Assembly: GCA_913020255.1 (NCBI GenBank)
Contig: CAJWAW010000001.1
Coordinates: forward strand, 1 to 64,000
Source of the DNA: an uncultured Fidelibacterota bacterium
GTDB lineage: Bacteria > Marinisomatota > Marinisomatia > SCGC-AAA003-L08 > GCA-002707645
Reading direction: 5' to 3'
DNA: 64,000 bases
Below, one piece after another: positions 1-64,000 of this stretch. Both the position numbers and the translations under genes were made by a program. Position 1 is the stretch's first letter. Each line of letters starts with the position of its first letter. Under the pieces are notes generated by a model, which was not told the origin of the DNA, ran no database searches, and was given only the letters and a program-made list of their open reading frames with translations.

Positions 1-1
1 A

Positions 2-376
2 TATGATCAATTAACAGGTATAGAGAAAAAATTATATGGAAATATTCCTGAATTTATGAATAATGAAATATTTGTAATTGATATACTTTCTACAGATGAT
101 GGAGCACTTCCAAGTAAAGTTGAATTGCATAAAGCATATCCAAATCCATTTAACCCTGTGACTAATATTAGCTTTACATTGCCATATGCTATGCAGGTTG
201 AAATTAATATTTTAGATATTCAGGGAAGAAAAGTTAGAAATATTTCAAGTAGTTCATATGTAAAAGGGTTAAATAGTGTAACAGTTGATGCAAATGATTT
301 ATCAAGTGGTATTTATTTCGTCGAGCTTTTAGCTGAAGATAGTAAAGAATATACAAAAATTATGTTGCTGAAATAA
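2..376 (+). CDS. C-terminal part of a secreted protein with a T9SS type A sorting domain (5' truncated by window)
   Basis: The frame is open from base 2, so the gene starts upstream of the window and only its last ~124 residues are seen. The end carries a YPNPFNP motif followed by a beta-rich FlgD-like fold and a GIYFVEL strand near the terminus. This is the classic Por/type IX secretion C-terminal sorting domain, which directs export across the outer membrane and surface attachment in FCB-group bacteria. The catalytic or adhesive part of the protein lies outside the window and cannot be named. An internal ATG at 56 is unlikely to be the true start. Confidence 0.85.
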   Translation, partial: YDQLTGIEKKLYGNIPEFMNNEIFVIDILSTDDGALPSKVELHKAYPNPFNPVTNISFTLPYAMQVEINILDIQGRKVRNISSSSYVKGLNSVTVDANDLSSGIYFVELLAEDSKEYTKIMLLK

Positions 377-392
377 ATTAGAAAGGATGAAT

Positions 393-686
393 ATGAATTA
401 TATAATATGCGCTTTAACAATTTTATTACTATCTTCATGCTCAACCTCTAATAATCATCACAAGGGTCATAAACACCACAAGCATCATCATCATAATCAT
501 GGCAAGTTAAATCATCCAAAAGTTATTGCCCATAATTATTTTGATAAAGGTGGTCATGTTTTGGTTGTTGTTAAGCATAGACCTGGATTATCTCGATATG
601 AAAGAAAGCAGATTAGAAAATGGTGTCATAAACATTATCGTCATCATAAAAAGAATATTAAATTTAAATTTATAGTTATTAAATAA
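393..686 (+). CDS. Small histidine-rich lipoprotein, putative metal binder
   Basis: A short protein with an N-terminal hydrophobic segment ending in LLLSSCS, a lipobox-like signal peptidase II site. It is followed by a very His-rich stretch (HHKGHKHHKHHHHNH); about 18 of 97 residues are His. The C-terminal part is basic (RKQIRKWCHKHYRHHKK). The GAAAGG Shine-Dalgarno at 381-386 abuts the ATG at 387 but sits 6 nt before the ATG at 393, so 393 is the better start. Binding of zinc, copper or nickel in the envelope is inferred from composition only; no named family is recognised. A secreted HMA-domain protein lies 2.4 kb downstream. Confidence 0.7.
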   Translation: MNYIICALTILLLSSCSTSNNHHKGHKHHKHHHHNHGKLNHPKVIAHNYFDKGGHVLVVVKHRPGLSRYERKQIRKWCHKHYRHHKKNIKFKFIVIK

Positions 687-697
687 ATTTTTTATAA

Positions 698-1876
698 TTG
701 TATTTAGTTCTATCCATATTATTTAGTTTCATTTTTTCAAGTATTGGCGTTCAAAAAATAGCCTCTGGTTTTGACAAGCCTGTATATATAGTTACAAATC
801 CTAGTGATGCTGAACAGTTATATGTTATTGAACAAAAAGGAGTAGTTCGATTAATTGAAAAAGGTAGTGTTGTTAAAACACCTTTTTTAGATATAAAAGA
901 TAGAGTACATAGGCCCCTTTTCCCTGGAGATGAAATGGGAATGCTTGGACTTGCCTTTGATCCTAGTTTTAAAGAAAATCAATTTATTTATGTTCATTAT
1001 AATGACAAAGATGATAATACAATAATATCTAGATTTAAGGTAAAAGGAAAATTTGGTGATAAAAAATCTGAAAAAAATATATTAAGATTAGCTCAGCCCT
1101 ATTCAAATCATAATGGTGGAACAATTGAATTTGGACCAGATGGTTATTTATATATTGGGCTAGGAGATGGTGGTTCAGCTGGTGATCCTGAAAAAAGAGC
1201 TCAAGATTTAACTAATCTTTTTGGCAAAATACTTCGTATTGATATTAATACAGATGAGCCATATTTAGTTCCAAAGGATAATCCCTTTACATATTATAGA
1301 AAATTTAAAGATGAGATTTGGTCTTATGGTCTCAGAAATCCATGGAGGTTTTCATTTGATTATTTAACTGGAGATATGATTATTGGAGATGTAGGTCAAA
1401 ATTTATGGGAAGAGATAAATATTGAATATGCTAAAGATAATAAGGGTGGAAATAATTATGGATGGAATGTAATGGAAGGTAATCATTGTTATCCCGAGGA
1501 TGCAACCTGTAGTAATGAAGGATATATTATGCCAGCATTTGAATATCCTAATAATGCAAATTATGCAAAAACATTGTTTGGAATAAAACAGCCAAATATG
1601 GATGGATGTTCTATTACAGGTGGGTATGTATATAGAGGTAAAAATATACCAGAGTTATATGGCAAATATATCTTTGGAGATTATTGTACGGGCAAAGTTT
1701 GGAGTATTCGTATTGTTGAAGGCAAAGGTGAGGAGTTGGTTGATCATACTAAAGATATTTTATCGAGTATGGGTAAAAGAGAGTTCTATTTATCATCATT
1801 TGGTCAGGATAATGATCAAGAATTGTTTTTAATCGATTATAATGGAACAATTTATAGATTAGTAAATATAAAGTAA
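698..1876 (+). CDS. Secreted glucose/sorbosone dehydrogenase-like beta-propeller (soluble PQQ-dependent type)
   Basis: This matches the GSDH (soluble PQQ glucose dehydrogenase/aldose sugar dehydrogenase) family by its NHNGG motif at residues 137-141, GLGDGG at 154-159, GKILRIDI near 176 and a GLRNPWRFSFD block near 211-221. His138 corresponds to the catalytic base of the family. A hydrophobic N-terminus suggests export, so it would oxidise aldoses in the periplasm or outside. An in-frame stop at 695-697 forces the start to be the TTG at 698, and no Shine-Dalgarno is evident. The length (392 aa) is normal. Family is confident; the sugar substrate is unknown. Confidence 0.85.
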   Translation: MYLVLSILFSFIFSSIGVQKIASGFDKPVYIVTNPSDAEQLYVIEQKGVVRLIEKGSVVKTPFLDIKDRVHRPLFPGDEMGMLGLAFDPSFKENQFIYVHYNDKDDNTIISRFKVKGKFGDKKSEKNILRLAQPYSNHNGGTIEFGPDGYLYIGLGDGGSAGDPEKRAQDLTNLFGKILRIDINTDEPYLVPKDNPFTYYRKFKDEIWSYGLRNPWRFSFDYLTGDMIIGDVGQNLWEEINIEYAKDNKGGNNYGWNVMEGNHCYPEDATCSNEGYIMPAFEYPNNANYAKTLFGIKQPNMDGCSITGGYVYRGKNIPELYGKYIFGDYCTGKVWSIRIVEGKGEELVDHTKDILSSMGKREFYLSSFGQDNDQELFLIDYNGTIYRLVNIK

Positions 1877-1904
1877 TACATTTCCTTAATTAAAGGTCTT
1901 TTCA

Positions 1905-2495
1905 GTGAAATTTTTAATAGTATCTACATTTTTAATTGCATTTTCTTTTCCTCAGAGTAATGCTGTCCAATTACAGGATATATCTGAAGAGATGTTAGCT
2001 CCTGATCATATTAGTATGCTTATTCATGAAGATTTAATTAATGAATTCTTTAAAAACATGGGTAAAGTTTCAGGTGGAGGAAAAAATTATGAGTGGATTT
2101 TAAAAAATCCTCGTATTGAAATAACGAATAAAAAAGCAGTCTTTAAAGCTGAAATTCAAGTACTAGTTGGTTTCATTAGCTCTACCCAAGATGTAATAGG
2201 AAAAGTTGATGTTAGATATAATGCTAAAGATAATTTAATTATAGTAGAGGTTGTTGATGCAGATGTTATCATTGATATAGCTGGTTATGATATTGGTAAA
2301 ATCGATATTGGCAAACATTTTTCAAAACCTTTAAAATTATCTGGTCCTCAGAGTGTTTCAGAAAATATTGAATTTTCCTTGCCATCAGGAAAAGTAAGGA
2401 AAATTGACATATCAGTTAAATCACATACTTTAGATTTAATTGATGGAGCAATTAAAGTTTCTACAAGTTTAGGGTTTAAGGTTTTAGATAATTAA
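1905..2495 (+). CDS. Hypothetical exported protein
   Basis: The N-terminus (FLIVSTFLIAFSFPQSNA) looks like a cleavable signal peptide. The mature ~175 residues are predicted beta-rich, with alternating hydrophobic residues in segments such as FKAEIQVLVGFIS and LIIVEVVDADVIIDIAGYD. The pattern is loosely reminiscent of lipid-binding LEA/SMP-type beta folds, but I do not recognise the family. The start is GTG at 1905 with AAAGG at 1892-1896, 8 nt upstream. The 3' end overlaps the convergent gene on the minus strand by 4 nt. Confidence 0.65.
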   Translation: MKFLIVSTFLIAFSFPQSNAVQLQDISEEMLAPDHISMLIHEDLINEFFKNMGKVSGGGKNYEWILKNPRIEITNKKAVFKAEIQVLVGFISSTQDVIGKVDVRYNAKDNLIIVEVVDADVIIDIAGYDIGKIDIGKHFSKPLKLSGPQSVSENIEFSLPSGKVRKIDISVKSHTLDLIDGAIKVSTSLGFKVLDN

Positions 2496-2977
2496 TATGT
2501 ACTTCTTATAAGAACTCTATTCTCAGATAAATCAAAATATCCAAAATCTAGAGCTTTTCCACCTTTTCCGGCTAATACCATATTTTTCATAAATACATTT
2601 TCTTGTCCTGATAAATATGAAACATCTAAAGATAATAGCATATATTCACCTGTTGGAATAGATTTCCCATCAAAAGAAAAAGCTAATACCATATTACTAT
2701 TATGTGAGGTGTTAAATTCTTCAAGTTCAAGATAGCCACCATTTGATTTATTTAATAGCGCGCCTTCAAATTCAAATTGTATGCCATATACAGGTTCAGA
2801 AGATCTCATCCATATATCTATTTCTGATTTCTTTAAGTCGAGCCATACAACATTTTCCTCTAGAGTATTTGGAGTTGTATAATCAGGCTTTTCATTTAGC
2901 ATTATTCCTGCGCAAATCATTATCACAACAGCTACGCTTGTAATTATAGTAATTAAATTTGAATTCTTCTTTGACAT
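2492..2977 (-). CDS. Membrane-anchored cohesin-like domain protein
   Basis: One N-terminal transmembrane segment (about residues 8-27) is followed by a single beta-sandwich domain. The stretch EPVYGIQFEFEG ... VLAFSFDGKSIPTGEYMLLSLDV has the spacing typical of cohesin-like domains. It clearly resembles the segment DPIYGIQVEIEG ... ILLSFSFGGATVSAG in the lipoprotein at 17780-19417. An AAGGA site 7 nt before the ATG supports the start. Location at the envelope, facing outward or periplasmic, is inferred. Because several exported proteins here end in dockerin-like pairs, a docking role is possible but unproven. Confidence 0.65.
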   Translation of the reverse strand: MSKKNSNLITIITSVAVVIMICAGIMLNEKPDYTTPNTLEENVVWLDLKKSEIDIWMRSSEPVYGIQFEFEGALLNKSNGGYLELEEFNTSHNSNMVLAFSFDGKSIPTGEYMLLSLDVSYLSGQENVFMKNMVLAGKGGKALDFGYFDLSENRVLIRSTY

Positions 2978-3134
2978 TGTGTTTCCTTCTTTAATTAGTG
3001 AAAATATAATACGTGTTAATTTTATAAATTAATACATATTATTACAAATTGCTATTAGAATTAGGTGGACTTTTACTGAACAGATTCTTAAGTTAAGAGG
3101 TGTGCAATATAATTAATTTAAAAGGGATATGATT

Positions 3135-3458
3135 ATGAAAAAAATAGTACTATTTATTATGGTAACAGGTTTTGTTTTTGCTGGATTAGTCAAAGAGTCA
3201 TATGTAGTCAAAGGAATGCACTGCCAATTTGGATGTGCAAATAAAGTTCAAGCAATGATGGCAAATCTTGAGGGCGTTGAAAAATGTGAAGTAGACTTTG
3301 AAAGTTCAAAAATGCTAATTGAATATGATGATAAAAAACTTAATACGGATGTTATTATATCTACTATAACAACTAATACTACGTATGAAACTGCAAAAAT
3401 TGATAAAAATGAAAAGAAAAAATCTTTATGGAGCAGGTTAAAAGGTTTATTTGGATAG
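3135..3458 (+). CDS. Exported heavy-metal-associated (HMA) domain protein
   Basis: A 107-residue protein with a signal peptide (about residues 1-16) and an HMA/ferredoxin-like fold. The metal loop reads GMHCQFGC with Cys30 and Cys34, a C-x3-C variant of the usual GMxCxxC. The following LEGVEKCEVDFESSKMLIEYDD matches the HMA strand pattern. The basic tail KKKSLWSRLKGLFG is short and amphipathic. AAAGGG at 3121-3126 is 8 nt before the ATG at 3135, so this start is preferred over the ATG at 3129. A periplasmic copper/metal chaperone role is inferred. It overlaps the next gene slightly. Confidence 0.8.
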   Translation: MKKIVLFIMVTGFVFAGLVKESYVVKGMHCQFGCANKVQAMMANLEGVEKCEVDFESSKMLIEYDDKKLNTDVIISTITTNTTYETAKIDKNEKKKSLWSRLKGLFG

Positions 3459-3831
3459 ATATATGTTAAAAATTGGTCTTATATCAGGAAGCTTATTTGC
3501 TGGTCTATCAATTGTATTTGGAGCATTTGGTGCTCATGCACTAAAAAATCAATTAACCGAGTATTCATTATCAGTTTATGATAAAGCAGTGCTATATCAA
3601 ATGTTTCATGCTTTAGGTATATTAATTGTAACCCTTATGGGCCAAATGATTGAAAATTTAGATGTTTCACTTTCAATTTGGTTTTTTATTATTGGTATTG
3701 TGCTTTTCTCAGGTAGCTTATATATCTTGGCTATAACTGATATGAAGTGGCTTGGTATGATTACACCTATTGGAGGGACTTTTTTTATTTTAGGCTGGTT
3801 TTCATTATTATTTAAATCATTAAATGCTTAA
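3451..3831 (+). CDS. DUF423 family small integral membrane protein
   Basis: A protein of about 125 residues with four predicted membrane helices. The N-terminal signature FGAFGAHALKNQL and the YQMFHALGIL segment are characteristic of the DUF423 (YgdD/YwdK) family, whose function is unknown. Two starts are possible: TTG at 3451, which has AAAAGG 5 nt upstream and overlaps the previous stop, or ATG at 3463. Either way the gene is translationally coupled to the HMA gene. Its stop codon overlaps the Shine-Dalgarno of the following selenoprotein gene. Confidence 0.85.
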   Translation: MDRYMLKIGLISGSLFAGLSIVFGAFGAHALKNQLTEYSLSVYDKAVLYQMFHALGILIVTLMGQMIENLDVSLSIWFFIIGIVLFSGSLYILAITDMKWLGMITPIGGTFFILGWFSLLFKSLNA

Positions 3832-3841
3832 GGACTATTTT

Positions 3842-6142
3842 ATGAAAAAAATTATATTATTATTACTATCTACGTATTGTTTTGCAGGAATGTATACTGT
3901 TGGTCAAACTGTAAATATGAGTCACCAGCTAGCTGAACATGAAATATGTTTTGGATCTAGTCTAGACCCAAATGGAGATGGAATTTTTCAACTTGCTGAG
4001 TTAAATGGTGATTTAAATGGTGGAGACTATAATGTGATTGTCATAGAGATGTCTGCATCATGGTGACCATCTTGCTATACTAGTCTATCAAGTTTTGATA
4101 GTTTTGTTTCTCAGTACTCTAGCAATGAGAATGTCTTTGTCTTTCATTCATTAGGAGATATTGGACAACCTTATTCATGTAATCAGTGGGGAGCTCAAGG
4201 TAATTCCTTAATGCCTCTAATTACAGATGATGATGCTGGGAATTCATTTTATACCTTGTTTTCAACATGTGAAGCTGGTGCATGCTACTACCCAAGCAGT
4301 ATATTTATAGATCATTCTATGAAAGTATATCATATGGATTCTGGTTGGAACTCAACATCTGCATCAAATTTAGTTAATCAGATGCTTGATAATTTAGAAA
4401 ATGCTCTTATTCTTGCAACATATGATAACCTTTCAATTTCAGATTCTGATGGAGATGGGTTATTAAATCCTGGCGAAGAATTTGAATTGACATTTACAAT
4501 AAGTAATAATTCATTTAATCTAGATGCTCAAAATATTGAGGCAACATTATCTTCTGATGAAGATATTGTATTAGATCAATATTCTTTATCATTTGGTAAT
4601 ATTAATGTAGGTAGTCAAAATAGTATTACTATAAATGGATATGTGAATGAGGATGTATTATTAGGTGAAAATGATTTCACACTAAGTGTTACTGCAGATT
4701 TTGATGGTCTACAAAACCAATTAATAAAAAATCATAGCTTTACAATCAATGTTACTTTAAATCAGATTGGATTTCCTTTTGATACAAATAGTGAAATCAA
4801 AACTAGTCCAGTTGTAATTGATTTTAATAATGATGGAAATAACGAATTTATTTTTGGTGACAAGTTTGGATTTGTTCGAATGCTTGATTCAAATGGTAAT
4901 GAAATTGAAAATAATATTTTTCCATTTGATACTGGTAATGAAATTTGGGGTTCTATAGCAGCTGGTTATATAGATTTAGATGATAAAATTGATATTGCTG
5001 TTACTTCAAAGAGTAAGCATATGTATGTTTTAGATATGAACGGTGAAAAATTAGATTATAATACTAATCAATTTTTAATTGGAACACCAGCTCTTGGAAA
5101 TCTTGATGAGGATGATGATTTAGAAATTGTCTTTGGTTCTTATTCTAACCCAGGTAGAGTATATGCAGTAAATGTTGATGGTTCAAATGTAAGTGGTTTT
5201 CCTTTAGATCTAGAGAAAACTCAAAAAGGTGTTGCACTTGCAGATTTTAATGATAATGGAAAAGATGATATTGTAATAGGGACAGAAAATGATGAAGTAT
5301 TCCTTATTTATGATGATGGCTCTATAGCTGATGGTTTTCCTTATCAAACTGAAGATAAAATTCGTTCGGCACCATCAATATTAAATATAGGTGATTCATT
5401 ACTTATTGTTGCTGCATCTAAAGATGGAACATTGTATGCTATTAATCAAGATGGTTCTTTAAGATTTTCTTATAAAAGCGATGATGATATATATGCCTCA
5501 CCAACATTTTTAGAATCTCCACAAGGAACTATGATATTTTTTGGAACAGATAGTGGCTCATTATATGCAGTTGATATTAATGGTAATATTTTTGATGGCT
5601 TCCCATTAGTAGGCTTTGATTCATTTGTTGGTTCTATTGTTTTTCAAGATTTTGATTCAGATGGATTAGCTGAAATAGTATTTGGAAGCGAAAATGGTGT
5701 GTTATCAATTCTTAAATCAGTTGACAGTACATATTCTTCGTTTGAATCGTATGATAGCTTTCCTGCATCTAATACATTTCCTTATTCTTCATCAGTCAAT
5801 ATACAGGATATAGATGGAGATGGAGATATGGAGATTTTTGCTGGAACAACTGGAGATGTGATTACTTATGATATTAAAGAATCACCATCTGATTCTTTTT
5901 GGAATTTATATAGAGCTAATTATCAAAGAACAGGTATATATGTTTCAGAATCTCAATGTACTTCTGGAGATATTAATAATGATGGAATCTTTAATGTACT
6001 TGATGTAGTAGCTCTAGTTAATTTTGTCATTGATTCATCCGGAATATCTGCTCAAGAACAATGTGCCGCAGATATTAATTCTGATGGTATAATTAATATT
6101 TTAGATGTTGTATCTCTTGTAAACCTTGTCATTTCTCCATAA
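3842..6142 (+). CDS. Predicted secreted selenoprotein: UxxC thioredoxin-like domain, Ig-like domain, FG-GAP propeller, dockerin pair
   Basis: One 766-residue frame is interrupted only by TGA at 4064-4066 (residue 75). The 48 codons from the TGA to the ATG at 4211 are all sense codons in the same frame. The residues around the TGA are S-A-S-W-U-P-S-C, so selenocysteine replaces the first Cys of a thioredoxin/TlpA-type WCPSC motif (partner Cys78). A beta strand (NVIVIEM) precedes it, and a candidate cis-Pro (Pro151 in YYPSSIFID) follows. Order: signal peptide 1-16; thioredoxin fold ~20-195; Ig-like domain ~198-290 after DSDGDGLLNPGEE; repeated FNNDGNNEFIFG-like propeller blades ~300-690; dockerin-like pair ~705-766. 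AAGGA at 3830-3834 supports the ATG at 3842. Redox function is inferred; the substrate is unknown. The OsmC gene follows with no gap. Confidence 0.88.
4067..4125 (+). promoter_or_regulatory. Candidate bacterial SECIS element within the coding sequence
   Basis: Immediately 3' of the UGA, CTATCAA (4085-4091) and TTGATAG (4095-4101) form a perfect 7-bp stem closing a 3-nt GUU loop. The loop begins 25 nt after the UGA and has G in its first position. This agrees with the general description of bacterial SECIS hairpins read by SelB (small apical loop, early G, loop about 16-37 nt from the UGA). TTGCTA (4072-4077) and TAGCAA (4120-4125) could add a lower stem. Whether SelB binds it is inference. 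Confidence 0.75.
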
Positions 6143-6541
6143 ATGTCAGATATAACTGTTACTTATCTTGGAGATTTAAGAACAGAATCCATTCATCTTG
6201 ATTCTAATACTTCCATTATAACTGATGCCCCTAAAGATAATCAAGGTTTAGGAAGAAAGTTTTCACCAACTGATTTAGTTGCTTCTTCTCTAGGGAGCTG
6301 TTTGTTAACTATTATAGGTATTGTAGCTAAAAGACATAAAATAGATTTAAAAAATACATATGCCAACATAACAAAAAAAATGTCAGAAAGTCCAAGGAGG
6401 ATATCATCTATAATTGTAGATATATATTTTAAATCTATCTTAGATGAGAATCAATTGATAATATTAAAGAGAGCAGCAAAACATTGTCCAGTTCATAATA
6501 GTTTAAGTGATAGCATTGATATACAAATTAATTTTAAATAA
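6143..6541 (+). CDS. OsmC/Ohr family protein
   Basis: A 132-residue protein with the OsmC-like layout: N-terminal strands, then SPTDLVASSLGSCLLTIIG with a Cys at the start of the central helix, and RAAKHCPVHNSL with the second Cys. These two Cys are the redox pair of the family, which reduces organic hydroperoxides. It belongs to the YhfA-like branch rather than classical Ohr, judged by the short N-terminus. The ATG directly follows the TAA of the selenoprotein gene (TAAATG), which implies coupled translation and a shared thiol/peroxide context. Confidence 0.85.
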   Translation: MSDITVTYLGDLRTESIHLDSNTSIITDAPKDNQGLGRKFSPTDLVASSLGSCLLTIIGIVAKRHKIDLKNTYANITKKMSESPRRISSIIVDIYFKSILDENQLIILKRAAKHCPVHNSLSDSIDIQINFK

Positions 6542-6550
6542 GGAATAATT

Positions 6551-7207
6551 ATGAAACAAAAACATTTTATTGATATACATAAAGGTCTTAATTCAATATT
6601 TATTTTACTACTTATGTTTTTTTATAATTCTTGGGATAATTTGATTGCTTGGTTATATCTTGCACTGCATGGAACCTACGGTTTTTTATGGATAACTAAG
6701 AGTTATTATTTCCCAGATAAACAGTGGGAGAGAAAAACATCAATTTGGTATGGATTATTTATTTGGCTTGGTTTAAGTTCATATTGGGTTGCACCATATT
6801 TGATTATTTCTAAAAATCATTTTTTCCCATTTTCTATTTCTATAGATCCAATTTATAAACTGCCGCCAATTTATATATTCTTTTGTTTGACATTATATAT
6901 ATTAGGCGTTTTTCTACATTTTACATCAGATATGCAAAAGTATGTTAATTTAAAATTAAATCCTGGATTTTTAATTAAAGATGAAATGTTTAAATCATTA
7001 AGAAATACTAATTATCTTGGTGAATTATTTATTTATTTAGGATTCTCTTTATTAGCTGCAGATTGGGTAGCATTAATTGCATTGCTATGCTTTATCTTAT
7101 TTATTTGGGTCCCTAATATGAATCGAAAAGATAAGTCATTATCTAGATATCCTGAATTTAAAGAATACAAAAAAAAATCTTATAAATTTATACCTTTTAT
7201 CTATTAG
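6551..7207 (+). CDS. DUF1295/isoprenylcysteine methyltransferase-like integral membrane protein
   Basis: A 218-residue multi-spanning protein. The C-terminal half has SDMQKYVNLKLNPGFLIKD, then LRNTNYLGELFIYLGF and a final SLSRYPEFKEYKKKSYKFIP. This arrangement is typical of DUF1295 and related steroid 5-alpha-reductase C-terminal/ICMT-like membrane enzymes. Reductase or methyltransferase activity cannot be decided from sequence alone. AAGGA lies at 6540-6544, 6 nt before the ATG at 6551. It sits 9 nt after the OsmC gene and probably ends that operon. Confidence 0.75.
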   Translation: MKQKHFIDIHKGLNSIFILLLMFFYNSWDNLIAWLYLALHGTYGFLWITKSYYFPDKQWERKTSIWYGLFIWLGLSSYWVAPYLIISKNHFFPFSISIDPIYKLPPIYIFFCLTLYILGVFLHFTSDMQKYVNLKLNPGFLIKDEMFKSLRNTNYLGELFIYLGFSLLAADWVALIALLCFILFIWVPNMNRKDKSLSRYPEFKEYKKKSYKFIPFIY

Positions 7208-7295
7208 TTGATTTATATCACATGATATAAAAAATTGCGTTAAATCACACTTAATTTTTATGTTTAATTATAACTTCTTAAAAAAGGAGTTTATT

Positions 7296-7592
7296 ATGAA
7301 AACATTAACTTCACGAAAAACATTAAATTTGAAATCAGATGCACACAAAGAGTATATAAAAGAACTATGTTTTCAAACACCTTTTTTGGTTATCAATACG
7401 CCTTGCGGAATTGGGAAATATAAATTCAATAAAATAGGATACGATAATGATGACATGTTAATTCTTGAATATACTCTTATGAAAGATCGCAAATATATAG
7501 ATACTCCTAATATAATGTATAAGCTTGGTAAATATTTTTATTTAAGTGCAGAACAAGTTCTATATGCATTTAAATATTTTGCTAGTTCATAA
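7296..7592 (+). CDS. Hypothetical protein, 98 aa
   Basis: A small soluble protein not recognised as any named family. A clear AAAAAGGAG at 7281-7289 lies 6 nt before the ATG at 7296, so this start is chosen over the ATG at 7260, which lacks a ribosome site. It contains a Cys pair region (LCFQTPFLVINTPCGIGKYKFN) and a C-terminal amphipathic segment. It stands alone between the DUF1295 gene and ileS, with AT-rich spacers on both sides, so it is probably monocistronic. Confidence 0.55.
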   Translation: MKTLTSRKTLNLKSDAHKEYIKELCFQTPFLVINTPCGIGKYKFNKIGYDNDDMLILEYTLMKDRKYIDTPNIMYKLGKYFYLSAEQVLYAFKYFASS

Positions 7593-7640
7593 AATATTTA
7601 TACTAATTGTTTTATTAAAACATAAAATTATACTAATTTA

Positions 7641-7657
7641 CCCTTCAATTTGAAGGG
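7641..7657 (+). promoter_or_regulatory. Perfect inverted repeat covering the ileS ribosome binding site
   Basis: CCCTTCAA-T-TTGAAGGG is a perfect 17-nt inverted repeat. Its 3' arm contains the GAAGGG Shine-Dalgarno of ileS, 4 nt before the ATG at 7662. As RNA it would form a 7-bp stem with a 3-nt loop that hides the ribosome site. No Ts follow it, so it is not a terminator. A translational control role is inferred. Confidence 0.5.
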
Positions 7658-7661
7658 AATA

Positions 7662-10600
7662 ATGTCTGCAAAATTCAAAAAAATAAATAATAAAGTTGAT
7701 TTCATTGAATTAGAGCATCAGGTTTTAAAAAAATGGGATAAAGAATCAACCTTTAAACATTTAAGAAAGAAAAACAAAGGTAATAAAACCTGGTCATTTC
7801 TAGATGGTCCAATTACTGCAAACAACCCAATGGGTGTACATCATGCATGGGGTAGAACATTAAAAGATGTTTTTCAAAGATATCATGCAATGAAAGGTTA
7901 TGATTTAAGATATCAAAATGGATTTGATTGTCAAGGCTTATGGGTTGAAGTTGAAGTAGAAAAGGAATTAGGATTTAAATCAAAATTAGATATTATTGAC
8001 TATGGTATAGAAAAATTTGTAAATCTTTGCAAGGAAAGAGTTGAAAAGTATTCTAAGATACAAACAGAGCAGTCTATTAGGCTTGGGTATTGGATGGATT
8101 GGGATGATTCTTATTATACAATGTCTGATGAAAATAATTATACTATATGGTCATTTTTAAAAAAACTATTTAATGAAGGAAAAATTTATAAAGGAACAGA
8201 TGTAGTACCTTGGTCAGGAAGATCTGGGACTTCATATTCTCAGATGGAAATTATTGAAGGTCGTAAGTTAGTTGCTCATCGATCTGTTTTTGTTAAATTC
8301 CCATTAATTGATAGAAAAAATGAATTTTTACTAGTTTGGACAACAACCCCTTGGACACTTACTTCAAATATTGCAGCTGCAGTTAATGTGAATTTAGAAT
8401 ATGTTAAGTTGAAATCTCATGATGGATATATTTATTATTTTGCCAAAGAAAACTTTAAGTATCAAAGATTAGAAAAACAATTTAAGGATAAAAAACAGTG
8501 GATTAAGGATATTCCTAAGTTGAAATCTATTGAGCAGATTTTCAAAGAAAGAGGTGATTATACTGTTCTAGATACTTTAAAGGGTAAAGATATGTTAGGT
8601 TGGAAGTATTCAGGACCATTTGATGAATTAGAAGCTCAAAATATTAAAGGAGGATATCCTTTTGTAAATGATATATTGAAAGATAAAGGATTAACTGCAA
8701 CACAGTGTCATCAAATTATTGATGGTGGTAAAGATAATATAGGAAATGATATAGTTGTTTCAGGTGAAGGTACAGGAATTGTTCATATAGCTACTGGATG
8801 TGGAGCTGTAGATAATAAAATAGGTAAAAAATTAGGATTAGTAGAAATTGCTCCATTAAATGAAGAATCAAAATACATAAAAGGATTTGGCTGGCTTGAA
8901 GGTAAACTTGCAACAGATCCCAATACTACTGATGAAATACTAAATAATTTAAAAGAAAAAGAGTTGCTACTATATGTTGAAGAATATCCTCATGTTTATC
9001 CTCATTGTTGGAGATCTGGAGATGAACTAGTTTATAGATCTGTAGATGAGTGGTATATAAATATGGATTGGAGAGATGATATAAAAACAATTGTAAAAGA
9101 TATTAACTGGATTCCATCTTGGGGTCATGATCGTGAAATGGAATGGCTTGAGAATATGGGAGATTGGATGATATCTAAAAAAAGGTTTTGGGGTTTAGCA
9201 TTACCAATCTGGCGATTTGAAGATGATTCTTTTTATGTTGTTGGCTCAAAAGAAGAACTAAAAGATCTTGCTGTTGAAGGCTGGGATGAATTTGAAGGTA
9301 ATAGCCCTCATCGTCCTTGGATAGATAAGGTAAAAATAAAACACCCTAAAACAGGTTTAATTGGCACACGTATTGAAGATGTAGGTAACCCTTGGCTTGA
9401 TGCTGGTATTGTTCCTTATTCTACATTAAAGTATAATCAAGATAAAGAATATTGGAAAAAATGGTTTCCTCCTGATTTTGTTGTTGAATGCTTTCCTGGT
9501 CAATTTAGAAATTGGTTCTATTCCTTACTTGCTATGTCAGCAATGATGGAAAAAAAACCTCCATTTAAAACACTTCTTGGTCATGCATTAGTAAAAGATG
9601 AGACTGGTAAAGATATGCATAAATCATGGGGTAATGCTATATGGTTTGATGATGCAGCTGAAAAAATGGGAGTTGATACAATGAGATGGCTTTATGCTAG
9701 TCAAAATCCAGAGCATAATTTACTTTTTGGATATCAAATTGCTGATGATGTTAGAAAAAATTTAATAACATTATGGAATACATATTCATTTTTTATTACT
9801 TATGCAAAACTTGATAATTTTTATCCTAAAAAATATGCATTAAATGATGTTGATTTGTTAATGTTAGATAAGTGGATATTAGCTAAGATAAATCAGTTTA
9901 TAGATAAATCAAATTCATATTATGAAAAATTTGAGCTGTTTAAACTTATGAAAGAAGCGAGTGTTGTATTAGATGATATATCAAATTGGTATGTAAGAAG
10001 AAATAGAAGACGTTTTTGGAAATCTGAGAATGATGAAGATAAAATTGGAGCATATCTAACTTTATATACAATCTTAATTAATTATATTAAAATTGTATCT
10101 CCAGTTATTCCTTTTGTAACTGAAAAAATTTATGAAAATTTAGTTTTATCTATAGATCCATCTGCGCCTTCAAGTATACATTTGACAGATTTTCCTGAAG
10201 TAAATAAAGATTTTGTTAATTTGGATTTAGTTGAAGGGGTTGATGCAATCAAAGAAATTGTTAGCTTAGGTAGATCTGCTAGAAATAAAGCTAATTTAAA
10301 AATAAGACAACCATTATCAGATATTAAAGTTTTTATTGGTAGTAAGAATTCTGAATTCATTAAGAATAATCAATTACAAATATTAGATGAGTTGAATATT
10401 AAGAGAATTGATTTTGTAAAATCGGAACATGATATAGTTGAATATGAACTGAAACCAAATTTTAATAGTATTGGCCAAAAGTTTGGAAAAAACACTAAAG
10501 ATATTGTTGTTTTATTAAAAGCTACTGATGTTTCTATATTTATCAATTCAATAAGAGATAAAGGAGAGTATTTAATCCCTGAAACAGAGTATCTTATATC

Positions 10601-10967
10601 AAATGAAGATGTTGATATTGTTGAAAATGGAAGATCAGGATACTCATTATCTTCTAATAATCGCATTATTGTATCATTAAATACACATTTAAATAAAACT
10701 CTGATAAATGAAGGTTTAGTCAGAGATTTAATTAGAAAAGTTCAGGATTTAAGGAAAAGTCTTGAGTTTGAAGTTGAAGATAGAATAAAAATAGATATTA
10801 GTTGTTCTGATGATATTTATAATGCTGTAGATGAGAATTTAGAATATTTTAATAATGAAACACTCTGCGTTAATATTATAAAATCAAATTCTATTAATAG
10901 TGGTAAAATTCATAAAATTAATATAAATTCTGAGAATATTGATTTATTAATTAATAAGGTTTTATAG
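7662..10967 (+). CDS. ileS: Isoleucyl-tRNA synthetase
   Basis: A class I aminoacyl-tRNA synthetase of about 1101 residues that charges tRNA-Ile. The HIGH-type motif is present as GVHHAWGRT in the N-terminal Rossmann fold and the KMSKS-type motif as KDMHKSWGN. The editing (CP1) insertion lies between them, with VWTTTPWTLTSN. An anticodon-binding helical domain and a C-terminal extension follow. The large size fits the longer eukaryotic-like IleRS type; no C-terminal zinc ribbon is obvious. The start is set at ATG 7662 with GAAGGG upstream; a TTG at 7650 is an alternative. First gene of the run to ahcY. Confidence 0.95.
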   Translation: MSAKFKKINNKVDFIELEHQVLKKWDKESTFKHLRKKNKGNKTWSFLDGPITANNPMGVHHAWGRTLKDVFQRYHAMKGYDLRYQNGFDCQGLWVEVEVEKELGFKSKLDIIDYGIEKFVNLCKERVEKYSKIQTEQSIRLGYWMDWDDSYYTMSDENNYTIWSFLKKLFNEGKIYKGTDVVPWSGRSGTSYSQMEIIEGRKLVAHRSVFVKFPLIDRKNEFLLVWTTTPWTLTSNIAAAVNVNLEYVKLKSHDGYIYYFAKENFKYQRLEKQFKDKKQWIKDIPKLKSIEQIFKERGDYTVLDTLKGKDMLGWKYSGPFDELEAQNIKGGYPFVNDILKDKGLTATQCHQIIDGGKDNIGNDIVVSGEGTGIVHIATGCGAVDNKIGKKLGLVEIAPLNEESKYIKGFGWLEGKLATDPNTTDEILNNLKEKELLLYVEEYPHVYPHCWRSGDELVYRSVDEWYINMDWRDDIKTIVKDINWIPSWGHDREMEWLENMGDWMISKKRFWGLALPIWRFEDDSFYVVGSKEELKDLAVEGWDEFEGNSPHRPWIDKVKIKHPKTGLIGTRIEDVGNPWLDAGIVPYSTLKYNQDKEYWKKWFPPDFVVECFPGQFRNWFYSLLAMSAMMEKKPPFKTLLGHALVKDETGKDMHKSWGNAIWFDDAAEKMGVDTMRWLYASQNPEHNLLFGYQIADDVRKNLITLWNTYSFFITYAKLDNFYPKKYALNDVDLLMLDKWILAKINQFIDKSNSYYEKFELFKLMKEASVVLDDISNWYVRRNRRRFWKSENDEDKIGAYLTLYTILINYIKIVSPVIPFVTEKIYENLVLSIDPSAPSSIHLTDFPEVNKDFVNLDLVEGVDAIKEIVSLGRSARNKANLKIRQPLSDIKVFIGSKNSEFIKNNQLQILDELNIKRIDFVKSEHDIVEYELKPNFNSIGQKFGKNTKDIVVLLKATDVSIFINSIRDKGEYLIPETEYLISNEDVDIVENGRSGYSLSSNNRIIVSLNTHLNKTLINEGLVRDLIRKVQDLRKSLEFEVEDRIKIDISCSDDIYNAVDENLEYFNNETLCVNIIKSNSINSGKIHKININSENIDLLINKVL

Positions 10968-11339
10968 ATGACAAAAAAATCATGGACAGATAAAGAAATT
11001 AAATATTTCACTAAAATGGTTCAAGCTAAAAGGACTAAGGTTCTAGATGAGATTAATGATTCAAAAGATAAAGCTGATGAAATATTAAAATCTTCAACAT
11101 CTAATTCTTTATATTCATCTCATATGGCTGATGCAAGTTCAGATCACGTAGAATTGGAAAAAGCTTATTATATGATTGCCAGGAACAAAACATTTTTAAG
11201 TTATTTAGATAAAGCGCTTTTAATGATAAAAAATAAAACATTTGGAATCTGTCAAGATTGCGATATGTTGATTCATAAAGAAAGATTAGAAGAAGTTCCT
11301 CATACAACGAAATGTTTTGATTGTAAAAGCAATAGATAG
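10968..11339 (+). CDS. DksA/TraR-family C4 zinc-finger protein
   Basis: A 123-residue protein. The N-terminal two thirds are helical and charged, consistent with the coiled coil of DksA-like regulators that enters the RNA polymerase secondary channel. The C-terminus has a C4 zinc finger with Cys95, Cys98, Cys116 and Cys119 (CQDCDML ... CFDC). The ATG follows the ileS stop directly. A transcription-regulatory role is inferred from the family. The coiled-coil tip acidic residues typical of true DksA (DxxDxA) are not clearly present, so no symbol is given. Confidence 0.85.
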   Translation: MTKKSWTDKEIKYFTKMVQAKRTKVLDEINDSKDKADEILKSSTSNSLYSSHMADASSDHVELEKAYYMIARNKTFLSYLDKALLMIKNKTFGICQDCDMLIHKERLEEVPHTTKCFDCKSNR

Positions 11340-11822
11340 TTGAAATATTTTTCCATACCTATAATTATTGTTTTTATTGATCAACTTTCAAAAATTTTAG
11401 TTAAAAATTATTGGCTTGAAAATAATTTATATTATACAAAGATTCCAATTTTAGGTAATTTTTTAAGATTTACATTTATTGAGAATCCAGGGATCGCTTT
11501 TGGAATTGATACTAGTCGATTTCATATATATATAACTTTAATTACTTGTATAGCTATATTATTTATAGTTTATTATTTGTATGAATTAGTGCAAAGTCAT
11601 AGTAATGAGGCAATATGTTGGTCATTTATTTTAGGTGGTGCTGTTGGTAATTGTTTAGATAGAATTTTTGTTTTAATCCCTTCTTTGGGATATGAAGGTG
11701 TAGTTGATTTTATTGATATTGGTATAAATCAATATAGGTGGTATATATTTAATGTAGCTGATGGAGCAATTACTATAGGTATAATAATTTATTTTTATCA
11801 AATTTACTTAAAAAAAATATAG
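11340..11822 (+). CDS. lspA: Lipoprotein signal peptidase (signal peptidase II)
   Basis: A 160-residue inner-membrane aspartyl protease with four predicted helices that cleaves prolipoproteins at the lipobox. The catalytic dyad is visible as Asp107 in GNCLDRI and Asp141 in FNVADGAI; the FIENPGIAFG motif near residue 46 is also conserved. It starts at TTG directly after the previous stop. Pairing with ileS is a common bacterial arrangement. The predicted lipoproteins in this window (393, 17780, 37210) would be substrates. Confidence 0.93.
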   Translation: MKYFSIPIIIVFIDQLSKILVKNYWLENNLYYTKIPILGNFLRFTFIENPGIAFGIDTSRFHIYITLITCIAILFIVYYLYELVQSHSNEAICWSFILGGAVGNCLDRIFVLIPSLGYEGVVDFIDIGINQYRWYIFNVADGAITIGIIIYFYQIYLKKI

Positions 11823-11827
11823 ATTTT

Positions 11828-12784
11828 TTGAAACAAAATATTATATATAAGTTAAATAATGAATTAAGATTAGATAAATTTTTAAAGCAGGAACTTCCTG
11901 AATTTTCTAGAACAAAAATCCAACAATATATAAAATCGGGTATTATTAAAGTAGATGGCTATAATATTAAGTCATCTTATTTACTTAAGTTAAATCAAAT
12001 TATTTCATTAGATGATAATATTCTTCTTAATAATGAAGAGTCATTATTACCTGAAAATATGATGTTAAATATTTTACACGAAGATGATCATATTATTGTT
12101 ATAAATAAGAAAGCTGGAATAGTAGTACATCCAGGTATAGGAAATAAAAATGGTACGTTATTAAATGGCGTATTGCATCATTGTTCTAATCTGTCTGATT
12201 TTAATGGTAGACCTGGAGTTATACATAGATTAGACAAAGGTACTTCAGGAGTGATTATTTTTGCTAAAACTGATAAAGCACACTATCATATCAGTGAACA
12301 ATTTGCTAATAGATCTATTAAAAAAAAATATTTAGCTATTATTTGGGGTAATATAGATACGTCTATAAATATAGATGGGTATATTAATAGGGATCCAAAA
12401 AATAGATTAAAATTTAAATTATTTAGTAATAAAGGTAAATTTTCTTCATCACGAATAAAATTGGTATCAAATTATGATTTACCTGTAAGTGTTGTTGAAG
12501 TATATCCTGAGACTGGAAGAACTCATCAGATAAGGGTCCATTTATCTCATTTAGGACATCCTATTTTAAAAGATGATTTATATAATGGTGGAGATAAAAT
12601 CATTACTTCATTTCACCAAAAATATAAATTAGAGTTAGGTAAAATTGTTAATTTAATAGATAGGGTAGCTTTGCACGCTAATGAAATTGAATTTATACAT
12701 CCAGAAAATAATAAAAAAATTAATTTTATTGCTCCAATTCCAAAAGACTTTTGTAATGTATATAATTTCCTAAATGAAGAATAA
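11828..12784 (+). CDS. rluD: RluD-type 23S rRNA pseudouridine synthase
   Basis: A 318-residue enzyme with an N-terminal S4 RNA-binding domain (about residues 12-75) and a RluA-family catalytic domain. The catalytic Asp136 sits in HRLDKGTSG. The downstream GRTHQIRVHLSHLGHPI block is diagnostic. It converts uridines to pseudouridine in 23S rRNA; assignment to RluD rather than another RluA member rests on the S4 domain and its place beside lspA. TTG start; the 3' end overlaps the xer gene by 11 nt. Confidence 0.9.
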   Translation: MKQNIIYKLNNELRLDKFLKQELPEFSRTKIQQYIKSGIIKVDGYNIKSSYLLKLNQIISLDDNILLNNEESLLPENMMLNILHEDDHIIVINKKAGIVVHPGIGNKNGTLLNGVLHHCSNLSDFNGRPGVIHRLDKGTSGVIIFAKTDKAHYHISEQFANRSIKKKYLAIIWGNIDTSINIDGYINRDPKNRLKFKLFSNKGKFSSSRIKLVSNYDLPVSVVEVYPETGRTHQIRVHLSHLGHPILKDDLYNGGDKIITSFHQKYKLELGKIVNLIDRVALHANEIEFIHPENNKKINFIAPIPKDFCNVYNFLNEE

Positions 12785-13670
12785 AAAAAAAATAATATTA
12801 GATTTTTTATCATACATTAAAAATGAAAAAAAATTTTCAAATCATACTATAAGAGCTTATGAATATGATTTAAATGAATTTAAAAATTTTTTAAATAAAT
12901 ATAGTAAGGGAATTGAGATTCAAAATATTCAAGCTTCGTCGTTACAATTTTTTATTCAAACACTTTCTAAAATTGGATTAGAAGGCAAAACTATTCAAAG
13001 AAGAGTATCAACTATAAAATCTTTTTTTAAATATTTAACAGAAAATCAGATAATTGATTATAATATTGCAGAATTGATACATGTACCAAAAGCTTCTAAG
13101 AGACTTCCTTATTTGTTATCTGAAAATGAAATTATAAAATTAATGAAATTACCTGATTTGAGTTGCTATAATGGAATTAGGGATAAATCTATTTTAGAAA
13201 TTCTTTATTCTACAGGTCTAAGAATATCTGAATTGAAATCAATAAAATTAGATGATATAGATTTAAATAAAAAATTAATTAAAGTATTAGGAAAAGGTAA
13301 TAAAGAAAGATATGTTATTCTTGGTAAAGAATCTTTAAATTCTTTAGCGGATTATTTAAAAATAAGGGATGATATAAAAAATAATTATTTTTTATATCCC
13401 AATATATATAAAAAAAATAATCAAAATATAAGTGAAAAAACACTATTTAATATTGTTAAAAAATATTTGAAAATGATATCAAATAATGAGAAGTTGAGTC
13501 CACATTCTTTACGTCATTCATTTGCAACTCATTTATTAGAAAATGGTGCTGATTTATTAGCTGTTAAAGATATGTTGGGTCATGAAGATTTATCTTCAAC
13601 TCAAATTTATACTCATGTAAAGATTAAAAAAATAAAAGAAGTATATAGGAAGGCTCATCCACATGGATAA
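12774..13670 (+). CDS. xerD: XerC/XerD-type tyrosine recombinase
   Basis: A 298-residue site-specific recombinase of normal Xer length. The N-terminal SAM-like core-binding domain spans ~1-95. The catalytic set is complete: Arg150 (STGLRISEL), Lys174 (GKGNKER), His244 and Arg247 (HSLRHSFATH), His270 and nucleophile Tyr279 (IYTHV). Such proteins resolve chromosome dimers at dif. Its place inside a housekeeping operon argues for a chromosomal Xer and against a phage integrase. XerC versus XerD cannot be told from sequence alone, so the symbol is tentative. Confidence 0.85.
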   Translation: MKNKKKIILDFLSYIKNEKKFSNHTIRAYEYDLNEFKNFLNKYSKGIEIQNIQASSLQFFIQTLSKIGLEGKTIQRRVSTIKSFFKYLTENQIIDYNIAELIHVPKASKRLPYLLSENEIIKLMKLPDLSCYNGIRDKSILEILYSTGLRISELKSIKLDDIDLNKKLIKVLGKGNKERYVILGKESLNSLADYLKIRDDIKNNYFLYPNIYKKNNQNISEKTLFNIVKKYLKMISNNEKLSPHSLRHSFATHLLENGADLLAVKDMLGHEDLSSTQIYTHVKIKKIKEVYRKAHPHG

Positions 13671-15261
13671 TCAATTGTTAGAATCCTTTAATATTAAGCA
13701 ATTACAGAATGTTGTAGTAAATCCATCAATTTATAAAGTATATGATGATATCATATCTAATAAAGAAGGTGTAATGGGTCAAGCAGGAGCATTAATGGTT
13801 GATACAGGTGAGTTTACTGGGAGGTCACCAAAAGATAAATATTTTGTTGTTGAAAATACAACTAAGGATAACCTATGGTGGGGTCCTGTTAATAAGAAGA
13901 TTGACATTAGTATTTATAATAAACTTTATAAAAAAGTTATTGATTATTATAATGAAAGTCCAAAAAAAACTTATGTTTTTGAAGGTTATGCAGGGGCTGA
14001 CAAAGATTACAGATTACCTATTCGTGTGATAGCAAAAAAAGCATGGCAATATATGTTTTGTAGCAATATGTTTATTAATTTTCAAAATCAAATAAAAAAT
14101 TTCGTGCCTGAGTTTACAATTATTAATGCCTCAGATGTAATTAATGATGATTTTATTGAAGATGAAATGAATTCTGAGGTTTTTATAATTTTTAATCTAA
14201 AAGAAAAAATAGCAATTATTGGCGGAACTGAATATGGTGGAGAGATGAAAAAAGGTATTTTTTCTGTTTTACATTATCTTCTTCCATTAAAGGGTGTTTT
14301 ATCAATGCATTGCTCAGCAAATGTTGATAATAGCTATCAAAATACAGCTTTATTTTTTGGATTAAGTGGAACAGGCAAAACAACATTGTCAACAGATCCT
14401 AATAGACCATTAATTGGAGATGATGAACATGGTTGGTCAAATAATGGAGTATTTAATTTTGAAGGAGGATGCTACGCAAAAACTATTAAATTAGACAAGG
14501 AAGCTGAACCTGATATTTATAAAGCAATAAGATTCGGAGCATTACTTGAAAATGTAGTTTATGATGATTCTACAAGAAAAATTGATTTTGATGATAATTC
14601 TAAAACTGAAAATACTCGAGTTTCTTATCCAATGGAACATATAGATAATTCTTTAGTATCACATGGAAAACAAAGTTTAGCTGGACATCCAAAAAAAATA
14701 ATTTTCTTAACTTGTGATGCATATGGTATTTTACCTCCAATTTCAAAATTGACTAATCAACAGGCAATGTATCATTTTATTAGTGGCTATACTGCAAAAG
14801 TAGCTGGTACTGAAAGAGGAATATCTGAACCTGTTGCAACTTTTTCACCATGTTATGGTGGACCATTTTTAACTTTGCATCCATTGAAATATGCTGAATT
14901 ATTAAATGAGAAAATTAAAAATTATGATGTTCAGGTTTTTTTAGTTAATACTGGTTGGATTGGTGGAAGTGCATTATCTGATGCTAAGAGAGTTAGTATA
15001 AAAAATACAAGAGCAATGATTACTTCAATTTTAGATGGTTCTATTAGTAAGGCTAATTTTAAAAAAGAAAATTATTTTGGTCTTCAAATTCCAGATAATG
15101 TTAAAAATGTTCAAAGTGAAATATTAAATCCTGTTAATGCTTGGAATAATAAAGAAAAATATAATATTGAAGCTGAAAAATTAGCTGAATTATTTAAACA
15201 GAATTTTAAAGAATATGGTGAAGAAGTTAAATATTTGTTAAATTCGGGACCTATTATTTAA
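13663..15261 (+). CDS. pckA: Phosphoenolpyruvate carboxykinase (ATP)
   Basis: A 532-residue enzyme catalysing oxaloacetate + ATP to PEP + CO2 + ADP, the entry step of gluconeogenesis. The P-loop GLSGTGKTT is at residues 233-241 and the metal-binding DDEHGW at 253-258. The substrate loop FTGRSPKDKY lies near residue 51 and YGGEMKKG near 191. Length and motifs are those of the ATP-dependent family. The ATG overlaps the xer stop by 8 nt. Confidence 0.96.
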   Translation: MDNQLLESFNIKQLQNVVVNPSIYKVYDDIISNKEGVMGQAGALMVDTGEFTGRSPKDKYFVVENTTKDNLWWGPVNKKIDISIYNKLYKKVIDYYNESPKKTYVFEGYAGADKDYRLPIRVIAKKAWQYMFCSNMFINFQNQIKNFVPEFTIINASDVINDDFIEDEMNSEVFIIFNLKEKIAIIGGTEYGGEMKKGIFSVLHYLLPLKGVLSMHCSANVDNSYQNTALFFGLSGTGKTTLSTDPNRPLIGDDEHGWSNNGVFNFEGGCYAKTIKLDKEAEPDIYKAIRFGALLENVVYDDSTRKIDFDDNSKTENTRVSYPMEHIDNSLVSHGKQSLAGHPKKIIFLTCDAYGILPPISKLTNQQAMYHFISGYTAKVAGTERGISEPVATFSPCYGGPFLTLHPLKYAELLNEKIKNYDVQVFLVNTGWIGGSALSDAKRVSIKNTRAMITSILDGSISKANFKKENYFGLQIPDNVKNVQSEILNPVNAWNNKEKYNIEAEKLAELFKQNFKEYGEEVKYLLNSGPII

Positions 15262-15277
15262 TAAAAAGGTAGTTATT

Positions 15278-16459
15278 ATGAACGAAAATTATCTATTTAC
15301 ATCTGAGTCAGTAACTGAAGGACATCCTGATAAAGTATGTGATTTAGTTTCAGATTCAATATTAGATAGTATCCTAGAGCAGGATTCTAATGCAAGAGTC
15401 GCATGTGAAACTCTAGTTACTAAAGGTGAAGTGATTATATCTGGCGAAATTACTACTTCAGCCAATATTGATTATAAAAAAATTGCTATTAATACATTAG
15501 AATTGATTGGCTACAAAAGTACAGACTTGGACTATAATGGTAATGAATATAAAATCAGAACAATAATTAAAGAACAAAGTCCTCATATAGCTCAAGGTGT
15601 AAACCAACATGAAAATCATGAGCAGGGTGCTGGTGATCAAGGTTTGATGTTTGGTTATGCATGTAAAGAAACACCAGAATTAATGCCTTTACCAATAATT
15701 ATTGCTCATTGTTTAACTAAAAAATTAAGTGAAGTTAGAAAAAATGGAACTCTTCCATGGTTGAAACCAGATGGTAAAAGTCAAGTTACAATTGAGTATG
15801 ATAAAAACAATAATCCCATAAAGGTTAAAAAAATAGTTATTGCAACTCAGCATGAAGACATGTTGAGTAAATTCAATGATGAAATTGATGAACATTTATT
15901 TATTTCAAATAGTATAATTGAAAATGTTATTATGCCAGTATTAGAGTTATATAACTTACAATATGATAAAGAATTTATTATTAATGGTACTGGCAGATTT
16001 GTTGAAGGTGGACCAATTGCTGATGTTGGCTTAACAGGAAGAAAAATTATTGTCGATACCTACGGTGGATATTCAAGGCACGGGGGAGGTGCATTCTCTG
16101 GTAAAGATCCATCTAAAGTAGATAGATCTGCCGCATATATGGCTAGATATATTGCTAAAAATATTGTTGCAGCTGAATTAGCAGATAGATGTGAAGTTCA
16201 ATTAGCGTACTGTATTGGAATTCCTGATCCTATGTCTGTAAATATTGAAACTTTCAATACATCTAAATTTGAAAATTCAAAGCTTATTAGTATTATAAAA
16301 GAAGTTTTTGATTTGAAACCAGCATCTATAGTAGATAAATTAAATTTAAAATCTCCTATCTATTCAAAATACGCTGCTTATGGTCACTTTGGAAGAGAAA
16401 TTGATTGCTCATGGGAAAAAAGTGATATGATTGATAAACTAAGAAAAAAAATTATTTAA
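15278..16459 (+). CDS. metK: S-adenosylmethionine synthetase
   Basis: A 393-residue enzyme making SAM from methionine and ATP. Visible motifs are [10 protein letters not shown] at residues 13-22, [12 protein letters not shown] near 115, the glycine-rich loop [18 protein letters not shown], and a C-terminal YGHFGRE. Only 16 nt separate it from pckA, which leaves no room for a SAM riboswitch. It is followed 11 nt later by ahcY, so SAM production and recycling of its by-product are co-expressed. Confidence 0.97.
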
Positions 16460-16470
16460 AGGAAATATTA

Positions 16471-17778
16471 ATGAAATCTAAGGTATTAACTATGGAATAT
16501 AAAGTTGCAGATATTAATTTAGCTGAGTTTGGAAGAAAAGAAATCAATCTTGCGGAGTATGAAATGCCAGGCTTAATGTCTTTAAGAAAAGAACTATCTG
16601 ATAAAAAACCACTAAAAGGAGCTAGAATTGCAGGATGTATACATATGACAATTCAAACTGCTGTTCTAATTGAAACATTAATTGATTTAGGTGCTGAAGT
16701 AAGATGGTCATCATGTAACATTTATTCAACGCAAGATCATGCAGCTGCGGCTATTGCAAAAAATGGTATTCCTGTATTTGCGTGGAAGAATGAAAGTGAA
16801 GATGATTATTGGTGGTGTATTGAACAAACATTGTTGTTTTCAAATGGAGAAGGTCCAAATTTATTATTAGATGATGGTGGTGATTTAACTCAGATTGCTC
16901 TTAAAAAAGATCCTGATTTTATATCAAATATTAAAGGTGTTTCTGAGGAGACAACTACTGGTGTTCATAGACTGTATGAATTGTTTAATGAAGGTAAATT
17001 ACCTTTTCCTGCAATTAATGTAAATGATTCTGTGACGAAAGCTAAATTTGATAATAAATATGGTTGTAGAGAATCTTTAGCTGATGGTCTTAAAAGAGCT
17101 ACTGATATCATGCTAGCAGGAAAAAAAGTTATAGTTTGTGGTTATGGAGATGTTGGAAAAGGTTGCGCACAATCTATGCAGGGCTATGGAGCTGTTGTAT
17201 CTGTAACAGAAATTGATCCAATTTGTGCCTTACAAGCTGCAATGGAAGGATTTAATGTTGTAACTATGGATGAAGCATGCTATTATGGAGATATTTTTGT
17301 TACTTCTACAGGTAATAGGGATGTTATTGTAGGAAAGCATATGGAGAAAATGAAAAATAATGCTATAGTTTGCAATATAGGTCACTTTGATAATGAAATT
17401 GAAGTTGAATATCTTGAAAATAATAAAAATATTAAAGAATTTAACATTAAACCTCAGGTAGATAGGTTCGAATTCTCTGATGGTCATTCTATTATATTAT
17501 TGTCTAGAGGTAGATTAGTTAATTTGGGTAATGCAACAGGTCATTCATCTTTTGTAATGTCTACTTCATTTACTAATCAGGTTCTTGCTCAAATATCTTT
17601 ATGGGAAGAAAATGTTGATAAAGGTGTAAGCGTTCTTAGTAAAGATTTAGATGAAAAAGTAGCTAAATTACACCTAGATCATTTAGGTGCTAAATTAACT
17701 GAATTAACTGATGATCAGGCTAAGTATGTTGGAGTTAAAAAAGTAGGACCTTTTAAATCAAAAAATTATAGATATTAA
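16471..17778 (+). CDS. ahcY: Adenosylhomocysteinase (SAH hydrolase)
   Basis: A 435-residue NAD-dependent enzyme hydrolysing S-adenosylhomocysteine to adenosine and homocysteine. Motifs include [14 protein letters not shown] near residue 82, the NAD-binding [24 protein letters not shown] and the C-terminal [11 protein letters not shown] ending in KNYRY. AAAGGAA lies just before the start. An internal ATG (residue 8, MEYKV) is an alternative start and fits the family N-terminus well. It closes the operon that begins with ileS. Confidence 0.96.
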
Positions 17779-17779
17779 A

Positions 17780-19417
17780 TCATTCACATTCTACAGAATA
17801 ATCAAAATTATCAATAATAAGATTTAAATTATTTATATTACATAATTCTTGAGGAAATGTGGTAAAATTATTGCCACTTAAATTTAAGTATTGAAGATTA
17901 TTTAGATCGACTATTTCAGATGGTAAATTTGTTAGCTGATTATTACTTAAATCTAGAGTTTTTAATTGTGTTAAGTTGCTTATATTTGAAGGTAATGAAT
18001 TTATACTACAATCAATATTAGCATTTCCATCAATAGTCAAAGTTGTTATTTTCCCAATAAATGAATTGTTTGTATCAACCCAAAATATTCCATCACTATC
18101 TCTTTCTAAAAGATTGCAATTGCTATTATTATTAACAATAGTTTCTAAAGCTAGTAAATCATTGTATGAATACATGTTATGATGTGAAAATGTTGTATTT
18201 TTAATTCCAATGAATGAGTTAGCATCTGCAACAGTTAATTCTACTAAAATTCCACATCCAGCACTTACTGTTGCTCCACCGAAAGAAAAAGATAATAATA
18301 TATTTCCATTCGCTTGAAGTATAAAACCAGCCGTAGATGCATCTCCTCCGCTAGCAGATGTTATTGTAGTTCCTTCAATTTCAACTTGAATACCATAGAT
18401 AGGATCATCAGATTTATATAAAAGATACATTTTATTTGGGATTGTGTCATCTTCAACGATTACTAGACTATTTGAATCCATTTCAGTGCAAGCACAAATA
18501 TTGCCAATGCTACCACTTCCACCGCATACGCCACAATCATCTAATCCTACGGTGCAATTATATTCACAATCATATAATGAACTATCAATAAATGCTCCAC
18601 CGCATTCACCGTAATAATTATATTCTGAATTACCTGAATCTAAACAATCACATTCACCAGATGTAGATCTAAGCAAACAATTTGACTGATCAGTGCAAGC
18701 ATATTCTCCAATGCATTCATTTTGATTATCGGGAATACAACTGTCACCATTTGCGCATGTGAAATAATTAGCTAGATTTTGATCTATACAATTTCCACAA
18801 TCATCAATTACTGCACCAGTCCATGAGGCGTTAGATATCCATGTACCATCAGAAAGATCTAGTGATTCATTGCATTCATCGCATGCTGTACTATCATTTG
18901 GATCACATAAAGAGTTATCACTGTCACATCGATAGTTCCTAACATAATTAAATTCACATTCACCATTGCAATCTAAAGTATTACCATTGCAATCACAATC
19001 TCCATCTGGGATAGTATCACAACCACATAAATAGCTTTCACCATCGCCATTGCATCTTCCACATATATCTATTTGAGCATTTCCTCCACAAATACCATTG
19101 CAATCCATACCTATTGCATTATAACTACCATATTCATCAGGGATGATGCAAACTTCAGGATTATTACAATCAGGGATTCCATTATTATTTGGATTATCAT
19201 CACAAACACCACAGTCATCGGTAGTTGCATTGCCACCCCAAATCCCAATGCAATCTTGGAGACAGTCATTTAATGGATTATTATCACATACTCCACAATT
19301 ATCTTCAGTAGATGCACCGTTTGGTATTCCATTGCAATCTTCATATACAGTAGGATTATTTTCACATCCAAAATGTAATATGAATAATAGAAGAAAGATT
19401 TTAGTAATTTTTTTCAT
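17780..19417 (-). CDS. Cys-rich repeat lipoprotein with cohesin-like domain and leucine-rich repeats
   Basis: A 545-residue surface lipoprotein. The N-terminus ends in ILHFGC, a lipobox-like site. Residues ~25-310 hold many short modules such as DNCGVCDNNP, DDCGVCDDNP and CGGNAQIDICG, probably disulfide- or calcium-stabilised. Residues ~330-430 form a cohesin-like domain (DPIYGIQVEIEG, ILLSFSFGG) homologous to the protein at 2492-2977. The C-terminus has leucine-rich repeats (LKTLDLSNNQLTNLP, LQYLNLSGNNFTTFP). Stop is TGA. AAGGA precedes the ATG, which overlaps the lptF/G stop by one base (TAATG), so the two are coupled. Function unknown. Confidence 0.75.
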   Translation of the reverse strand: MKKITKIFLLLFILHFGCENNPTVYEDCNGIPNGASTEDNCGVCDNNPLNDCLQDCIGIWGGNATTDDCGVCDDNPNNNGIPDCNNPEVCIIPDEYGSYNAIGMDCNGICGGNAQIDICGRCNGDGESYLCGCDTIPDGDCDCNGNTLDCNGECEFNYVRNYRCDSDNSLCDPNDSTACDECNESLDLSDGTWISNASWTGAVIDDCGNCIDQNLANYFTCANGDSCIPDNQNECIGEYACTDQSNCLLRSTSGECDCLDSGNSEYNYYGECGGAFIDSSLYDCEYNCTVGLDDCGVCGGSGSIGNICACTEMDSNSLVIVEDDTIPNKMYLLYKSDDPIYGIQVEIEGTTITSASGGDASTAGFILQANGNILLSFSFGGATVSAGCGILVELTVADANSFIGIKNTTFSHHNMYSYNDLLALETIVNNNSNCNLLERDSDGIFWVDTNNSFIGKITTLTIDGNANIDCSINSLPSNISNLTQLKTLDLSNNQLTNLPSEIVDLNNLQYLNLSGNNFTTFPQELCNINNLNLIIDNFDYSVECE

Positions 19418-20493
19418 TAAGTCCTTGTTTTTATAAAAATATAACTGCCAAAACTAAGAAATAAAATATTTACAAACCAAACTGATAAAAAAGGAGGTAA
19501 GACTTGGTTATATCCAAGAGTTTGTCCCATTTTTATTCCTAAATAATATAGGAATATTACAGCTATTCCAAATCCAATTCCTGTTGAGAAATTACTTCTT
19601 GGCTTTCTAATCGATAAAGCAATACCAAATAACATCATTATTATTGGCGTAAATGCGAATGCAGTTTTAAAATATTTATTTACTAGCCATCTTGTATAAT
19701 TTAATCCTTTATTTTTAAGCTTATCTATGAAATAAGATATTTCCCAATAATTCATATCTTCGGGGTCAATATTATCTCTCTTAATAATTGCAGGATTAAT
19801 ATCTTTGATATTAATTAGTGTATCATTTAAAAAATGATAATTTAAATTGCCTTTTTTCCAGTTTCTTATATCAACATTAATTAATTGCCATGATTTAGTT
19901 TCATTGTCCCACATCATTTTTTGAGCATCTATACGAGATTTTATATCCGGTCCATTATAGTTTTGAATTGATACTTGGTAGCCTGTATTAGTTTTATAAT
20001 TAAAACGTTTAATTCCTAAAAATGCATTTTCAATATGATAATAAATATTGCTTTTTTTTGAAGTTATTTTAGTTTTATTTTTTAATTTTTTTTCGATTGG
20101 AGATTTTTTTTCTATGGCATTTACTACAACAATGTTATCAAAAATAAATGAAATTAAGCAAAACAACAAGCCAACAAAAATTAATGAAGAGCTAATTCTA
20201 CGTATACTGATACCGGAAGCTTTTAGTGCTGTTAATTCATTATTTTTCTGTAATGAGATAAATGTTATTATTGTAGACATTAATAATGTCATCGGAAGAG
20301 AAATGCTCACAAACCAAGGAATAGTATAGAAATAATATTTTATAATTTCTTTACTGCTGATATTCCTGCTTATAAATTTATCAAGATTATCTATTATATC
20401 TACTATTAGAAATATCACTATAAATGATGTGATTATAAATAAAAAATTAATTATAAACTTTTTGATTATATATTTATCCAATATCTTATTCAT
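19417..20493 (-). CDS. LptF/LptG family LPS export permease (YjgP/YjgQ)
   Basis: A 358-residue inner-membrane permease with six predicted helices: three N-terminal, a periplasmic beta-jellyroll-like domain (~130-260), and three C-terminal. The N-terminus (LDKYIIKKFIINFLF), the ELTALKASGISIRRI cytosolic loop and the C-terminal IALSIRKPRSNFSTGIGFGI are typical of YjgP/YjgQ proteins. With LptB it would extract LPS for transport to the outer membrane. LptF versus LptG is not decided. It is the first gene of a two-gene minus-strand unit, diverging from pyrR. Confidence 0.9.
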   Translation of the reverse strand: MNKILDKYIIKKFIINFLFIITSFIVIFLIVDIIDNLDKFISRNISSKEIIKYYFYTIPWFVSISLPMTLLMSTIITFISLQKNNELTALKASGISIRRISSSLIFVGLLFCLISFIFDNIVVVNAIEKKSPIEKKLKNKTKITSKKSNIYYHIENAFLGIKRFNYKTNTGYQVSIQNYNGPDIKSRIDAQKMMWDNETKSWQLINVDIRNWKKGNLNYHFLNDTLINIKDINPAIIKRDNIDPEDMNYWEISYFIDKLKNKGLNYTRWLVNKYFKTAFAFTPIIMMLFGIALSIRKPRSNFSTGIGFGIAVIFLYYLGIKMGQTLGYNQVLPPFLSVWFVNILFLSFGSYIFIKTRT

Positions 20494-20576
20494 CTATAAA
20501 CATAATTTAATAGTTAAAAAACTTCATTTGTAAATAAAATCTATTTAAATTAATTATAATAATTTTACTTTAATTC

Positions 20577-20629
20577 TATACGAGATGTAGAAAAGTAAAA
20601 CTCAAATCCTTATTTTATAATCTCGTATA
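20577..20629 (+). promoter_or_regulatory. Inverted repeat flanking a -10-like box upstream of pyrR
   Basis: TATACGAGAT (20577-20586) and ATCTCGTATA (20620-20629) are perfect 10-nt inverted arms separated by 33 nt. A TATAAT (20616-20621) overlaps the right arm, 18 nt before the pyrR ATG. The layout suggests a promoter with an operator, or a leader hairpin. No PyrR-binding-loop consensus or terminator T-run is visible. No convincing -35 box is seen. Confidence 0.45.
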
Positions 20630-20639
20630 TAAAAAATTT

Positions 20640-21182
20640 ATGAAAAATATTTTATTTAAATCTGATAAAATTGATAATATTTTAAAGCGTATTGCTCATG
20701 AGATTATTGAAAAAAATAATGATCTTAATAAATTATGCATAATAGGTATTAAGTCTAGAGGAGATATTCTTTCTGATAGAATTATAGGTAAAATCTATCA
20801 GCTTTCTAATGTTAAAGTTAAGTCTGGTAGTATTGATGTTACTTTTTATAGAGATGATTTTTTAAGTAATTTAGGTTCTCATAAAATAGGTCCTTCAAAC
20901 ATTGATTTTGATATTAGTGGTTTACATGTTATACTTATAGATGATGTATTATATTCAGGTCGAACAATTCGCGCTGCTATGGATGAAATTTTTTCATTTG
21001 GTAGACCTGATTCAATAAAAGTAGGAGTTTTAGTAGATAGGGGGCATAGGCAACTACCTATTAAAGCCTCATATATAGGTAAAAATATACCAACTTCAAA
21101 TCACGAACAGGTTCATGTTTATTTGAAAGAAATAGATCAAAAAGAAGAAGTTGTATTAATGAAACATAATAAAAGTTCATGA
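20640..21182 (+). CDS. pyrR: PyrR bifunctional pyrimidine regulator/uracil phosphoribosyltransferase
   Basis: A 180-residue type I phosphoribosyltransferase fold. The PRPP-binding loop VILIDDVLYSGRTIRAA lies at about 98-114. The C-terminal LVDRGHRQLPIKASYIGKNIPTS is characteristic of PyrR rather than of Upp or PyrE. In Firmicutes PyrR attenuates pyr transcription by binding leader RNA; whether it does so here is not shown. The stop overlaps the pyrB start (ATGA), giving a pyrR-pyrB-pyrC operon. Confidence 0.9.
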   Translation: MKNILFKSDKIDNILKRIAHEIIEKNNDLNKLCIIGIKSRGDILSDRIIGKIYQLSNVKVKSGSIDVTFYRDDFLSNLGSHKIGPSNIDFDISGLHVILIDDVLYSGRTIRAAMDEIFSFGRPDSIKVGVLVDRGHRQLPIKASYIGKNIPTSNHEQVHVYLKEIDQKEEVVLMKHNKSS

Positions 21183-22105
21183 AATCAAAACATTTAATAG
21201 GTTTGGAAAAAATACCAGTTGAAGATTTAGAGCAAATTATAGATACTGGCTTTCTATTTAGAGATGTTTTAGAGCGACCAATAAAACGTATTCCAGCATT
21301 AACCGGGAAAAATATTGTAAATTTATTTTTCGAAAATTCAACTAGAACTAAAATCTCTTTTGAACTAGCTGAAAAAAGACTTTCAGCAGATGTAACTAAT
21401 TTTTCATCTAGCTCATCAAGTGTAAAGAAAGGTGAAAGTTTAAGAGATACAATTCAAAACATTCATGCGATGAAAATGGACTGTGTCGTTATGAGGCATC
21501 CCGTTCCAGGTTCAGCCCAGCAGCTAACTAATTATGTTGATTCAGTAATTGTTAATGCTGGGGATGGAACTCATGAGCATCCTACTCAGGGATTGTTAGA
21601 TATAATGAGTTTAAAAGAAAAGTTTGGTAAAGTGAATGGATTGAAAGTAGGTATTGTCGGTGATATTTTACATAGTAGGGTAGCTTTATCAAATATTTTT
21701 GGTTTAGTAAAGTTAGGAGCAAAAGTAAAGGTTTGTGGACCTCCTCACTTAATACAAAAAGATATTGAGTCTCTTGGTGTGAATGTTGAGTATGATATAG
21801 ATAGTTTGATTGAGTGGGCAGATGCTTTAAATATCCTACGAATTCAAAGAGAAAGAATGGGAATAGGTATAATTCCTTCTGTAAGAGAATATCGAAAGTT
21901 TTTTGGAATAACTAAAAACAGAATGGCATATCACAAAAAGGAACTTGTAATTATGCATCCAGGGCCAATAAATAGAGGCGTAGAAATTGATAGCGTTGTT
22001 GCTGATAGTCAGCAAGCTTTGATATTAAATCAAGTTTTAAATGGAGTAGCTGTTAGAATGAGTGTTTTATATTTATTGTTAGGAAATAAGAATCTTGAAA
22101 TTTAA
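21179..22105 (+). CDS. pyrB: Aspartate carbamoyltransferase catalytic subunit
   Basis: A 308-residue enzyme condensing carbamoyl phosphate and aspartate. The carbamoyl-phosphate motif is FFENSTRTKISFE (Ser54-Thr-Arg-Thr57). MRHPVPGSAQ, GDGTHEHPTQGLLD and HPGPINRGVE follow in the expected order. No regulatory pyrI subunit is next to it. It overlaps pyrR by 4 nt and pyrC by 11 nt. Confidence 0.97.
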   Translation: MKSKHLIGLEKIPVEDLEQIIDTGFLFRDVLERPIKRIPALTGKNIVNLFFENSTRTKISFELAEKRLSADVTNFSSSSSSVKKGESLRDTIQNIHAMKMDCVVMRHPVPGSAQQLTNYVDSVIVNAGDGTHEHPTQGLLDIMSLKEKFGKVNGLKVGIVGDILHSRVALSNIFGLVKLGAKVKVCGPPHLIQKDIESLGVNVEYDIDSLIEWADALNILRIQRERMGIGIIPSVREYRKFFGITKNRMAYHKKELVIMHPGPINRGVEIDSVVADSQQALILNQVLNGVAVRMSVLYLLLGNKNLEI

Positions 22106-23393
22106 TATAAAAAAACTAAACGGATTTTATTTATTAAAAGATGGACATGTATATGATCCATACATAGGAATAAATAAAAAAATAGATGTTTTAATTAAAA
22201 ATAATAATATTATTGAAATTAAAAAGAATATTGCTCCAAAGTCTTCTTATGAATTGATTGATTGCAAGAATTGTATTATTACAAATGGATTTATTGATTT
22301 GCATGCCCATTTTAGAGAGCCAGGATTTGAGTTTAAAGAAAATCTTATTACAGGTTCAAATAGTGCTATATATGGTGGTTATACTAGGGTTTGTGTTATG
22401 CCAAATACTAATCCAGTTATCGATACTCCTGAACTAGTTAAATATTTAAAAGACAAATCAAATTCTTTACCAATATTTATTTATCCTATTGGATCTATTA
22501 CAAAAGACCAAAAAGGTGATGAGTTGTCAGAAATTGGTAAGATGGTTGAGGCGGGAGCTGTGGCTATTTCTGATGATGGATTACCTGTTAAAAATTCACA
22601 AGTATTAAGATCAGCATTAGAGTATGCTAAAAAATTTAATATACCTGTTATTAATCATGCTGAAGATGGATATTTAGTCAATGAGGGTTTAATGCATGAG
22701 GGAATAAATTCACTTTATTTAGGGGTGCCTGGAAATCCAAGCATAGCTGAATCAACTATGATATATAGAGATATTGAGATTGCTAAATATGTAGGTGGTA
22801 AACTGCATATTCCTCATATTTCTTCAAAAGAGTCTATAGAAGTTATTAAGTATTTTAAAGATAAAAATTTCATTGTATCAGCTGAAGTTACACCACATCA
22901 TTTATGTTTAAACGATAGTATTCTTAGAAATTATGATACTAATGCTAAAGTTGCTCCACCAATTAGATCAGAAGAACATCAAAAATCATTAATAAAAGCA
23001 GTTAAATCTGGTTTGATTAATTGTATTGGTACAGATCATGCGCCGCATTCTATTGATGATAAAGAAACTGATATTAAACATGCTTGCTGTGGTATGATAG
23101 GATTAGAATCATCATTTGGATTAGTTAATCAAACTTTATTAAATAATAATATACCTATAAATTCAATTATAGATCTTTTTTCCTACAATCCTAGCCAAAT
23201 AATTAATATAAAACCGAATTTTATTCAAGAAAATTCTAATGTGGAAATAAATATAATTGATAATAATTTAGATTGGACTTTTAGTAATGATGACATTCAA
23301 TCTAAATCATCCAATTCGCCAATAGTTGGTATGAAACTTAAAGGTAAAGTTATCTATACATTTAATAAAGGTTTTATATCTATAAAAAAATAA
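22095..23393 (+). CDS. pyrC: Dihydroorotase (class I type)
   Basis: A 432-residue metal-dependent amidohydrolase converting carbamoyl aspartate to dihydroorotate. The metal pair HAHFREPG (His70, His72) is at the first strand. AVAISDDGLPV, VINHAED, SAEVTPHHLCL and GTDHAPH match the family order. The catalytic core looks complete, so it is probably active and not a PyrC-like structural paralogue. Start is TTG at 22095 inside pyrB. Confidence 0.94.
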   Translation: MKFNIKKLNGFYLLKDGHVYDPYIGINKKIDVLIKNNNIIEIKKNIAPKSSYELIDCKNCIITNGFIDLHAHFREPGFEFKENLITGSNSAIYGGYTRVCVMPNTNPVIDTPELVKYLKDKSNSLPIFIYPIGSITKDQKGDELSEIGKMVEAGAVAISDDGLPVKNSQVLRSALEYAKKFNIPVINHAEDGYLVNEGLMHEGINSLYLGVPGNPSIAESTMIYRDIEIAKYVGGKLHIPHISSKESIEVIKYFKDKNFIVSAEVTPHHLCLNDSILRNYDTNAKVAPPIRSEEHQKSLIKAVKSGLINCIGTDHAPHSIDDKETDIKHACCGMIGLESSFGLVNQTLLNNNIPINSIIDLFSYNPSQIINIKPNFIQENSNVEINIIDNNLDWTFSNDDIQSKSSNSPIVGMKLKGKVIYTFNKGFISIKK

Positions 23394-23469
23394 ACAATAT
23401 AAATACTTGACTTGTAATTACTTCTCCTCATAAGTTAACAGGCTAATATTAATAGTATAAATGGTGATT

Positions 23470-23889
23470 ATGAGAACTGTATCAGTAAAAAGTAGTGATA
23501 TTCAAAGAGATTGGTTTGTTGTAGATGCAACTAATAAGACTTTAGGAAGGTTGTCTTCGAAAATAGCACATATTTTAAGAGGTAAAAATAAAGTTAATTA
23601 TACGCCACATTTAGATATGAGTGATTTTGTTGTTGTTCTTAATGCTAGTAAAATTAAATTAACAGGAAATAAAGCTGATCAAAAAGAGTATTGGCGTCAC
23701 ACTGGCTATCCTGGAGGTGGAAAAACTAAATTATATAAACAGGCTACTTCGGATTTTATTTTATATAATTCAATTAAAGGTATGCTGCCTCATAACAAAT
23801 TAGGAAGAAAATTAATTAAGCATGTTAAAATTTACAAGGATGGTATTCATCCTCACGAATCTCAAAATCCTCAAGTATTGGAGTTATAG
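23470..23889 (+). CDS. rplM: 50S ribosomal protein L13
   Basis: A 139-residue protein. The N-terminus MRTVSVKSSDIQRDWFVVDA, the YTPHLD and RHTGYPGG segments and the MLPHNKLGRK motif are those of L13. The family N-terminus fits the ATG at 23470 better than the ATG at 23461. It is followed 2 nt later by rpsI, the universal L13-S9 pair. A TTGACT hexamer at 23407 may be part of its promoter, but no good -10 lies at the proper distance. Confidence 0.97.
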   Translation: MRTVSVKSSDIQRDWFVVDATNKTLGRLSSKIAHILRGKNKVNYTPHLDMSDFVVVLNASKIKLTGNKADQKEYWRHTGYPGGGKTKLYKQATSDFILYNSIKGMLPHNKLGRKLIKHVKIYKDGIHPHESQNPQVLEL

Positions 23890-23891
23890 AA

Positions 23892-24284
23892 TTGAAGAAT
23901 ACACATAATATATCAGTAGGAAGAAGAAAATCATCTGTGGCAAGAGTTTTTTATAAGAATGGAAGTGGTAAAATTATAGTTAATAATAGTAATGTTAATG
24001 AATATTTTAAAAGAAAATCACTTGTTATGATGTTATCTCAACCTTTAGAATTAATAGAGTTTAATAAAAAGTATGATTTTGTAGTAAATGTTAATGGAGG
24101 TGGTCTTTCAGGTCAAGCAGGAGCAGTAAGATTAGGTATTGCAAGATCTCTTGAAAAGATAGATCCTTCTTTTAGGTCAACTCTTAAAAAAGCTGGAATG
24201 TTAAAAAGAGATGCAAGGGTTGTTGAAAGAAAAAAATATGGACAGCCTGGTGCTAGAAAAAAATTCCAATTCTCAAAACGTTAG
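23892..24284 (+). CDS. rpsI: 30S ribosomal protein S9
   Basis: A 130-residue protein with the S9 hallmarks VGRRKSSVARV at the N-terminus, VNGGGLSGQAGAVRLGIARSL in the middle, and the C-terminal GQPGARKKFQFSKR tail that reaches the P-site tRNA. Start is TTG at 23892, two bases after the rplM stop. Confidence 0.97.
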   Translation: MKNTHNISVGRRKSSVARVFYKNGSGKIIVNNSNVNEYFKRKSLVMMLSQPLELIEFNKKYDFVVNVNGGGLSGQAGAVRLGIARSLEKIDPSFRSTLKKAGMLKRDARVVERKKYGQPGARKKFQFSKR

Positions 24285-24304
24285 TTAATAGGAAGGTATA
24301 TATA

Positions 24305-25063
24305 TTGAATTTAGAAAAATTAATAAAGGCGGGAGCTCATTTTGGTCATCCAGTAAGTAAATGGAATCCAAAGTTTAAAAAATTTATCTCAACTGTTAAA
24401 AACGGTATACATATTATCAATTTAGATTTAACAGTTAAGCATTATAACAATGCTGTTAATGAATTGTCAAAAATTATTTCATCTGGTGGCAATGTATTGT
24501 TTGTTGGAACTAAACCTCAAGCAAAAGATGCTGTTCAATCTTCAGCCGATAATTGTGGTATGTATTATATTACAGAAAGATGGCTTGGAGGTACTTTAAC
24601 CAATTATTCGACAATTAAAAAAAGTATTAGAAGATTAAAATTATTAGAGAAAGATTCTTCATCTATATATAATAATCTAACTAAAAAAGAATTAGGTATG
24701 CTAGAAAGAGAAAAATTAAGGTTGGCTGATTTGCATCGAGGTATAAAAGATATGCGTCATTTGCCTGCAGCAATCTTTGTTGTAGACGCTAAGCATGAAA
24801 GGATTTCAGTTTCTGAAGCAAAATGTCTTGGAATACCTACTTTTGGTATTGTTGATACAAACACAGATCCCAATGTTGTAGATTTTCCAATTCCTGCAAA
24901 TGACGATTCAATTAAAACTATTCAAATCATTTTAGATTCAATATCAAATTCACTAATAGAATTATTAGGAAAAAAAGGTGAAGAATTAGAAAATTCATCA
25001 AATAAAAATGATATGAATGATACTGTTCAATCTAATGAGCAAGTCGCAGAAAGTAATAATTAA
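24305..25063 (+). CDS. rpsB: 30S ribosomal protein S2
   Basis: A 252-residue protein with AGAHFGHPVSKWNPKF at the N-terminus, FVGTKPQAKDAV, ERWLGGTLTNYSTIKKSI and the GIVDTNTDPNVVDFPIPANDD segment, all typical of S2. The acidic Asn/Glu-rich tail is species-specific. AGGAAGG at 24290-24296 is 8 nt upstream of the TTG at 24305. It heads rpsB-tsf-pyrH-frr. Confidence 0.97.
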   Translation: MNLEKLIKAGAHFGHPVSKWNPKFKKFISTVKNGIHIINLDLTVKHYNNAVNELSKIISSGGNVLFVGTKPQAKDAVQSSADNCGMYYITERWLGGTLTNYSTIKKSIRRLKLLEKDSSSIYNNLTKKELGMLEREKLRLADLHRGIKDMRHLPAAIFVVDAKHERISVSEAKCLGIPTFGIVDTNTDPNVVDFPIPANDDSIKTIQIILDSISNSLIELLGKKGEELENSSNKNDMNDTVQSNEQVAESNN

Positions 25064-25103
25064 ATTATTTTAAAATATTAATTTATAAGGAGTTTTTAAA
25101 AAT

Positions 25104-25700
25104 ATGGCTATAAGTGCTACCCAAGTTAAAGAATTACGTGACCGATCTGGTGTTGGTATGATGGATTGCAAGAAAGCTTTGCAAGAATCTGATGGAGATT
25201 TAGAGAAAGCATTTGATTATTTAAGGAAAGTTGGTGTTGCGAAGGCACAAAAAAAAGAAGGCAGGTCAACTAAGGAAGGTTTAGTAGTGTCATATATTCA
25301 TCCAGGGTCTAAGCTTGGTGTGATTTTAGAGCTTAATTGTGAAACAGATTTTGTAGCTAAGACAGATGATTTTTTACAACTTGGTAATGATATTGCTATG
25401 CATATTGCTGCAACTAATCCATTAGGAGTTGATTCAGGTGATATATCTGAAGATGTGTTAAATAGAGAAAAAGCTATATATGTAGAACAGGCAAATTCTT
25501 CAAATAAGCCTGCTGATATTATTGAAAAAATGGTAGATGGAAGGGTTAAAAAGTTTTTTAAAGATAACGTATTAATTGAACAAGAATTTGTAAAAGATCC
25601 AAATAAAACAATTAAAGATATTATTACGGATACTATAGGTAAATTAGGTGAAAATATCGTTATTTCAAGATTTCAGCGTTTTCAATTAGGAGATAAATAA
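25104..25700 (+). CDS. tsf: Elongation factor Ts (short form)
   Basis: A 198-residue nucleotide exchange factor for EF-Tu. It has the UBA-like N-terminal domain (VKELRDRSGVGMMDCKKAL) and the core LELNCETDFVAKTDDF. At under 200 residues it is shorter than the ~280-residue E. coli protein and carries one core subdomain, a known short version. AAGGAG at 25087-25092 lies 11 nt before the ATG. Confidence 0.96.
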   Translation: MAISATQVKELRDRSGVGMMDCKKALQESDGDLEKAFDYLRKVGVAKAQKKEGRSTKEGLVVSYIHPGSKLGVILELNCETDFVAKTDDFLQLGNDIAMHIAATNPLGVDSGDISEDVLNREKAIYVEQANSSNKPADIIEKMVDGRVKKFFKDNVLIEQEFVKDPNKTIKDIITDTIGKLGENIVISRFQRFQLGDK

Positions 25701-25714
25701 TAAATAATAATTAG

Positions 25715-26431
25715 ATGTCATTAAAGTTACCATTCAACAGAATTTTATTAAAATTAAGTGGAGAAGTTTTAGCTGGTAATAGAAAATATGGCATTGATCC
25801 TCATTTTACAAATCAAATAGCGAATAAAATAAAATTTATTCATTCAAAAAATATAGAGATTGGAATAGTTATTGGAGGAGGAAATATTTTTAGGGGTATT
25901 TCCGTTGCTGCTAAAGGTATGGATAGAGTAGCTGCAGATTATTTAGGAATGATGGCCACTGTAATGAATGCAGTAGCTTTACAATCTGCTCTTGAAAAAA
26001 TAGATTGCGTAACAAGGGTGATGTCTGCATTAAGTATTACTCAGTTAGCAGAGCCATATATAAGGAGAAAAGCTGAAAGGCATTTAGAAAAAAAACGTAT
26101 TGTTATCTTTGGTGGTGGAACTGGCAATCCTTATTTTACTACAGATACTGCTGCAGTATTGAGAGGGATAGAAATTGATGCTGATATTATTATAAAGGCA
26201 ACTAAAGTAGATGGTATTTATTCAGATGATCCTTTACTGAATAAAAAAGCAAAAAAATATAAAAAATTATCTTTTGATGAAGTTATCACAAAGCAATTAA
26301 AAGTAATGGATATGACAGCATTTACTTTATGTAAAGAAAATAATTTGCCAATTGCTGTTTTAAATATAAAAGATGATAAATCTTTGCTAAATTTCATTGA
26401 TAAACAAAACGTTGGTTCAATAGTCTCATAG
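25715..26431 (+). CDS. pyrH: UMP kinase
   Basis: A 238-residue bacterial UMP kinase of the amino acid kinase fold. Motifs are ILLKLSGEVL, IGGGNIFRG, GTGNPYFTTDTAA and KATKVDGIYSDDP. It phosphorylates UMP to UDP and thus links to the pyr operon 3 kb upstream. Its place between tsf and frr is the conserved bacterial order. Confidence 0.97.
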   Translation: MSLKLPFNRILLKLSGEVLAGNRKYGIDPHFTNQIANKIKFIHSKNIEIGIVIGGGNIFRGISVAAKGMDRVAADYLGMMATVMNAVALQSALEKIDCVTRVMSALSITQLAEPYIRRKAERHLEKKRIVIFGGGTGNPYFTTDTAAVLRGIEIDADIIIKATKVDGIYSDDPLLNKKAKKYKKLSFDEVITKQLKVMDMTAFTLCKENNLPIAVLNIKDDKSLLNFIDKQNVGSIVS

Positions 26432-26440
26432 GAGTTTAAT

Positions 26441-26995
26441 ATGCTTGAAGGAATGTATTCAGAATCTAAAGATAGTATGAATAAAGTAATAAATCATTAT
26501 CAAAATGAAATATCAATAATTAGAACAGGTAGAGCCTCTAAAGATATATTGGATATAGTTAAAGTTGATTATTACGGTAGTTCTGTTCCTCTAAATACTA
26601 TAGCAAACATTACAGCTCCAGATGCTCAAATGATAATAATTCAACCATTTGATGTTTCTAGTATAGATCAAGTTGAAAAAGCTATTATTGCTTCTGATTT
26701 AGGTATGAATCCTAATAATGATGGAAAAGTGATTAGATTAACTGTACCACCTCTTACTGAGGAACGACGCACTGAATTAGTTAAATTAGTCCATAAATTG
26801 ATTGAGGATGCCCGTATAGCAATTAGGAATATTAGAAGAGACTCTAATGATAAATTAAAGAAGGCCGAGAAACAGCATGATATTTCGGAAGATAACCTGA
26901 AAAGATTCCTAGATAATATTCAAGAATTAACTGATGAATATATTGATAAATTAAATACTATTCAAAAGAACAAAGAAAACGAAATTTTATTATAA
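26441..26995 (+). CDS. frr: Ribosome recycling factor
   Basis: A 184-residue factor with IRTGRAS near residue 30, VDYYGSSVPLNTIANI and the C-terminal IRNIRRDSNDKLKK helix that contact the ribosome. GGAG precedes the ATG. The 3' end overlaps the convergent terB-like gene by 6 nt, so the two transcripts are antisense at their ends. Confidence 0.97.
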   Translation: MLEGMYSESKDSMNKVINHYQNEISIIRTGRASKDILDIVKVDYYGSSVPLNTIANITAPDAQMIIIQPFDVSSIDQVEKAIIASDLGMNPNNDGKVIRLTVPPLTEERRTELVKLVHKLIEDARIAIRNIRRDSNDKLKKAEKQHDISEDNLKRFLDNIQELTDEYIDKLNTIQKNKENEILL

Positions 26996-27403
26996 TTTCA
27001 AGTGTTCTTTTATTTCAGCTTTAGCTGCAATTAAATCACTATGCTCTACATTAAGTATGTTGGATATTTTTCTTATAAAATAATCTTCTCTGAAATGTAA
27101 ATTTTTATCAGAATATCCTACCTCAAAGGCACAGCAAATAAAATCAACTTTGTCATTATATGAAAAAGATTGGTTTAACTGTTTCCCGAAATTGTATAAA
27201 TCAGTAGAATTATTTAATAATTTTATGCTTTTATTAATTATTTTCTTAGCATTGTCAGCATTTAAATCAAAAAAATCAACAATAATATTATTTATTAATT
27301 TTAATTCTTGATCATCAATTATATCATCGGCTTTTGATATTGATAATAATAATGCTGTAGCTGAGTATATTTCTTCTTTATAATTATTTTTATTTATTAA
27401 CAT
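26990..27403 (-). CDS. TerB-like (tellurite resistance TerB/DjlA-type) domain protein
   Basis: A 137-residue all-helical protein. SKADDIIDDQELKLIN near residue 23 and HFREDYFIRKISNILNV near 100 match the acidic motifs of the TerB fold. These domains are widespread in housekeeping contexts and do not by themselves imply tellurite resistance. It diverges from der, with 42 nt between the starts. Confidence 0.75.
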   Translation of the reverse strand: MLINKNNYKEEIYSATALLLSISKADDIIDDQELKLINNIIVDFFDLNADNAKKIINKSIKLLNNSTDLYNFGKQLNQSFSYNDKVDFICCAFEVGYSDKNLHFREDYFIRKISNILNVEHSDLIAAKAEIKEHLKL

Positions 27404-27445
27404 ATAAATATATTAATATTATTATCGATAATATTTGATATAAAA

Positions 27446-28756
27446 ATGAATAAAAGAACAATAGTTATTATAGGTAAGCCTAATGTGGGTAAATCAACAC
27501 TATTTAATAGGTTGATAGGTAAATCAAAGTCTATTGTATCACCTATTGAAGGAGTTACAAGGGATAGAGTATATGGAACTTTTGATTGGCTTAATAAAGA
27601 ATATGAATTAATTGATACTGGAGGTTATCTTCCTAAGGATAAAGATGATATAAATGAGCAGGTAAAAGTTCAGGCTGAAATTGCTGCTTTATCATCTAAC
27701 TTAATATTATTTATGATTGATGGTAAAAATGATATTTCTATTAATGATCAGATATTGGCAAATAATATAAAAAAAATTGATAAGCCATGCATTCTAATTG
27801 TTAATAAAGTTGATAATCTAGTTAATGAACACGATTTTTATAAATATTATGAACTAGGTTTAGGAGATCCGATTTGTATATCATCCACATCAGGAAGGCA
27901 GGTTGGTTTACTTCTTGATAAAATTAATAGTATTTTTTCCAATGATAGATCTATTATTAATACAAAATATGATATTTCATTAGCTATAATAGGGATGCCC
28001 AATGTTGGAAAATCTTCATTTGTAAATACGATTTTAGATGAAAATAAATCTATTGTTTCAAGTATTGCTGGAACAACTAGAGACAGTATTGATTCATTTA
28101 TTAATTATTTCTCTAAAACAATAAGAATTATCGATACTGCAGGTTTAAGAAAAAAAACAAAAATAATTGATTCTATTGAGTTTTATAGTACTATTAGGAC
28201 TATGAGAAGTGTAGAAGAGTGTGATGTTGCCGCAATTATCATTGATGCAGATAAGGGGTTTCACAATCAAGATAAAAGTATAATAAAAGATATTATTGAT
28301 AGAGGAAAAGGATTGATTATTGTGGTTAATAAATGGGATTTAATTAAAAAAGATACAAATACAATGAAGGATTTTAAAGATGATATGACTTATAAATTTC
28401 CAATATTAAAACATTACCCAATATTATTTATGTCAATTAAGAATAATTTAAAGGTAAGGGAAGTAATTAAGAAAACTTTAGAAGTTTATATGTTGAGAAA
28501 GAAAAAAATTAAGACAAGCTTGTTAAATGAAATATTAAAAGATATTATTATAAATTATCCACCTCCTGCTATTAAGGGTAAAGATATTAGTATTAAGTAT
28601 ATAACTCAAATTACATCATCACCACCACTTTTTGGTATTTTTTCTAATCATCCTGATCTTATTACAAAATCATACGAAAAATATTTATCTAATCAAATTA
28701 GACAAAGGATTGATTTTAAGGGTGTACCAATTAGATTGTCCTTTAGAAAAAAATAA
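27446..28756 (+). CDS. der: GTPase Der (EngA), ribosome assembly
   Basis: A 436-residue protein with two tandem GTPase domains and a C-terminal KH-like domain. Both P-loops are visible (GKPNVGKSTLFN near residue 10 and GMPNVGKSSFVN near 182), as are the DTGG and DTAGL switch II motifs and the two NKxD motifs (NKVD, NKWD). It acts in 50S subunit maturation. The C-terminal segment PIRLSFRKK closes the KH-like domain. Confidence 0.97.
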   Translation: MNKRTIVIIGKPNVGKSTLFNRLIGKSKSIVSPIEGVTRDRVYGTFDWLNKEYELIDTGGYLPKDKDDINEQVKVQAEIAALSSNLILFMIDGKNDISINDQILANNIKKIDKPCILIVNKVDNLVNEHDFYKYYELGLGDPICISSTSGRQVGLLLDKINSIFSNDRSIINTKYDISLAIIGMPNVGKSSFVNTILDENKSIVSSIAGTTRDSIDSFINYFSKTIRIIDTAGLRKKTKIIDSIEFYSTIRTMRSVEECDVAAIIIDADKGFHNQDKSIIKDIIDRGKGLIIVVNKWDLIKKDTNTMKDFKDDMTYKFPILKHYPILFMSIKNNLKVREVIKKTLEVYMLRKKKIKTSLLNEILKDIIINYPPPAIKGKDISIKYITQITSSPPLFGIFSNHPDLITKSYEKYLSNQIRQRIDFKGVPIRLSFRKK

Positions 28757-28771
28757 CCAAAATTTATTTCT

Positions 28772-28800
28772 TTGATAATTAGTATTATTCATTTTATATT
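28772..28800 (+). promoter_or_regulatory. Sigma70-type promoter for the initiator tRNA
   Basis: TTGATA (28772-28777) and TATATT (28795-28800) are separated by exactly 17 nt. The predicted start near 28807 is about 20 nt before the mature tRNA 5' end. This is among the clearest -35/-10 pairs in the window. Confidence 0.6.
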
Positions 28801-28826
28801 AAGTCCCGTTTTTTAAAACAAACAAT

Positions 28827-28900
<74 letters not shown>

Positions 28901-28952
28901 CAAAGATAGATTTACAGTGGATGCTGTAATGGTCTGATGAGGAGATACCCAC
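28901..28952 (+). ncRNA. Structured spacer between tRNA-fMet and its terminator, possible small RNA
   Basis: This 52-nt stretch can form two small hairpins, ACAG/CTGT and GGTCT/AG-AT-ACC, before the strong terminator. It has no open reading frame of note. It may be just the tRNA trailer, or a small stable RNA released by tRNA processing. No RNA family is recognised. Confidence 0.25.
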
Positions 28953-28984
28953 AAAAGGGACCCAAACATTTGGGTCCCTTTTTT
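28953..28984 (+). terminator. Strong Rho-independent terminator after tRNA-fMet
   Basis: AAAAGGGACCCAA and TTGGGTCCCTTTT form a perfect GC-centred stem with a 4-nt loop (ACAT), followed by a run of six T. It separates the tRNA unit from the Cys-rich dockerin gene at 29023. Confidence 0.92.
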
Positions 28985-29022
28985 CTTGCAGTTTTAAAAT
29001 ATTTTTAATACTATTTATTTAT

Positions 29023-30255
29023 ATGATAATGCTATTTATACTTCTTATATCCCTTTCTTTATCTAATACTTACTATGGATATTTAAGAACTATTGAAGTA
29101 AGTTTTTGCATGGATGAATGTGGAATGTATCAAATCGAGTCCGAGATCGACACTGGATTTGGAGCTATACCAATAGTTATAAACAATGATGTGGATATAA
29201 GTTTTTATTTAAATAGATTTGTAAATATAACTGTAGGTGATCAAGAGTTTGAATGTGAAGAATGTAATGCGCTATTAGTAGATTCTATTTCTCTATCTTA
29301 TGATTGTGATTATCCTATTTCGTGTTTTGCAGATCCATGTGAAGTCGCTAATGAATGTGAAATAAATACTCCTATAGAGTGTGTTTCTAATTTTTGTGGT
29401 GGTTGTTACGCTGATTTTTATAATTTAGATGGAAATTTAGTAGATTGTTATCTAGAGAATCCTCCTTTCATATGCGATAATATAAATGGTATTGATTTTG
29501 GAATGTGTGATATGTTTTTAGGGTATGCGGTAAGTAATGAGTCTTGTGTAGGATTTTCTGGATGCGGATGGGATTTAAATGGAGTTGATTACTCGAATGT
29601 TTTTTTTAATAGTATTGAAGAATGTGAATCAAGCTGTTTTATTGATATGTATGATTGCGAAGATATTGAATATCATTATAATCAATTGCATATAAATGAT
29701 TATGCATTATGTGAAATTGATGATGATTGTATTGCAGTTTGGGGACATTGTGACGTAGGTCTTGGTGGTTGCCATTATTCTGTTAATGAAAACAACTATC
29801 CTCAACAAGAAATTAATAATTTAGTTGTACAATGGTTGGATGGTGATTGTACTCAAGGTGTATGTGATTGTTTAGATTTACCTTATGCTCAATGTATTGA
29901 TGGTGTTTGTACTTCAGCTTACTGTTTAGAAGATAATCCGGCTGGTTGTTTTTCAACTGGATGTGATGATGGATTTACTTGTATGAATCTTTCTGATTCA
30001 TGTACACCTTCTTCATGTTTTTGTAATGAAGACCAATTCTATGGATATTGGTTTTGTACAGAAGATTGTGGTGGTGGAACCTGCATTATACTTGGTGATA
30101 TTAATCAAGATACATTTATAAATATAACAGATATTGTATCTATAGTTAATAGTATATTAATTGACAATTATAATCCTATCGGTGATGTTAATCAGGATAG
30201 TTTATTAAATATCTCTGATATTATTATTTTAGTAAATATCATATTAGGAGAATAG
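29023..30255 (+). CDS. Secreted cysteine-rich protein with C-terminal dockerin-like pair
   Basis: A 410-residue exported protein: hydrophobic N-terminus (MLFILLISLSLSNT), then a region with dozens of Cys (for example CEVANECEINTPIECVSNFC). The C-terminus (~residues 345-410) holds two dockerin-like calcium loops, GDINQDTFINITDIV and GDVNQDSLLNISDII. A segment around DDDCIAVWGHCDVGLGGC resembles Cys-knot-like secreted modules, but I name no family. Initiation may be at ATG 23 or 29 of the 29000s (M-I-M). It lies just after the tRNA terminator and is probably transcribed alone. Confidence 0.7.
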   Translation: MIMLFILLISLSLSNTYYGYLRTIEVSFCMDECGMYQIESEIDTGFGAIPIVINNDVDISFYLNRFVNITVGDQEFECEECNALLVDSISLSYDCDYPISCFADPCEVANECEINTPIECVSNFCGGCYADFYNLDGNLVDCYLENPPFICDNINGIDFGMCDMFLGYAVSNESCVGFSGCGWDLNGVDYSNVFFNSIEECESSCFIDMYDCEDIEYHYNQLHINDYALCEIDDDCIAVWGHCDVGLGGCHYSVNENNYPQQEINNLVVQWLDGDCTQGVCDCLDLPYAQCIDGVCTSAYCLEDNPAGCFSTGCDDGFTCMNLSDSCTPSSCFCNEDQFYGYWFCTEDCGGGTCIILGDINQDTFINITDIVSIVNSILIDNYNPIGDVNQDSLLNISDIIILVNIILGE

Positions 30256-30260
30256 TTTTT

Positions 30261-30467
30261 ATCGCTAAAATATTTATTATAATTGGTAGTTTATTATTTA
30301 TAATAGGTTTATTTCTATTATTTTATCCAAATTTATTTTCTTGGTTTGGCAATCTTTCAGGAGATATTAGTTATAAATCAGAAAATTTCAAGTTATTTTT
30401 TCCAATTACAAGCATGTTAGTAGTAAGCTTTTTTATCACAGTAATAATTAATTTATTTTTCAAATAA
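30261..30467 (+). CDS. DUF2905 family small membrane protein with apparent ATC start
   Basis: A 68-residue frame with two membrane helices. From codon 2 it reads AKIFIIIGSLLFIIGL, then YPNLFSWFGNLSGDISY and a second helix, the DUF2905 pattern (small membrane protein, unknown function). No ATG, GTG or TTG exists at the family N-terminus; the only ATG is late in the second half. GGAG at 30247-30250 lies 10 nt before ATC at 30261, making ATC (or another near-cognate codon) the likely start. It is 5 nt after the preceding stop. Confidence 0.65.
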   Translation: MAKIFIIIGSLLFIIGLFLLFYPNLFSWFGNLSGDISYKSENFKLFFPITSMLVVSFFITVIINLFFK

Positions 30468-30544
30468 ACAATATATTTATCAGATTTTTTTACTCATATT
30501 CGTATATTATAGTATCAATCAAATAAATATATTTTCACTTTTAT

Positions 30545-30979
30545 ATGTCTAAATGGAATCAAGATAATTTTTTAGTTGCTTCAAAGAAAGAATGTGAACC
30601 TAGAATTAGTAATATAATAATTGATTTAGTCAATTTTTCATTAGCTGAAGCGGATGTTGTGAGCTGGGGAAGAGGTAAAGGTTATGGTACCATGACATTT
30701 AAATGTAAAAGTGAAGATTATGGTATTTTGCCTCTGTTTCATGTTACAACAAATGGTCAAATTAAATTTACAATAAATTTTTTAAGGTCAAAAATTAATA
30801 AAAAAGAAATTATCAATGATTTTCAATTAAAGCTAGAGTCAAACTTCATGATGTATTTTAATGAAGATGACTGTCCTAATGATATTTATTTTAATATTGA
30901 TGAATTATTTTTAATGAAAACAGAAGTTGATAAATTTATTTTTACAATCCAGGGTATTTCGGCAAGATTACATCAATAA
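30545..30979 (+). CDS. Hypothetical protein, 144 aa
   Basis: A soluble protein without signal peptide. The segment ADVVSWGRGKGYGTMTFKC, then GILPLFHVTTNGQIKFTINFL, suggests an alpha/beta fold, but I do not recognise the family. It lies between the DUF2905 gene and the giant adhesin gene, 15 nt upstream of the latter. The region 30468-30544 is AT-rich and probably holds its promoter. Confidence 0.55.
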   Translation: MSKWNQDNFLVASKKECEPRISNIIIDLVNFSLAEADVVSWGRGKGYGTMTFKCKSEDYGILPLFHVTTNGQIKFTINFLRSKINKKEIINDFQLKLESNFMMYFNEDDCPNDIYFNIDELFLMKTEVDKFIFTIQGISARLHQ

Positions 30980-30994
30980 TTATATGGATATAAT

Positions 30995-33900
30995 ATGATA
31001 AAAATATTAAGGATTATCATATTTTCAATTATTTTTACTATTACTTTACCAAATGTAGTATCCAATTCTGTCCTATATAATAGTTTTAATCAATGTAATG
31101 ATAGCAGCGCTATTAATTATAATAGCTCTGCCTCTGATGATAGTGAATGTGTTTATTATAGTATACCTTCAATACATGTAAGTGAAGATGAAGATATTAA
31201 TATTGATTTATTAAGTTATGCTTATCCTGAAGATGTGTATAATTCTGAGAATTTTTCTTTTTCAGTAAGTTGTAGTAATACTACATATGTAAATGGTTGT
31301 AGTATTAATGATAATTTTCTTAATGCTACAATTGATGATAAGAATTCTGATTATGATACAGGTTATTTATCATTGACGGTTACCTATGGTGATAAAACTG
31401 TTTATAAAAGTTTTAGATTTAATGTTGATGCTGTTAATGATGCCCCTAATATTCAAGAGGAGAATAATTTAAAAGCTGTAAAAAATCAATTGTTTGAGTA
31501 TAGAATTGATGTTGAAGATGTAGATGATAATAATTTCATATTTTCATTGATAAATGATCCAACATCAGGATCTGATTTTTCTTTAACTGCTTACTCTACC
31601 TTTGCTTTAGTATCATATACTCCTCAAGATGGAGATAATTTCACTTCATGTGGTGACAATGAATGCTTTGCTTTCACTATTAAAGTAGAGGATCAAGGCG
31701 AAGGGCCTGAATCAGATCAAGTGGATTTTAATGTGACTATTGATGAGTCTACTAATAATTTACCTGAAATTAATTTGACAAATGAAGATTCTAGTTATGA
31801 CCCTTTAGATTCAAATTCTATAGCCTATGAAATCAATGAAGACCAACAAAATTTTAAAATAGAATTTAGTGTAAATGATGATGATAATTTTACTAAAAAT
31901 GATTTATCTGCAGTATCAAGCTATACTAGAAATAATCAAATATTTTATTTAAATCATATGGAAACGGAAATGTTTGGAAATTATCCAAATTTTTATTTTA
32001 CATGTATACCGTGGCCTAATTGGAATGGTGAATTTAAGGTTAAAATAATTGCTAATGATGATATCAGCTATTCAACTTATGAATTTAAGGTAAATGCTAA
32101 TGCTATAAATGACAACCCAAATATTTATAATTTTGATGATTTTACATTTGATGAAGGATCCTCAATTCCTAAAATAATAAATTATTATGATATTGATGCT
32201 GATATTGATAGAAATGAAATTCCCTTTAATTATTCTTCGCTTACATTTACGATTGAGAATCTTAATGATGATAATATTGTTGCAAGTATAGAAGAAGGAG
32301 GTAATGGTACTTCTTCAGCGAATTTATTATTTAATACAAGTGATGATGATTGGAACGGAACAGAACAATTTAGAGTAACTATTAATGATGGTCAAGGTTC
32401 AGGAAATATTCAAGAAACAATTAATGTCACTGTAAATAATGTAAATGATTTACCAACAATTGATAGTATCAATGATCAAATAATCAATGAAGATCAGGAA
32501 GGTGGATTGAAAATTGAGATTAATGCGAATGATATTGATAATGATAATTTAACATTCTCTTCACCAACAATTGATTATGCGGATATCAGTTTTACAAATG
32601 AAAATGTTAAGGATTATTTAAATTTAATAACTGATACTCATTATTATGGTGATTTAAATATAACAGTGAATGTTGATGATGGTTCAGGAATCAACATATC
32701 AACATCTTTTCAAGTAACTGCAGAGGAAGTAAATGACCCTCCATATATTAAAAGCCTTGAATTAAATGTTGATGAAGATACTAATAATTCTATTTTTTTA
32801 ACTAATATTGATGGAATATGTGATAATGATTTATCAGATGGTATTAATTGTAACTGTGATGACAATTTATCTTATACTTCTGGAGCTTGTGATATTGAAT
32901 CATCTACTTTAACATTTGAAATCATTTCAAATCCTAGTCATGGAATTTATAGTTTAGATAATACAGCGCAAAATGTAAATTTTTCTTATACCCCTAATGG
33001 TGATTATAATGGCTCAGATTCAGTGGATTATTCAGTTTGTGACGAAGAAAACTTATGCTCAGATGGTACCATAATGATAAATGTAATAAATACTAATGAT
33101 CCTCCTGTAGCAATAGCTAATGATGTTCTAGTTGATGAAGATGATTCTGTTGATATTCAGTTAACTGCTACAGATATTGATCCTAATGAAGAATTAATTT
33201 ATAATATTTTAAACAATCCAACGTCTGGTTCTGTTATTATTGATGGTTCAGTAGTAACGTATACTCCAAACCCTGATGTTAATGGAATTGATAGCTTTGA
33301 GTTTTCTGTATCTGATGGCGAAGCTAGTGATAGTGCAATAATATCAATTACTATTAATCCAATTAATGATGAACCACTAGCTGCTTTTGGTATACAAGGA
33401 ATTGGAGATGAAGATCAAAATATTCCTATTACATTACTTGGAACAGATATTGATGGTGATATTTTATCATATAGCATATCAGATCTTCCGAGTAATGGTT
33501 CATTAGATAATACTAATAGTGAAAATATTTTATATACACCTAATGCTCATTTTAATGGTTCTGATAGTTTTGAATTTACTGTTTCAGATGGCATTTTAAC
33601 TGATACAGAAGTAGTTAGCATAACAATTAATGCTATTAATGATCCTCCAATTCTTGCACAAATTAATAATATTATATTTGATGAAGATAGTACTGAAAAT
33701 GAAAATAAAACCATTGACCTTTTAGCATCAGATGTTGATTTACAAGATAGTGATAGTCAGGAATCTTTATCTTTTAGTATTGTAGGTGGTACGTTTATTT
33801 CTTCAGATTTAGATGCGAATGAAAATAAAATAACTTTTATTACACCTGAAAATTATTATGGTAGTGAAGAATTTACTATTTTAGTTTCAGATAGTCAAAA

Positions 33901-36900
33901 TGAACAAGATTCACAGAATATTACAGTAACAATAAATTCTGTTAATGATAGAACTCAAGTAAAAAAAATAATTGATTCAACACAAGAGGATTGTGATGTT
34001 AAAATAATAGAATTAAATACAATTAGTTCTGATAATAGTGTTTGTGATGATGATATTCTAGATGGAGTTATATGTGATTGCTCTAGTGATAATTATAATT
34101 ATGGGGTGTGTGATATTGATCATCAAAACTTAACGTATCATATTGTTAAGCCTCCGCAAAATGGAGTAGCAGTTATTGATGAAAATACAGGTACTGTTCA
34201 ATATACTCCTAATCTTAATTATATATCATTGGATGGTGAAACTGATGATATTTATTATCAAGTATGTGATGGTGAAAATTGTAGTTTAACTGATTGTTCA
34301 TTAGAAGATGCTCAAAATCTAGTTGATTGTTTAGAAAACAATATTATTGTAGATTCTTCTAATAATTGTGTTGATTCAAATCAGTGTGGCATTATTCAGA
34401 TTTCTGTAAATGAAATAAATGATTCACCTGCATTATCATGTCTTGATTGTAATTTGTTATTATCTGAAAATAATTATATTGATGGAAGTCAATTATATGA
34501 AGACTGCACATCAGATGAAAGTGAATCAAATCAATCATGCAGTACCATAAATGGAATTACAGTCAATAATTTGAGAATGAATAAAGATTTCGATGATCAG
34601 CCATGTAGTTTAGAGCATTTATGGACTGATGCCGATTGTAATGAGTCTCCAAATGATTTTGGTATTGCTGTTGATGTTGTATCCTGTATAAATGATAATA
34701 GTGATAAAGGTGAATGGCAATTTAAAAAAGGAAATAATGATTATATTACATTTTCTTCACCATCTAATGATTGTGATTATCAGTTACTTTCTGAAAATGA
34801 TTTAATTAGATTTGTACCGAATGATAATTATTATAGTAAAAATGAAGAATATCCAATGATTAAATTTTATGCATGGGATAAATCCATGTATGATGACCAG
34901 GATTGTGTTGATGCATCTAATATTCAATCCTTATTCAATAATAGATTGAATGAATGCTCTGATGGTAGTACTTTCAGTAGTTCTTTTATGACTTTTTCTT
35001 TACCAATAGAATCTGTTAATGATACGCCAGTGTTTTTACCTTTTGAACATGATAATTTAGATGAAAATAATATAGTTGTTTTAAATGAATATTGCAGTGA
35101 TAATGATAATGGATGTTCATCAGATGGTTATGAAGAATTAATTATTCATATTGAAGACACAAAAGATCCTGAGGATGAATTTTACTATTATATCTCTCAT
35201 ATAACAACTTCTAGTAATAAAAATAAAAGTATATTTTCTAATCTTAGTCATTTTATTGATGATAATACTGTAGATGATGATTTAATTGATTTAAATGGCG
35301 ATTTTTATGATATTTTAAGTCCTAATTATCTTGAGTTAGATGATTTGGTTTTAATTGATGGTGAGAATGGTGCAAAAATAATTAAATTGAATTATGATGA
35401 AAATGTAAATGGTAGTGTTACAATAAATATAAAAGTATCAGATAGAGAAAATCTTGAAGATATTGATGCGAATTATGTGGAAAAATCTATAAATCTAGAC
35501 ATCAAACAAGTAAATAATAGAATTTCAGATTTTAGTGTTGTTTCTAATATTTCTTCATATTTAAATGATGACTTTATAGATACTGATTTTTCTAGTAATT
35601 CTATTGATAATGGAAGAATGATATATCCTGCTAACCCAACAACTGAACAACAGTTATATATTAAATACCCTCCATATGGTTACAATGCAAATGATTTAGA
35701 TGTTACGCTAATTAATGATTCTAACTATAAAGATATTTATGACTATATGTTATTAAACCAACATCAGATGGAATATATGTATTTTAAATGGAATAGGCGA
35801 GATCAAGATAGTAATTTATTGGATCCAGATATTGATGTAGAACTAAATGGTGAGCCTTACAAACTTTATTATAGACTTGAATTAATTGATGAAGAATCTG
35901 ATACTGATAATGTATTTGTTATCAAAGATTATATTGATGACTCTATGTTTACAGGTGATTATGCTTATACGAGAGCTAAAATTTTAGATAAAGAGTATAT
36001 GTACTACACAGAAGGATCAAATATTTATAATCCTAGTGATACTTTAAATGAAAACAATAAAAAGAAATTTGATGCCTCAGGATTAACTTTATATAATTGG
36101 AGAATAGTTGCTTCCAATTATGAAGAGCTTGATATAATGGATAATTATGATATTGATACTAAAGAATCTACAGTATCTGCCAAAACATATGGAATTAAAA
36201 TCAATTTGCCTGAGGTCGATTATAATTTTATTTTAAATGATATTTATAATAATTATTTTAATCTTTATCTAACTTCTAAGCCAACAAGTTATTATGGTAT
36301 CACAAATAATTATGAAAATATTTCATTTAATTCCAATAATGAAATATATATAATATATAATAGCGAATTGCAGGAAAGTGAGACTTTTAATTTAAGAAAT
36401 ATCAGCCTATTAGATAACACAAGTAATGTGTTTTCAACTTTAGGTGCATTTAATGATTTTGGTGGTATTAAATGGTATATACCAATGCAAGATGCTGTTG
36501 GTAATGTTAATATAGATTATATATATATAAATTATGACTCTGTTTCACCAAATACACCTAATTCTTTTAACTCTGAATCTGGAAAGTTTAATCTAACTAT
36601 CAATTCTATGAATCCTTATAATATTCTTTTTTACGAATTAAATAAAAATGATATACAACTAATGATGAATGAAGATGAGGTGCTGTCTGATATATTTGTT
36701 TTTAATGGTAACATTGAATTTCCACTAGGTAGTATTAGTTTAGAATATGATATAAGTAATATATTGAGTGATTATTATATAGATTATAATAAAATTACCT
36801 TTGCTAAGTATAGTAATGGTTTAATAGAAAAAAACAATACTTATCTTTATAATAATCGCTTAATAACTGATGTTGATAATTTTGGTTCTTATATATTGAT

Positions 36901-37213
36901 TTTAGATGATTCTAATGCTAGTACTAGTATCCCTGTAAGTACAAGCATTCTTTCTTGCTACCCTAATCCATTTAATCCGAAAACTACAATTAATTATAAT
37001 TTAGAATATGATTCCGAAGTAGAGGTTCAAATTTATAATTTGATGGGTCAAAAAATATATAATTTCAAGCCTTCTTTAAAGAAAAAAGGAATCAATCAAT
37101 TTACATGGAGCGGCTATGATGGTAATGGGAATGAATTGTCATCAGGTATTTATATTATAAAAATAATTACATCTGATCAGATTTTAACGCAAAAGGTGAC
37201 ATTATTAAAATGA
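30995..37213 (+). CDS. Giant cadherin-like repeat adhesin with T9SS sorting domain
   Basis: A 2072-residue surface protein. A signal peptide (~1-24) is followed by a short NYNSSASDDSECVYY module. About ten beta-sandwich repeats follow, each closed by a VNDxP-type linker (VNDAP, INDNP, VNDLP, VNDPP, TNDPP, INDEP, INDPP, INDSP, VNDTP) and opened by a DEDxx strand. These are typical cadherin-like/Big_9 tandem domains that bind calcium through DxD motifs. The last ~90 residues form a Por/T9SS sorting domain (CYPNPFNPKTTINY ... GIYIIKIITS). A role in adhesion or cell contact is inferred. The stop overlaps the next start (ATGA). Confidence 0.85.
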   Translation: MIKILRIIIFSIIFTITLPNVVSNSVLYNSFNQCNDSSAINYNSSASDDSECVYYSIPSIHVSEDEDINIDLLSYAYPEDVYNSENFSFSVSCSNTTYVNGCSINDNFLNATIDDKNSDYDTGYLSLTVTYGDKTVYKSFRFNVDAVNDAPNIQEENNLKAVKNQLFEYRIDVEDVDDNNFIFSLINDPTSGSDFSLTAYSTFALVSYTPQDGDNFTSCGDNECFAFTIKVEDQGEGPESDQVDFNVTIDESTNNLPEINLTNEDSSYDPLDSNSIAYEINEDQQNFKIEFSVNDDDNFTKNDLSAVSSYTRNNQIFYLNHMETEMFGNYPNFYFTCIPWPNWNGEFKVKIIANDDISYSTYEFKVNANAINDNPNIYNFDDFTFDEGSSIPKIINYYDIDADIDRNEIPFNYSSLTFTIENLNDDNIVASIEEGGNGTSSANLLFNTSDDDWNGTEQFRVTINDGQGSGNIQETINVTVNNVNDLPTIDSINDQIINEDQEGGLKIEINANDIDNDNLTFSSPTIDYADISFTNENVKDYLNLITDTHYYGDLNITVNVDDGSGINISTSFQVTAEEVNDPPYIKSLELNVDEDTNNSIFLTNIDGICDNDLSDGINCNCDDNLSYTSGACDIESSTLTFEIISNPSHGIYSLDNTAQNVNFSYTPNGDYNGSDSVDYSVCDEENLCSDGTIMINVINTNDPPVAIANDVLVDEDDSVDIQLTATDIDPNEELIYNILNNPTSGSVIIDGSVVTYTPNPDVNGIDSFEFSVSDGEASDSAIISITINPINDEPLAAFGIQGIGDEDQNIPITLLGTDIDGDILSYSISDLPSNGSLDNTNSENILYTPNAHFNGSDSFEFTVSDGILTDTEVVSITINAINDPPILAQINNIIFDEDSTENENKTIDLLASDVDLQDSDSQESLSFSIVGGTFISSDLDANENKITFITPENYYGSEEFTILVSDSQNEQDSQNITVTINSVNDRTQVKKIIDSTQEDCDVKIIELNTISSDNSVCDDDILDGVICDCSSDNYNYGVCDIDHQNLTYHIVKPPQNGVAVIDENTGTVQYTPNLNYISLDGETDDIYYQVCDGENCSLTDCSLEDAQNLVDCLENNIIVDSSNNCVDSNQCGIIQISVNEINDSPALSCLDCNLLLSENNYIDGSQLYEDCTSDESESNQSCSTINGITVNNLRMNKDFDDQPCSLEHLWTDADCNESPNDFGIAVDVVSCINDNSDKGEWQFKKGNNDYITFSSPSNDCDYQLLSENDLIRFVPNDNYYSKNEEYPMIKFYAWDKSMYDDQDCVDASNIQSLFNNRLNECSDGSTFSSSFMTFSLPIESVNDTPVFLPFEHDNLDENNIVVLNEYCSDNDNGCSSDGYEELIIHIEDTKDPEDEFYYYISHITTSSNKNKSIFSNLSHFIDDNTVDDDLIDLNGDFYDILSPNYLELDDLVLIDGENGAKIIKLNYDENVNGSVTINIKVSDRENLEDIDANYVEKSINLDIKQVNNRISDFSVVSNISSYLNDDFIDTDFSSNSIDNGRMIYPANPTTEQQLYIKYPPYGYNANDLDVTLINDSNYKDIYDYMLLNQHQMEYMYFKWNRRDQDSNLLDPDIDVELNGEPYKLYYRLELIDEESDTDNVFVIKDYIDDSMFTGDYAYTRAKILDKEYMYYTEGSNIYNPSDTLNENNKKKFDASGLTLYNWRIVASNYEELDIMDNYDIDTKESTVSAKTYGIKINLPEVDYNFILNDIYNNYFNLYLTSKPTSYYGITNNYENISFNSNNEIYIIYNSELQESETFNLRNISLLDNTSNVFSTLGAFNDFGGIKWYIPMQDAVGNVNIDYIYINYDSVSPNTPNSFNSESGKFNLTINSMNPYNILFYELNKNDIQLMMNEDEVLSDIFVFNGNIEFPLGSISLEYDISNILSDYYIDYNKITFAKYSNGLIEKNNTYLYNNRLITDVDNFGSYILILDDSNASTSIPVSTSILSCYPNPFNPKTTINYNLEYDSEVEVQIYNLMGQKIYNFKPSLKKKGINQFTWSGYDGNGNELSSGIYIIKIITSDQILTQKVTLLK

Positions 37214-38124
37214 AAAAAATATTTTTTATATTAATTTTTATTTACAGTTGTGATGATTTAGGCGTAGAAGAGTTTCAGGAAAGTTTTTCTTATTATGATT
37301 ATTTGTCATATGGATGGGCCAAAATATTTGAAAATGATATGGATTATGCAAAATTTTATTTTGATGAGTCTTTAAACGAAGATGTAACATATTATAATAA
37401 TGCAATTGTAGGTATGGGATGGACTATGACTTATTTAGCTAATAATTCTTTAAGTCTTGACTCTTGTAATGATGGGGATAATTGCATCGATTTAGTTGAC
37501 CAATATAGAAATCAAGCTAAATGTTTTTTTGTTAGAGCTGTAGAGTTAGGTGATTTAAGTACTAAGAAATTTGATGATATTTTAAATGAGTGTTCTGATA
37601 ATATTAATTTGGAATATGCTAATATAGACTTTATGAATTTAGAATTAACTAATATTGTCAATTTTTATAAAACAGAATGTGAAGAAGACCTCAATGGGAA
37701 TGTTGAATATGTTAGTTGCTTTGAAAATTTTATTTTAGATATGCAGGTAGCTTATCTTTATTTAGAATATTTAGAATATCAAAGCAATCAAATAAAAGGT
37801 ATACTTGAATGCAATGATATAGATAGTAATAATACATGTGATGAGTTAGATTCTCTTATAACATTATTTATAGATTTTTTGGATTTAAATCCTAATTATG
37901 ATATAACAGATGATAAAGCAATTTACCCTAATGCCTACAATATAAATCACAAGAAAATTGAAGCTAGAATTTCTCAGTTTTATTTAGATTCTAATATTGA
38001 TAATAAATTAAATCAGTCATGTGTTTGGGCAAAAAAAATATGTGATTCAATAGAGTGTGAATTGATTGATAATCAAATTGATACAATGCAACAGATTTTA
38101 GATTGTATTGATACAGAATTCTAA
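37210..38124 (+). CDS. Lipoprotein with TPR-like helical repeats
   Basis: A 304-residue protein beginning KKIFFILIFIYSCDD, a lipobox-like signal ending in Cys13. The rest is helical, and YLSYGWAKIFENDMDYAKFYFDESL and YNNAIVGMGWTMTYL look like degenerate TPR units. It contains several paired Cys. Overlap of the start with the stop of the adhesin gene implies co-translation, so it may support assembly or anchoring of that adhesin. That link is inferred from context only. Confidence 0.7.
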   Translation: MKKIFFILIFIYSCDDLGVEEFQESFSYYDYLSYGWAKIFENDMDYAKFYFDESLNEDVTYYNNAIVGMGWTMTYLANNSLSLDSCNDGDNCIDLVDQYRNQAKCFFVRAVELGDLSTKKFDDILNECSDNINLEYANIDFMNLELTNIVNFYKTECEEDLNGNVEYVSCFENFILDMQVAYLYLEYLEYQSNQIKGILECNDIDSNNTCDELDSLITLFIDFLDLNPNYDITDDKAIYPNAYNINHKKIEARISQFYLDSNIDNKLNQSCVWAKKICDSIECELIDNQIDTMQQILDCIDTEF

Positions 38125-38204
38125 CTACATATTGTTACACCTTTTTATTTAAGAAACATTTATTAATCATCATATATTATATCAACTTTTTACTTAGGCT
38201 AGAA

Positions 38205-39479
38205 ATGAAACTATTATTTTTTATATTTATAGGTTTTAGCATTATTTTTCCAGATCGAATTGAGTTACCGCAATATCTAACCAATGAAGAATCTAAAAAA
38301 ATAGATGTTATATACTCCTCAGTTAAACGAACTGACCCACCTGTTGGTCCAGTAAAAAGTATTGCAGAATATGAGCCAATGCAAGGCGTTTTAATTAGAT
38401 ATCCATTTGGTATATCAACATCTATTATTAGGGAAATTGCAGAAGATGCAATTGTGTATTGTCTGGTATCTTCTTCACAGCAAAATTCAGCATATAATTC
38501 TATGAATAGTGGTGGCGTTAATATGAGCAATGTTGAATTTATTATTGGTTCAACAGATTCTTATTGGACACGCGATTATGGACCTTGGTGGATTATTGAT
38601 GGAAATGGAGATATTGGTATAGTAGATTTTTCTTATAATAGACCAAGGCCTAATGATAATCAAGCACCTTATAAAGTTTCACAATATTTAGATGTCCCGT
38701 ATTATTCTGCAGCCTTTGTTAGTACAGGTGGTAATTATATGACAGATGGTTATGGAATTTCGGCATCTTCTCACATAGCATATACTGAAAATCCTGAATG
38801 TAATACTAATAATCAAACTAGTGTTCCTCTTGCTTCTTGCGAATATGTTGATAATATTATGAAAGATTATTATGGTATTGATACATATCATGTGGTTGCA
38901 GATCCTAATAATGAATATATTGACCATATAGATTGTTGGGGAAAATTTTTATCTCCTAATAAAGTTCTTATTAGAAAAGTTCCAACTTCTCATCCACAAT
39001 ATAATGAAATTGAAGAAGTAGCTGAGTATTTCTCATCTATTTTAACTGCAAATGGAACGCTATGGGAAGTGTTTAGAGTCGATACTCCTAATGATCAACC
39101 TTATACAAATTCTTTAATACTTAATAATAAAGTTTTTGTTCCTGTCATGAATAGCTCTTGGGATGGACCTGCTTTAGAAATATATGAAGGGGCTATGCCA
39201 GATCATATTATTTTACCTTATACGGGTTCATGGGAGTCAACAGATGCTTTACATTGCAGAGTAAAGGGAATTCCTGATTTAAGCTTTATGCAATATGATT
39301 CTGGTGATATAAATATGGATTCATATATAAACGTTCTTGATATTGTACTTGTAGTTAATTTTGTATTAGGAGTTCAACAGCCTTCTTCAACTCAAACTGA
39401 ATTATCTGATATAAACAATGATTCTATAATAAATATATTAGATATAATAACAATTGTTAACCTAATTTTAGGAAATTAA
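38205..39479 (+). CDS. Secreted peptidylarginine/agmatine deiminase-family enzyme with dockerin-like pair
   Basis: A 424-residue exported protein (signal ~1-16). The PAD_porph fold is complete: Asp124 in WTRDYGPW, His241 and Asp243 in YIDHIDCWGKF, and nucleophile Cys351 in DALHCRVKGIPD. The family includes agmatine deiminase and Porphyromonas peptidylarginine deiminase; the signal peptide favours an extracellular, protein- or peptide-directed enzyme. The C-terminus (366-424) carries two dockerin-like loops (GDINMDSYINVLDIV, SDINNDSIINILDII) instead of a T9SS domain. It is 1 nt upstream of the carboxypeptidase gene. Confidence 0.85.
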   Translation: MKLLFFIFIGFSIIFPDRIELPQYLTNEESKKIDVIYSSVKRTDPPVGPVKSIAEYEPMQGVLIRYPFGISTSIIREIAEDAIVYCLVSSSQQNSAYNSMNSGGVNMSNVEFIIGSTDSYWTRDYGPWWIIDGNGDIGIVDFSYNRPRPNDNQAPYKVSQYLDVPYYSAAFVSTGGNYMTDGYGISASSHIAYTENPECNTNNQTSVPLASCEYVDNIMKDYYGIDTYHVVADPNNEYIDHIDCWGKFLSPNKVLIRKVPTSHPQYNEIEEVAEYFSSILTANGTLWEVFRVDTPNDQPYTNSLILNNKVFVPVMNSSWDGPALEIYEGAMPDHIILPYTGSWESTDALHCRVKGIPDLSFMQYDSGDINMDSYINVLDIVLVVNFVLGVQQPSSTQTELSDINNDSIINILDIITIVNLILGN

Positions 39480-39480
39480 T

Positions 39481-41793
39481 ATGCGAAAACGTATCCTATT
39501 AATTCTATTTACAATTTCAATTTTATTATCAAGGGATAATTATAAAGAAATAAAAATCTTCAATGAGAATATTGATAATGTTTCTTATTTGCATTCATTA
39601 GGTATACACATTGATCATATTTATAAAGCTAAAGATTATATTCAATTTGTTATCAATGAGCATGATATTAATAAGCTAATTATAAATAATGTAGATTATG
39701 AGGTAATTCATGATGATTTAGAAGCATTTTATTTATCAAGGTTAGATAATAATTATTCCGATAGAGATTTTGAATTAGGCTCTATGGGTGGATATTATAC
39801 TTTTGAGGAAATTGAAAGTCAGCTAGATCAATTATCTTTTTTATATCCAAATATTATTTCTCAGAAAGTTTCTATTGGATTATCACTTGAGGGGCGAAAT
39901 ATTTGGGCAATTAAAATTAGTGATAATCACTCAATAAATGAAAACGAACCTGAGGTCTTATATACTGGTTTACATCATTCTAGAGAACCTATGAGTTATA
40001 TGAATTTATTTTATTATATGCATTGGCTTGGAGAAAACTACAATTCTAATTTATTAGCTCAACATTTAGTTAATAACAGAGAACAGTGGTTTATACCGGC
40101 CATTAATCCCGATGGCCTTGTATATAATGAGGGTATTTCGTCGAATGGTGGTGGTCTTCAGAGGAAAAATGTAAGACAAACATGTTCATTTACACCTATT
40201 GGAGTTGATTTAAATAGAAATTATAGTTATATGTGGGGTTATGATAATGAAGGTTCAAGTAGTGATGGTTGCAGCGAAACCTATAGAGGAGATAGTCCTT
40301 TTTCTGAACCTGAAACCCAGGCAGTTAGAGATTTTGTAAATGCTAATAATTTTAAAATAAATTTCAATTATCATAGTTACAGTAATTTACTAATTTATCC
40401 ATTTGGATATGAGTATGATAATCAAGCACCTCAAGAAGATATAGATATTTTTATAGAATATGGTCAAGATATGGTTCAGTATAATAATTATGCTTTAGGA
40501 ACAGGGCCAGATTTACTATATCCTGTAAATGGTGAAGCCTGTGATTGGATGTATGGTGAAAAAAATATTTTTTCATATACTCCTGAAATAGGAAGCCAAA
40601 ATGATGGATTTTGGCCAGCAACAAATAGAATTGTGCCTCTAGCTGAAGAAAATTTATATCCTAATCAAGTTTTAGCATTAAATGCAGGCTCTAAATATGA
40701 TTTAGAAATTAATGTTCAAGATACTAGCTTTGATTTTGGTGTTAGTTATCCCTTATATATTTCATTATTTAATCGTGGTTTAAGCGATTCTAATGGTGAG
40801 GTGATTATACAAATCGAACATTCAGATAATTTAATTTTCGAGTTAAATGAATTTTCTTTGGATATGCTAGAGTCAAGAGAGTTTATTGATTTAGGTGCAA
40901 TTGCATATTTTCAGTTGAATCCTAATTTATCTAATGGAACATTTGAAGAAATTAAGGTGACAGTGTATGATTTAGATAATTATGAATATTCCAAATCAAT
41001 TCAAATTATTGCAGGTCAAACATCGGTTATTAATAGTGATAATTTTGAGTTAGAGTCATCATGGACAGTTGGTGATTCTAATGATGATGCAACTAGAGGT
41101 GTATGGGAAAGAGTTATCCCAAATGCAACTTATGAGTATGGAGTAATAGTTCAACCTGATTTTGATCACTCGGAAGATGGAGCTTATTGTTTTATAACAG
41201 AAAATGGTACAAATCAAAATAATCCAGGAGAAACTGATGTAGATGGGGGAAAAACTACGCTGTTTTCTCCAATTTATGACTTATCTGATTATGATAGTGC
41301 TTTAGTTTCTTATTGGAAATGGTATACAAATAATCTTGGAAATAATCCCGGCACTGATTTATGGAGAGTTGATGTCTCAAATGATGGTGGTAATACATGG
41401 TCATCATTAGAAAATACTAATGTATCAAATAATTCTTGGGTTTTTAAACAGTTTTTAATTTCTGACTATATATCTTTAACTAATAATATAAAATTTAGAT
41501 TTATTGCTGAGGATGTATTTAATAATGGAGACGTTGGGTCTGGAGGTTCACTAGTTGAGGCGGGAATTGATGATTTTCTAATTGAGGTTTTTGAAGAAAA
41601 TGGAAATAATTGTTTAGCAGGAGATGTGAATGAAGATTCTAGTATTAATGTTCAAGATATTGTAAACATGGTAAGTTTAATAGTGAGTCCCCCAAACAAT
41701 TTAAATATTTATTTTTGTTCTTCAGATTTAAATTCAGATGGTAATATTAATGTACAGGATATTATTTTATTAGTGTCAATTATTTTAGAATAA
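39481..41793 (+). CDS. Secreted M14 zinc carboxypeptidase with dockerin-like pair
   Basis: A 770-residue exported metallopeptidase. The zinc ligands are His166 and Glu169 (HHSRE) and His298 (NYHSYS). The substrate-binding INPDGLVYNE and GVDLNRNY blocks and catalytic Glu369 (YTPEIG) follow in M14 order. Residues ~390-510 look Ig-like and ~515-700 like a jellyroll module (YWKWYTNN, WRVDVSNDGGNTWSSL). The C-terminus has dockerin-like GDVNEDSSINVQDIV and SDLNSDGNINVQDII. It would trim C-terminal residues from extracellular proteins. It forms an operon with the deiminase upstream. Confidence 0.9.
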   Translation: MRKRILLILFTISILLSRDNYKEIKIFNENIDNVSYLHSLGIHIDHIYKAKDYIQFVINEHDINKLIINNVDYEVIHDDLEAFYLSRLDNNYSDRDFELGSMGGYYTFEEIESQLDQLSFLYPNIISQKVSIGLSLEGRNIWAIKISDNHSINENEPEVLYTGLHHSREPMSYMNLFYYMHWLGENYNSNLLAQHLVNNREQWFIPAINPDGLVYNEGISSNGGGLQRKNVRQTCSFTPIGVDLNRNYSYMWGYDNEGSSSDGCSETYRGDSPFSEPETQAVRDFVNANNFKINFNYHSYSNLLIYPFGYEYDNQAPQEDIDIFIEYGQDMVQYNNYALGTGPDLLYPVNGEACDWMYGEKNIFSYTPEIGSQNDGFWPATNRIVPLAEENLYPNQVLALNAGSKYDLEINVQDTSFDFGVSYPLYISLFNRGLSDSNGEVIIQIEHSDNLIFELNEFSLDMLESREFIDLGAIAYFQLNPNLSNGTFEEIKVTVYDLDNYEYSKSIQIIAGQTSVINSDNFELESSWTVGDSNDDATRGVWERVIPNATYEYGVIVQPDFDHSEDGAYCFITENGTNQNNPGETDVDGGKTTLFSPIYDLSDYDSALVSYWKWYTNNLGNNPGTDLWRVDVSNDGGNTWSSLENTNVSNNSWVFKQFLISDYISLTNNIKFRFIAEDVFNNGDVGSGGSLVEAGIDDFLIEVFEENGNNCLAGDVNEDSSINVQDIVNMVSLIVSPPNNLNIYFCSSDLNSDGNINVQDIILLVSIILE

Positions 41794-41796
41794 AAA

Positions 41797-42402
41797 TTAT
41801 TTTATTTTCCAAATTTTGTGCTGTTGCATGCTTAAACTCCATTTAGGGTTATCTAAACAAAGTTTTATACACCAATTTAAATTTTTATAATCTACGTCAT
41901 CCCTTTTGAAATGAGGGCTAATATAATATTTTTTTGCATTAATTTTTGTATTTGGTATTTTCTCAGAACTTTTTTTTACCCATCTTAATTCATCACAATG
42001 GTAATTATCTTTTCTTAGTTTAAATTTCTTTAAAATATGTTGTTCTTTTATTTTCGGAGATAGTACAACCCAATCTAGATTCTCAGGTGGAGAATGAAGG
42101 CCAGAGGTTTCGATTGCTTGTTTATAAGGTTTAAAAAAATCAATTATTTCATATGTTAGTTGATCTAAAGGTTCGCCTCCTGTCCATATGATCCAATTAC
42201 AATTATATTTTTTTATATATGTTTTAATATTATCAATGTTCCATTCTTTCCCTGTTTCAAATTCTGTATCACATATTATCCCAGCACTGTGACAAGCCTT
42301 TTTTGCTTTACAACCTTGTAACCTTATGAATATGCTTGGTTTTCCTGAGCGTGCTCCTTCTCCTTGGAGTGAATAAAATATTTCATTTATATTTAATTTC
42401 AT
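41797..42402 (-). CDS. queE: 7-carboxy-7-deazaguanine synthase (QueE), atypical cysteine spacing
   Basis: A 201-residue radical SAM enzyme of queuosine/7-deazapurine biosynthesis. The N-terminus NEIFYSLQGEGARSGKPSIFIRLQGC is the QueE signature, and TGGEPLDQ is the SAM-binding GGEP motif. The cluster cysteines appear as Cys31-x5-Cys37-x6-Cys44 (GCKAKKACHSAGIICDTEF) rather than CxxxCxxC. Other queuosine genes are not in the window. It is convergent with the carboxypeptidase gene, 3 nt apart. Confidence 0.85.
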   Translation of the reverse strand: MKLNINEIFYSLQGEGARSGKPSIFIRLQGCKAKKACHSAGIICDTEFETGKEWNIDNIKTYIKKYNCNWIIWTGGEPLDQLTYEIIDFFKPYKQAIETSGLHSPPENLDWVVLSPKIKEQHILKKFKLRKDNYHCDELRWVKKSSEKIPNTKINAKKYYISPHFKRDDVDYKNLNWCIKLCLDNPKWSLSMQQHKIWKIK

Positions 42403-42498
42403 TGTAAAATTATTTTAATAATACTTTTTAATTTTATTGCTAAATTTATAACTTAAATCAAACTCTATTTAATATATTTTAATTAAAGGAAAATTATT

Positions 42499-43584
42499 TT
42501 GGAAGATTTCCCTAAGCTTTTTATTCCTGGCCCAACTCATGTTTCAGATGAAATATTACATGTTTTGTCAACTAAACAAATTGGACATAGAACACCTGAA
42601 ATATCTATATTGATTAAAAATATAGTAAATGGAGTTAAAGAGCTACTATATACAAATAATGATATTTTTTTAGTGTCACATGCAGCTACAGGATTGTGGG
42701 AGATGGGAACAAAAAACTCTGTCAATGAAGGTGTTCTACATTGTATTAACGGTGCATTTAGTTCTAAATGGGCACTATCATCTGAAAAAAATGGTTTTTT
42801 TGTAGATACGTTAGAATATACCTGGGGTTGTGGTGTTAAGGTAGAAGATATAGATAGAAAATTATCTTCAGGTAAATTTGATGTATTAGCAATGGTTCAT
42901 AATGAAACATCTACTGGAGTAATGTCTAATCTTGACGAAATATCATTGCTTTTAAAATCTAAATATCCTGATATTATCTGGCTAGTTGATGCGGTTAGTT
43001 CAATGGCTGGAGTTAAAATTGAAGTAGATAGATTGGGTATTGATTTTTTATTATCGTCTACTCAAAAAGCCTGGGGATTACCCGCTGGATTTTCATTATG
43101 CTCTGTATCTGATCGATTAATACAAAAATCAAAATTAATTAAAAATAAAGGTTATTTTTTAGATTTAGAAGTTTATAAAAAGTATTATGATAAATTTCAA
43201 ACACCAACTACTCCATCAATCCCTCATATGTTTGGCTTAAAAAAGGTTCTTGAAAACATCTCAAAAGAAGGACTTGATAATAGATGGAGTAGACATATTG
43301 AAATGTCAAAATTCTCTCAAGATTGGGCGCTAAATCATGGTCAGTCTTTATTTCCAGAAAATGGTTGTGAATCATATACATTGACATGCATATCTAATGA
43401 TCAGCAATGGGATATAAATAAAATATATGAATTGTTATTAGATAGAGGATATAGAATGGATAGAGGGTATGGTAATTTGAAAGGTCAAGTGTTTAGAATA
43501 CCTCATATGGGTAATATATATATGAGCGATTTAATGGAATATTTAAAAAATATGGATGATATTTTATGTCAATTAAAATATTAA
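42499..43584 (+). CDS. Class V aminotransferase, probable phosphoserine aminotransferase (serine biosynthesis)
   Basis: A 361-residue PLP enzyme. The N-terminus FIPGPTHVSDEILH, the GHRTPE motif and the PLP-lysine motif SSTQKAWGLPAG place it in the class V family with serine-glyoxylate and alanine-glyoxylate aminotransferases. Overlap of 19 nt with serA indicates that it supplies the SerC step (phosphohydroxypyruvate to phosphoserine), as in archaeal-type SerC; this is a context inference. Start is TTG at 42499 with AAAGGA 8 nt upstream. Confidence 0.85.
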   Translation: MEDFPKLFIPGPTHVSDEILHVLSTKQIGHRTPEISILIKNIVNGVKELLYTNNDIFLVSHAATGLWEMGTKNSVNEGVLHCINGAFSSKWALSSEKNGFFVDTLEYTWGCGVKVEDIDRKLSSGKFDVLAMVHNETSTGVMSNLDEISLLLKSKYPDIIWLVDAVSSMAGVKIEVDRLGIDFLLSSTQKAWGLPAGFSLCSVSDRLIQKSKLIKNKGYFLDLEVYKKYYDKFQTPTTPSIPHMFGLKKVLENISKEGLDNRWSRHIEMSKFSQDWALNHGQSLFPENGCESYTLTCISNDQQWDINKIYELLLDRGYRMDRGYGNLKGQVFRIPHMGNIYMSDLMEYLKNMDDILCQLKY

Positions 43585-45149
43585 TAACTGATCCTTTATC
43601 TGATAGGGGAGTTGATTTACTTAAAGAGTCGGGTTTTGAAATTTTACTTAAGCCTAACATAGCATCTGATGAGTTGCAGACATTTATTAGTGAAATTGAT
43701 GGGTGGATTATTCGGAGTGGTACAAAAATAACAAAAGAACTAATTAAAGATGCTAAGCAATTACAAATTATTGGTAGGGCTGGAGTTGGAACTGATAACA
43801 TTGATATAAATTGCGCTACTTCAAATGGAGTTATTGTTATGAATGTGCCTGATGGGAATACTGTTTCTGCAGCAGAGCATACAATGGCAATGATGCTATC
43901 TCTTTCAAGAAATATTCAATTGGGTCATATGGGATTAATTAAAGGTGATTGGGACAGGCATAAACTTGTTGGAAATGAATTGAGAGGAAAAAAATTAGGA
44001 GTAGTAGGACTTGGTAAAATTGGTAGAGAGGTTATTAAAAGAGCTTTGTCTTATGAGATGAAAATTTTAGGATATGATCCTTTCGTTAGTCAAGATCAAT
44101 TTGATGAAAATGAAATAAAAGTTATGTCAATAGATGAATTGACAAAGCATAGTGATTATATTACATTGCATGTTCCAATGAATGATTCTACAAGAAATTT
44201 ATTTGATATTAAAAGATTAGAACTGATGAAGAAAAATGCTAAGATTATAAATGTTGCTAGAGGAGGTATAATAAATGAAAATGATTTAGCTTTAGCTCTT
44301 AATAAACAAATAATATCCGGTGCAGCTATTGATGTTTTTGTTGATGAGCCTTTATCTAAAGAGAGCCCATTAATTTCAGCTAAAAATATTTTATTAACAC
44401 CTCATTTAGGTGCTTCAACGCATGAAGCTAAAGAGGGAGTTTCTCTAAGTATATGCAGACAAATGGTTGAATATTTTGTGAATGAAAAATTGATAAATGT
44501 TTTAAATATTCCAATTACTGATTCTGCATTAATAAAAAAAATGATGCCTTATTATAAATTAGCAGAAAAGATGGGAAGTATTTTGTTTCAATTATCTCAA
44601 GGTCCAATTAAAGAGTTAGAGGTTACTTGTTACGGAAAAGCTTCTGATAGTAAATCAATTGTCCTGGTATTATTAAAATCTATTTTATCAAATATGATTG
44701 ATGAAAGAGTAAATATGATAAACGTAAATCATATTGCAAAAGATAGAAATATAATTTTTTCTCATACTTACAAGAGTGAAGATGTCCCGTTTTATAGTTT
44801 AATTAAATGTAATATAATAACAGATCAAAGTAATATTGAATTATCTGGTAGTGTTTTTGATGAAAATCATATTAGAATTGTTAATATTATGGGCTCAGAT
44901 ATTGATTTAAATCCTGATGGACCGATGCTATTTGTTATTAATAAGGATATTCCAGGAGTTGTTGGCAATATTGGGTCAGTCTTAGGACAGTATAATGTAA
45001 ATATAGCTGAATATTTATTAAGTAGAATTAAAAATAGTGATGATGCATATGGTATTATAAAGTTAGATTCTATGGTAAATGATACTATAATTGAAAAATT
45101 AAAGAGTCTAAATGAGGTAACTGATGTTAGACAAATAGATATTGAATAA
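43566..45149 (+). CDS. serA: D-3-phosphoglycerate dehydrogenase (long form with ACT domain)
   Basis: A 527-residue enzyme oxidising 3-phosphoglycerate, the first step of serine synthesis. The NAD-binding GVVGLGKIGREVIKRA, the NVARGGIINENDL motif and the catalytic His in LTPHLGASTHEA are present. The long form is shown by an intervening ASB-like domain and a C-terminal ACT domain (~455-527, LFVINKDIPGVVGNIGSVLG) that normally binds serine for feedback control. It overlaps both neighbours. Confidence 0.95.
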   Translation: MSIKILITDPLSDRGVDLLKESGFEILLKPNIASDELQTFISEIDGWIIRSGTKITKELIKDAKQLQIIGRAGVGTDNIDINCATSNGVIVMNVPDGNTVSAAEHTMAMMLSLSRNIQLGHMGLIKGDWDRHKLVGNELRGKKLGVVGLGKIGREVIKRALSYEMKILGYDPFVSQDQFDENEIKVMSIDELTKHSDYITLHVPMNDSTRNLFDIKRLELMKKNAKIINVARGGIINENDLALALNKQIISGAAIDVFVDEPLSKESPLISAKNILLTPHLGASTHEAKEGVSLSICRQMVEYFVNEKLINVLNIPITDSALIKKMMPYYKLAEKMGSILFQLSQGPIKELEVTCYGKASDSKSIVLVLLKSILSNMIDERVNMINVNHIAKDRNIIFSHTYKSEDVPFYSLIKCNIITDQSNIELSGSVFDENHIRIVNIMGSDIDLNPDGPMLFVINKDIPGVVGNIGSVLGQYNVNIAEYLLSRIKNSDDAYGIIKLDSMVNDTIIEKLKSLNEVTDVRQIDIE

Positions 45150-45441
45150 GCTTAATAAAATATTAACAAAGATAGCAGAATTTAATACCAATAATAATTT
45201 ATCAGATTATTTAGACAAAATTAAAAAAAATAGCAAATCATTATCAGATAAAAGCTTTAATGAAATTGAAATAAATAAATGTAAAATAGAATTAGCTAAA
45301 AAATATTATTTGATAGGTAAATATATGTCAGAAAAATATTATTCTGATAAGATTTTAGATTTTTCTTATGATGAAGAGTATAAAAGAATGAATAAGGAAA
45401 TTTCAAAATTAAAAAAATATATAAAAAGCATTTCTTTATAA
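45142..45441 (+). CDS. Small hypothetical helical protein, 99 aa
   Basis: A Lys- and Asn-rich helical protein without signal or membrane segment; much of it (NEIEINKCKIELAKKYYLIGKYMSEKYY and the Lys-rich C-terminus, quoted here only in part as KKYYLIGKYMSEK) could form an amphipathic or coiled-coil helix. Start is TTG overlapping the serA stop by 8 nt. It precedes the M23 peptidase. I recognise no family; it might interact with the M23 protein, which also has a coiled coil. Confidence 0.5.
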   Translation: MNKLNKILTKIAEFNTNNNLSDYLDKIKKNSKSLSDKSFNEIEINKCKIELAKKYYLIGKYMSEKYYSDKILDFSYDEEYKRMNKEISKLKKYIKSISL

Positions 45442-45446
45442 GGTAT

Positions 45447-45463
45447 GAATTCTTTTTGAATTC
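45447..45463 (+). terminator. Weak hairpin between the small helical gene and the M23 gene
   Basis: Two GAATTC palindromes separated by TTTTT can pair as a 6-bp stem with a 5-nt loop. The stem is AT-rich and lacks a proper T-run, so termination would be weak at best. Confidence 0.2.
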
Positions 45464-45507
45464 TAATTTGATTATAGTTAATATTAGGGGTATAAATTTA
45501 ACCTTTA

Positions 45508-46443
45508 ATGTTTAATAGAATTAAAAATTATAAATTGATTTTAATCAATAAGAAAAATGCTTCAGCAAAAGAGCTGAATTCTAATATTTTTATTATTACT
45601 TCCATCTTTTCTTTTGTGGTTTTATTTATAATTGGTGTTTTAATTATATCTTCTAAAGATATCAATGAATTCATTTCTCTAAAATCGATCCAAAAGCATA
45701 AATATGATAATAAAAAATTAGAGCTTATAATAAATGACCAGGAATCTAAAATTAATGATTTAATGGTAGAAATAAATAAACTAAATAAAAAAGATGATAA
45801 TATGAGAAGCTTATTGAAATTGCCAATCATTGATAAAGATATACGTAAGCTCGGAGTTGGTGGCTCAGAAAGCAAAAATCAGGATTTAAATGATTTAGAT
45901 TATCTTTTGCCTCAAAAATTTGATTTAAATGCTATAGATGAAAATTTAAAATTTTTGTTAAGGACAGTTAATTTAGAAAAATTTAGTTATGCTGAAATTG
46001 AAAAAAAAGTTAGTGTAGATAAAGATAAAATTTTGCATTATCCTGCTATTTATCCTATTTCAATGCAAGATAGTAGATTTTCTTCAGGATTTGGCTATAG
46101 ATATGATCCTTTTACTAAAAAACGAAAATTGCATCAAGGCCATGATTTTTCAGCAGAAGTAGGCACTGATGTTATTGCTACAGCAGATGGAATAGTCACT
46201 TCATCACGTTATTATGGATCTTTTGGTAACTATATTGAAATTGATCATGGTAATGGATTTGCTACATACTATGGTCATCTTTCTAAAAGAGCTGTAAAAA
46301 AAGGTGATCATATAGATAGGGGACAGTATATTGGAAAGGTTGGTAATACTGGAAGGTCTACTGCTCCTCATCTTCATTATGAAATTAGATATAATGATAA
46401 AAAATTAGATCCTACTAATTTTTATTTTGATTTATCTTTATAA
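45508..46443 (+). CDS. M23 (LytM-type) peptidase, membrane-anchored
   Basis: A 311-residue protein with a short cytosolic N-terminus, one transmembrane helix (~28-48), a coiled coil (~60-110) and a C-terminal LytM domain. The zinc motif HQGHDFSAEVG provides HxxxD, and HLHYEIRYN gives the HxH pair. YYGHLSKRAVKKGDHIDRGQ is typical. With intact zinc ligands it may cut peptidoglycan cross-links itself, unlike EnvC-type activators. The layout resembles MepM/ShyA-like cell-wall hydrolases. Confidence 0.9.
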   Translation: MFNRIKNYKLILINKKNASAKELNSNIFIITSIFSFVVLFIIGVLIISSKDINEFISLKSIQKHKYDNKKLELIINDQESKINDLMVEINKLNKKDDNMRSLLKLPIIDKDIRKLGVGGSESKNQDLNDLDYLLPQKFDLNAIDENLKFLLRTVNLEKFSYAEIEKKVSVDKDKILHYPAIYPISMQDSRFSSGFGYRYDPFTKKRKLHQGHDFSAEVGTDVIATADGIVTSSRYYGSFGNYIEIDHGNGFATYYGHLSKRAVKKGDHIDRGQYIGKVGNTGRSTAPHLHYEIRYNDKKLDPTNFYFDLSL

Positions 46444-46488
46444 AATAGAATATAATTATATATATCTAATTTTTTTATAAATTATAAT

Positions 46489-47814
46489 ATGGGAAATACA
46501 TATTACATAGAAACATATGGCTGCCAAATGAATGTATCTGATTCAGAGCTTGTTTCAAATCAATTGGAAAAAATTGGCTATATTTCAAGTAATAAAATTG
46601 AAAATGCTGATTTAATTTTTTTAAATACTTGTTCGATAAGGGAAAAAGCTGAAGAAACTGTTCATAATCGTTTAGATAGCTTGCATTATTTAAAAAAAAA
46701 TAATCCAAAGCTTATAATTGGTGTTATTGGATGTATGGCTCAAAATTTAAAAAATGATTTATTAGAATCTAAACCTTATGTTGATGTCATTCTTGGTCCT
46801 GATTCATATCGAAATATTCCTAAAATTATATCAAATAGAGAAAATGTTATGAATCATATTGTGGATACAAGATTATCAAAATATGAAGTTTATGACGATA
46901 TGTTTCCATCTAGAAGAGAGGGAGTTAATGCTTGGGTTTCTATTATGAGAGGATGTGATAAGTTTTGTACGTTTTGTATTGTACCATTTACACGAGGACG
47001 TGAGAGAAGTAGATCTATTAATAGTATTATAAAAGAAGTAAAGCATGCTGTATCAGATGGATTTGTTGAAATAACACTATTGGGTCAAAATGTTAATTCT
47101 TATTTAACACCTGATGGAGATTTTGTAACCTTAATAGAAGAAGTAGCAAAAGTTGATGGTGTTAAAAGAGTGAGATATACTTCACCTCATCCTCAAGATA
47201 TTACAGAGAGCCTATTAATAGCTATGAGAAAATATGATAATATATGTAATTATATTCATCTGCCTTTACAATCTGGTTCTAATAGAATTTTAAAAAATAT
47301 GAATAGGACATATACAAGAGAACAATATTTAGATTTAGTAAAGATGATTAGATATTATATGCCTGATTGTTCGATAAGTACAGATATTATTGTTGGTTTT
47401 CCTGGAGAAACAGAAGATGAATTTAATGATACATTAGACTTAGTAAAAAAAGTAAAATTTGATTTTTCCTATACATTCAAATTTTCATCTAGGCCGGGAA
47501 CCAAAGCATCGCAGTATACAAATCAAATTGATGAGAATATAAGGCAAAATAGACTAGAAAGATTAATTACGATTCAAAATAAAATTCGCTTAGAAGTGAA
47601 TAAAGCTAGAATTGGATCTATACAAAAAGTTCTAATTGAAAAAGAAAGTAAAAAATCTGATTTGTTTTGGTCAGGGAGAACTGAAGGAAATATATGGACT
47701 ATTGTAAAAAAGGGAGATGAAAAATTAAAAGATATTATAGATGTAGTTATAAATGATGCACAAGGTATCACACTATTTGGAGAAAATTTAAACAATAAAG
47801 GTAAAATTTCATGA
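46489..47814 (+). CDS. miaB: tRNA-2-methylthio-N6-dimethylallyladenosine synthase
   Basis: A 441-residue methylthiotransferase. The N-terminal UPF0004 domain starts YIETYGCQMNVSDSE with further Cys in NTCSIREKAEE and GVIGCMAQ. The radical SAM motif is GCDKFCTFCIVPFTRGRERSRS. A C-terminal TRAM domain follows. It modifies A37 of tRNAs reading U-starting codons. The stop overlaps lapA (ATGA). Confidence 0.95.
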   Translation: MGNTYYIETYGCQMNVSDSELVSNQLEKIGYISSNKIENADLIFLNTCSIREKAEETVHNRLDSLHYLKKNNPKLIIGVIGCMAQNLKNDLLESKPYVDVILGPDSYRNIPKIISNRENVMNHIVDTRLSKYEVYDDMFPSRREGVNAWVSIMRGCDKFCTFCIVPFTRGRERSRSINSIIKEVKHAVSDGFVEITLLGQNVNSYLTPDGDFVTLIEEVAKVDGVKRVRYTSPHPQDITESLLIAMRKYDNICNYIHLPLQSGSNRILKNMNRTYTREQYLDLVKMIRYYMPDCSISTDIIVGFPGETEDEFNDTLDLVKKVKFDFSYTFKFSSRPGTKASQYTNQIDENIRQNRLERLITIQNKIRLEVNKARIGSIQKVLIEKESKKSDLFWSGRTEGNIWTIVKKGDEKLKDIIDVVINDAQGITLFGENLNNKGKIS

Positions 47815-48176
47815 AATTATTAAAATATATATTTTTTGTAATTGTTTTAATTGTTTGTATAATATTTATTCAACAATTAGATCAATTGAATACAATAAAT
47901 CAAGTACCAATTAAAATTAAAATTCCTTTTTTGAATTTCCTTGATCCTTCAGATGATGGTATAAAAGTCTGGGAAGCGATAATTCTTTCAATTACACTTG
48001 GTGTCTTTATTGGCTTTGTAATAGCTCTATTTCAAATTATTTCTCAAAAGTCAGAAAATATTTCTTTGAAATCAAAAATAAGAAGATTAACAAATGAATT
48101 AGATAGCTTAAGGAATCAATCTATAGAAGATGATATTGATATTGAAGACGAAATAAATAGTGATATAAATATATAA
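47811..48176 (+). CDS. lapA: LapA-like (DUF1049) inner-membrane protein
   Basis: A 121-residue protein with two transmembrane helices (~4-22 and ~55-80) and a C-terminal coiled coil (KSENISLKSKIRRLTNELDS). This is the LapA/YciS layout, which in E. coli works with LapB to control LPS assembly and LpxC turnover. A TPR protein follows 2 nt later, as LapB does in other bacteria. The acidic tail is variable. Confidence 0.75.
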   Translation: MKLLKYIFFVIVLIVCIIFIQQLDQLNTINQVPIKIKIPFLNFLDPSDDGIKVWEAIILSITLGVFIGFVIALFQIISQKSENISLKSKIRRLTNELDSLRNQSIEDDIDIEDEINSDINI

Positions 48177-48178
48177 TT

Positions 48179-49402
48179 ATGTTTTCATTTTATCTATTTA
48201 TTATAATTGTATTAGTAATTATTGTATTATATTTTTTTTATAATAATAAACTAACACCAACTAATAAAAACAATTTAAGAGAAATGTATGCTGAAGGATT
48301 AGATTTATTAGTTTCTGGTAAAAGAGTTGCTGCATATAAAAATTTTAAAAGTATTATTAATAAAGATTCAAATAATGTTGGTGCTTATTTGAGATTAGGA
48401 CAAATTTTAAGAGAAAGTGGAAAAACTAATCAGGCGCTTAAAATACATAAGAGCTTAATATTTAGAAAAAATATATCTTCTTATGAATTAATAGAATTAC
48501 ATAAAAATTTAGCTTTAAATTATTTTGAATTAAATAATTTTAATAAATCAATTGATGAATGTAAAAAGATATTAAAGTTAGAAAATAATAATGAATGGGC
48601 AATCAATCATTTGATTTTATTATATAAAAAAGATAATAATTGGAAAGAAGCAACTGAATATTTGAAAATGTATTTTAATAAAATTGGAAAAACAGATAAT
48701 CATAAATTAGCTTTATTTAAGATTCAAGATGCTAGAGTTAATACTTCAAATAAGAAATTTGTTGAAGCTAGAGAAATATTGGATAGAGCTTTAAATATTG
48801 ATGATCAAATAGGTTTGACTTATTATTTCATTGGGAAAACCTACTCTGAAGAGAGTGGTCTAGAATATGATAAGGCTATTTCTCTAGAAAAAAATGGATT
48901 AAATAGCATGTCAGATAAAGAAGAATATAATAAACACATTGATTCTGCTAAAAAATTATTATCTAAGGCAATACCAATGTGGGTGCATTTTTTAGAAATT
49001 AATCCAGAACAATCTTGGTTAGTTTTACCATTATTAAAAGATGCTTTATTTGCATTAGATAGATATTCGGAAGTTGAATTGATATTAACTAAATCTATTG
49101 ATAGATTTCCAGAAAATACAGAGGTTCTTGCATCACTAGCTGATTATTACGCAAATAAAGGAGATTTTGATAAAGCCTTAGAGATTATAGATAAAGCATT
49201 AGTTAAAAATAATAACTCAATTTTAGTAAAATTAATTAAGTTTAAATTAAATGTACAGCATTCATCTGGGAAAATATCTGTAAATGAAATTGATGATATT
49301 ATTAATATAATACTTAAGGATACAGATTATCAAATGATGAGTGATAAAAAATCAAATAAAGATATTAAGTGGTTACTAGATAATAATGATGAATTTGATT
49401 AA
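48179..49402 (+). CDS. TPR protein, LapB-like
   Basis: A 407-residue protein with an N-terminal membrane anchor (~3-21) and TPR units across the rest (for example GAYLRLGQILRESGKTNQAL and EVLASLADYYANKGDFDKAL). Gene order after lapA suggests LapB/YciM. However, the C-terminal rubredoxin-type CxxC pairs required in E. coli LapB are absent; the protein ends in LLDNNDEFD. Role in LPS assembly is therefore tentative. Confidence 0.7.
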   Translation: MFSFYLFIIIVLVIIVLYFFYNNKLTPTNKNNLREMYAEGLDLLVSGKRVAAYKNFKSIINKDSNNVGAYLRLGQILRESGKTNQALKIHKSLIFRKNISSYELIELHKNLALNYFELNNFNKSIDECKKILKLENNNEWAINHLILLYKKDNNWKEATEYLKMYFNKIGKTDNHKLALFKIQDARVNTSNKKFVEAREILDRALNIDDQIGLTYYFIGKTYSEESGLEYDKAISLEKNGLNSMSDKEEYNKHIDSAKKLLSKAIPMWVHFLEINPEQSWLVLPLLKDALFALDRYSEVELILTKSIDRFPENTEVLASLADYYANKGDFDKALEIIDKALVKNNNSILVKLIKFKLNVQHSSGKISVNEIDDIINIILKDTDYQMMSDKKSNKDIKWLLDNNDEFD

Positions 49403-50219
49403 ATACTTTTATTTTCTAACGATTTTTATTTCTCTGGTTTTTTCAAATTCAGACAAAAAATTAAATGAAACTATTTCATATATTCTAAATGGAAATTATA
49501 TAAAACAAAATCAATATTTAGATAATTCTAATAATGAGAGTTATTATTATAATAGTATATATACTATTACTAGTACTGATGATGTTAAAAATGATTTTTT
49601 AAAAGGTCTTATTGAAATTGATGGTGAAAAATCTAAAGAATATTTTAAAAATTATTATTTAAATTTCCCTGAAGATGATTATGCTGATAATTCAGCTTTA
49701 AAAGTTGCAGAATTTTATTATTCTAGTGGTTTATATATTAAATCTAGTGATTGGTATAAAAAAATTGCTTTGGATTATCCTGAGTCTGATTATTTTGAAA
49801 CTTCTGTATCTTATTTTCTAAATTCTTTAATTATTGCCGGTTATAAGGATACAGTAAATTTTTATATTGAAAAATTAAAAAATAAGCATCCTAAATTAAA
49901 ATTTTCAGATGAATATATGTTTGAAAATTCTATAAAAAATAATACTAAAAAACAAACTAAGCTATATAATAAGAATAACAAAAGTAAATATTCAGTGCAA
50001 ATAGGTTCTTATAAAAACTATGATGCAGCTAAATCAAAAAAAAATATATTGAATAATGAAGGATTTCTATGTAGAATTGATGAAATTCTAGTTAATGGTG
50101 AAGTGTTTTATTCTTTGAGAATTGGTATATTCGGTACACAGGAATTGGCTAAAAAAGAACAAAAGCGATTGATTTCTAGAATCGGTTTATATGATTCAAT
50201 AATAATTGAATTAAAATAA
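49386..50219 (+). CDS. Exported TPR-like protein with C-terminal SPOR domain
   Basis: A 277-residue protein with a signal peptide (FLTIFISLVFSNS), central helical repeats similar to YbgF/BamD-type TPRs (ALKVAEFYYSSGLYIKSSDWY), and a SPOR domain at ~200-277 (KYSVQIGSYKNYDAAKSKKN). SPOR domains bind denuded septal peptidoglycan, so a cell-division or envelope role is likely. It overlaps the upstream TPR gene by 17 nt and ends 4 nt before tRNA-Sec. Confidence 0.8.
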   Translation: MMNLIKYFYFLTIFISLVFSNSDKKLNETISYILNGNYIKQNQYLDNSNNESYYYNSIYTITSTDDVKNDFLKGLIEIDGEKSKEYFKNYYLNFPEDDYADNSALKVAEFYYSSGLYIKSSDWYKKIALDYPESDYFETSVSYFLNSLIIAGYKDTVNFYIEKLKNKHPKLKFSDEYMFENSIKNNTKKQTKLYNKNNKSKYSVQIGSYKNYDAAKSKKNILNNEGFLCRIDEILVNGEVFYSLRIGIFGTQELAKKEQKRLISRIGLYDSIIIELK

Positions 50220-50223
50220 TTAT

Positions 50224-50316
50224 GGAAGCGAATGTCACCCTGGTGGGTACCACGGTCTTCAAAGCCGATGTTTCAGTGAATAGCTGAAAGGTGGGTTCGA
50301 TTCCCACACGTTTCCG
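50224..50316 (+). tRNA. selC: Selenocysteine tRNA (UCA anticodon)
   Basis: A 93-nt tRNA. The anticodon loop CTTCAAA carries TCA, reading UGA. It shows the selC features: 8-nt acceptor strands (GGAAGCGA with ACGTTTCC: seven pairs plus a terminal A-A mismatch, one G-U); a D-arm GTcACCC/GGGTAC with a 4-nt TGGT loop; a long variable arm TTTCAG/CTGAAA with a 7-nt loop; a 5-bp T-stem (GTGGG/CCCAC) and discriminator G. CCA is not encoded (CAA follows). It lies between two protein genes and is likely co-transcribed with them. selA, selB and selD are not in the window. Confidence 0.93.
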
Positions 50317-50327
50317 CAAATTTTATT

Positions 50328-50561
50328 ATGAATGTTCAAAAAGTTATATCTTATTTTATTAAAATTTTATGGTTTGTTACTTTTCTATTGATTGTTTTTA
50401 TGGATAGAGATAGCAAAACAATGATTTTTATTACGATTTCATTACTTTTATTTATGGCAATAATAACTGTTATCAGATCAATAAATTCCAGAAATGAGTG
50501 GCGTCAAATGATTGATGATGGTGAGGTGGAAATTAAAGAGAAAATCAGTTTTGATAAATAA
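50328..50561 (+). CDS. Small two-helix membrane protein, 77 aa
   Basis: Two predicted transmembrane helices (~8-25 and ~30-48) are followed by a charged cytosolic tail (RNEWRQMIDDGEVEIKEK). No family is recognised. It begins 11 nt after tRNA-Sec on the same strand, so it may share its transcript. It is convergent with the sulfotransferase-like gene, 2 nt apart. Confidence 0.6.
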   Translation: MNVQKVISYFIKILWFVTFLLIVFMDRDSKTMIFITISLLLFMAIITVIRSINSRNEWRQMIDDGEVEIKEKISFDK

Positions 50562-50563
50562 AA

Positions 50564-52036
50564 CTATCCACCTAGTATTATATTAACCAAGGTAACAATA
50601 TCTAATACATTAACAGTTCCATCCTGATTCATATCTGCATTTGAATTATATTCATCTGTTCCTAGTACAATATTAACAGTTGAAATTATATCTAATATAT
50701 TGATAATTCCATCATCATTTAAATCTCCTAATAATGAAATGCTGTCAAAATAATCATATCCGTATTTTTGTGCTCTTGGGATTTGAGAATTACCAGATTG
50801 ATTATATTGCCAAACAATTTCTCCATCATAAGTAACTTCAAAGATATATCCTGAATTAGCATCAGTTATAAGTGTATTACCATTTGGCTGTCTGAAGGCA
50901 CCACTTTGAACATCTGAATGAAACCCACCTTCATATATCCATGTATAGCTATTAGGTCCGTATGCATTATTACCTGAAATATCATAGGTTCCATTATTAT
51001 TAATAGGCGGTATAAATTCTAATGCAGCTGATGAGTTGTTACCTGAATGATTATTATTATAAAGAATTAAATTTCCCTCACCTGGATATCCTGAAGGAAT
51101 CCAATTAACACTATGCTGTGAGCTTAGTATCTTATCAGAGCTATTACCTCTATCATAGTTTTGAGGATTTCCCCATCTGTATAAGAAATCTCCTCCCATA
51201 CCATAATTCCCACCTGTATGTCCAGCTGCCTCTTCAGTAGTTGTACTATGATCTATAATATATATTTCATTTTGGAATCTAGACGATAATGCTATTTGAT
51301 CTAAATCTGGGTTATAATCAATAGCATTTATATGCATCCAATCACCATTTGCTTGACCACCTGGTCCACCCGAGCTTCCTGCATTACCACAATTAATATC
51401 CATAAGTTGTGGATTTTCTGATATGTTTCCATAATTACTTAGTGATGAATTAACATCTTGAATTAAATGATCTGTAATATGCCATTCCCATACAATTTCA
51501 GCTCCACCTGTTGAAAGATTTGGTTCAATCTCAAAAATAGTAGTTGCCCACAATTGATTTAAAGAGTTGTTAACACTTGCTCTACCAAGAGCTTGCCAAT
51601 CAGATGAATATAAGCGTTCCCATGCAACCATTAGTATATTACCATTAGGAAGCACATCAATATCGTGATGATGCTGGTAAATTGTATTTGATAATTCATA
51701 AGACCAAAGTTTTTCTCCCTCCCAATTGTAAATTTCTACTCTTCCTCCAGTACCACCTGTACTCATAGTAGGATTATTAGATTTACAGGGATAATATAGA
51801 AGCGTATTTTCAAAACCTGGCTCATTACCTGGGTGTAGGTAAGGCATACTAGCTGCTCCTGTTGTATGTGACCAAGAATTGTATACGCTATTATCAACAT
51901 CTCTCAAATATGTTGTAGCATTACCACCACCACCACCACCACCGCCGCCTGGTGTATAGAGTACATAACCTGCATAAGGCTCTGAGGGTTGAGAAAATAA
52001 AAATGTTGTAATAATTAAATATAATAAATTTTTCAT
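50564..52036 (-). CDS. Secreted arylsulfotransferase (ASST)-like protein with dockerin-like pair
   Basis: A 490-residue exported protein. After the signal peptide comes a run of nine Gly (encoded at ~51938-51963). The body has ASST-like propeller features: HHHDIDVLPNGNILMVAWE, WEWHITDHLIQD, WMHINAIDYNPD, QHSVNWIPSGYPGEGN and DGEIVWQYN. His residues in these blocks may be the sulfated intermediate site. The C-terminus holds GDLNDDGIINILDII and ADMNQDGTVNVLDIV. A TAG stop is used. Transfer of sulfate between phenolic compounds is the family activity; the substrate here is unknown. Confidence 0.75.
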   Translation of the reverse strand: MKNLLYLIITTFLFSQPSEPYAGYVLYTPGGGGGGGGGNATTYLRDVDNSVYNSWSHTTGAASMPYLHPGNEPGFENTLLYYPCKSNNPTMSTGGTGGRVEIYNWEGEKLWSYELSNTIYQHHHDIDVLPNGNILMVAWERLYSSDWQALGRASVNNSLNQLWATTIFEIEPNLSTGGAEIVWEWHITDHLIQDVNSSLSNYGNISENPQLMDINCGNAGSSGGPGGQANGDWMHINAIDYNPDLDQIALSSRFQNEIYIIDHSTTTEEAAGHTGGNYGMGGDFLYRWGNPQNYDRGNSSDKILSSQHSVNWIPSGYPGEGNLILYNNNHSGNNSSAALEFIPPINNNGTYDISGNNAYGPNSYTWIYEGGFHSDVQSGAFRQPNGNTLITDANSGYIFEVTYDGEIVWQYNQSGNSQIPRAQKYGYDYFDSISLLGDLNDDGIINILDIISTVNIVLGTDEYNSNADMNQDGTVNVLDIVTLVNIILGG

Positions 52037-52195
52037 ATATCCTCTATAGATTGTAATTTATAATTGATTCACAAATTTATGTCTAAATATCACTATTTAT
52101 TTAGTATTAATTGTAATTTCTTGTTACTGTAATAATTAGTTACTTTTTTTTGTAGAACCAATTGATAAATTAACCTTAAAATTATATGTCTATTT
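52037..52195. other. Divergent intergenic region
   Basis: A 159-nt AT-rich spacer between two outward-facing genes. It probably holds both promoters. A TTGATA at 52163 precedes the sulfotransferase gene, but no -10 box at 17 nt is convincing. No RNA or small gene is visible. Confidence 0.4.
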
Positions 52196-53293
52196 ATGAT
52201 ACATATTTCAATATATAAAAGATTAGCTACTGTTTATAAGATAATTGGATCAAATTTTGGTAGTTGGGTATCACCAATAGTTGGATTCTTAGTAATTTTT
52301 GTATTACGATTGTTTATAAGCATTTTTATGTTTTTAGATAAAATAATTTTCATAAGATTAAATAAAATAAAAATATCCAATCCAATAATTATTGTTGGAA
52401 ATCCAAGGTCGGGTACCACTTTTTTACAAAGATTTTTAGTTAGTAATAATTTTGGAAAAGGTTCACAGCTTTGGCAAATGATATATCCATCCATTATTCT
52501 TCAAAAATTATTAAAGCCTATACTACCTATTCTCGAATATATAAGTCCTGCCAAACATCATTCTACCGAAGCTCATAAAACTAGTTTAAGTTCTGTTGAA
52601 ACTGATGATGTCGGAATGCTATTTAGATTCTTTGATGGTTTTTTTCTATATGGTTTCTTTCTTTCATGGTCAAAAGAAAATTTATTTAATTGGGTTGATC
52701 CAAAATTAAGAGACAATTCTAAAAGAGATTATAAGTGGCTAGAATCTGTATGGAAAAGAATTTTGGTTTCATCTAATTCAAATAGAGTTGTTGCAAAACT
52801 ATTTTCAGTAAGCGCAAATGCTCCTAAGTTTTTAAAAAAATATCCAGATGCAAAAATTTTATATATTGTAAGAGATCCTTTAAGTGTTATCCCTTCTGGT
52901 TTAAGCTTGGTGACTGGAGTCCTTGATAAGAAATTTGGATTTTGGAATCAGCCTGAAGAAGATAGAAAACGCTTTTTATCTAATTTGTATAAAGGATTAG
53001 TTCAGCTTTTATTAAGATTTGAAAGTGATTGGAGTAGTGGAAAAATAGATAAATCTAAAGTTTGTATTGTGAGATTTGATGAAATGATGAATGATTTCAG
53101 TGGTTTAATGAATAATATAATTAAATTTACTGATCATAAGAATTCAGATGGATTGCAAGAAATAATTAAATCCACTGATAAAAAGCAAAAAAGCTATATT
53201 AGTAAGCATAAATATAATTTATTAAAGTTTGGTCTTACTGAAGAAAAAATTAAGAATGATTGTAAAAAATATTATGAAACTTTTATTAATTAG
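52196..53293 (+). CDS. PAPS-dependent sulfotransferase family protein
   Basis: A 365-residue protein with one or two N-terminal hydrophobic segments (~25-58), then a sulfotransferase domain. The 5'-phosphosulfate loop is IIIVGNPRSGTTFLQRF (residues ~65-80). The 3'-phosphate-binding segment is ILYIVRDPLSVIPSGLSL. It would transfer sulfate from PAPS to a lipid, glycan or small molecule; the acceptor is unknown. The membrane segments suggest a lipid or envelope acceptor. PAPS synthesis genes lie 7 kb downstream. The 3' end overlaps the START gene. Confidence 0.85.
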   Translation: MIHISIYKRLATVYKIIGSNFGSWVSPIVGFLVIFVLRLFISIFMFLDKIIFIRLNKIKISNPIIIVGNPRSGTTFLQRFLVSNNFGKGSQLWQMIYPSIILQKLLKPILPILEYISPAKHHSTEAHKTSLSSVETDDVGMLFRFFDGFFLYGFFLSWSKENLFNWVDPKLRDNSKRDYKWLESVWKRILVSSNSNRVVAKLFSVSANAPKFLKKYPDAKILYIVRDPLSVIPSGLSLVTGVLDKKFGFWNQPEEDRKRFLSNLYKGLVQLLLRFESDWSSGKIDKSKVCIVRFDEMMNDFSGLMNNIIKFTDHKNSDGLQEIIKSTDKKQKSYISKHKYNLLKFGLTEEKIKNDCKKYYETFIN

Positions 53294-53864
53294 TTTATTT
53301 ATTTTAGGAAGTCTATTTTCTCAAATGCCATCAAAAGATTTTGATGGTTGGAATCTATTGCAGGATAGTCATATAAATATAGGTTATATTCAAAAGGATT
53401 TTCCTTGGTGTAAGGCAAGTATTAATTTACCATATACTGTTGATGAAATATTAGTAGTGGTAGAAAATGTAAATGGTTATAAGGAAATATTACATTCAGT
53501 ACTTTATTCAAAAAAAGATGAAAATGATATTGCTCACATTAGAATTAATTATCCTTTTCCATTTACAGATAGAGAATATATAGTAAAATTCAATAAAATC
53601 ATTGATGATAATGATATTGTCTATGCATTTAGTACAAATGATAAATTAAATGAAAATATTGACCCAGATTATATAAGGTTAATAAATGCTAAAGGTGAGT
53701 GGAGGTTATCGCCAATAAATGAAAGTTTAACAGAAGTTTCATATATGTGGAATGGAGAGTTGAGAGGGGATTTCCCAAGTTGGAGTTTATCTAAGGCTTG
53801 GCTGCGACATGGAAATGAAGTTTTAGGAAGTTTGAGAGATAAATTAGAGGATATTAATGACTAA
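53274..53864 (+). CDS. Exported START/SRPBCC-type lipid-binding domain protein
   Basis: A 196-residue protein with a signal peptide (KLLLISLFILGSLFSQ). The body follows the START pattern: ASINLPYTVDEILVVVENVNGYKEI, then YPFPFTDREYIVKF and the C-terminal helix SWSLSKAWLRHGNEVLGSLRDKL. It likely binds a lipid or hydrophobic ligand in the periplasm. The start is set at ATG 53274, inside the sulfotransferase gene, because it opens the signal peptide. It lies between the sulfotransferase and an outer-membrane barrel. Confidence 0.8.
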   Translation: MKLLLISLFILGSLFSQMPSKDFDGWNLLQDSHINIGYIQKDFPWCKASINLPYTVDEILVVVENVNGYKEILHSVLYSKKDENDIAHIRINYPFPFTDREYIVKFNKIIDDNDIVYAFSTNDKLNENIDPDYIRLINAKGEWRLSPINESLTEVSYMWNGELRGDFPSWSLSKAWLRHGNEVLGSLRDKLEDIND

Positions 53865-55434
53865 TAAATTAATGATTGCTTTTATGCTATTAACATTAGG
53901 TTATGCTGATATTAGTTTTAACTACAATGGAAAATTTTCACATTTTTTTGCTTTAAGAAATTCTAATAATAAGGTCTTAAATATTCCATTTCGTATGCTA
54001 GATTTAAACACTTCAATTCAATTAGGATATAATTTTGAAGTTAAGTCTTTATTGTCGGCTCAATATCATAATACAATAGATGATTATTTTAATACAAAAA
54101 ACATTACAGGAGAAGTTAGAGAATTATATGGAACGTATTATTTTAATTCAGGCGAGATTAGTTTTGGTAGAAAATTATTTACATTAGGTAGTGTTGATGA
54201 AAATTCGCCTATAGATCATTTTAATCCCTATAATTATTATTATTTATTAATTGGAGGAACAGACAAAAAAGTAAGCGTTGATGCTTTATCGTTTGAGTTT
54301 TATTTAGGTGAAAACTATCAGATTAGTGGAGCATATTCACCTGATCATAATACAAATTATTATCCTATGAATGATCCTGAATATTCTTTATCATTACCAA
54401 CAACACCTAATTGGTATGAGTATTTAGATAATAAAGGAAGTAGCCATGAATCTTATTTATCTTTAAGGCGTTCATCAAATAATAATGAATTTGTTTTATC
54501 TTATCTTAGAGGTTTTGACAGAGTATTTTCTTTGTCAGGCTTTACAGTTCACGAATATACTGGTTTTTGTAATGAATTAGCTGGAAATCCATTTTTTCCA
54601 ACTTGCATTGAACCAGGAGATGTATTATTCCCTGGTGGTAATGGAACCTTCCTTAACCCAGATAAATGGTTTTCATATAGGTTAACTGAATCATTAAATA
54701 TAGGAGTTGTTCATTTGTTTAATGATTTTACAATAAGGACTGATTTTGCAATATTTCATTCTTTTGATAGATATAATAAAAATGATTATTCAAATTTTCA
54801 GCATACACAGGATATTGTATTAGATACTGAAAATGATCCTTTTGGAAATTGGTATAATGCTTTTCATGAAGGAATTGATATAGATGGAGATGATATATAT
54901 GATGAATTTTATGCTCCTTTAGAAGAAGATGTAATATACTATCAATTGACATTTCAATTAGAATTACCTCTTCCAAATGATTGGCAATTTAATATGCAGT
55001 ATTTTCAATACAAGTTAGGTAGCTATAAAATAAATGAGTATACATTTGATGATACTGAAATAAATATAAATCAAGTGGTTCTTAATTTAAAAGATGTGAT
55101 TAATTCAAATGGAGATTTATTTGTACCAGGGTTTGGTTCTTCAATGGCAACCTTAACTAAAAAATCAATATTATTAGGATTTCAAAAATATTCATTAGAT
55201 AATCGATTGAAATCATCATTTACGTCATTTTTTGACTTAGATGAAGGAAAAGGTAAGTTGATTTCTTTAGAGGTTGAATATGAATTAAATGACAACTTAA
55301 ATATATTGTTTGGAGGTACTAAAATTGTAGGAGATGAATCTATCGTTTCTGAAAGTCTTGTTGATCCTGGATACACATTTAATCTTATGGAAGATTTTTC
55401 TCATAATAGAATCCAATTCAATTATTATTTTTAA
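53857..55434 (+). CDS. Outer-membrane beta-barrel protein (putative porin)
   Basis: A 525-residue protein with a signal peptide (LMIAFMLLTLGYA) and strands of alternating hydrophobic and polar residues throughout, ending in IQFNYYF with the terminal Phe typical of BAM-inserted barrels. SFGRKLFTLGS and the turn-rich acidic loops fit a porin or alginate-export-like barrel. No specific substrate can be named. It overlaps the START gene by 8 nt, so a sulfotransferase-START-barrel unit is likely. Confidence 0.75.
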   Translation: MTNKLMIAFMLLTLGYADISFNYNGKFSHFFALRNSNNKVLNIPFRMLDLNTSIQLGYNFEVKSLLSAQYHNTIDDYFNTKNITGEVRELYGTYYFNSGEISFGRKLFTLGSVDENSPIDHFNPYNYYYLLIGGTDKKVSVDALSFEFYLGENYQISGAYSPDHNTNYYPMNDPEYSLSLPTTPNWYEYLDNKGSSHESYLSLRRSSNNNEFVLSYLRGFDRVFSLSGFTVHEYTGFCNELAGNPFFPTCIEPGDVLFPGGNGTFLNPDKWFSYRLTESLNIGVVHLFNDFTIRTDFAIFHSFDRYNKNDYSNFQHTQDIVLDTENDPFGNWYNAFHEGIDIDGDDIYDEFYAPLEEDVIYYQLTFQLELPLPNDWQFNMQYFQYKLGSYKINEYTFDDTEININQVVLNLKDVINSNGDLFVPGFGSSMATLTKKSILLGFQKYSLDNRLKSSFTSFFDLDEGKGKLISLEVEYELNDNLNILFGGTKIVGDESIVSESLVDPGYTFNLMEDFSHNRIQFNYYF

Positions 55435-55435
55435 T

Positions 55436-56404
55436 ATGAATATTAAAATTACTGGAATAGGTTATTATTTACCAGACACTATAGAGACAGCTAGGGAATT
55501 ATCAAAAAAAATAAAGAAATCTGAAGATTGGATTATATCTAGAACAGGTGTTAAAGAAAGGCGTATTTCATCATTAGATGTAGATCATATGGGAGCATTG
55601 GCTGCTAAAAAAGCTCTTGCTACTGTAAATGATTCCCCAGATTTAATTTTAAATGCATCAGGTGTTGGTAAGCAGGTTATTCCTGATACTTCAGTGTTTT
55701 TTCAAAAAGAATTAGGGTTTGATGGAATTCCTTCATTCTCAGTTCATGCTACCTGTTTATCATTTTTAGTAGCTTTAAATGTTGCTGCTAACTTTATTCA
55801 ACAAGATTCTTACAAAAGGATTCTTATTATTTCATCAGATAGAGGGACAAGAGGTCGTAATTTTAATGAGCCTGAAAGTGCAGCATTGTTGGGAGATGCA
55901 GCAGCCGCAGTTGTTGTTGAAAAAACAAAGGATAATGAATCTTCTTCACTGCTTGATTTTTCAATGAATACTTGGCCTACTGGATCACATTTAACAGAGG
56001 TTAGAGGTGGAGGTACAAATTTACATCCTCATGATGACAAAACAACATTTGATGACAATTTATTTTCTATGAATGGACCAATGATATATAAAATGGCAAG
56101 AAAAACTGTATATCAGCAAATACAAAAAGATTTAAATAAGCATCATTTAACTACAAATGATATTGATGTATTAATCCCTCATCAAGCTTCTGGATTAGCA
56201 GTTAAAGCATACTCTAAATTTGGAGGATTTGATGAATCTAAAGTGGTAAATATTATATCAGAAACAGGTAATTGTGTGGCAGCTTCTATTCCCCTTGCTT
56301 TAGCAATAGCTTATGAAAAAAATATGTTTAAACGTGATGATCTTTTATATTTTGTAGGAACTGGAGCTGGGCTTTCAGTTGCTTCTGTTTTATTACGTTA
56401 TTAA
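55436..56404 (+). CDS. 3-oxoacyl-[ACP] synthase III family (FabH-like)
   Basis: A 322-residue condensing enzyme. The triad is complete: Cys107 (SVHATCLSF), His249 (LIPHQASG) and Asn279 (SETGNCVAAS). The family would start fatty-acid synthesis from acetyl-CoA and malonyl-ACP. No other fab genes are adjacent, so a role in a secondary acyl product is possible. ATG 55436 lies 1 nt after the barrel stop and gives the usual FabH N-terminus. Confidence 0.88.
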   Translation: MNIKITGIGYYLPDTIETARELSKKIKKSEDWIISRTGVKERRISSLDVDHMGALAAKKALATVNDSPDLILNASGVGKQVIPDTSVFFQKELGFDGIPSFSVHATCLSFLVALNVAANFIQQDSYKRILIISSDRGTRGRNFNEPESAALLGDAAAAVVVEKTKDNESSSLLDFSMNTWPTGSHLTEVRGGGTNLHPHDDKTTFDDNLFSMNGPMIYKMARKTVYQQIQKDLNKHHLTTNDIDVLIPHQASGLAVKAYSKFGGFDESKVVNIISETGNCVAASIPLALAIAYEKNMFKRDDLLYFVGTGAGLSVASVLLRY

Positions 56405-59295
56405 TCTAAAATAATATTTACAAGTGCAATAATATCTACAACATTAATTGTTCCATCATTATTTAAGTCTGCAACACATAGTTGAATATCTGTTGGTTCA
56501 GATGGATCTAAAACAATATTTACCATTGAAATAATATCTGTTACATTAATTGTGTCATCATTATTCAAATCACCTTGGGTGCATTCTTCCTCACATTCTT
56601 GTTCTAACGTGATTTCAAATGTATAATATAATGGATCTATTGCACTATTAAAATTTGAACTATTTAAAACACAATCAGGTATATTATCACATAGTTGATT
56701 TCCCCCAGCTGCAAAATAAGGTATAAATCCGTAATCATCACTATCCCAATTTAAATTTAAATTACAAAAAGAATCAGGAAGCTGTGTTAGGTTATTACCA
56801 AAAATCCATAGATACGTTAATCCATCAAGGTTTCCAATGCTTTCAGGTAAATATTCAACCTCATTATAACCTATATCTAACCAAAATAAGTTAGATAAAT
56901 TTCCAATATTATCAGGAATTGATGTTAGCTGGTTAAATGGTAACACTAAATAAAATAAATTGCTTAGGTTTGTAATTGAATTTGGCAACTGAGTTAATGA
57001 GTTGTAATCAAGATATAAAACGCTCAATTGAGACATGTTTTCAATTGATTCTGGGATATTTGTTAGGTTTACTAGACCTCCTTGATAGTAATCTCCAGCT
57101 TCAAGTCTTGTAATTCTTCCATTATTCCAATTTTGCGTGCCTAAATGTATAGGTGATTCAACTGATAGGGAATTAACAGTTATTATATCATTTAATGAGG
57201 ATATATCAATATTATTAAAGCATGAACTTCCATCTAGTACAACAGTTGAATTAGGAATTGTATTGTAAAGTGTATACCCATCTCCACATTCATTGCAGGG
57301 AAGTGAGCTATTTCCATTACAGATCCCACATACATCTAATTCAGCGTTTCCACCACAAATATCTTCACAATCAATCACTGAACTTCCTCCACATACACCA
57401 GCGCAATCTTCAATTGCAGAGCCATCACATGTACCAGCACAATCTAAAACTGCTGTACCACCACATGTACCAGCACAATCTTCAGTAGCATTTCCACCGC
57501 ATACTCCTAAGCAATCTACAGGGTCAGTACAACCATTTAAGTAAATAGTAATATTTTTTTCAAGATCAGGTCTATGCTCTGGTACAATTTTAATGGTAAC
57601 AATATTCTCTATTCCAAATATACCAATGTTTAAATCATAAGATTTTGATTCATTTACATCGAAATAATTACCATTTTCATCGCTAAATCCACCCCACGGA
57701 CCATTATTAGTACTAAAGTAAATGAGATATCTTTCTGAAGAAGAGCCTTCATTAAATAAATTTAAAGTTATAGTTTCGTTTTCTAGGTTATCTATATAAT
57801 TAGTTCCTGAATCTGTATACATGTCTTCAATAATTACGCTAAATGCAACAGGATATAAACCGGAAACTCTATTTGCACGATATACTGCGCCATTAGGTAA
57901 TTGTAGGTTTAATTTCCCTTCCCATATATGATTATTGTTTGCATCAACTTCTAAAGCTGTTCCACCATCTCCAACAGTTACTATTAGATAGTTTCCATTA
58001 TCAAGTTTTTGAACATTGCCTGAGGCAAAACCAAAATATTCTTCTGGAAGAGAGTACTCCCATATTATATTTGTTGTACAAGCATTATTATTTTCGTTGA
58101 CTTCAATTTCAAGACCTCTAGATGTTGGATAATCAGTTTGTAGTAATAATTGACTTATATTTCCATTATCAAGTGTAATAATATTCCCATCATCAGTTAA
58201 TGTTATACTATGTTGCCAACTAAAACCAATATCTTGTCCGCAGTCAACATCACCAGAGGGTAGATCTAAACCCATATTCCAAACAACATTTTTTGTGTTA
58301 TAATCTATTTTAGTGATTCGTGATAAATGACGAGATGATAAATAAATATATTCTAAATTTCCTAATTCATCGTAAGTTGGATAAAATGCATTTGCATGAG
58401 TCCAATCATATCTATTATTTCCAAATCCTTCAAACCAGCTTGAACCTAAGGTATCATAGTCTAGCATACTAAAGTAATCAAACGTATCCCATTCCCATAT
58501 GATATTTTTTGTATCTTTATCCCATATAACAATCTTATCACCAACCCATGGAAATTCATTACTTCCATCACAGTTATATCCTTGAGATTGATATAAAGGT
58601 GTCCATGGGCCACTAGGAATAGGACCTAGCTCTATAGTTTCAATTAAGCCCATATAATTACCATTAGGCAATTGCAATAGCTCGTGATGAAGAAACTCAT
58701 CATTTGGTTCTTCCCATATAAATTCATTATCAATTGAAAATTCAATGCCAGGAAGATAATTTTCTATATCATTATTAACATAACAGCCAAATAGTTGACC
58801 ATAATAATCAAGGCTGTAGTAAACAATGTCAGTATTTCCTGTATTCCATATTTCATTACCATTTTTATCAATCATAGCTGAATAATAATTAAAGAATGAA
58901 CTGAAAATGGTTGTACCATCTTGGTAAGAGTTTGTATCATTAATAATTGAGTATGCATCAGACCGTTTTGAACCAGTAGAAAAAGAATTAGTATTGCTCC
59001 AATTACCAGATGTTCCATCTAAATATTCAGGTCTTACTTTCCAATAATAATTTGAGTCCCAATTAATATTATCAGTATCTATATATATTAATGAGTTGTT
59101 ATTAATAATAATTGGATTTGAAAATTCTGAATTTGTATCTAAATAGAAGGTATAAGATTTAGCATTAAATTCTTGTTCCCACTCAAATAAAACATGTGTA
59201 TAGTTTAAGGTACTATCATTAGTAGGTGAAATTAATGATCCAAATATACTATTAAATAAAAATATTATTAAAAATATGTTACTATATATATTCAT
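56401..59295 (-). CDS. Large secreted ASST-like protein with DCxGxCGG repeats, LRRs and dockerin-like pair
   Basis: A 964-residue exported protein. Order: signal peptide ~1-19; fibronectin III-like domain ~20-110 (FEWEQEFNAKSYTFYL, YYWKVRPEYL); an ASST-type propeller ~110-490 (HHELLQLPNGNYMGL, WTHANAFYPTYDELG, WQHSITLTDDGNII); an Ig-like stretch; six to seven 12-residue DCxGxCGGxAxx repeats ~593-670; leucine-rich repeats ~750-850; and two dockerin-like loops at the end (GDLNNDDTINVTDII, ADLNNDGTINVVDII). The fusion with Cys repeats and LRRs is unusual for ASST. The gene overlaps fabH by 4 nt. Function beyond family is unknown. Confidence 0.75.
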   Translation of the reverse strand: MNIYSNIFLIIFLFNSIFGSLISPTNDSTLNYTHVLFEWEQEFNAKSYTFYLDTNSEFSNPIIINNNSLIYIDTDNINWDSNYYWKVRPEYLDGTSGNWSNTNSFSTGSKRSDAYSIINDTNSYQDGTTIFSSFFNYYSAMIDKNGNEIWNTGNTDIVYYSLDYYGQLFGCYVNNDIENYLPGIEFSIDNEFIWEEPNDEFLHHELLQLPNGNYMGLIETIELGPIPSGPWTPLYQSQGYNCDGSNEFPWVGDKIVIWDKDTKNIIWEWDTFDYFSMLDYDTLGSSWFEGFGNNRYDWTHANAFYPTYDELGNLEYIYLSSRHLSRITKIDYNTKNVVWNMGLDLPSGDVDCGQDIGFSWQHSITLTDDGNIITLDNGNISQLLLQTDYPTSRGLEIEVNENNNACTTNIIWEYSLPEEYFGFASGNVQKLDNGNYLIVTVGDGGTALEVDANNNHIWEGKLNLQLPNGAVYRANRVSGLYPVAFSVIIEDMYTDSGTNYIDNLENETITLNLFNEGSSSERYLIYFSTNNGPWGGFSDENGNYFDVNESKSYDLNIGIFGIENIVTIKIVPEHRPDLEKNITIYLNGCTDPVDCLGVCGGNATEDCAGTCGGTAVLDCAGTCDGSAIEDCAGVCGGSSVIDCEDICGGNAELDVCGICNGNSSLPCNECGDGYTLYNTIPNSTVVLDGSSCFNNIDISSLNDIITVNSLSVESPIHLGTQNWNNGRITRLEAGDYYQGGLVNLTNIPESIENMSQLSVLYLDYNSLTQLPNSITNLSNLFYLVLPFNQLTSIPDNIGNLSNLFWLDIGYNEVEYLPESIGNLDGLTYLWIFGNNLTQLPDSFCNLNLNWDSDDYGFIPYFAAGGNQLCDNIPDCVLNSSNFNSAIDPLYYTFEITLEQECEEECTQGDLNNDDTINVTDIISMVNIVLDPSEPTDIQLCVADLNNDGTINVVDIIALVNIILD
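57340..57530 (-). repeat. 36-bp tandem coding repeats for DCxGxCGGxAxx modules
   Basis: Imperfect 36-bp units encode 12-residue modules (DCAGTCGGTAVL, DCAGTCDGSAIE, DCAGVCGGSSVI). The phase is a multiple of 3, so copy-number change would keep the frame. Confidence 0.75.
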
Positions 59296-59345
59296 GATAT
59301 AAAATTAAACTTTATTATTAATTAATAAATGTAATAAGATGTTAC

Positions 59346-60113
59346 TCATTTGACTATAAATCCAGGATTTAAAAGATTTTGTTTGTTGTATTTCAATTCC
59401 CTGTTTGTATTAATGTTAAATATATTTCCACCAGCAAATTTAACAACAGCATGGGCGGCACCTGTATCCCATTCCATAGTAGGTCCAAATCTAGGATAAC
59501 AGTCAGCTGAACCATCTGCTACAAGACACATCTTTATAGAACTACCCATCTTTACAAGTTCATACTGTTTGAATTTTTTCAAATATTCTTCAAGTTTAGG
59601 GTTGTTAGCATGTGATCTGCTCGATACTACCTTAACTATCGAATTCTCATTGTCCTTAACCTTTATTTTACTAGACTCATTGTTTTTATAGATAAACGAA
59701 CCTGAATCACTAGAACCATACCAAGTTATATCTAGAACTGGAGCATAAACAACACCTAGTATAGGTGAGCCTTTATCAATAAGAGCAATGTTAACTGTAA
59801 ATTCACCATTTCTTTTTATGAATTCTTTAGTACCATCAAGAGGATCAATAAGCCAGAATTTATCCCATTTTTTTCTAGTAGAGTATGGTACATTTTTTTC
59901 TTCCTCAGATAAAATAGGAATATTTAAGTTTAATTTTTTAATCTCATTTATAATAACTTCATTTGAAGCCTTGTCAGCAATAGTTAAGGGCGAATTATCA
60001 TCTTTAAATTCAATAGAATCTGAGAAGTCATTTGAATTATATATATCAAGAATTTTATATCCAGCTTGCTGAGTAATAGAAATAATATTATCTAATAAAA
60101 TTTTATTGTTCAA
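59346..60113 (-). CDS. cysQ: 3'(2'),5'-bisphosphate nucleotidase (CysQ)
   Basis: A 255-residue enzyme of the inositol monophosphatase fold that hydrolyses PAP to AMP. Metal motifs are visible: ILSEEEKNVPY, WLIDPLDGTKEFI and the C-terminal WDTGAAHAV. PAP is the by-product of PAPS-dependent sulfotransfer, so it pairs with sat-cysC, whose stop lies 2 nt upstream. The start is TTG at 60113; the stop is TGA. Confidence 0.92.
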   Translation of the reverse strand: MNNKILLDNIISITQQAGYKILDIYNSNDFSDSIEFKDDNSPLTIADKASNEVIINEIKKLNLNIPILSEEEKNVPYSTRKKWDKFWLIDPLDGTKEFIKRNGEFTVNIALIDKGSPILGVVYAPVLDITWYGSSDSGSFIYKNNESSKIKVKDNENSIVKVVSSRSHANNPKLEEYLKKFKQYELVKMGSSIKMCLVADGSADCYPRFGPTMEWDTGAAHAVVKFAGGNIFNINTNRELKYNKQNLLNPGFIVK

Positions 60114-60115
60114 TT

Positions 60116-61801
60116 TTATTTAATTAAACCTTCTTTTTCTAAATATATTATAACTTTTTGTACAGATTCTTCAGGTGTCATTGATTTTGTATCAATTATT
60201 AACTCAGGATTTTCAGGGATTTCATATGGGTCATTAACTCCAGTAAAACCTTTTAATTCACCTGACATAGCTTTTGCATATAAACCTTTAGTATCTCGTT
60301 TTGCACATTCTTCAAGAGAAGTTGAGATATAAATTTGTATATATTTACCATGTTGTTCGATTAGCCTTCTATTCTCAACTCTTGGATTTTTAAAAGGAGC
60401 AATAGGTGCACATATAGCAATACCACCATTTTTAGTTATTTCACTTGCAACATAACCAATACGTTTTACATTTATATCTCTATGTTCTTTCGAAAATCCA
60501 AGTTCACTAGATAAGTGTGTACGAACAATATCTCCATCTAATAATGTCACTTGTCTATTCCCTTGTTCTAGCAGTTTAACTAGAACACCATTTGCTATTG
60601 TTGATTTTCCTGAACCAGATAGGCCTGTAAAAAATATAGTAAACCCCTGTTCATTAGTAGGTGGGTATGATTTTTTTAATTCTTTAACAATTTCAGGATA
60701 TGAAAACCAATTTGGAATTTCTTGTCCGCTTTCTAGTTTTTTTCTTAACTCTGTTCCTGATATATTTAGAGTTTTTAAATTTTCAGGTACAGATGATATC
60801 TCCATATATTCATCTTTATCTTGTACGTAAACCATCATTTTAAATGGAACCATTTTTATTCCAATCTCATCTTGATACTTAACAAGTAATTCCTGTGCAT
60901 CATAAGGTCCATAATATGGGTTGCCATCTTTATCATTTCCAGGCCCTGCATGATCTCTGCCAATAATTAAATGAGTGCATCCATAATTTTTTCTAATAAG
61001 TGCATGCCATAAAGCTTCTCTTGGGCCAGCCATTCGCATAGCTAGAGGTAATAAGCTGAGAGTCGTTGTGCCTTTAGGGAAATACTTTAATATTTTTTGA
61101 TAACATCTAACGCGTGTATAATGATTGACATCTCCTGGTTTTGTTGGCCCCACTACTGGATGGATTAATAAGCTAGCATTATTTTCAATAGCTGCTCTAT
61201 AGGCTATTTCCTTATGTGCTCTATGCATAGGGTTTCTCGTTTGAAAAGCTACAATATTTTTCCATCCCATTTTTTGGAATTGTTCCTTTAATTCTTTTGG
61301 TGAATGTCTTAATAATTGAAAGTCATAATGATGGGGCTGCTGTGCATGCTTTATAGAACCCCCAATATAGTAATTATTTGTATTATTTATTAAATTGTAA
61401 ACTCCAGGATGATGAGTATCCTCAGTACCATAAATTGCTTTTGCTTCTTTTACTTTATCAACTTTCCAAATATCATCAATTGTTAGGATTGCAATAATGA
61501 ATCCTTCTTTATCTCTTAAAGCAATATCTATTCCATTTTTTAAGTTGTTAGAATTAATAGTTTCATTAGATACATCAAGTGTAATTGGTATAGGCCATAA
61601 ATCACCATTAGATAATCTCATATTATTGAGTACTGAATTGTAATCTTTTTTATTTAAGAATGATTTTAAAGGAGAAAATCCACCGTTTAATATCAATTCT
61701 AAATCGCATAACTGTCTTTCATTTAAAGTAAGACTAGATAGCTTTACTGCTTCTTTTTTCAATACTTCAGTAAGTTGATCGTAAGAGTAGATGTTTTTCA
61801 A
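60116..61801 (-). CDS. Bifunctional ATP sulfurylase / APS kinase (PAPS synthase)
   Basis: A 561-residue fusion: ATP sulfurylase first (~1-380; QTRNPMHRAH at 187-196, GRDHAGPGND near 281), then APS kinase (~385-561; P-loop GLSGSGKS at 393-400, LDGDIVRTHLSSELGFS). It makes PAPS from sulfate in two steps. The start is set at TTG 61801, because AAGGAG at 61808-61813 lies 6 nt upstream; the ATG at 61840 has no such site. Active-site residues of both halves are intact. With cysQ it forms a PAPS production and PAP clearance operon. Confidence 0.93.
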   Translation of the reverse strand: MKNIYSYDQLTEVLKKEAVKLSSLTLNERQLCDLELILNGGFSPLKSFLNKKDYNSVLNNMRLSNGDLWPIPITLDVSNETINSNNLKNGIDIALRDKEGFIIAILTIDDIWKVDKVKEAKAIYGTEDTHHPGVYNLINNTNNYYIGGSIKHAQQPHHYDFQLLRHSPKELKEQFQKMGWKNIVAFQTRNPMHRAHKEIAYRAAIENNASLLIHPVVGPTKPGDVNHYTRVRCYQKILKYFPKGTTTLSLLPLAMRMAGPREALWHALIRKNYGCTHLIIGRDHAGPGNDKDGNPYYGPYDAQELLVKYQDEIGIKMVPFKMMVYVQDKDEYMEISSVPENLKTLNISGTELRKKLESGQEIPNWFSYPEIVKELKKSYPPTNEQGFTIFFTGLSGSGKSTIANGVLVKLLEQGNRQVTLLDGDIVRTHLSSELGFSKEHRDINVKRIGYVASEITKNGGIAICAPIAPFKNPRVENRRLIEQHGKYIQIYISTSLEECAKRDTKGLYAKAMSGELKGFTGVNDPYEIPENPELIIDTKSMTPEESVQKVIIYLEKEGLIK

Positions 61802-61916
61802 AAATAACTCCTTAATTTTATAGTTTAAAATTACTAACAATTAATTATTATTTAACTATAATGATTTTAATAAATGTATTAGTTTATTATTATTGATAAT
61901 TTAATAATTTTTATTT

Positions 61917-62804
61917 ATGAAATTTTTTCTTGCCATCGATATAGGTGGTACTACATTTAATACAGGTTTATTTACTCAGTCTTTCAATCGCATAGCTTTA
62001 TCGAATAAAGATAAAATTCGAAATTATAAGAATAGATATGAGATAGTTGATGCAATTGTTAATCAGATATCAACATTAATTATAGATTCAGATATAAATA
62101 AAACAGATATTATAGGATTAGGAATTGCTTCACCGGGCCCCTTAGATCCTAAAAAAGGTATCATATTAAACACTCCCAATCTTCAAGTATTTCAAAATTA
62201 TTCTATTTGCAATGATTTTACTAAGAGATTAAAAATAAGTACATTTTTGGAAAATGATGCAAATTTATTTGCACTAGGAGAATGGCATACTGAATATAGA
62301 AAAAAAAATGTTATTTTAGGTTTGACTTTAGGAACAGGACTTGGATTTGGTCTTACAATTAATGGAGAAATGTTTACTGGTGGTAATGGAATGGCTATGG
62401 AATATGGTTTATCTCCATTTGAATGGGGTATGTGTGAAAAAAATGTCTCTATTAGGTATATTAGAAATAGAGCTAAAGAATTATATGGCAAAGAATTAAG
62501 TCCAAGAATTGTTGAGGATTTATGGCACAAGGGTGATTCTAAGGCTATTAAAATATATAATGAATTTGGAGAATATCTAGGAATTGTATTGTCCCATGTT
62601 ATTAATATGATTGACCCTCAAATTATTACGGTTGGTGGCGGTCTTTCTAAGGCCTTTGAGTGCTTTGAAAAAACAATGATTATGAAAATAAAGGGACATT
62701 GTCCATCTTTCAATCAAAATAAAATTATTATTTCTCCAAGTAAATTAAGAGAACTGTCAACGATGGTTGGTGCGTGCATAATGGTTGAAAATAATTATAA
62801 ATAG
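61917..62804 (+). CDS. ROK family sugar kinase
   Basis: A 295-residue protein with the ATP-binding DIGGTTFNTGLF at the N-terminus, a LENDANLFALGE catalytic block containing the base Asp, and LTLGTGLGFGLTING. A zinc-type CxCGxxGC motif of many ROK kinases is absent; the position reads EWGMCEKNVSIR. Glucokinase activity is plausible given that pyruvate kinase follows 2 nt later, but other hexoses are possible. Confidence 0.82.
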   Translation: MKFFLAIDIGGTTFNTGLFTQSFNRIALSNKDKIRNYKNRYEIVDAIVNQISTLIIDSDINKTDIIGLGIASPGPLDPKKGIILNTPNLQVFQNYSICNDFTKRLKISTFLENDANLFALGEWHTEYRKKNVILGLTLGTGLGFGLTINGEMFTGGNGMAMEYGLSPFEWGMCEKNVSIRYIRNRAKELYGKELSPRIVEDLWHKGDSKAIKIYNEFGEYLGIVLSHVINMIDPQIITVGGGLSKAFECFEKTMIMKIKGHCPSFNQNKIIISPSKLRELSTMVGACIMVENNYK

Positions 62805-62806
62805 TT

Positions 62807-64000
62807 ATGATATCAAATAATACAAAGATTATAGCAACAATAGGTCCTTCATGCAATAACTCTGAATTAATTAATAAAATGATTAAAAAAGGAATGAATA
62901 TTGCTAGGTTAAATATGGCTCATAGTACTAATGATAAAGAGATTGTAGAGTTGGTTAGTATTATTAGAAAAGAAGCTCAAAATGTTGGGAAATATGTAAG
63001 TATTCTTATGGATATAGCTGGTCCAAAAATTAGAATTAATTTACCAAGTCAATCTAAATTAAAAATTGTTAAAAATACTATATATTCATTAGGCTATTCT
63101 ATTAAAAATGAAATCCAGATTAATATGGATCTTAATTTTAAAAAAGTAAATAATTCAAAATCTCTAGTTAAAGTAGATGATGGTAAAATAATTTTCAAAG
63201 TATTATCATCGTTTAAAAATGTACTAAGCTTAAGAGCATTGAATAGCGGTGTTATTACATCAAATAAGGGAATTAACTTTCCTGGTATTGAATTAAATAT
63301 TCCTCCTTTAACAAATAAAGATAAAAAGCATATAAAATTAGGATTAAAATTGGGGATTGATTGGTTTGCTTTATCTTTTGTTCGATCTAGGAAAGATTAT
63401 AACACTTTTGTTGATATATATAAAAAAAATCAGTATATCCCTATCATTGCTAAAATCGAAAAACCTGAGGCTGTAGATAATTTAGAACAAATCATAAAAT
63501 CCTTCGACGGCATTTTAATTGCAAGAGGTGACCTCGGAGTTGAAATGTCTCTAGCTAAATTACCCGTAATACAGAAAAAAATTATTGAAAAATGTAGAAT
63601 CGAACATAAGCCTCTGATTTTAGCAACTCAAATTTTAGAATCCATGATTAATTCACCAATGCCAACAAGAGCAGAAGTAAATGATGTTGCCAATGCCGTT
63701 TATGAGCAGGTTGATGCTGTAATGCTTTCAGGAGAAACAGCAATTGGAAAATATCCTACAGAAACTGTTAGTATTATGCGAGAAATTATCTTAGATGTTG
63801 AAAATGATGGGGATGCTTACAAATCAATTATATATAAAAAAAATAATGTTAATCTTAGGTTTGCAATTGGAAATGCCGTTAAAACGATATCTGAAAATTT
63901 GAATATTGATGCAATTGTTGTTATGACAGAGTCTGGATCGTCATCTAAAGTTGTATCTCATTTTAGACCTCAAGCGAATATTTTTTCAATGAGTCCACAC
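62807..64000 (+). CDS. pyk: Pyruvate kinase, 3' truncated by window
   Basis: The first 398 codons are open to the window end. Motifs: KIIATIGPSCNN at the N-terminus, GMNIARLNMAHS, the catalytic barrel segment ARGDLGVEM, and the signature ATQILESMINSPMPTRAEV with VMLSGETAIGKYP. Phosphotransfer from PEP to ADP is the last step of glycolysis, opposite to pckA in this window. The RLNMAHS and DIAGPKIRI blocks differ from the common RLNFSHG and D-x-x-GPEIR. It is coupled to the ROK kinase gene (stop and start 2 nt apart). Confidence 0.93.
   Translation, partial: MISNNTKIIATIGPSCNNSELINKMIKKGMNIARLNMAHSTNDKEIVELVSIIRKEAQNVGKYVSILMDIAGPKIRINLPSQSKLKIVKNTIYSLGYSIKNEIQINMDLNFKKVNNSKSLVKVDDGKIIFKVLSSFKNVLSLRALNSGVITSNKGINFPGIELNIPPLTNKDKKHIKLGLKLGIDWFALSFVRSRKDYNTFVDIYKKNQYIPIIAKIEKPEAVDNLEQIIKSFDGILIARGDLGVEMSLAKLPVIQKKIIEKCRIEHKPLILATQILESMINSPMPTRAEVNDVANAVYEQVDAVMLSGETAIGKYPTETVSIMREIILDVENDGDAYKSIIYKKNNVNLRFAIGNAVKTISENLNIDAIVVMTESGSSSKVVSHFRPQANIFSMSPH

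Follow-up and report, generated by a model that had tools for sequence, protein, structure and literature searches.

A predicted exported UxxC selenoprotein family with a ResA/TlpA-type head in Neomarinimicrobiota (SAR406)

Selenoproteins of the thioredoxin fold with a UxxC motif are already known, as set out in four papers (PMC13188914, PMC9312934, PMC2398784, PMC1088965). The Omp28-related selenoprotein family NF045500 (GOS_C, UxxC) was predicted from marine data (PMC13188914, PMC2398784). The fusions given in the available part of PMC9402790 (deiodinase-like/EF-hand, MucD/PDZ and Prx-like/DsbC) are different from the architecture described here, and Table 1 of a 2016 survey, the part used here, contains three SAR406 genomes with selD and no known selenium trait (PMC5029168). 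In open-licence full text, as represented mostly by search listings and by passages of PMC5029168 and PMC8318568, no description of the present family was found, including under the terms SAR406, Marinimicrobia, Neomarinimicrobiota, dockerin and type IX.

The gene reported here lies in a 64,000-nucleotide stretch of DNA from an uncultured member of this phylum (the window, positions 1 to 64,000 of contig CAJWAW010000001.1), the features of which are collected in Table 1. The bacterium is likely marine, and relatives of the gene point to Neomarinimicrobiota as its phylum. The gene very likely encodes a selenoprotein, in which UGA codon 75 is very likely used to insert selenocysteine.

Table 1. 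Coordinates of the selenoprotein gene, its predicted parts and related features of the window.
Feature	Position	Strand	Basis
Upstream gene, presumably DUF423-like	3451..3831	+	synteny in 7 related loci
Predicted selenoprotein gene	3842..6142	+	766 codons, UGA = codon 75; frame open but for a single TGA
Predicted signal peptide, about residues 1-16	3842..3889	+	suggested by eye from MKKIILLLLSTYCFAG
Thioredoxin-fold head, ResA/TlpA type, residues 17-190	3890..4411	+	AF2 model, pLDDT 91.1
TGA, predicted selenocysteine codon 75, first position of UxxC	4064..4066	+	aligned codon TGA or Cys only, 113 distinct genes
TGC, Cys78, predicted resolving Cys of UxxC	4073..4075	+	invariant in alignments A2 and A6
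Predicted bacterial SECIS hairpin	4085..4101	+	7-bp stem 4085-4091/4095-4101, loop GTT 4092-4094
Ig-like beta domain, residues about 191-304	4412..4753	+	beta strands in AF2 model; extent approximate
FG-GAP/PQQ-type beta-propeller, residues about 305-700	4754..5941	+	Pfam FG-GAP_3, 54.1 bits, cut-off 26.9; extent approximate
Dockerin type I-like pair, residues 709-761	5966..6124	+	Pfam PF00404, 27.8 bits, cut-off 22.9
OsmC-like gene, abutting via TAAATG	6143..6541	+	Pfam PF02566, 58.3 bits, cut-off 27.5
Other dockerin-pair frames	28930-30252, 38112-39476, 39472-41790	+	C-terminal pair
tRNA-Sec, anticodon TCA	50224..50315	+	Rfam RF01852, 63 bits, gathering 47; also ARAGORN
Other dockerin-pair frames	50567-52057, 56404-59304	-	C-terminal pair

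As the original prediction had it, the TGA interrupts an otherwise open frame and replaces the first Cys of a WCPSC motif, being flanked by W74 and P76-S77-C78 in the local sequence E-M-S-A-S-W-U-P-S-C. A six-frame scan found this frame to be unique in the window, where the runner-up among listed frames containing one to three internal TGAs is only 194 codons long; the composition-based chance of its 691-codon stop-free run at 28% GC is about 1e-26. Without read-through, the upstream product stops at W74, inside the thioredoxin core as had also been claimed, and the first in-frame start codon past the TGA is at 4211 (residue 124), beyond the active site. Comparison of the window gene with its counterpart at locus L001 gave pN/pS values of 0.38 before the TGA, 0.39 over the next 125 codons and 0.50 after them; on this sequence comparison, the frame downstream of the TGA is under purifying selection.

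The protein database contains 332 homologues, the best 120 of which, besides the query, were examined. Among these, 42 are N-terminally complete; residue 75 is Cys in 40 of them and Trp in the other two (P0004 and P0081), Trp being what table 4 prints for TGA. Another 44, including most of the closest homologues, begin beyond residue 75 at positions scattered over 82-181, representing gene callers that resumed after the TGA, and the remaining 34 are fragments or have a different N-terminal part. Homologues ending at the TGA had been named as evidence that would count against a selenoprotein; these 120 do not stop there.

Among genome contigs, a DNA-level scan returned 25 loci, each of which carries Neomarinimicrobiota/Marinimicrobia or TMED161/TMED198 bacterium in its title. 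The site codon is TGA in orthologues L001, L002, L006 and L009 and in the genes of L022-L025, and TGT or TGC in L003-L005, L007 and L008. A larger set was assembled from 60 regions hand-picked from the listed profile matches, with TGA rows preferred, and 30 loci returned by searches; after removal of duplicates by the 90 nt around the site codon it comprised 113 distinct genes including the window gene, of which 95 have TGA, 14 TGT, 4 TGC and none any other codon. Trp precedes the site in 92 of the 95 TGA genes and Cys follows three residues later in 92, that Cys being replaced by a second TGA (UxxU) in the other three (L095 1956, L118 1929, L124 2026). Two of these UxxU members, L118 and L124, are also without the preceding Trp, and the active site of L117 1703 holds two TGA codons in a row, reflecting either a double Sec or an erroneous base. 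Ten of the 95 TGA genes contain another TGA ahead of their next TAA or TAG, at most three codons from the site in four of them.

The order of DUF423-like gene, selenoprotein gene and OsmC gene is kept in L001, L002, L006 and L009, which have TGA, as well as in L003, L004 and L005, which have Cys, and the orthologues thus alternate between TGA and Cys, the alternation at residue 75 that had been proposed as a check. That four syntenic loci from other assemblies repeat the TGA counts against the sequencing error considered earlier. A quick tree of 117 domains requires at least eight changes between U and C (five forced by starred branches; shuffled mean 16.9); a few of its entries represent pieces of the same gene, the alignment retained the site column, and gain is indistinguishable from loss. 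Loss of Sec decoding was rejected as the cause of the Cys forms, since genomes G003-G005 hold Cys orthologues yet also selA and TGA paralogues. The syntenic Sec and Cys orthologues offer a natural experiment on what Sec adds.

In silico, the predicted hairpin agrees with a bacterial SECIS: its loop starts 25 nt past the TGA, a permitted spacing, and the first loop base is G. As a group, the TGA genes strongly exceed synonymous-codon controls in this hairpin signal, and the Cys genes hardly do so. The best stem scored 13.35 in 96 TGA sequences versus 7.19 under synonymous-codon resampling (Wilcoxon 1.4e-17) and 7.06 versus 6.37 in 18 Cys sequences (0.049), the sequences being related and some duplicating one gene. 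With the same control, the mean z of the folding energy was -1.47 for TGA (7e-15) and 0.06 for Cys sequences (0.62), individual values of p<0.05 were reached by 43 of the 96 TGA and none of the 18 Cys sequences, and the window hairpin had an empirical p of 0.01. This control was the later of two nulls and was adopted as the better one; under the dinucleotide shuffles tried before it, the signal is weak (mean z -0.43 in the 96 TGA and +0.33 in the 18 Cys sequences) and the window hairpin unremarkable (z about 0). In 31 sequences picked from the 96 (plus one), mostly by hairpin register and with the register of the window absent, 86.6% of cells pair and five of six pairs change on both sides, compared to at most 57% and 0.215 in slid controls; one of five covariation measures, further pair types, was reached by 65 of 500 shuffles. 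Some covarying changes join two third positions and leave the residues unchanged (ATC-GGT-TCG versus ATT-GGT-TCA). An Rfam search of the gene at a relaxed threshold produced 15 matches, all far below gathering scores and none of them a SECIS.

Besides the tRNA-Sec of the window, components of the Sec machinery were found over cut-off in the genomes of 13 relatives: selA and selB in ten each, tRNA-Sec and selD in nine each. The selA and selB genes are side by side in all nine genomes with both over cut-off, and each of the nine selD genes over cut-off contains one internal in-frame TGA, as do those of three further genomes. The SelD of the phylum itself looks like a selenoprotein, with an internal TGA at L038-L041 and other selD places. 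In the genome of L006 (G006 C34, 37163-38990), selB is in pieces and selA is one frame, possibly reflecting assembly frameshift errors. Phylum-wide, selA was over cut-off in 175 of 245 genomes; at E 1e-20 it was present in 56 of at least 63 genomes with a TGA-bearing match versus 122 of 182 others (Fisher 0.0005, from a hand tally among the matches listed and treating genomes without correction for kinship). Seven TGA-bearing genomes are without selA: four have a UGA-bearing selD (G010, G129, G146, G175), G011 has tRNA-Sec, G012 has selB and a selA fragment, and G225 gave no match to selA or selD under the thresholds applied. The selA, selB, tRNA-Sec and UGA-bearing selD of the relatives would be an ordinary explanation for the three surveyed SAR406 genomes with selD.

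The alternation of TGA and Cys, the hairpin signal, the tRNA-Sec in the window and the selA and selB genes of relatives together make a selenoprotein very likely. If the TGA were instead a real stop, the locus would represent two genes in succession, a pseudogene or an error made in sequencing or assembly, and a table-11 reading does split it into products of 80 and 643 aa, the latter present as a protein-database entry. This reading is very improbable: the TGA is repeated by four syntenic loci from other assemblies and is the site codon of 95 of the 113 genes, and the scatter of the called downstream starts, the purifying selection beyond the TGA and the hairpin signal also count against it. 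Decoding of UGA as a different amino acid by this lineage (such as Trp under code 4), or leaky read-through without Sec, would agree with the Trp in two of the 42 N-terminally complete homologues, but TGA is also an ordinary terminator in the window, where it closes 5 of the 54 non-overlapping ORFs that reach 100 aa, and therefore it is not simply reassigned. With a single long frame holding an internal TGA, an alternate codon that is always Cys across the 113 genes, tRNA-Sec in the window, and selA and selB in relatives, we find such decoding scarcely credible.

A third alternative accepts the selenoprotein and makes it mainly a peroxidase of peroxiredoxin type, whose Sec would reduce extracytoplasmic peroxides, perhaps alongside the OsmC-like product. 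The peroxiredoxin motif is TxxC or TxxU, and in the alignment it is absent at the site; W-U-x-x-C is the arrangement of thioredoxin and ResA. The best structural matches of the head (Foldseek, VIA-align) are DsbE/ResA-type oxidoreductases, and the head has the ResA/TlpA fold, with W-C/U-x-x-C starting the first core helix. We consider a mainly peroxidatic role rather unlikely. P151, which we take to be the cis-Pro position of the thioredoxin fold, is invariant in alignment A2, conserved at 90% or more in A6 and directly before a strand in the AF2 model. The window head was below the Pfam cut-offs for AhpC-TSA (22.4 of 26 bits), Redoxin (19.3 of 26.6) and Thioredoxin (14.1 of 23.5), with two of five relatives' proteins passing that for AhpC-TSA, and no NCBIfam model was over cut-off for the head in the window protein or in the relatives' proteins scanned.

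Taken as a whole, the protein is very probably a ResA/TlpA-type selenothioredoxin with a U-P-S-C active site, in which UGA75 is Sec; it is predicted to be exported, and a generic chassis would hold the head at the cell surface for disulfide reduction or shuffling. Sec insertion follows closely from the evidence, whereas the chemistry and the place are what we infer. The hairpin would recruit SelB with Sec-tRNA, allowing UGA to be decoded rather than read as a stop; after export, Sec75 would attack as the nucleophile and Cys78 resolve via a selenenyl-sulfide, so that extracytoplasmic proteins may have their disulfides, or oxidised groups of a related kind, reduced or shuffled by the head. The remaining parts (Ig-like, propeller and dockerin-type) would then act as a non-catalytic chassis that positions the head on the cell surface or close to it, presumably the same role that they have for the protease heads of homologous proteins.

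The domain list of the original prediction (thioredoxin-like, Ig-like, propeller, dockerin pair) was borne out by Pfam and the AF2 model; the propeller region also gave Foldseek matches to propellers, and the Ig-like domain had no Pfam match over cut-off. The dockerin-like pair, which had been singled out as a special feature, is not one: six window frames including this one end with such a pair, which begins 53-58 residues from the C-terminus, and the pair was accordingly reclassified as a generic C-terminal module in this organism. The predicted Ig-propeller-dockerin part is a generic chassis. A type IX C-terminal sorting domain was found at E 0.01 in 30 of 52 UGA proteins scanned and is absent from the window protein. 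Frames 2-373 and 30980-37210 of the window end in a PNPFNP-type tail. Two minus-strand frames, 2492-2977 and 17780-19417, share a YGIQ.E.EG beta segment that is cohesin-like by eye and could be a dockerin partner; Pfam gave no match in the former and only leucine-rich repeats in the latter.

Adjacency to OsmC is the only functional clue from the surroundings of the gene, whose TAA (6140-6142) abuts the ATG of the OsmC-like gene. The suggestion that this junction hints at a peroxide or thiol role holds to the extent that the neighbourhood is kept in seven loci, which is its sole basis. OsmC was rejected as a functional partner, as the Cys locus L003 has an insertion and no OsmC match was present near the genes of L007, L008 and L022-L025 within the DNA examined. 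The inserted L003 gene (12386-13126, 246 aa), located between the Cys orthologue and OsmC, is membrane-like by eye.

At E 1e-8, a profile of the head domain had matches in 128 of the 245 genomes from the phylum, and one scan of viral contigs found no relative. Hand counts among the matches listed gave at least five TGA-bearing matches each in G001, G006 and G170, and groups of three within about 3-4 kb on G001 C20, G170 C37 and G012 C51. The predicted exported UxxC selenoproteins form a phylum-level family present in many genomes of Neomarinimicrobiota (SAR406). Whether it amounts to an extracellular selenoproteome, in which UxxC enzymes displayed on the surface by interchangeable dockerin, propeller and type IX chassis have radiated specifically in this lineage, is a proposal that we judge evenly balanced; it would mean small-genome ocean bacteria spending selenium outside the cell, some assemblies of 1.2-1.7 Mb containing five or more UGA paralogues, with tandem groups of three in places. 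If true, it would be surprising for such a bacterium to invest in exporting several selenium-dependent redox enzymes, and marine selenium would be tied to cell-surface redox chemistry. Standard annotation halves these proteins, and because the cut falls at the TGA, many database entries lack the active domain (44 of the best 120 homologues start after the active site).

NF045500 is the nearest named family with a comparable tail, since its model ends in a dockerin-like tail that the proteins of the window family match. The window protein scored 18.5 bits, in the tail only, and its relatives at best 126.9 (L108), against a cut-off of 200; the best stretch lay at model position 234 or beyond, of 377, in all 24 rows with coordinates and never in the head. 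Membership was therefore rejected, and an NF045500 search of the 13 relatives' genomes had no match at E 1e-30, the control being equally without match. The marine UxxC selenoproteins of the thioredoxin fold are likewise marine and in some cases fused, but the fusions named in the consulted portions of the sources are to PP2C, Secretin_N, domains called unknown and SelD, with no propeller, dockerin or sorting tail among them. Judged by the text descriptions in those portions, the present family may yet coincide with Prx-like 2 or Prx-like 3/Unknown_3. Compared to the extracytoplasmic oxidoreductases of TlpA/ResA/DsbE type, the window gene has TGA for the first Cys codon, and its head is fused to a propeller/dockerin chassis and falls below the Pfam and NCBIfam cut-offs of the models compared. 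The claim that the domain combination is undescribed was right about the domains and overstated their novelty, as exported proteases share the modular chassis of which it is an instance. Proteases of the peptidase C10, S8 and M6 families carry the same Ig-propeller-dockerin chassis at ~40-46% identity, from residues 161-203 to ~764, and these exported enzymes with FG-GAP propeller and dockerin have a protease head where the window protein has a thioredoxin-fold head.
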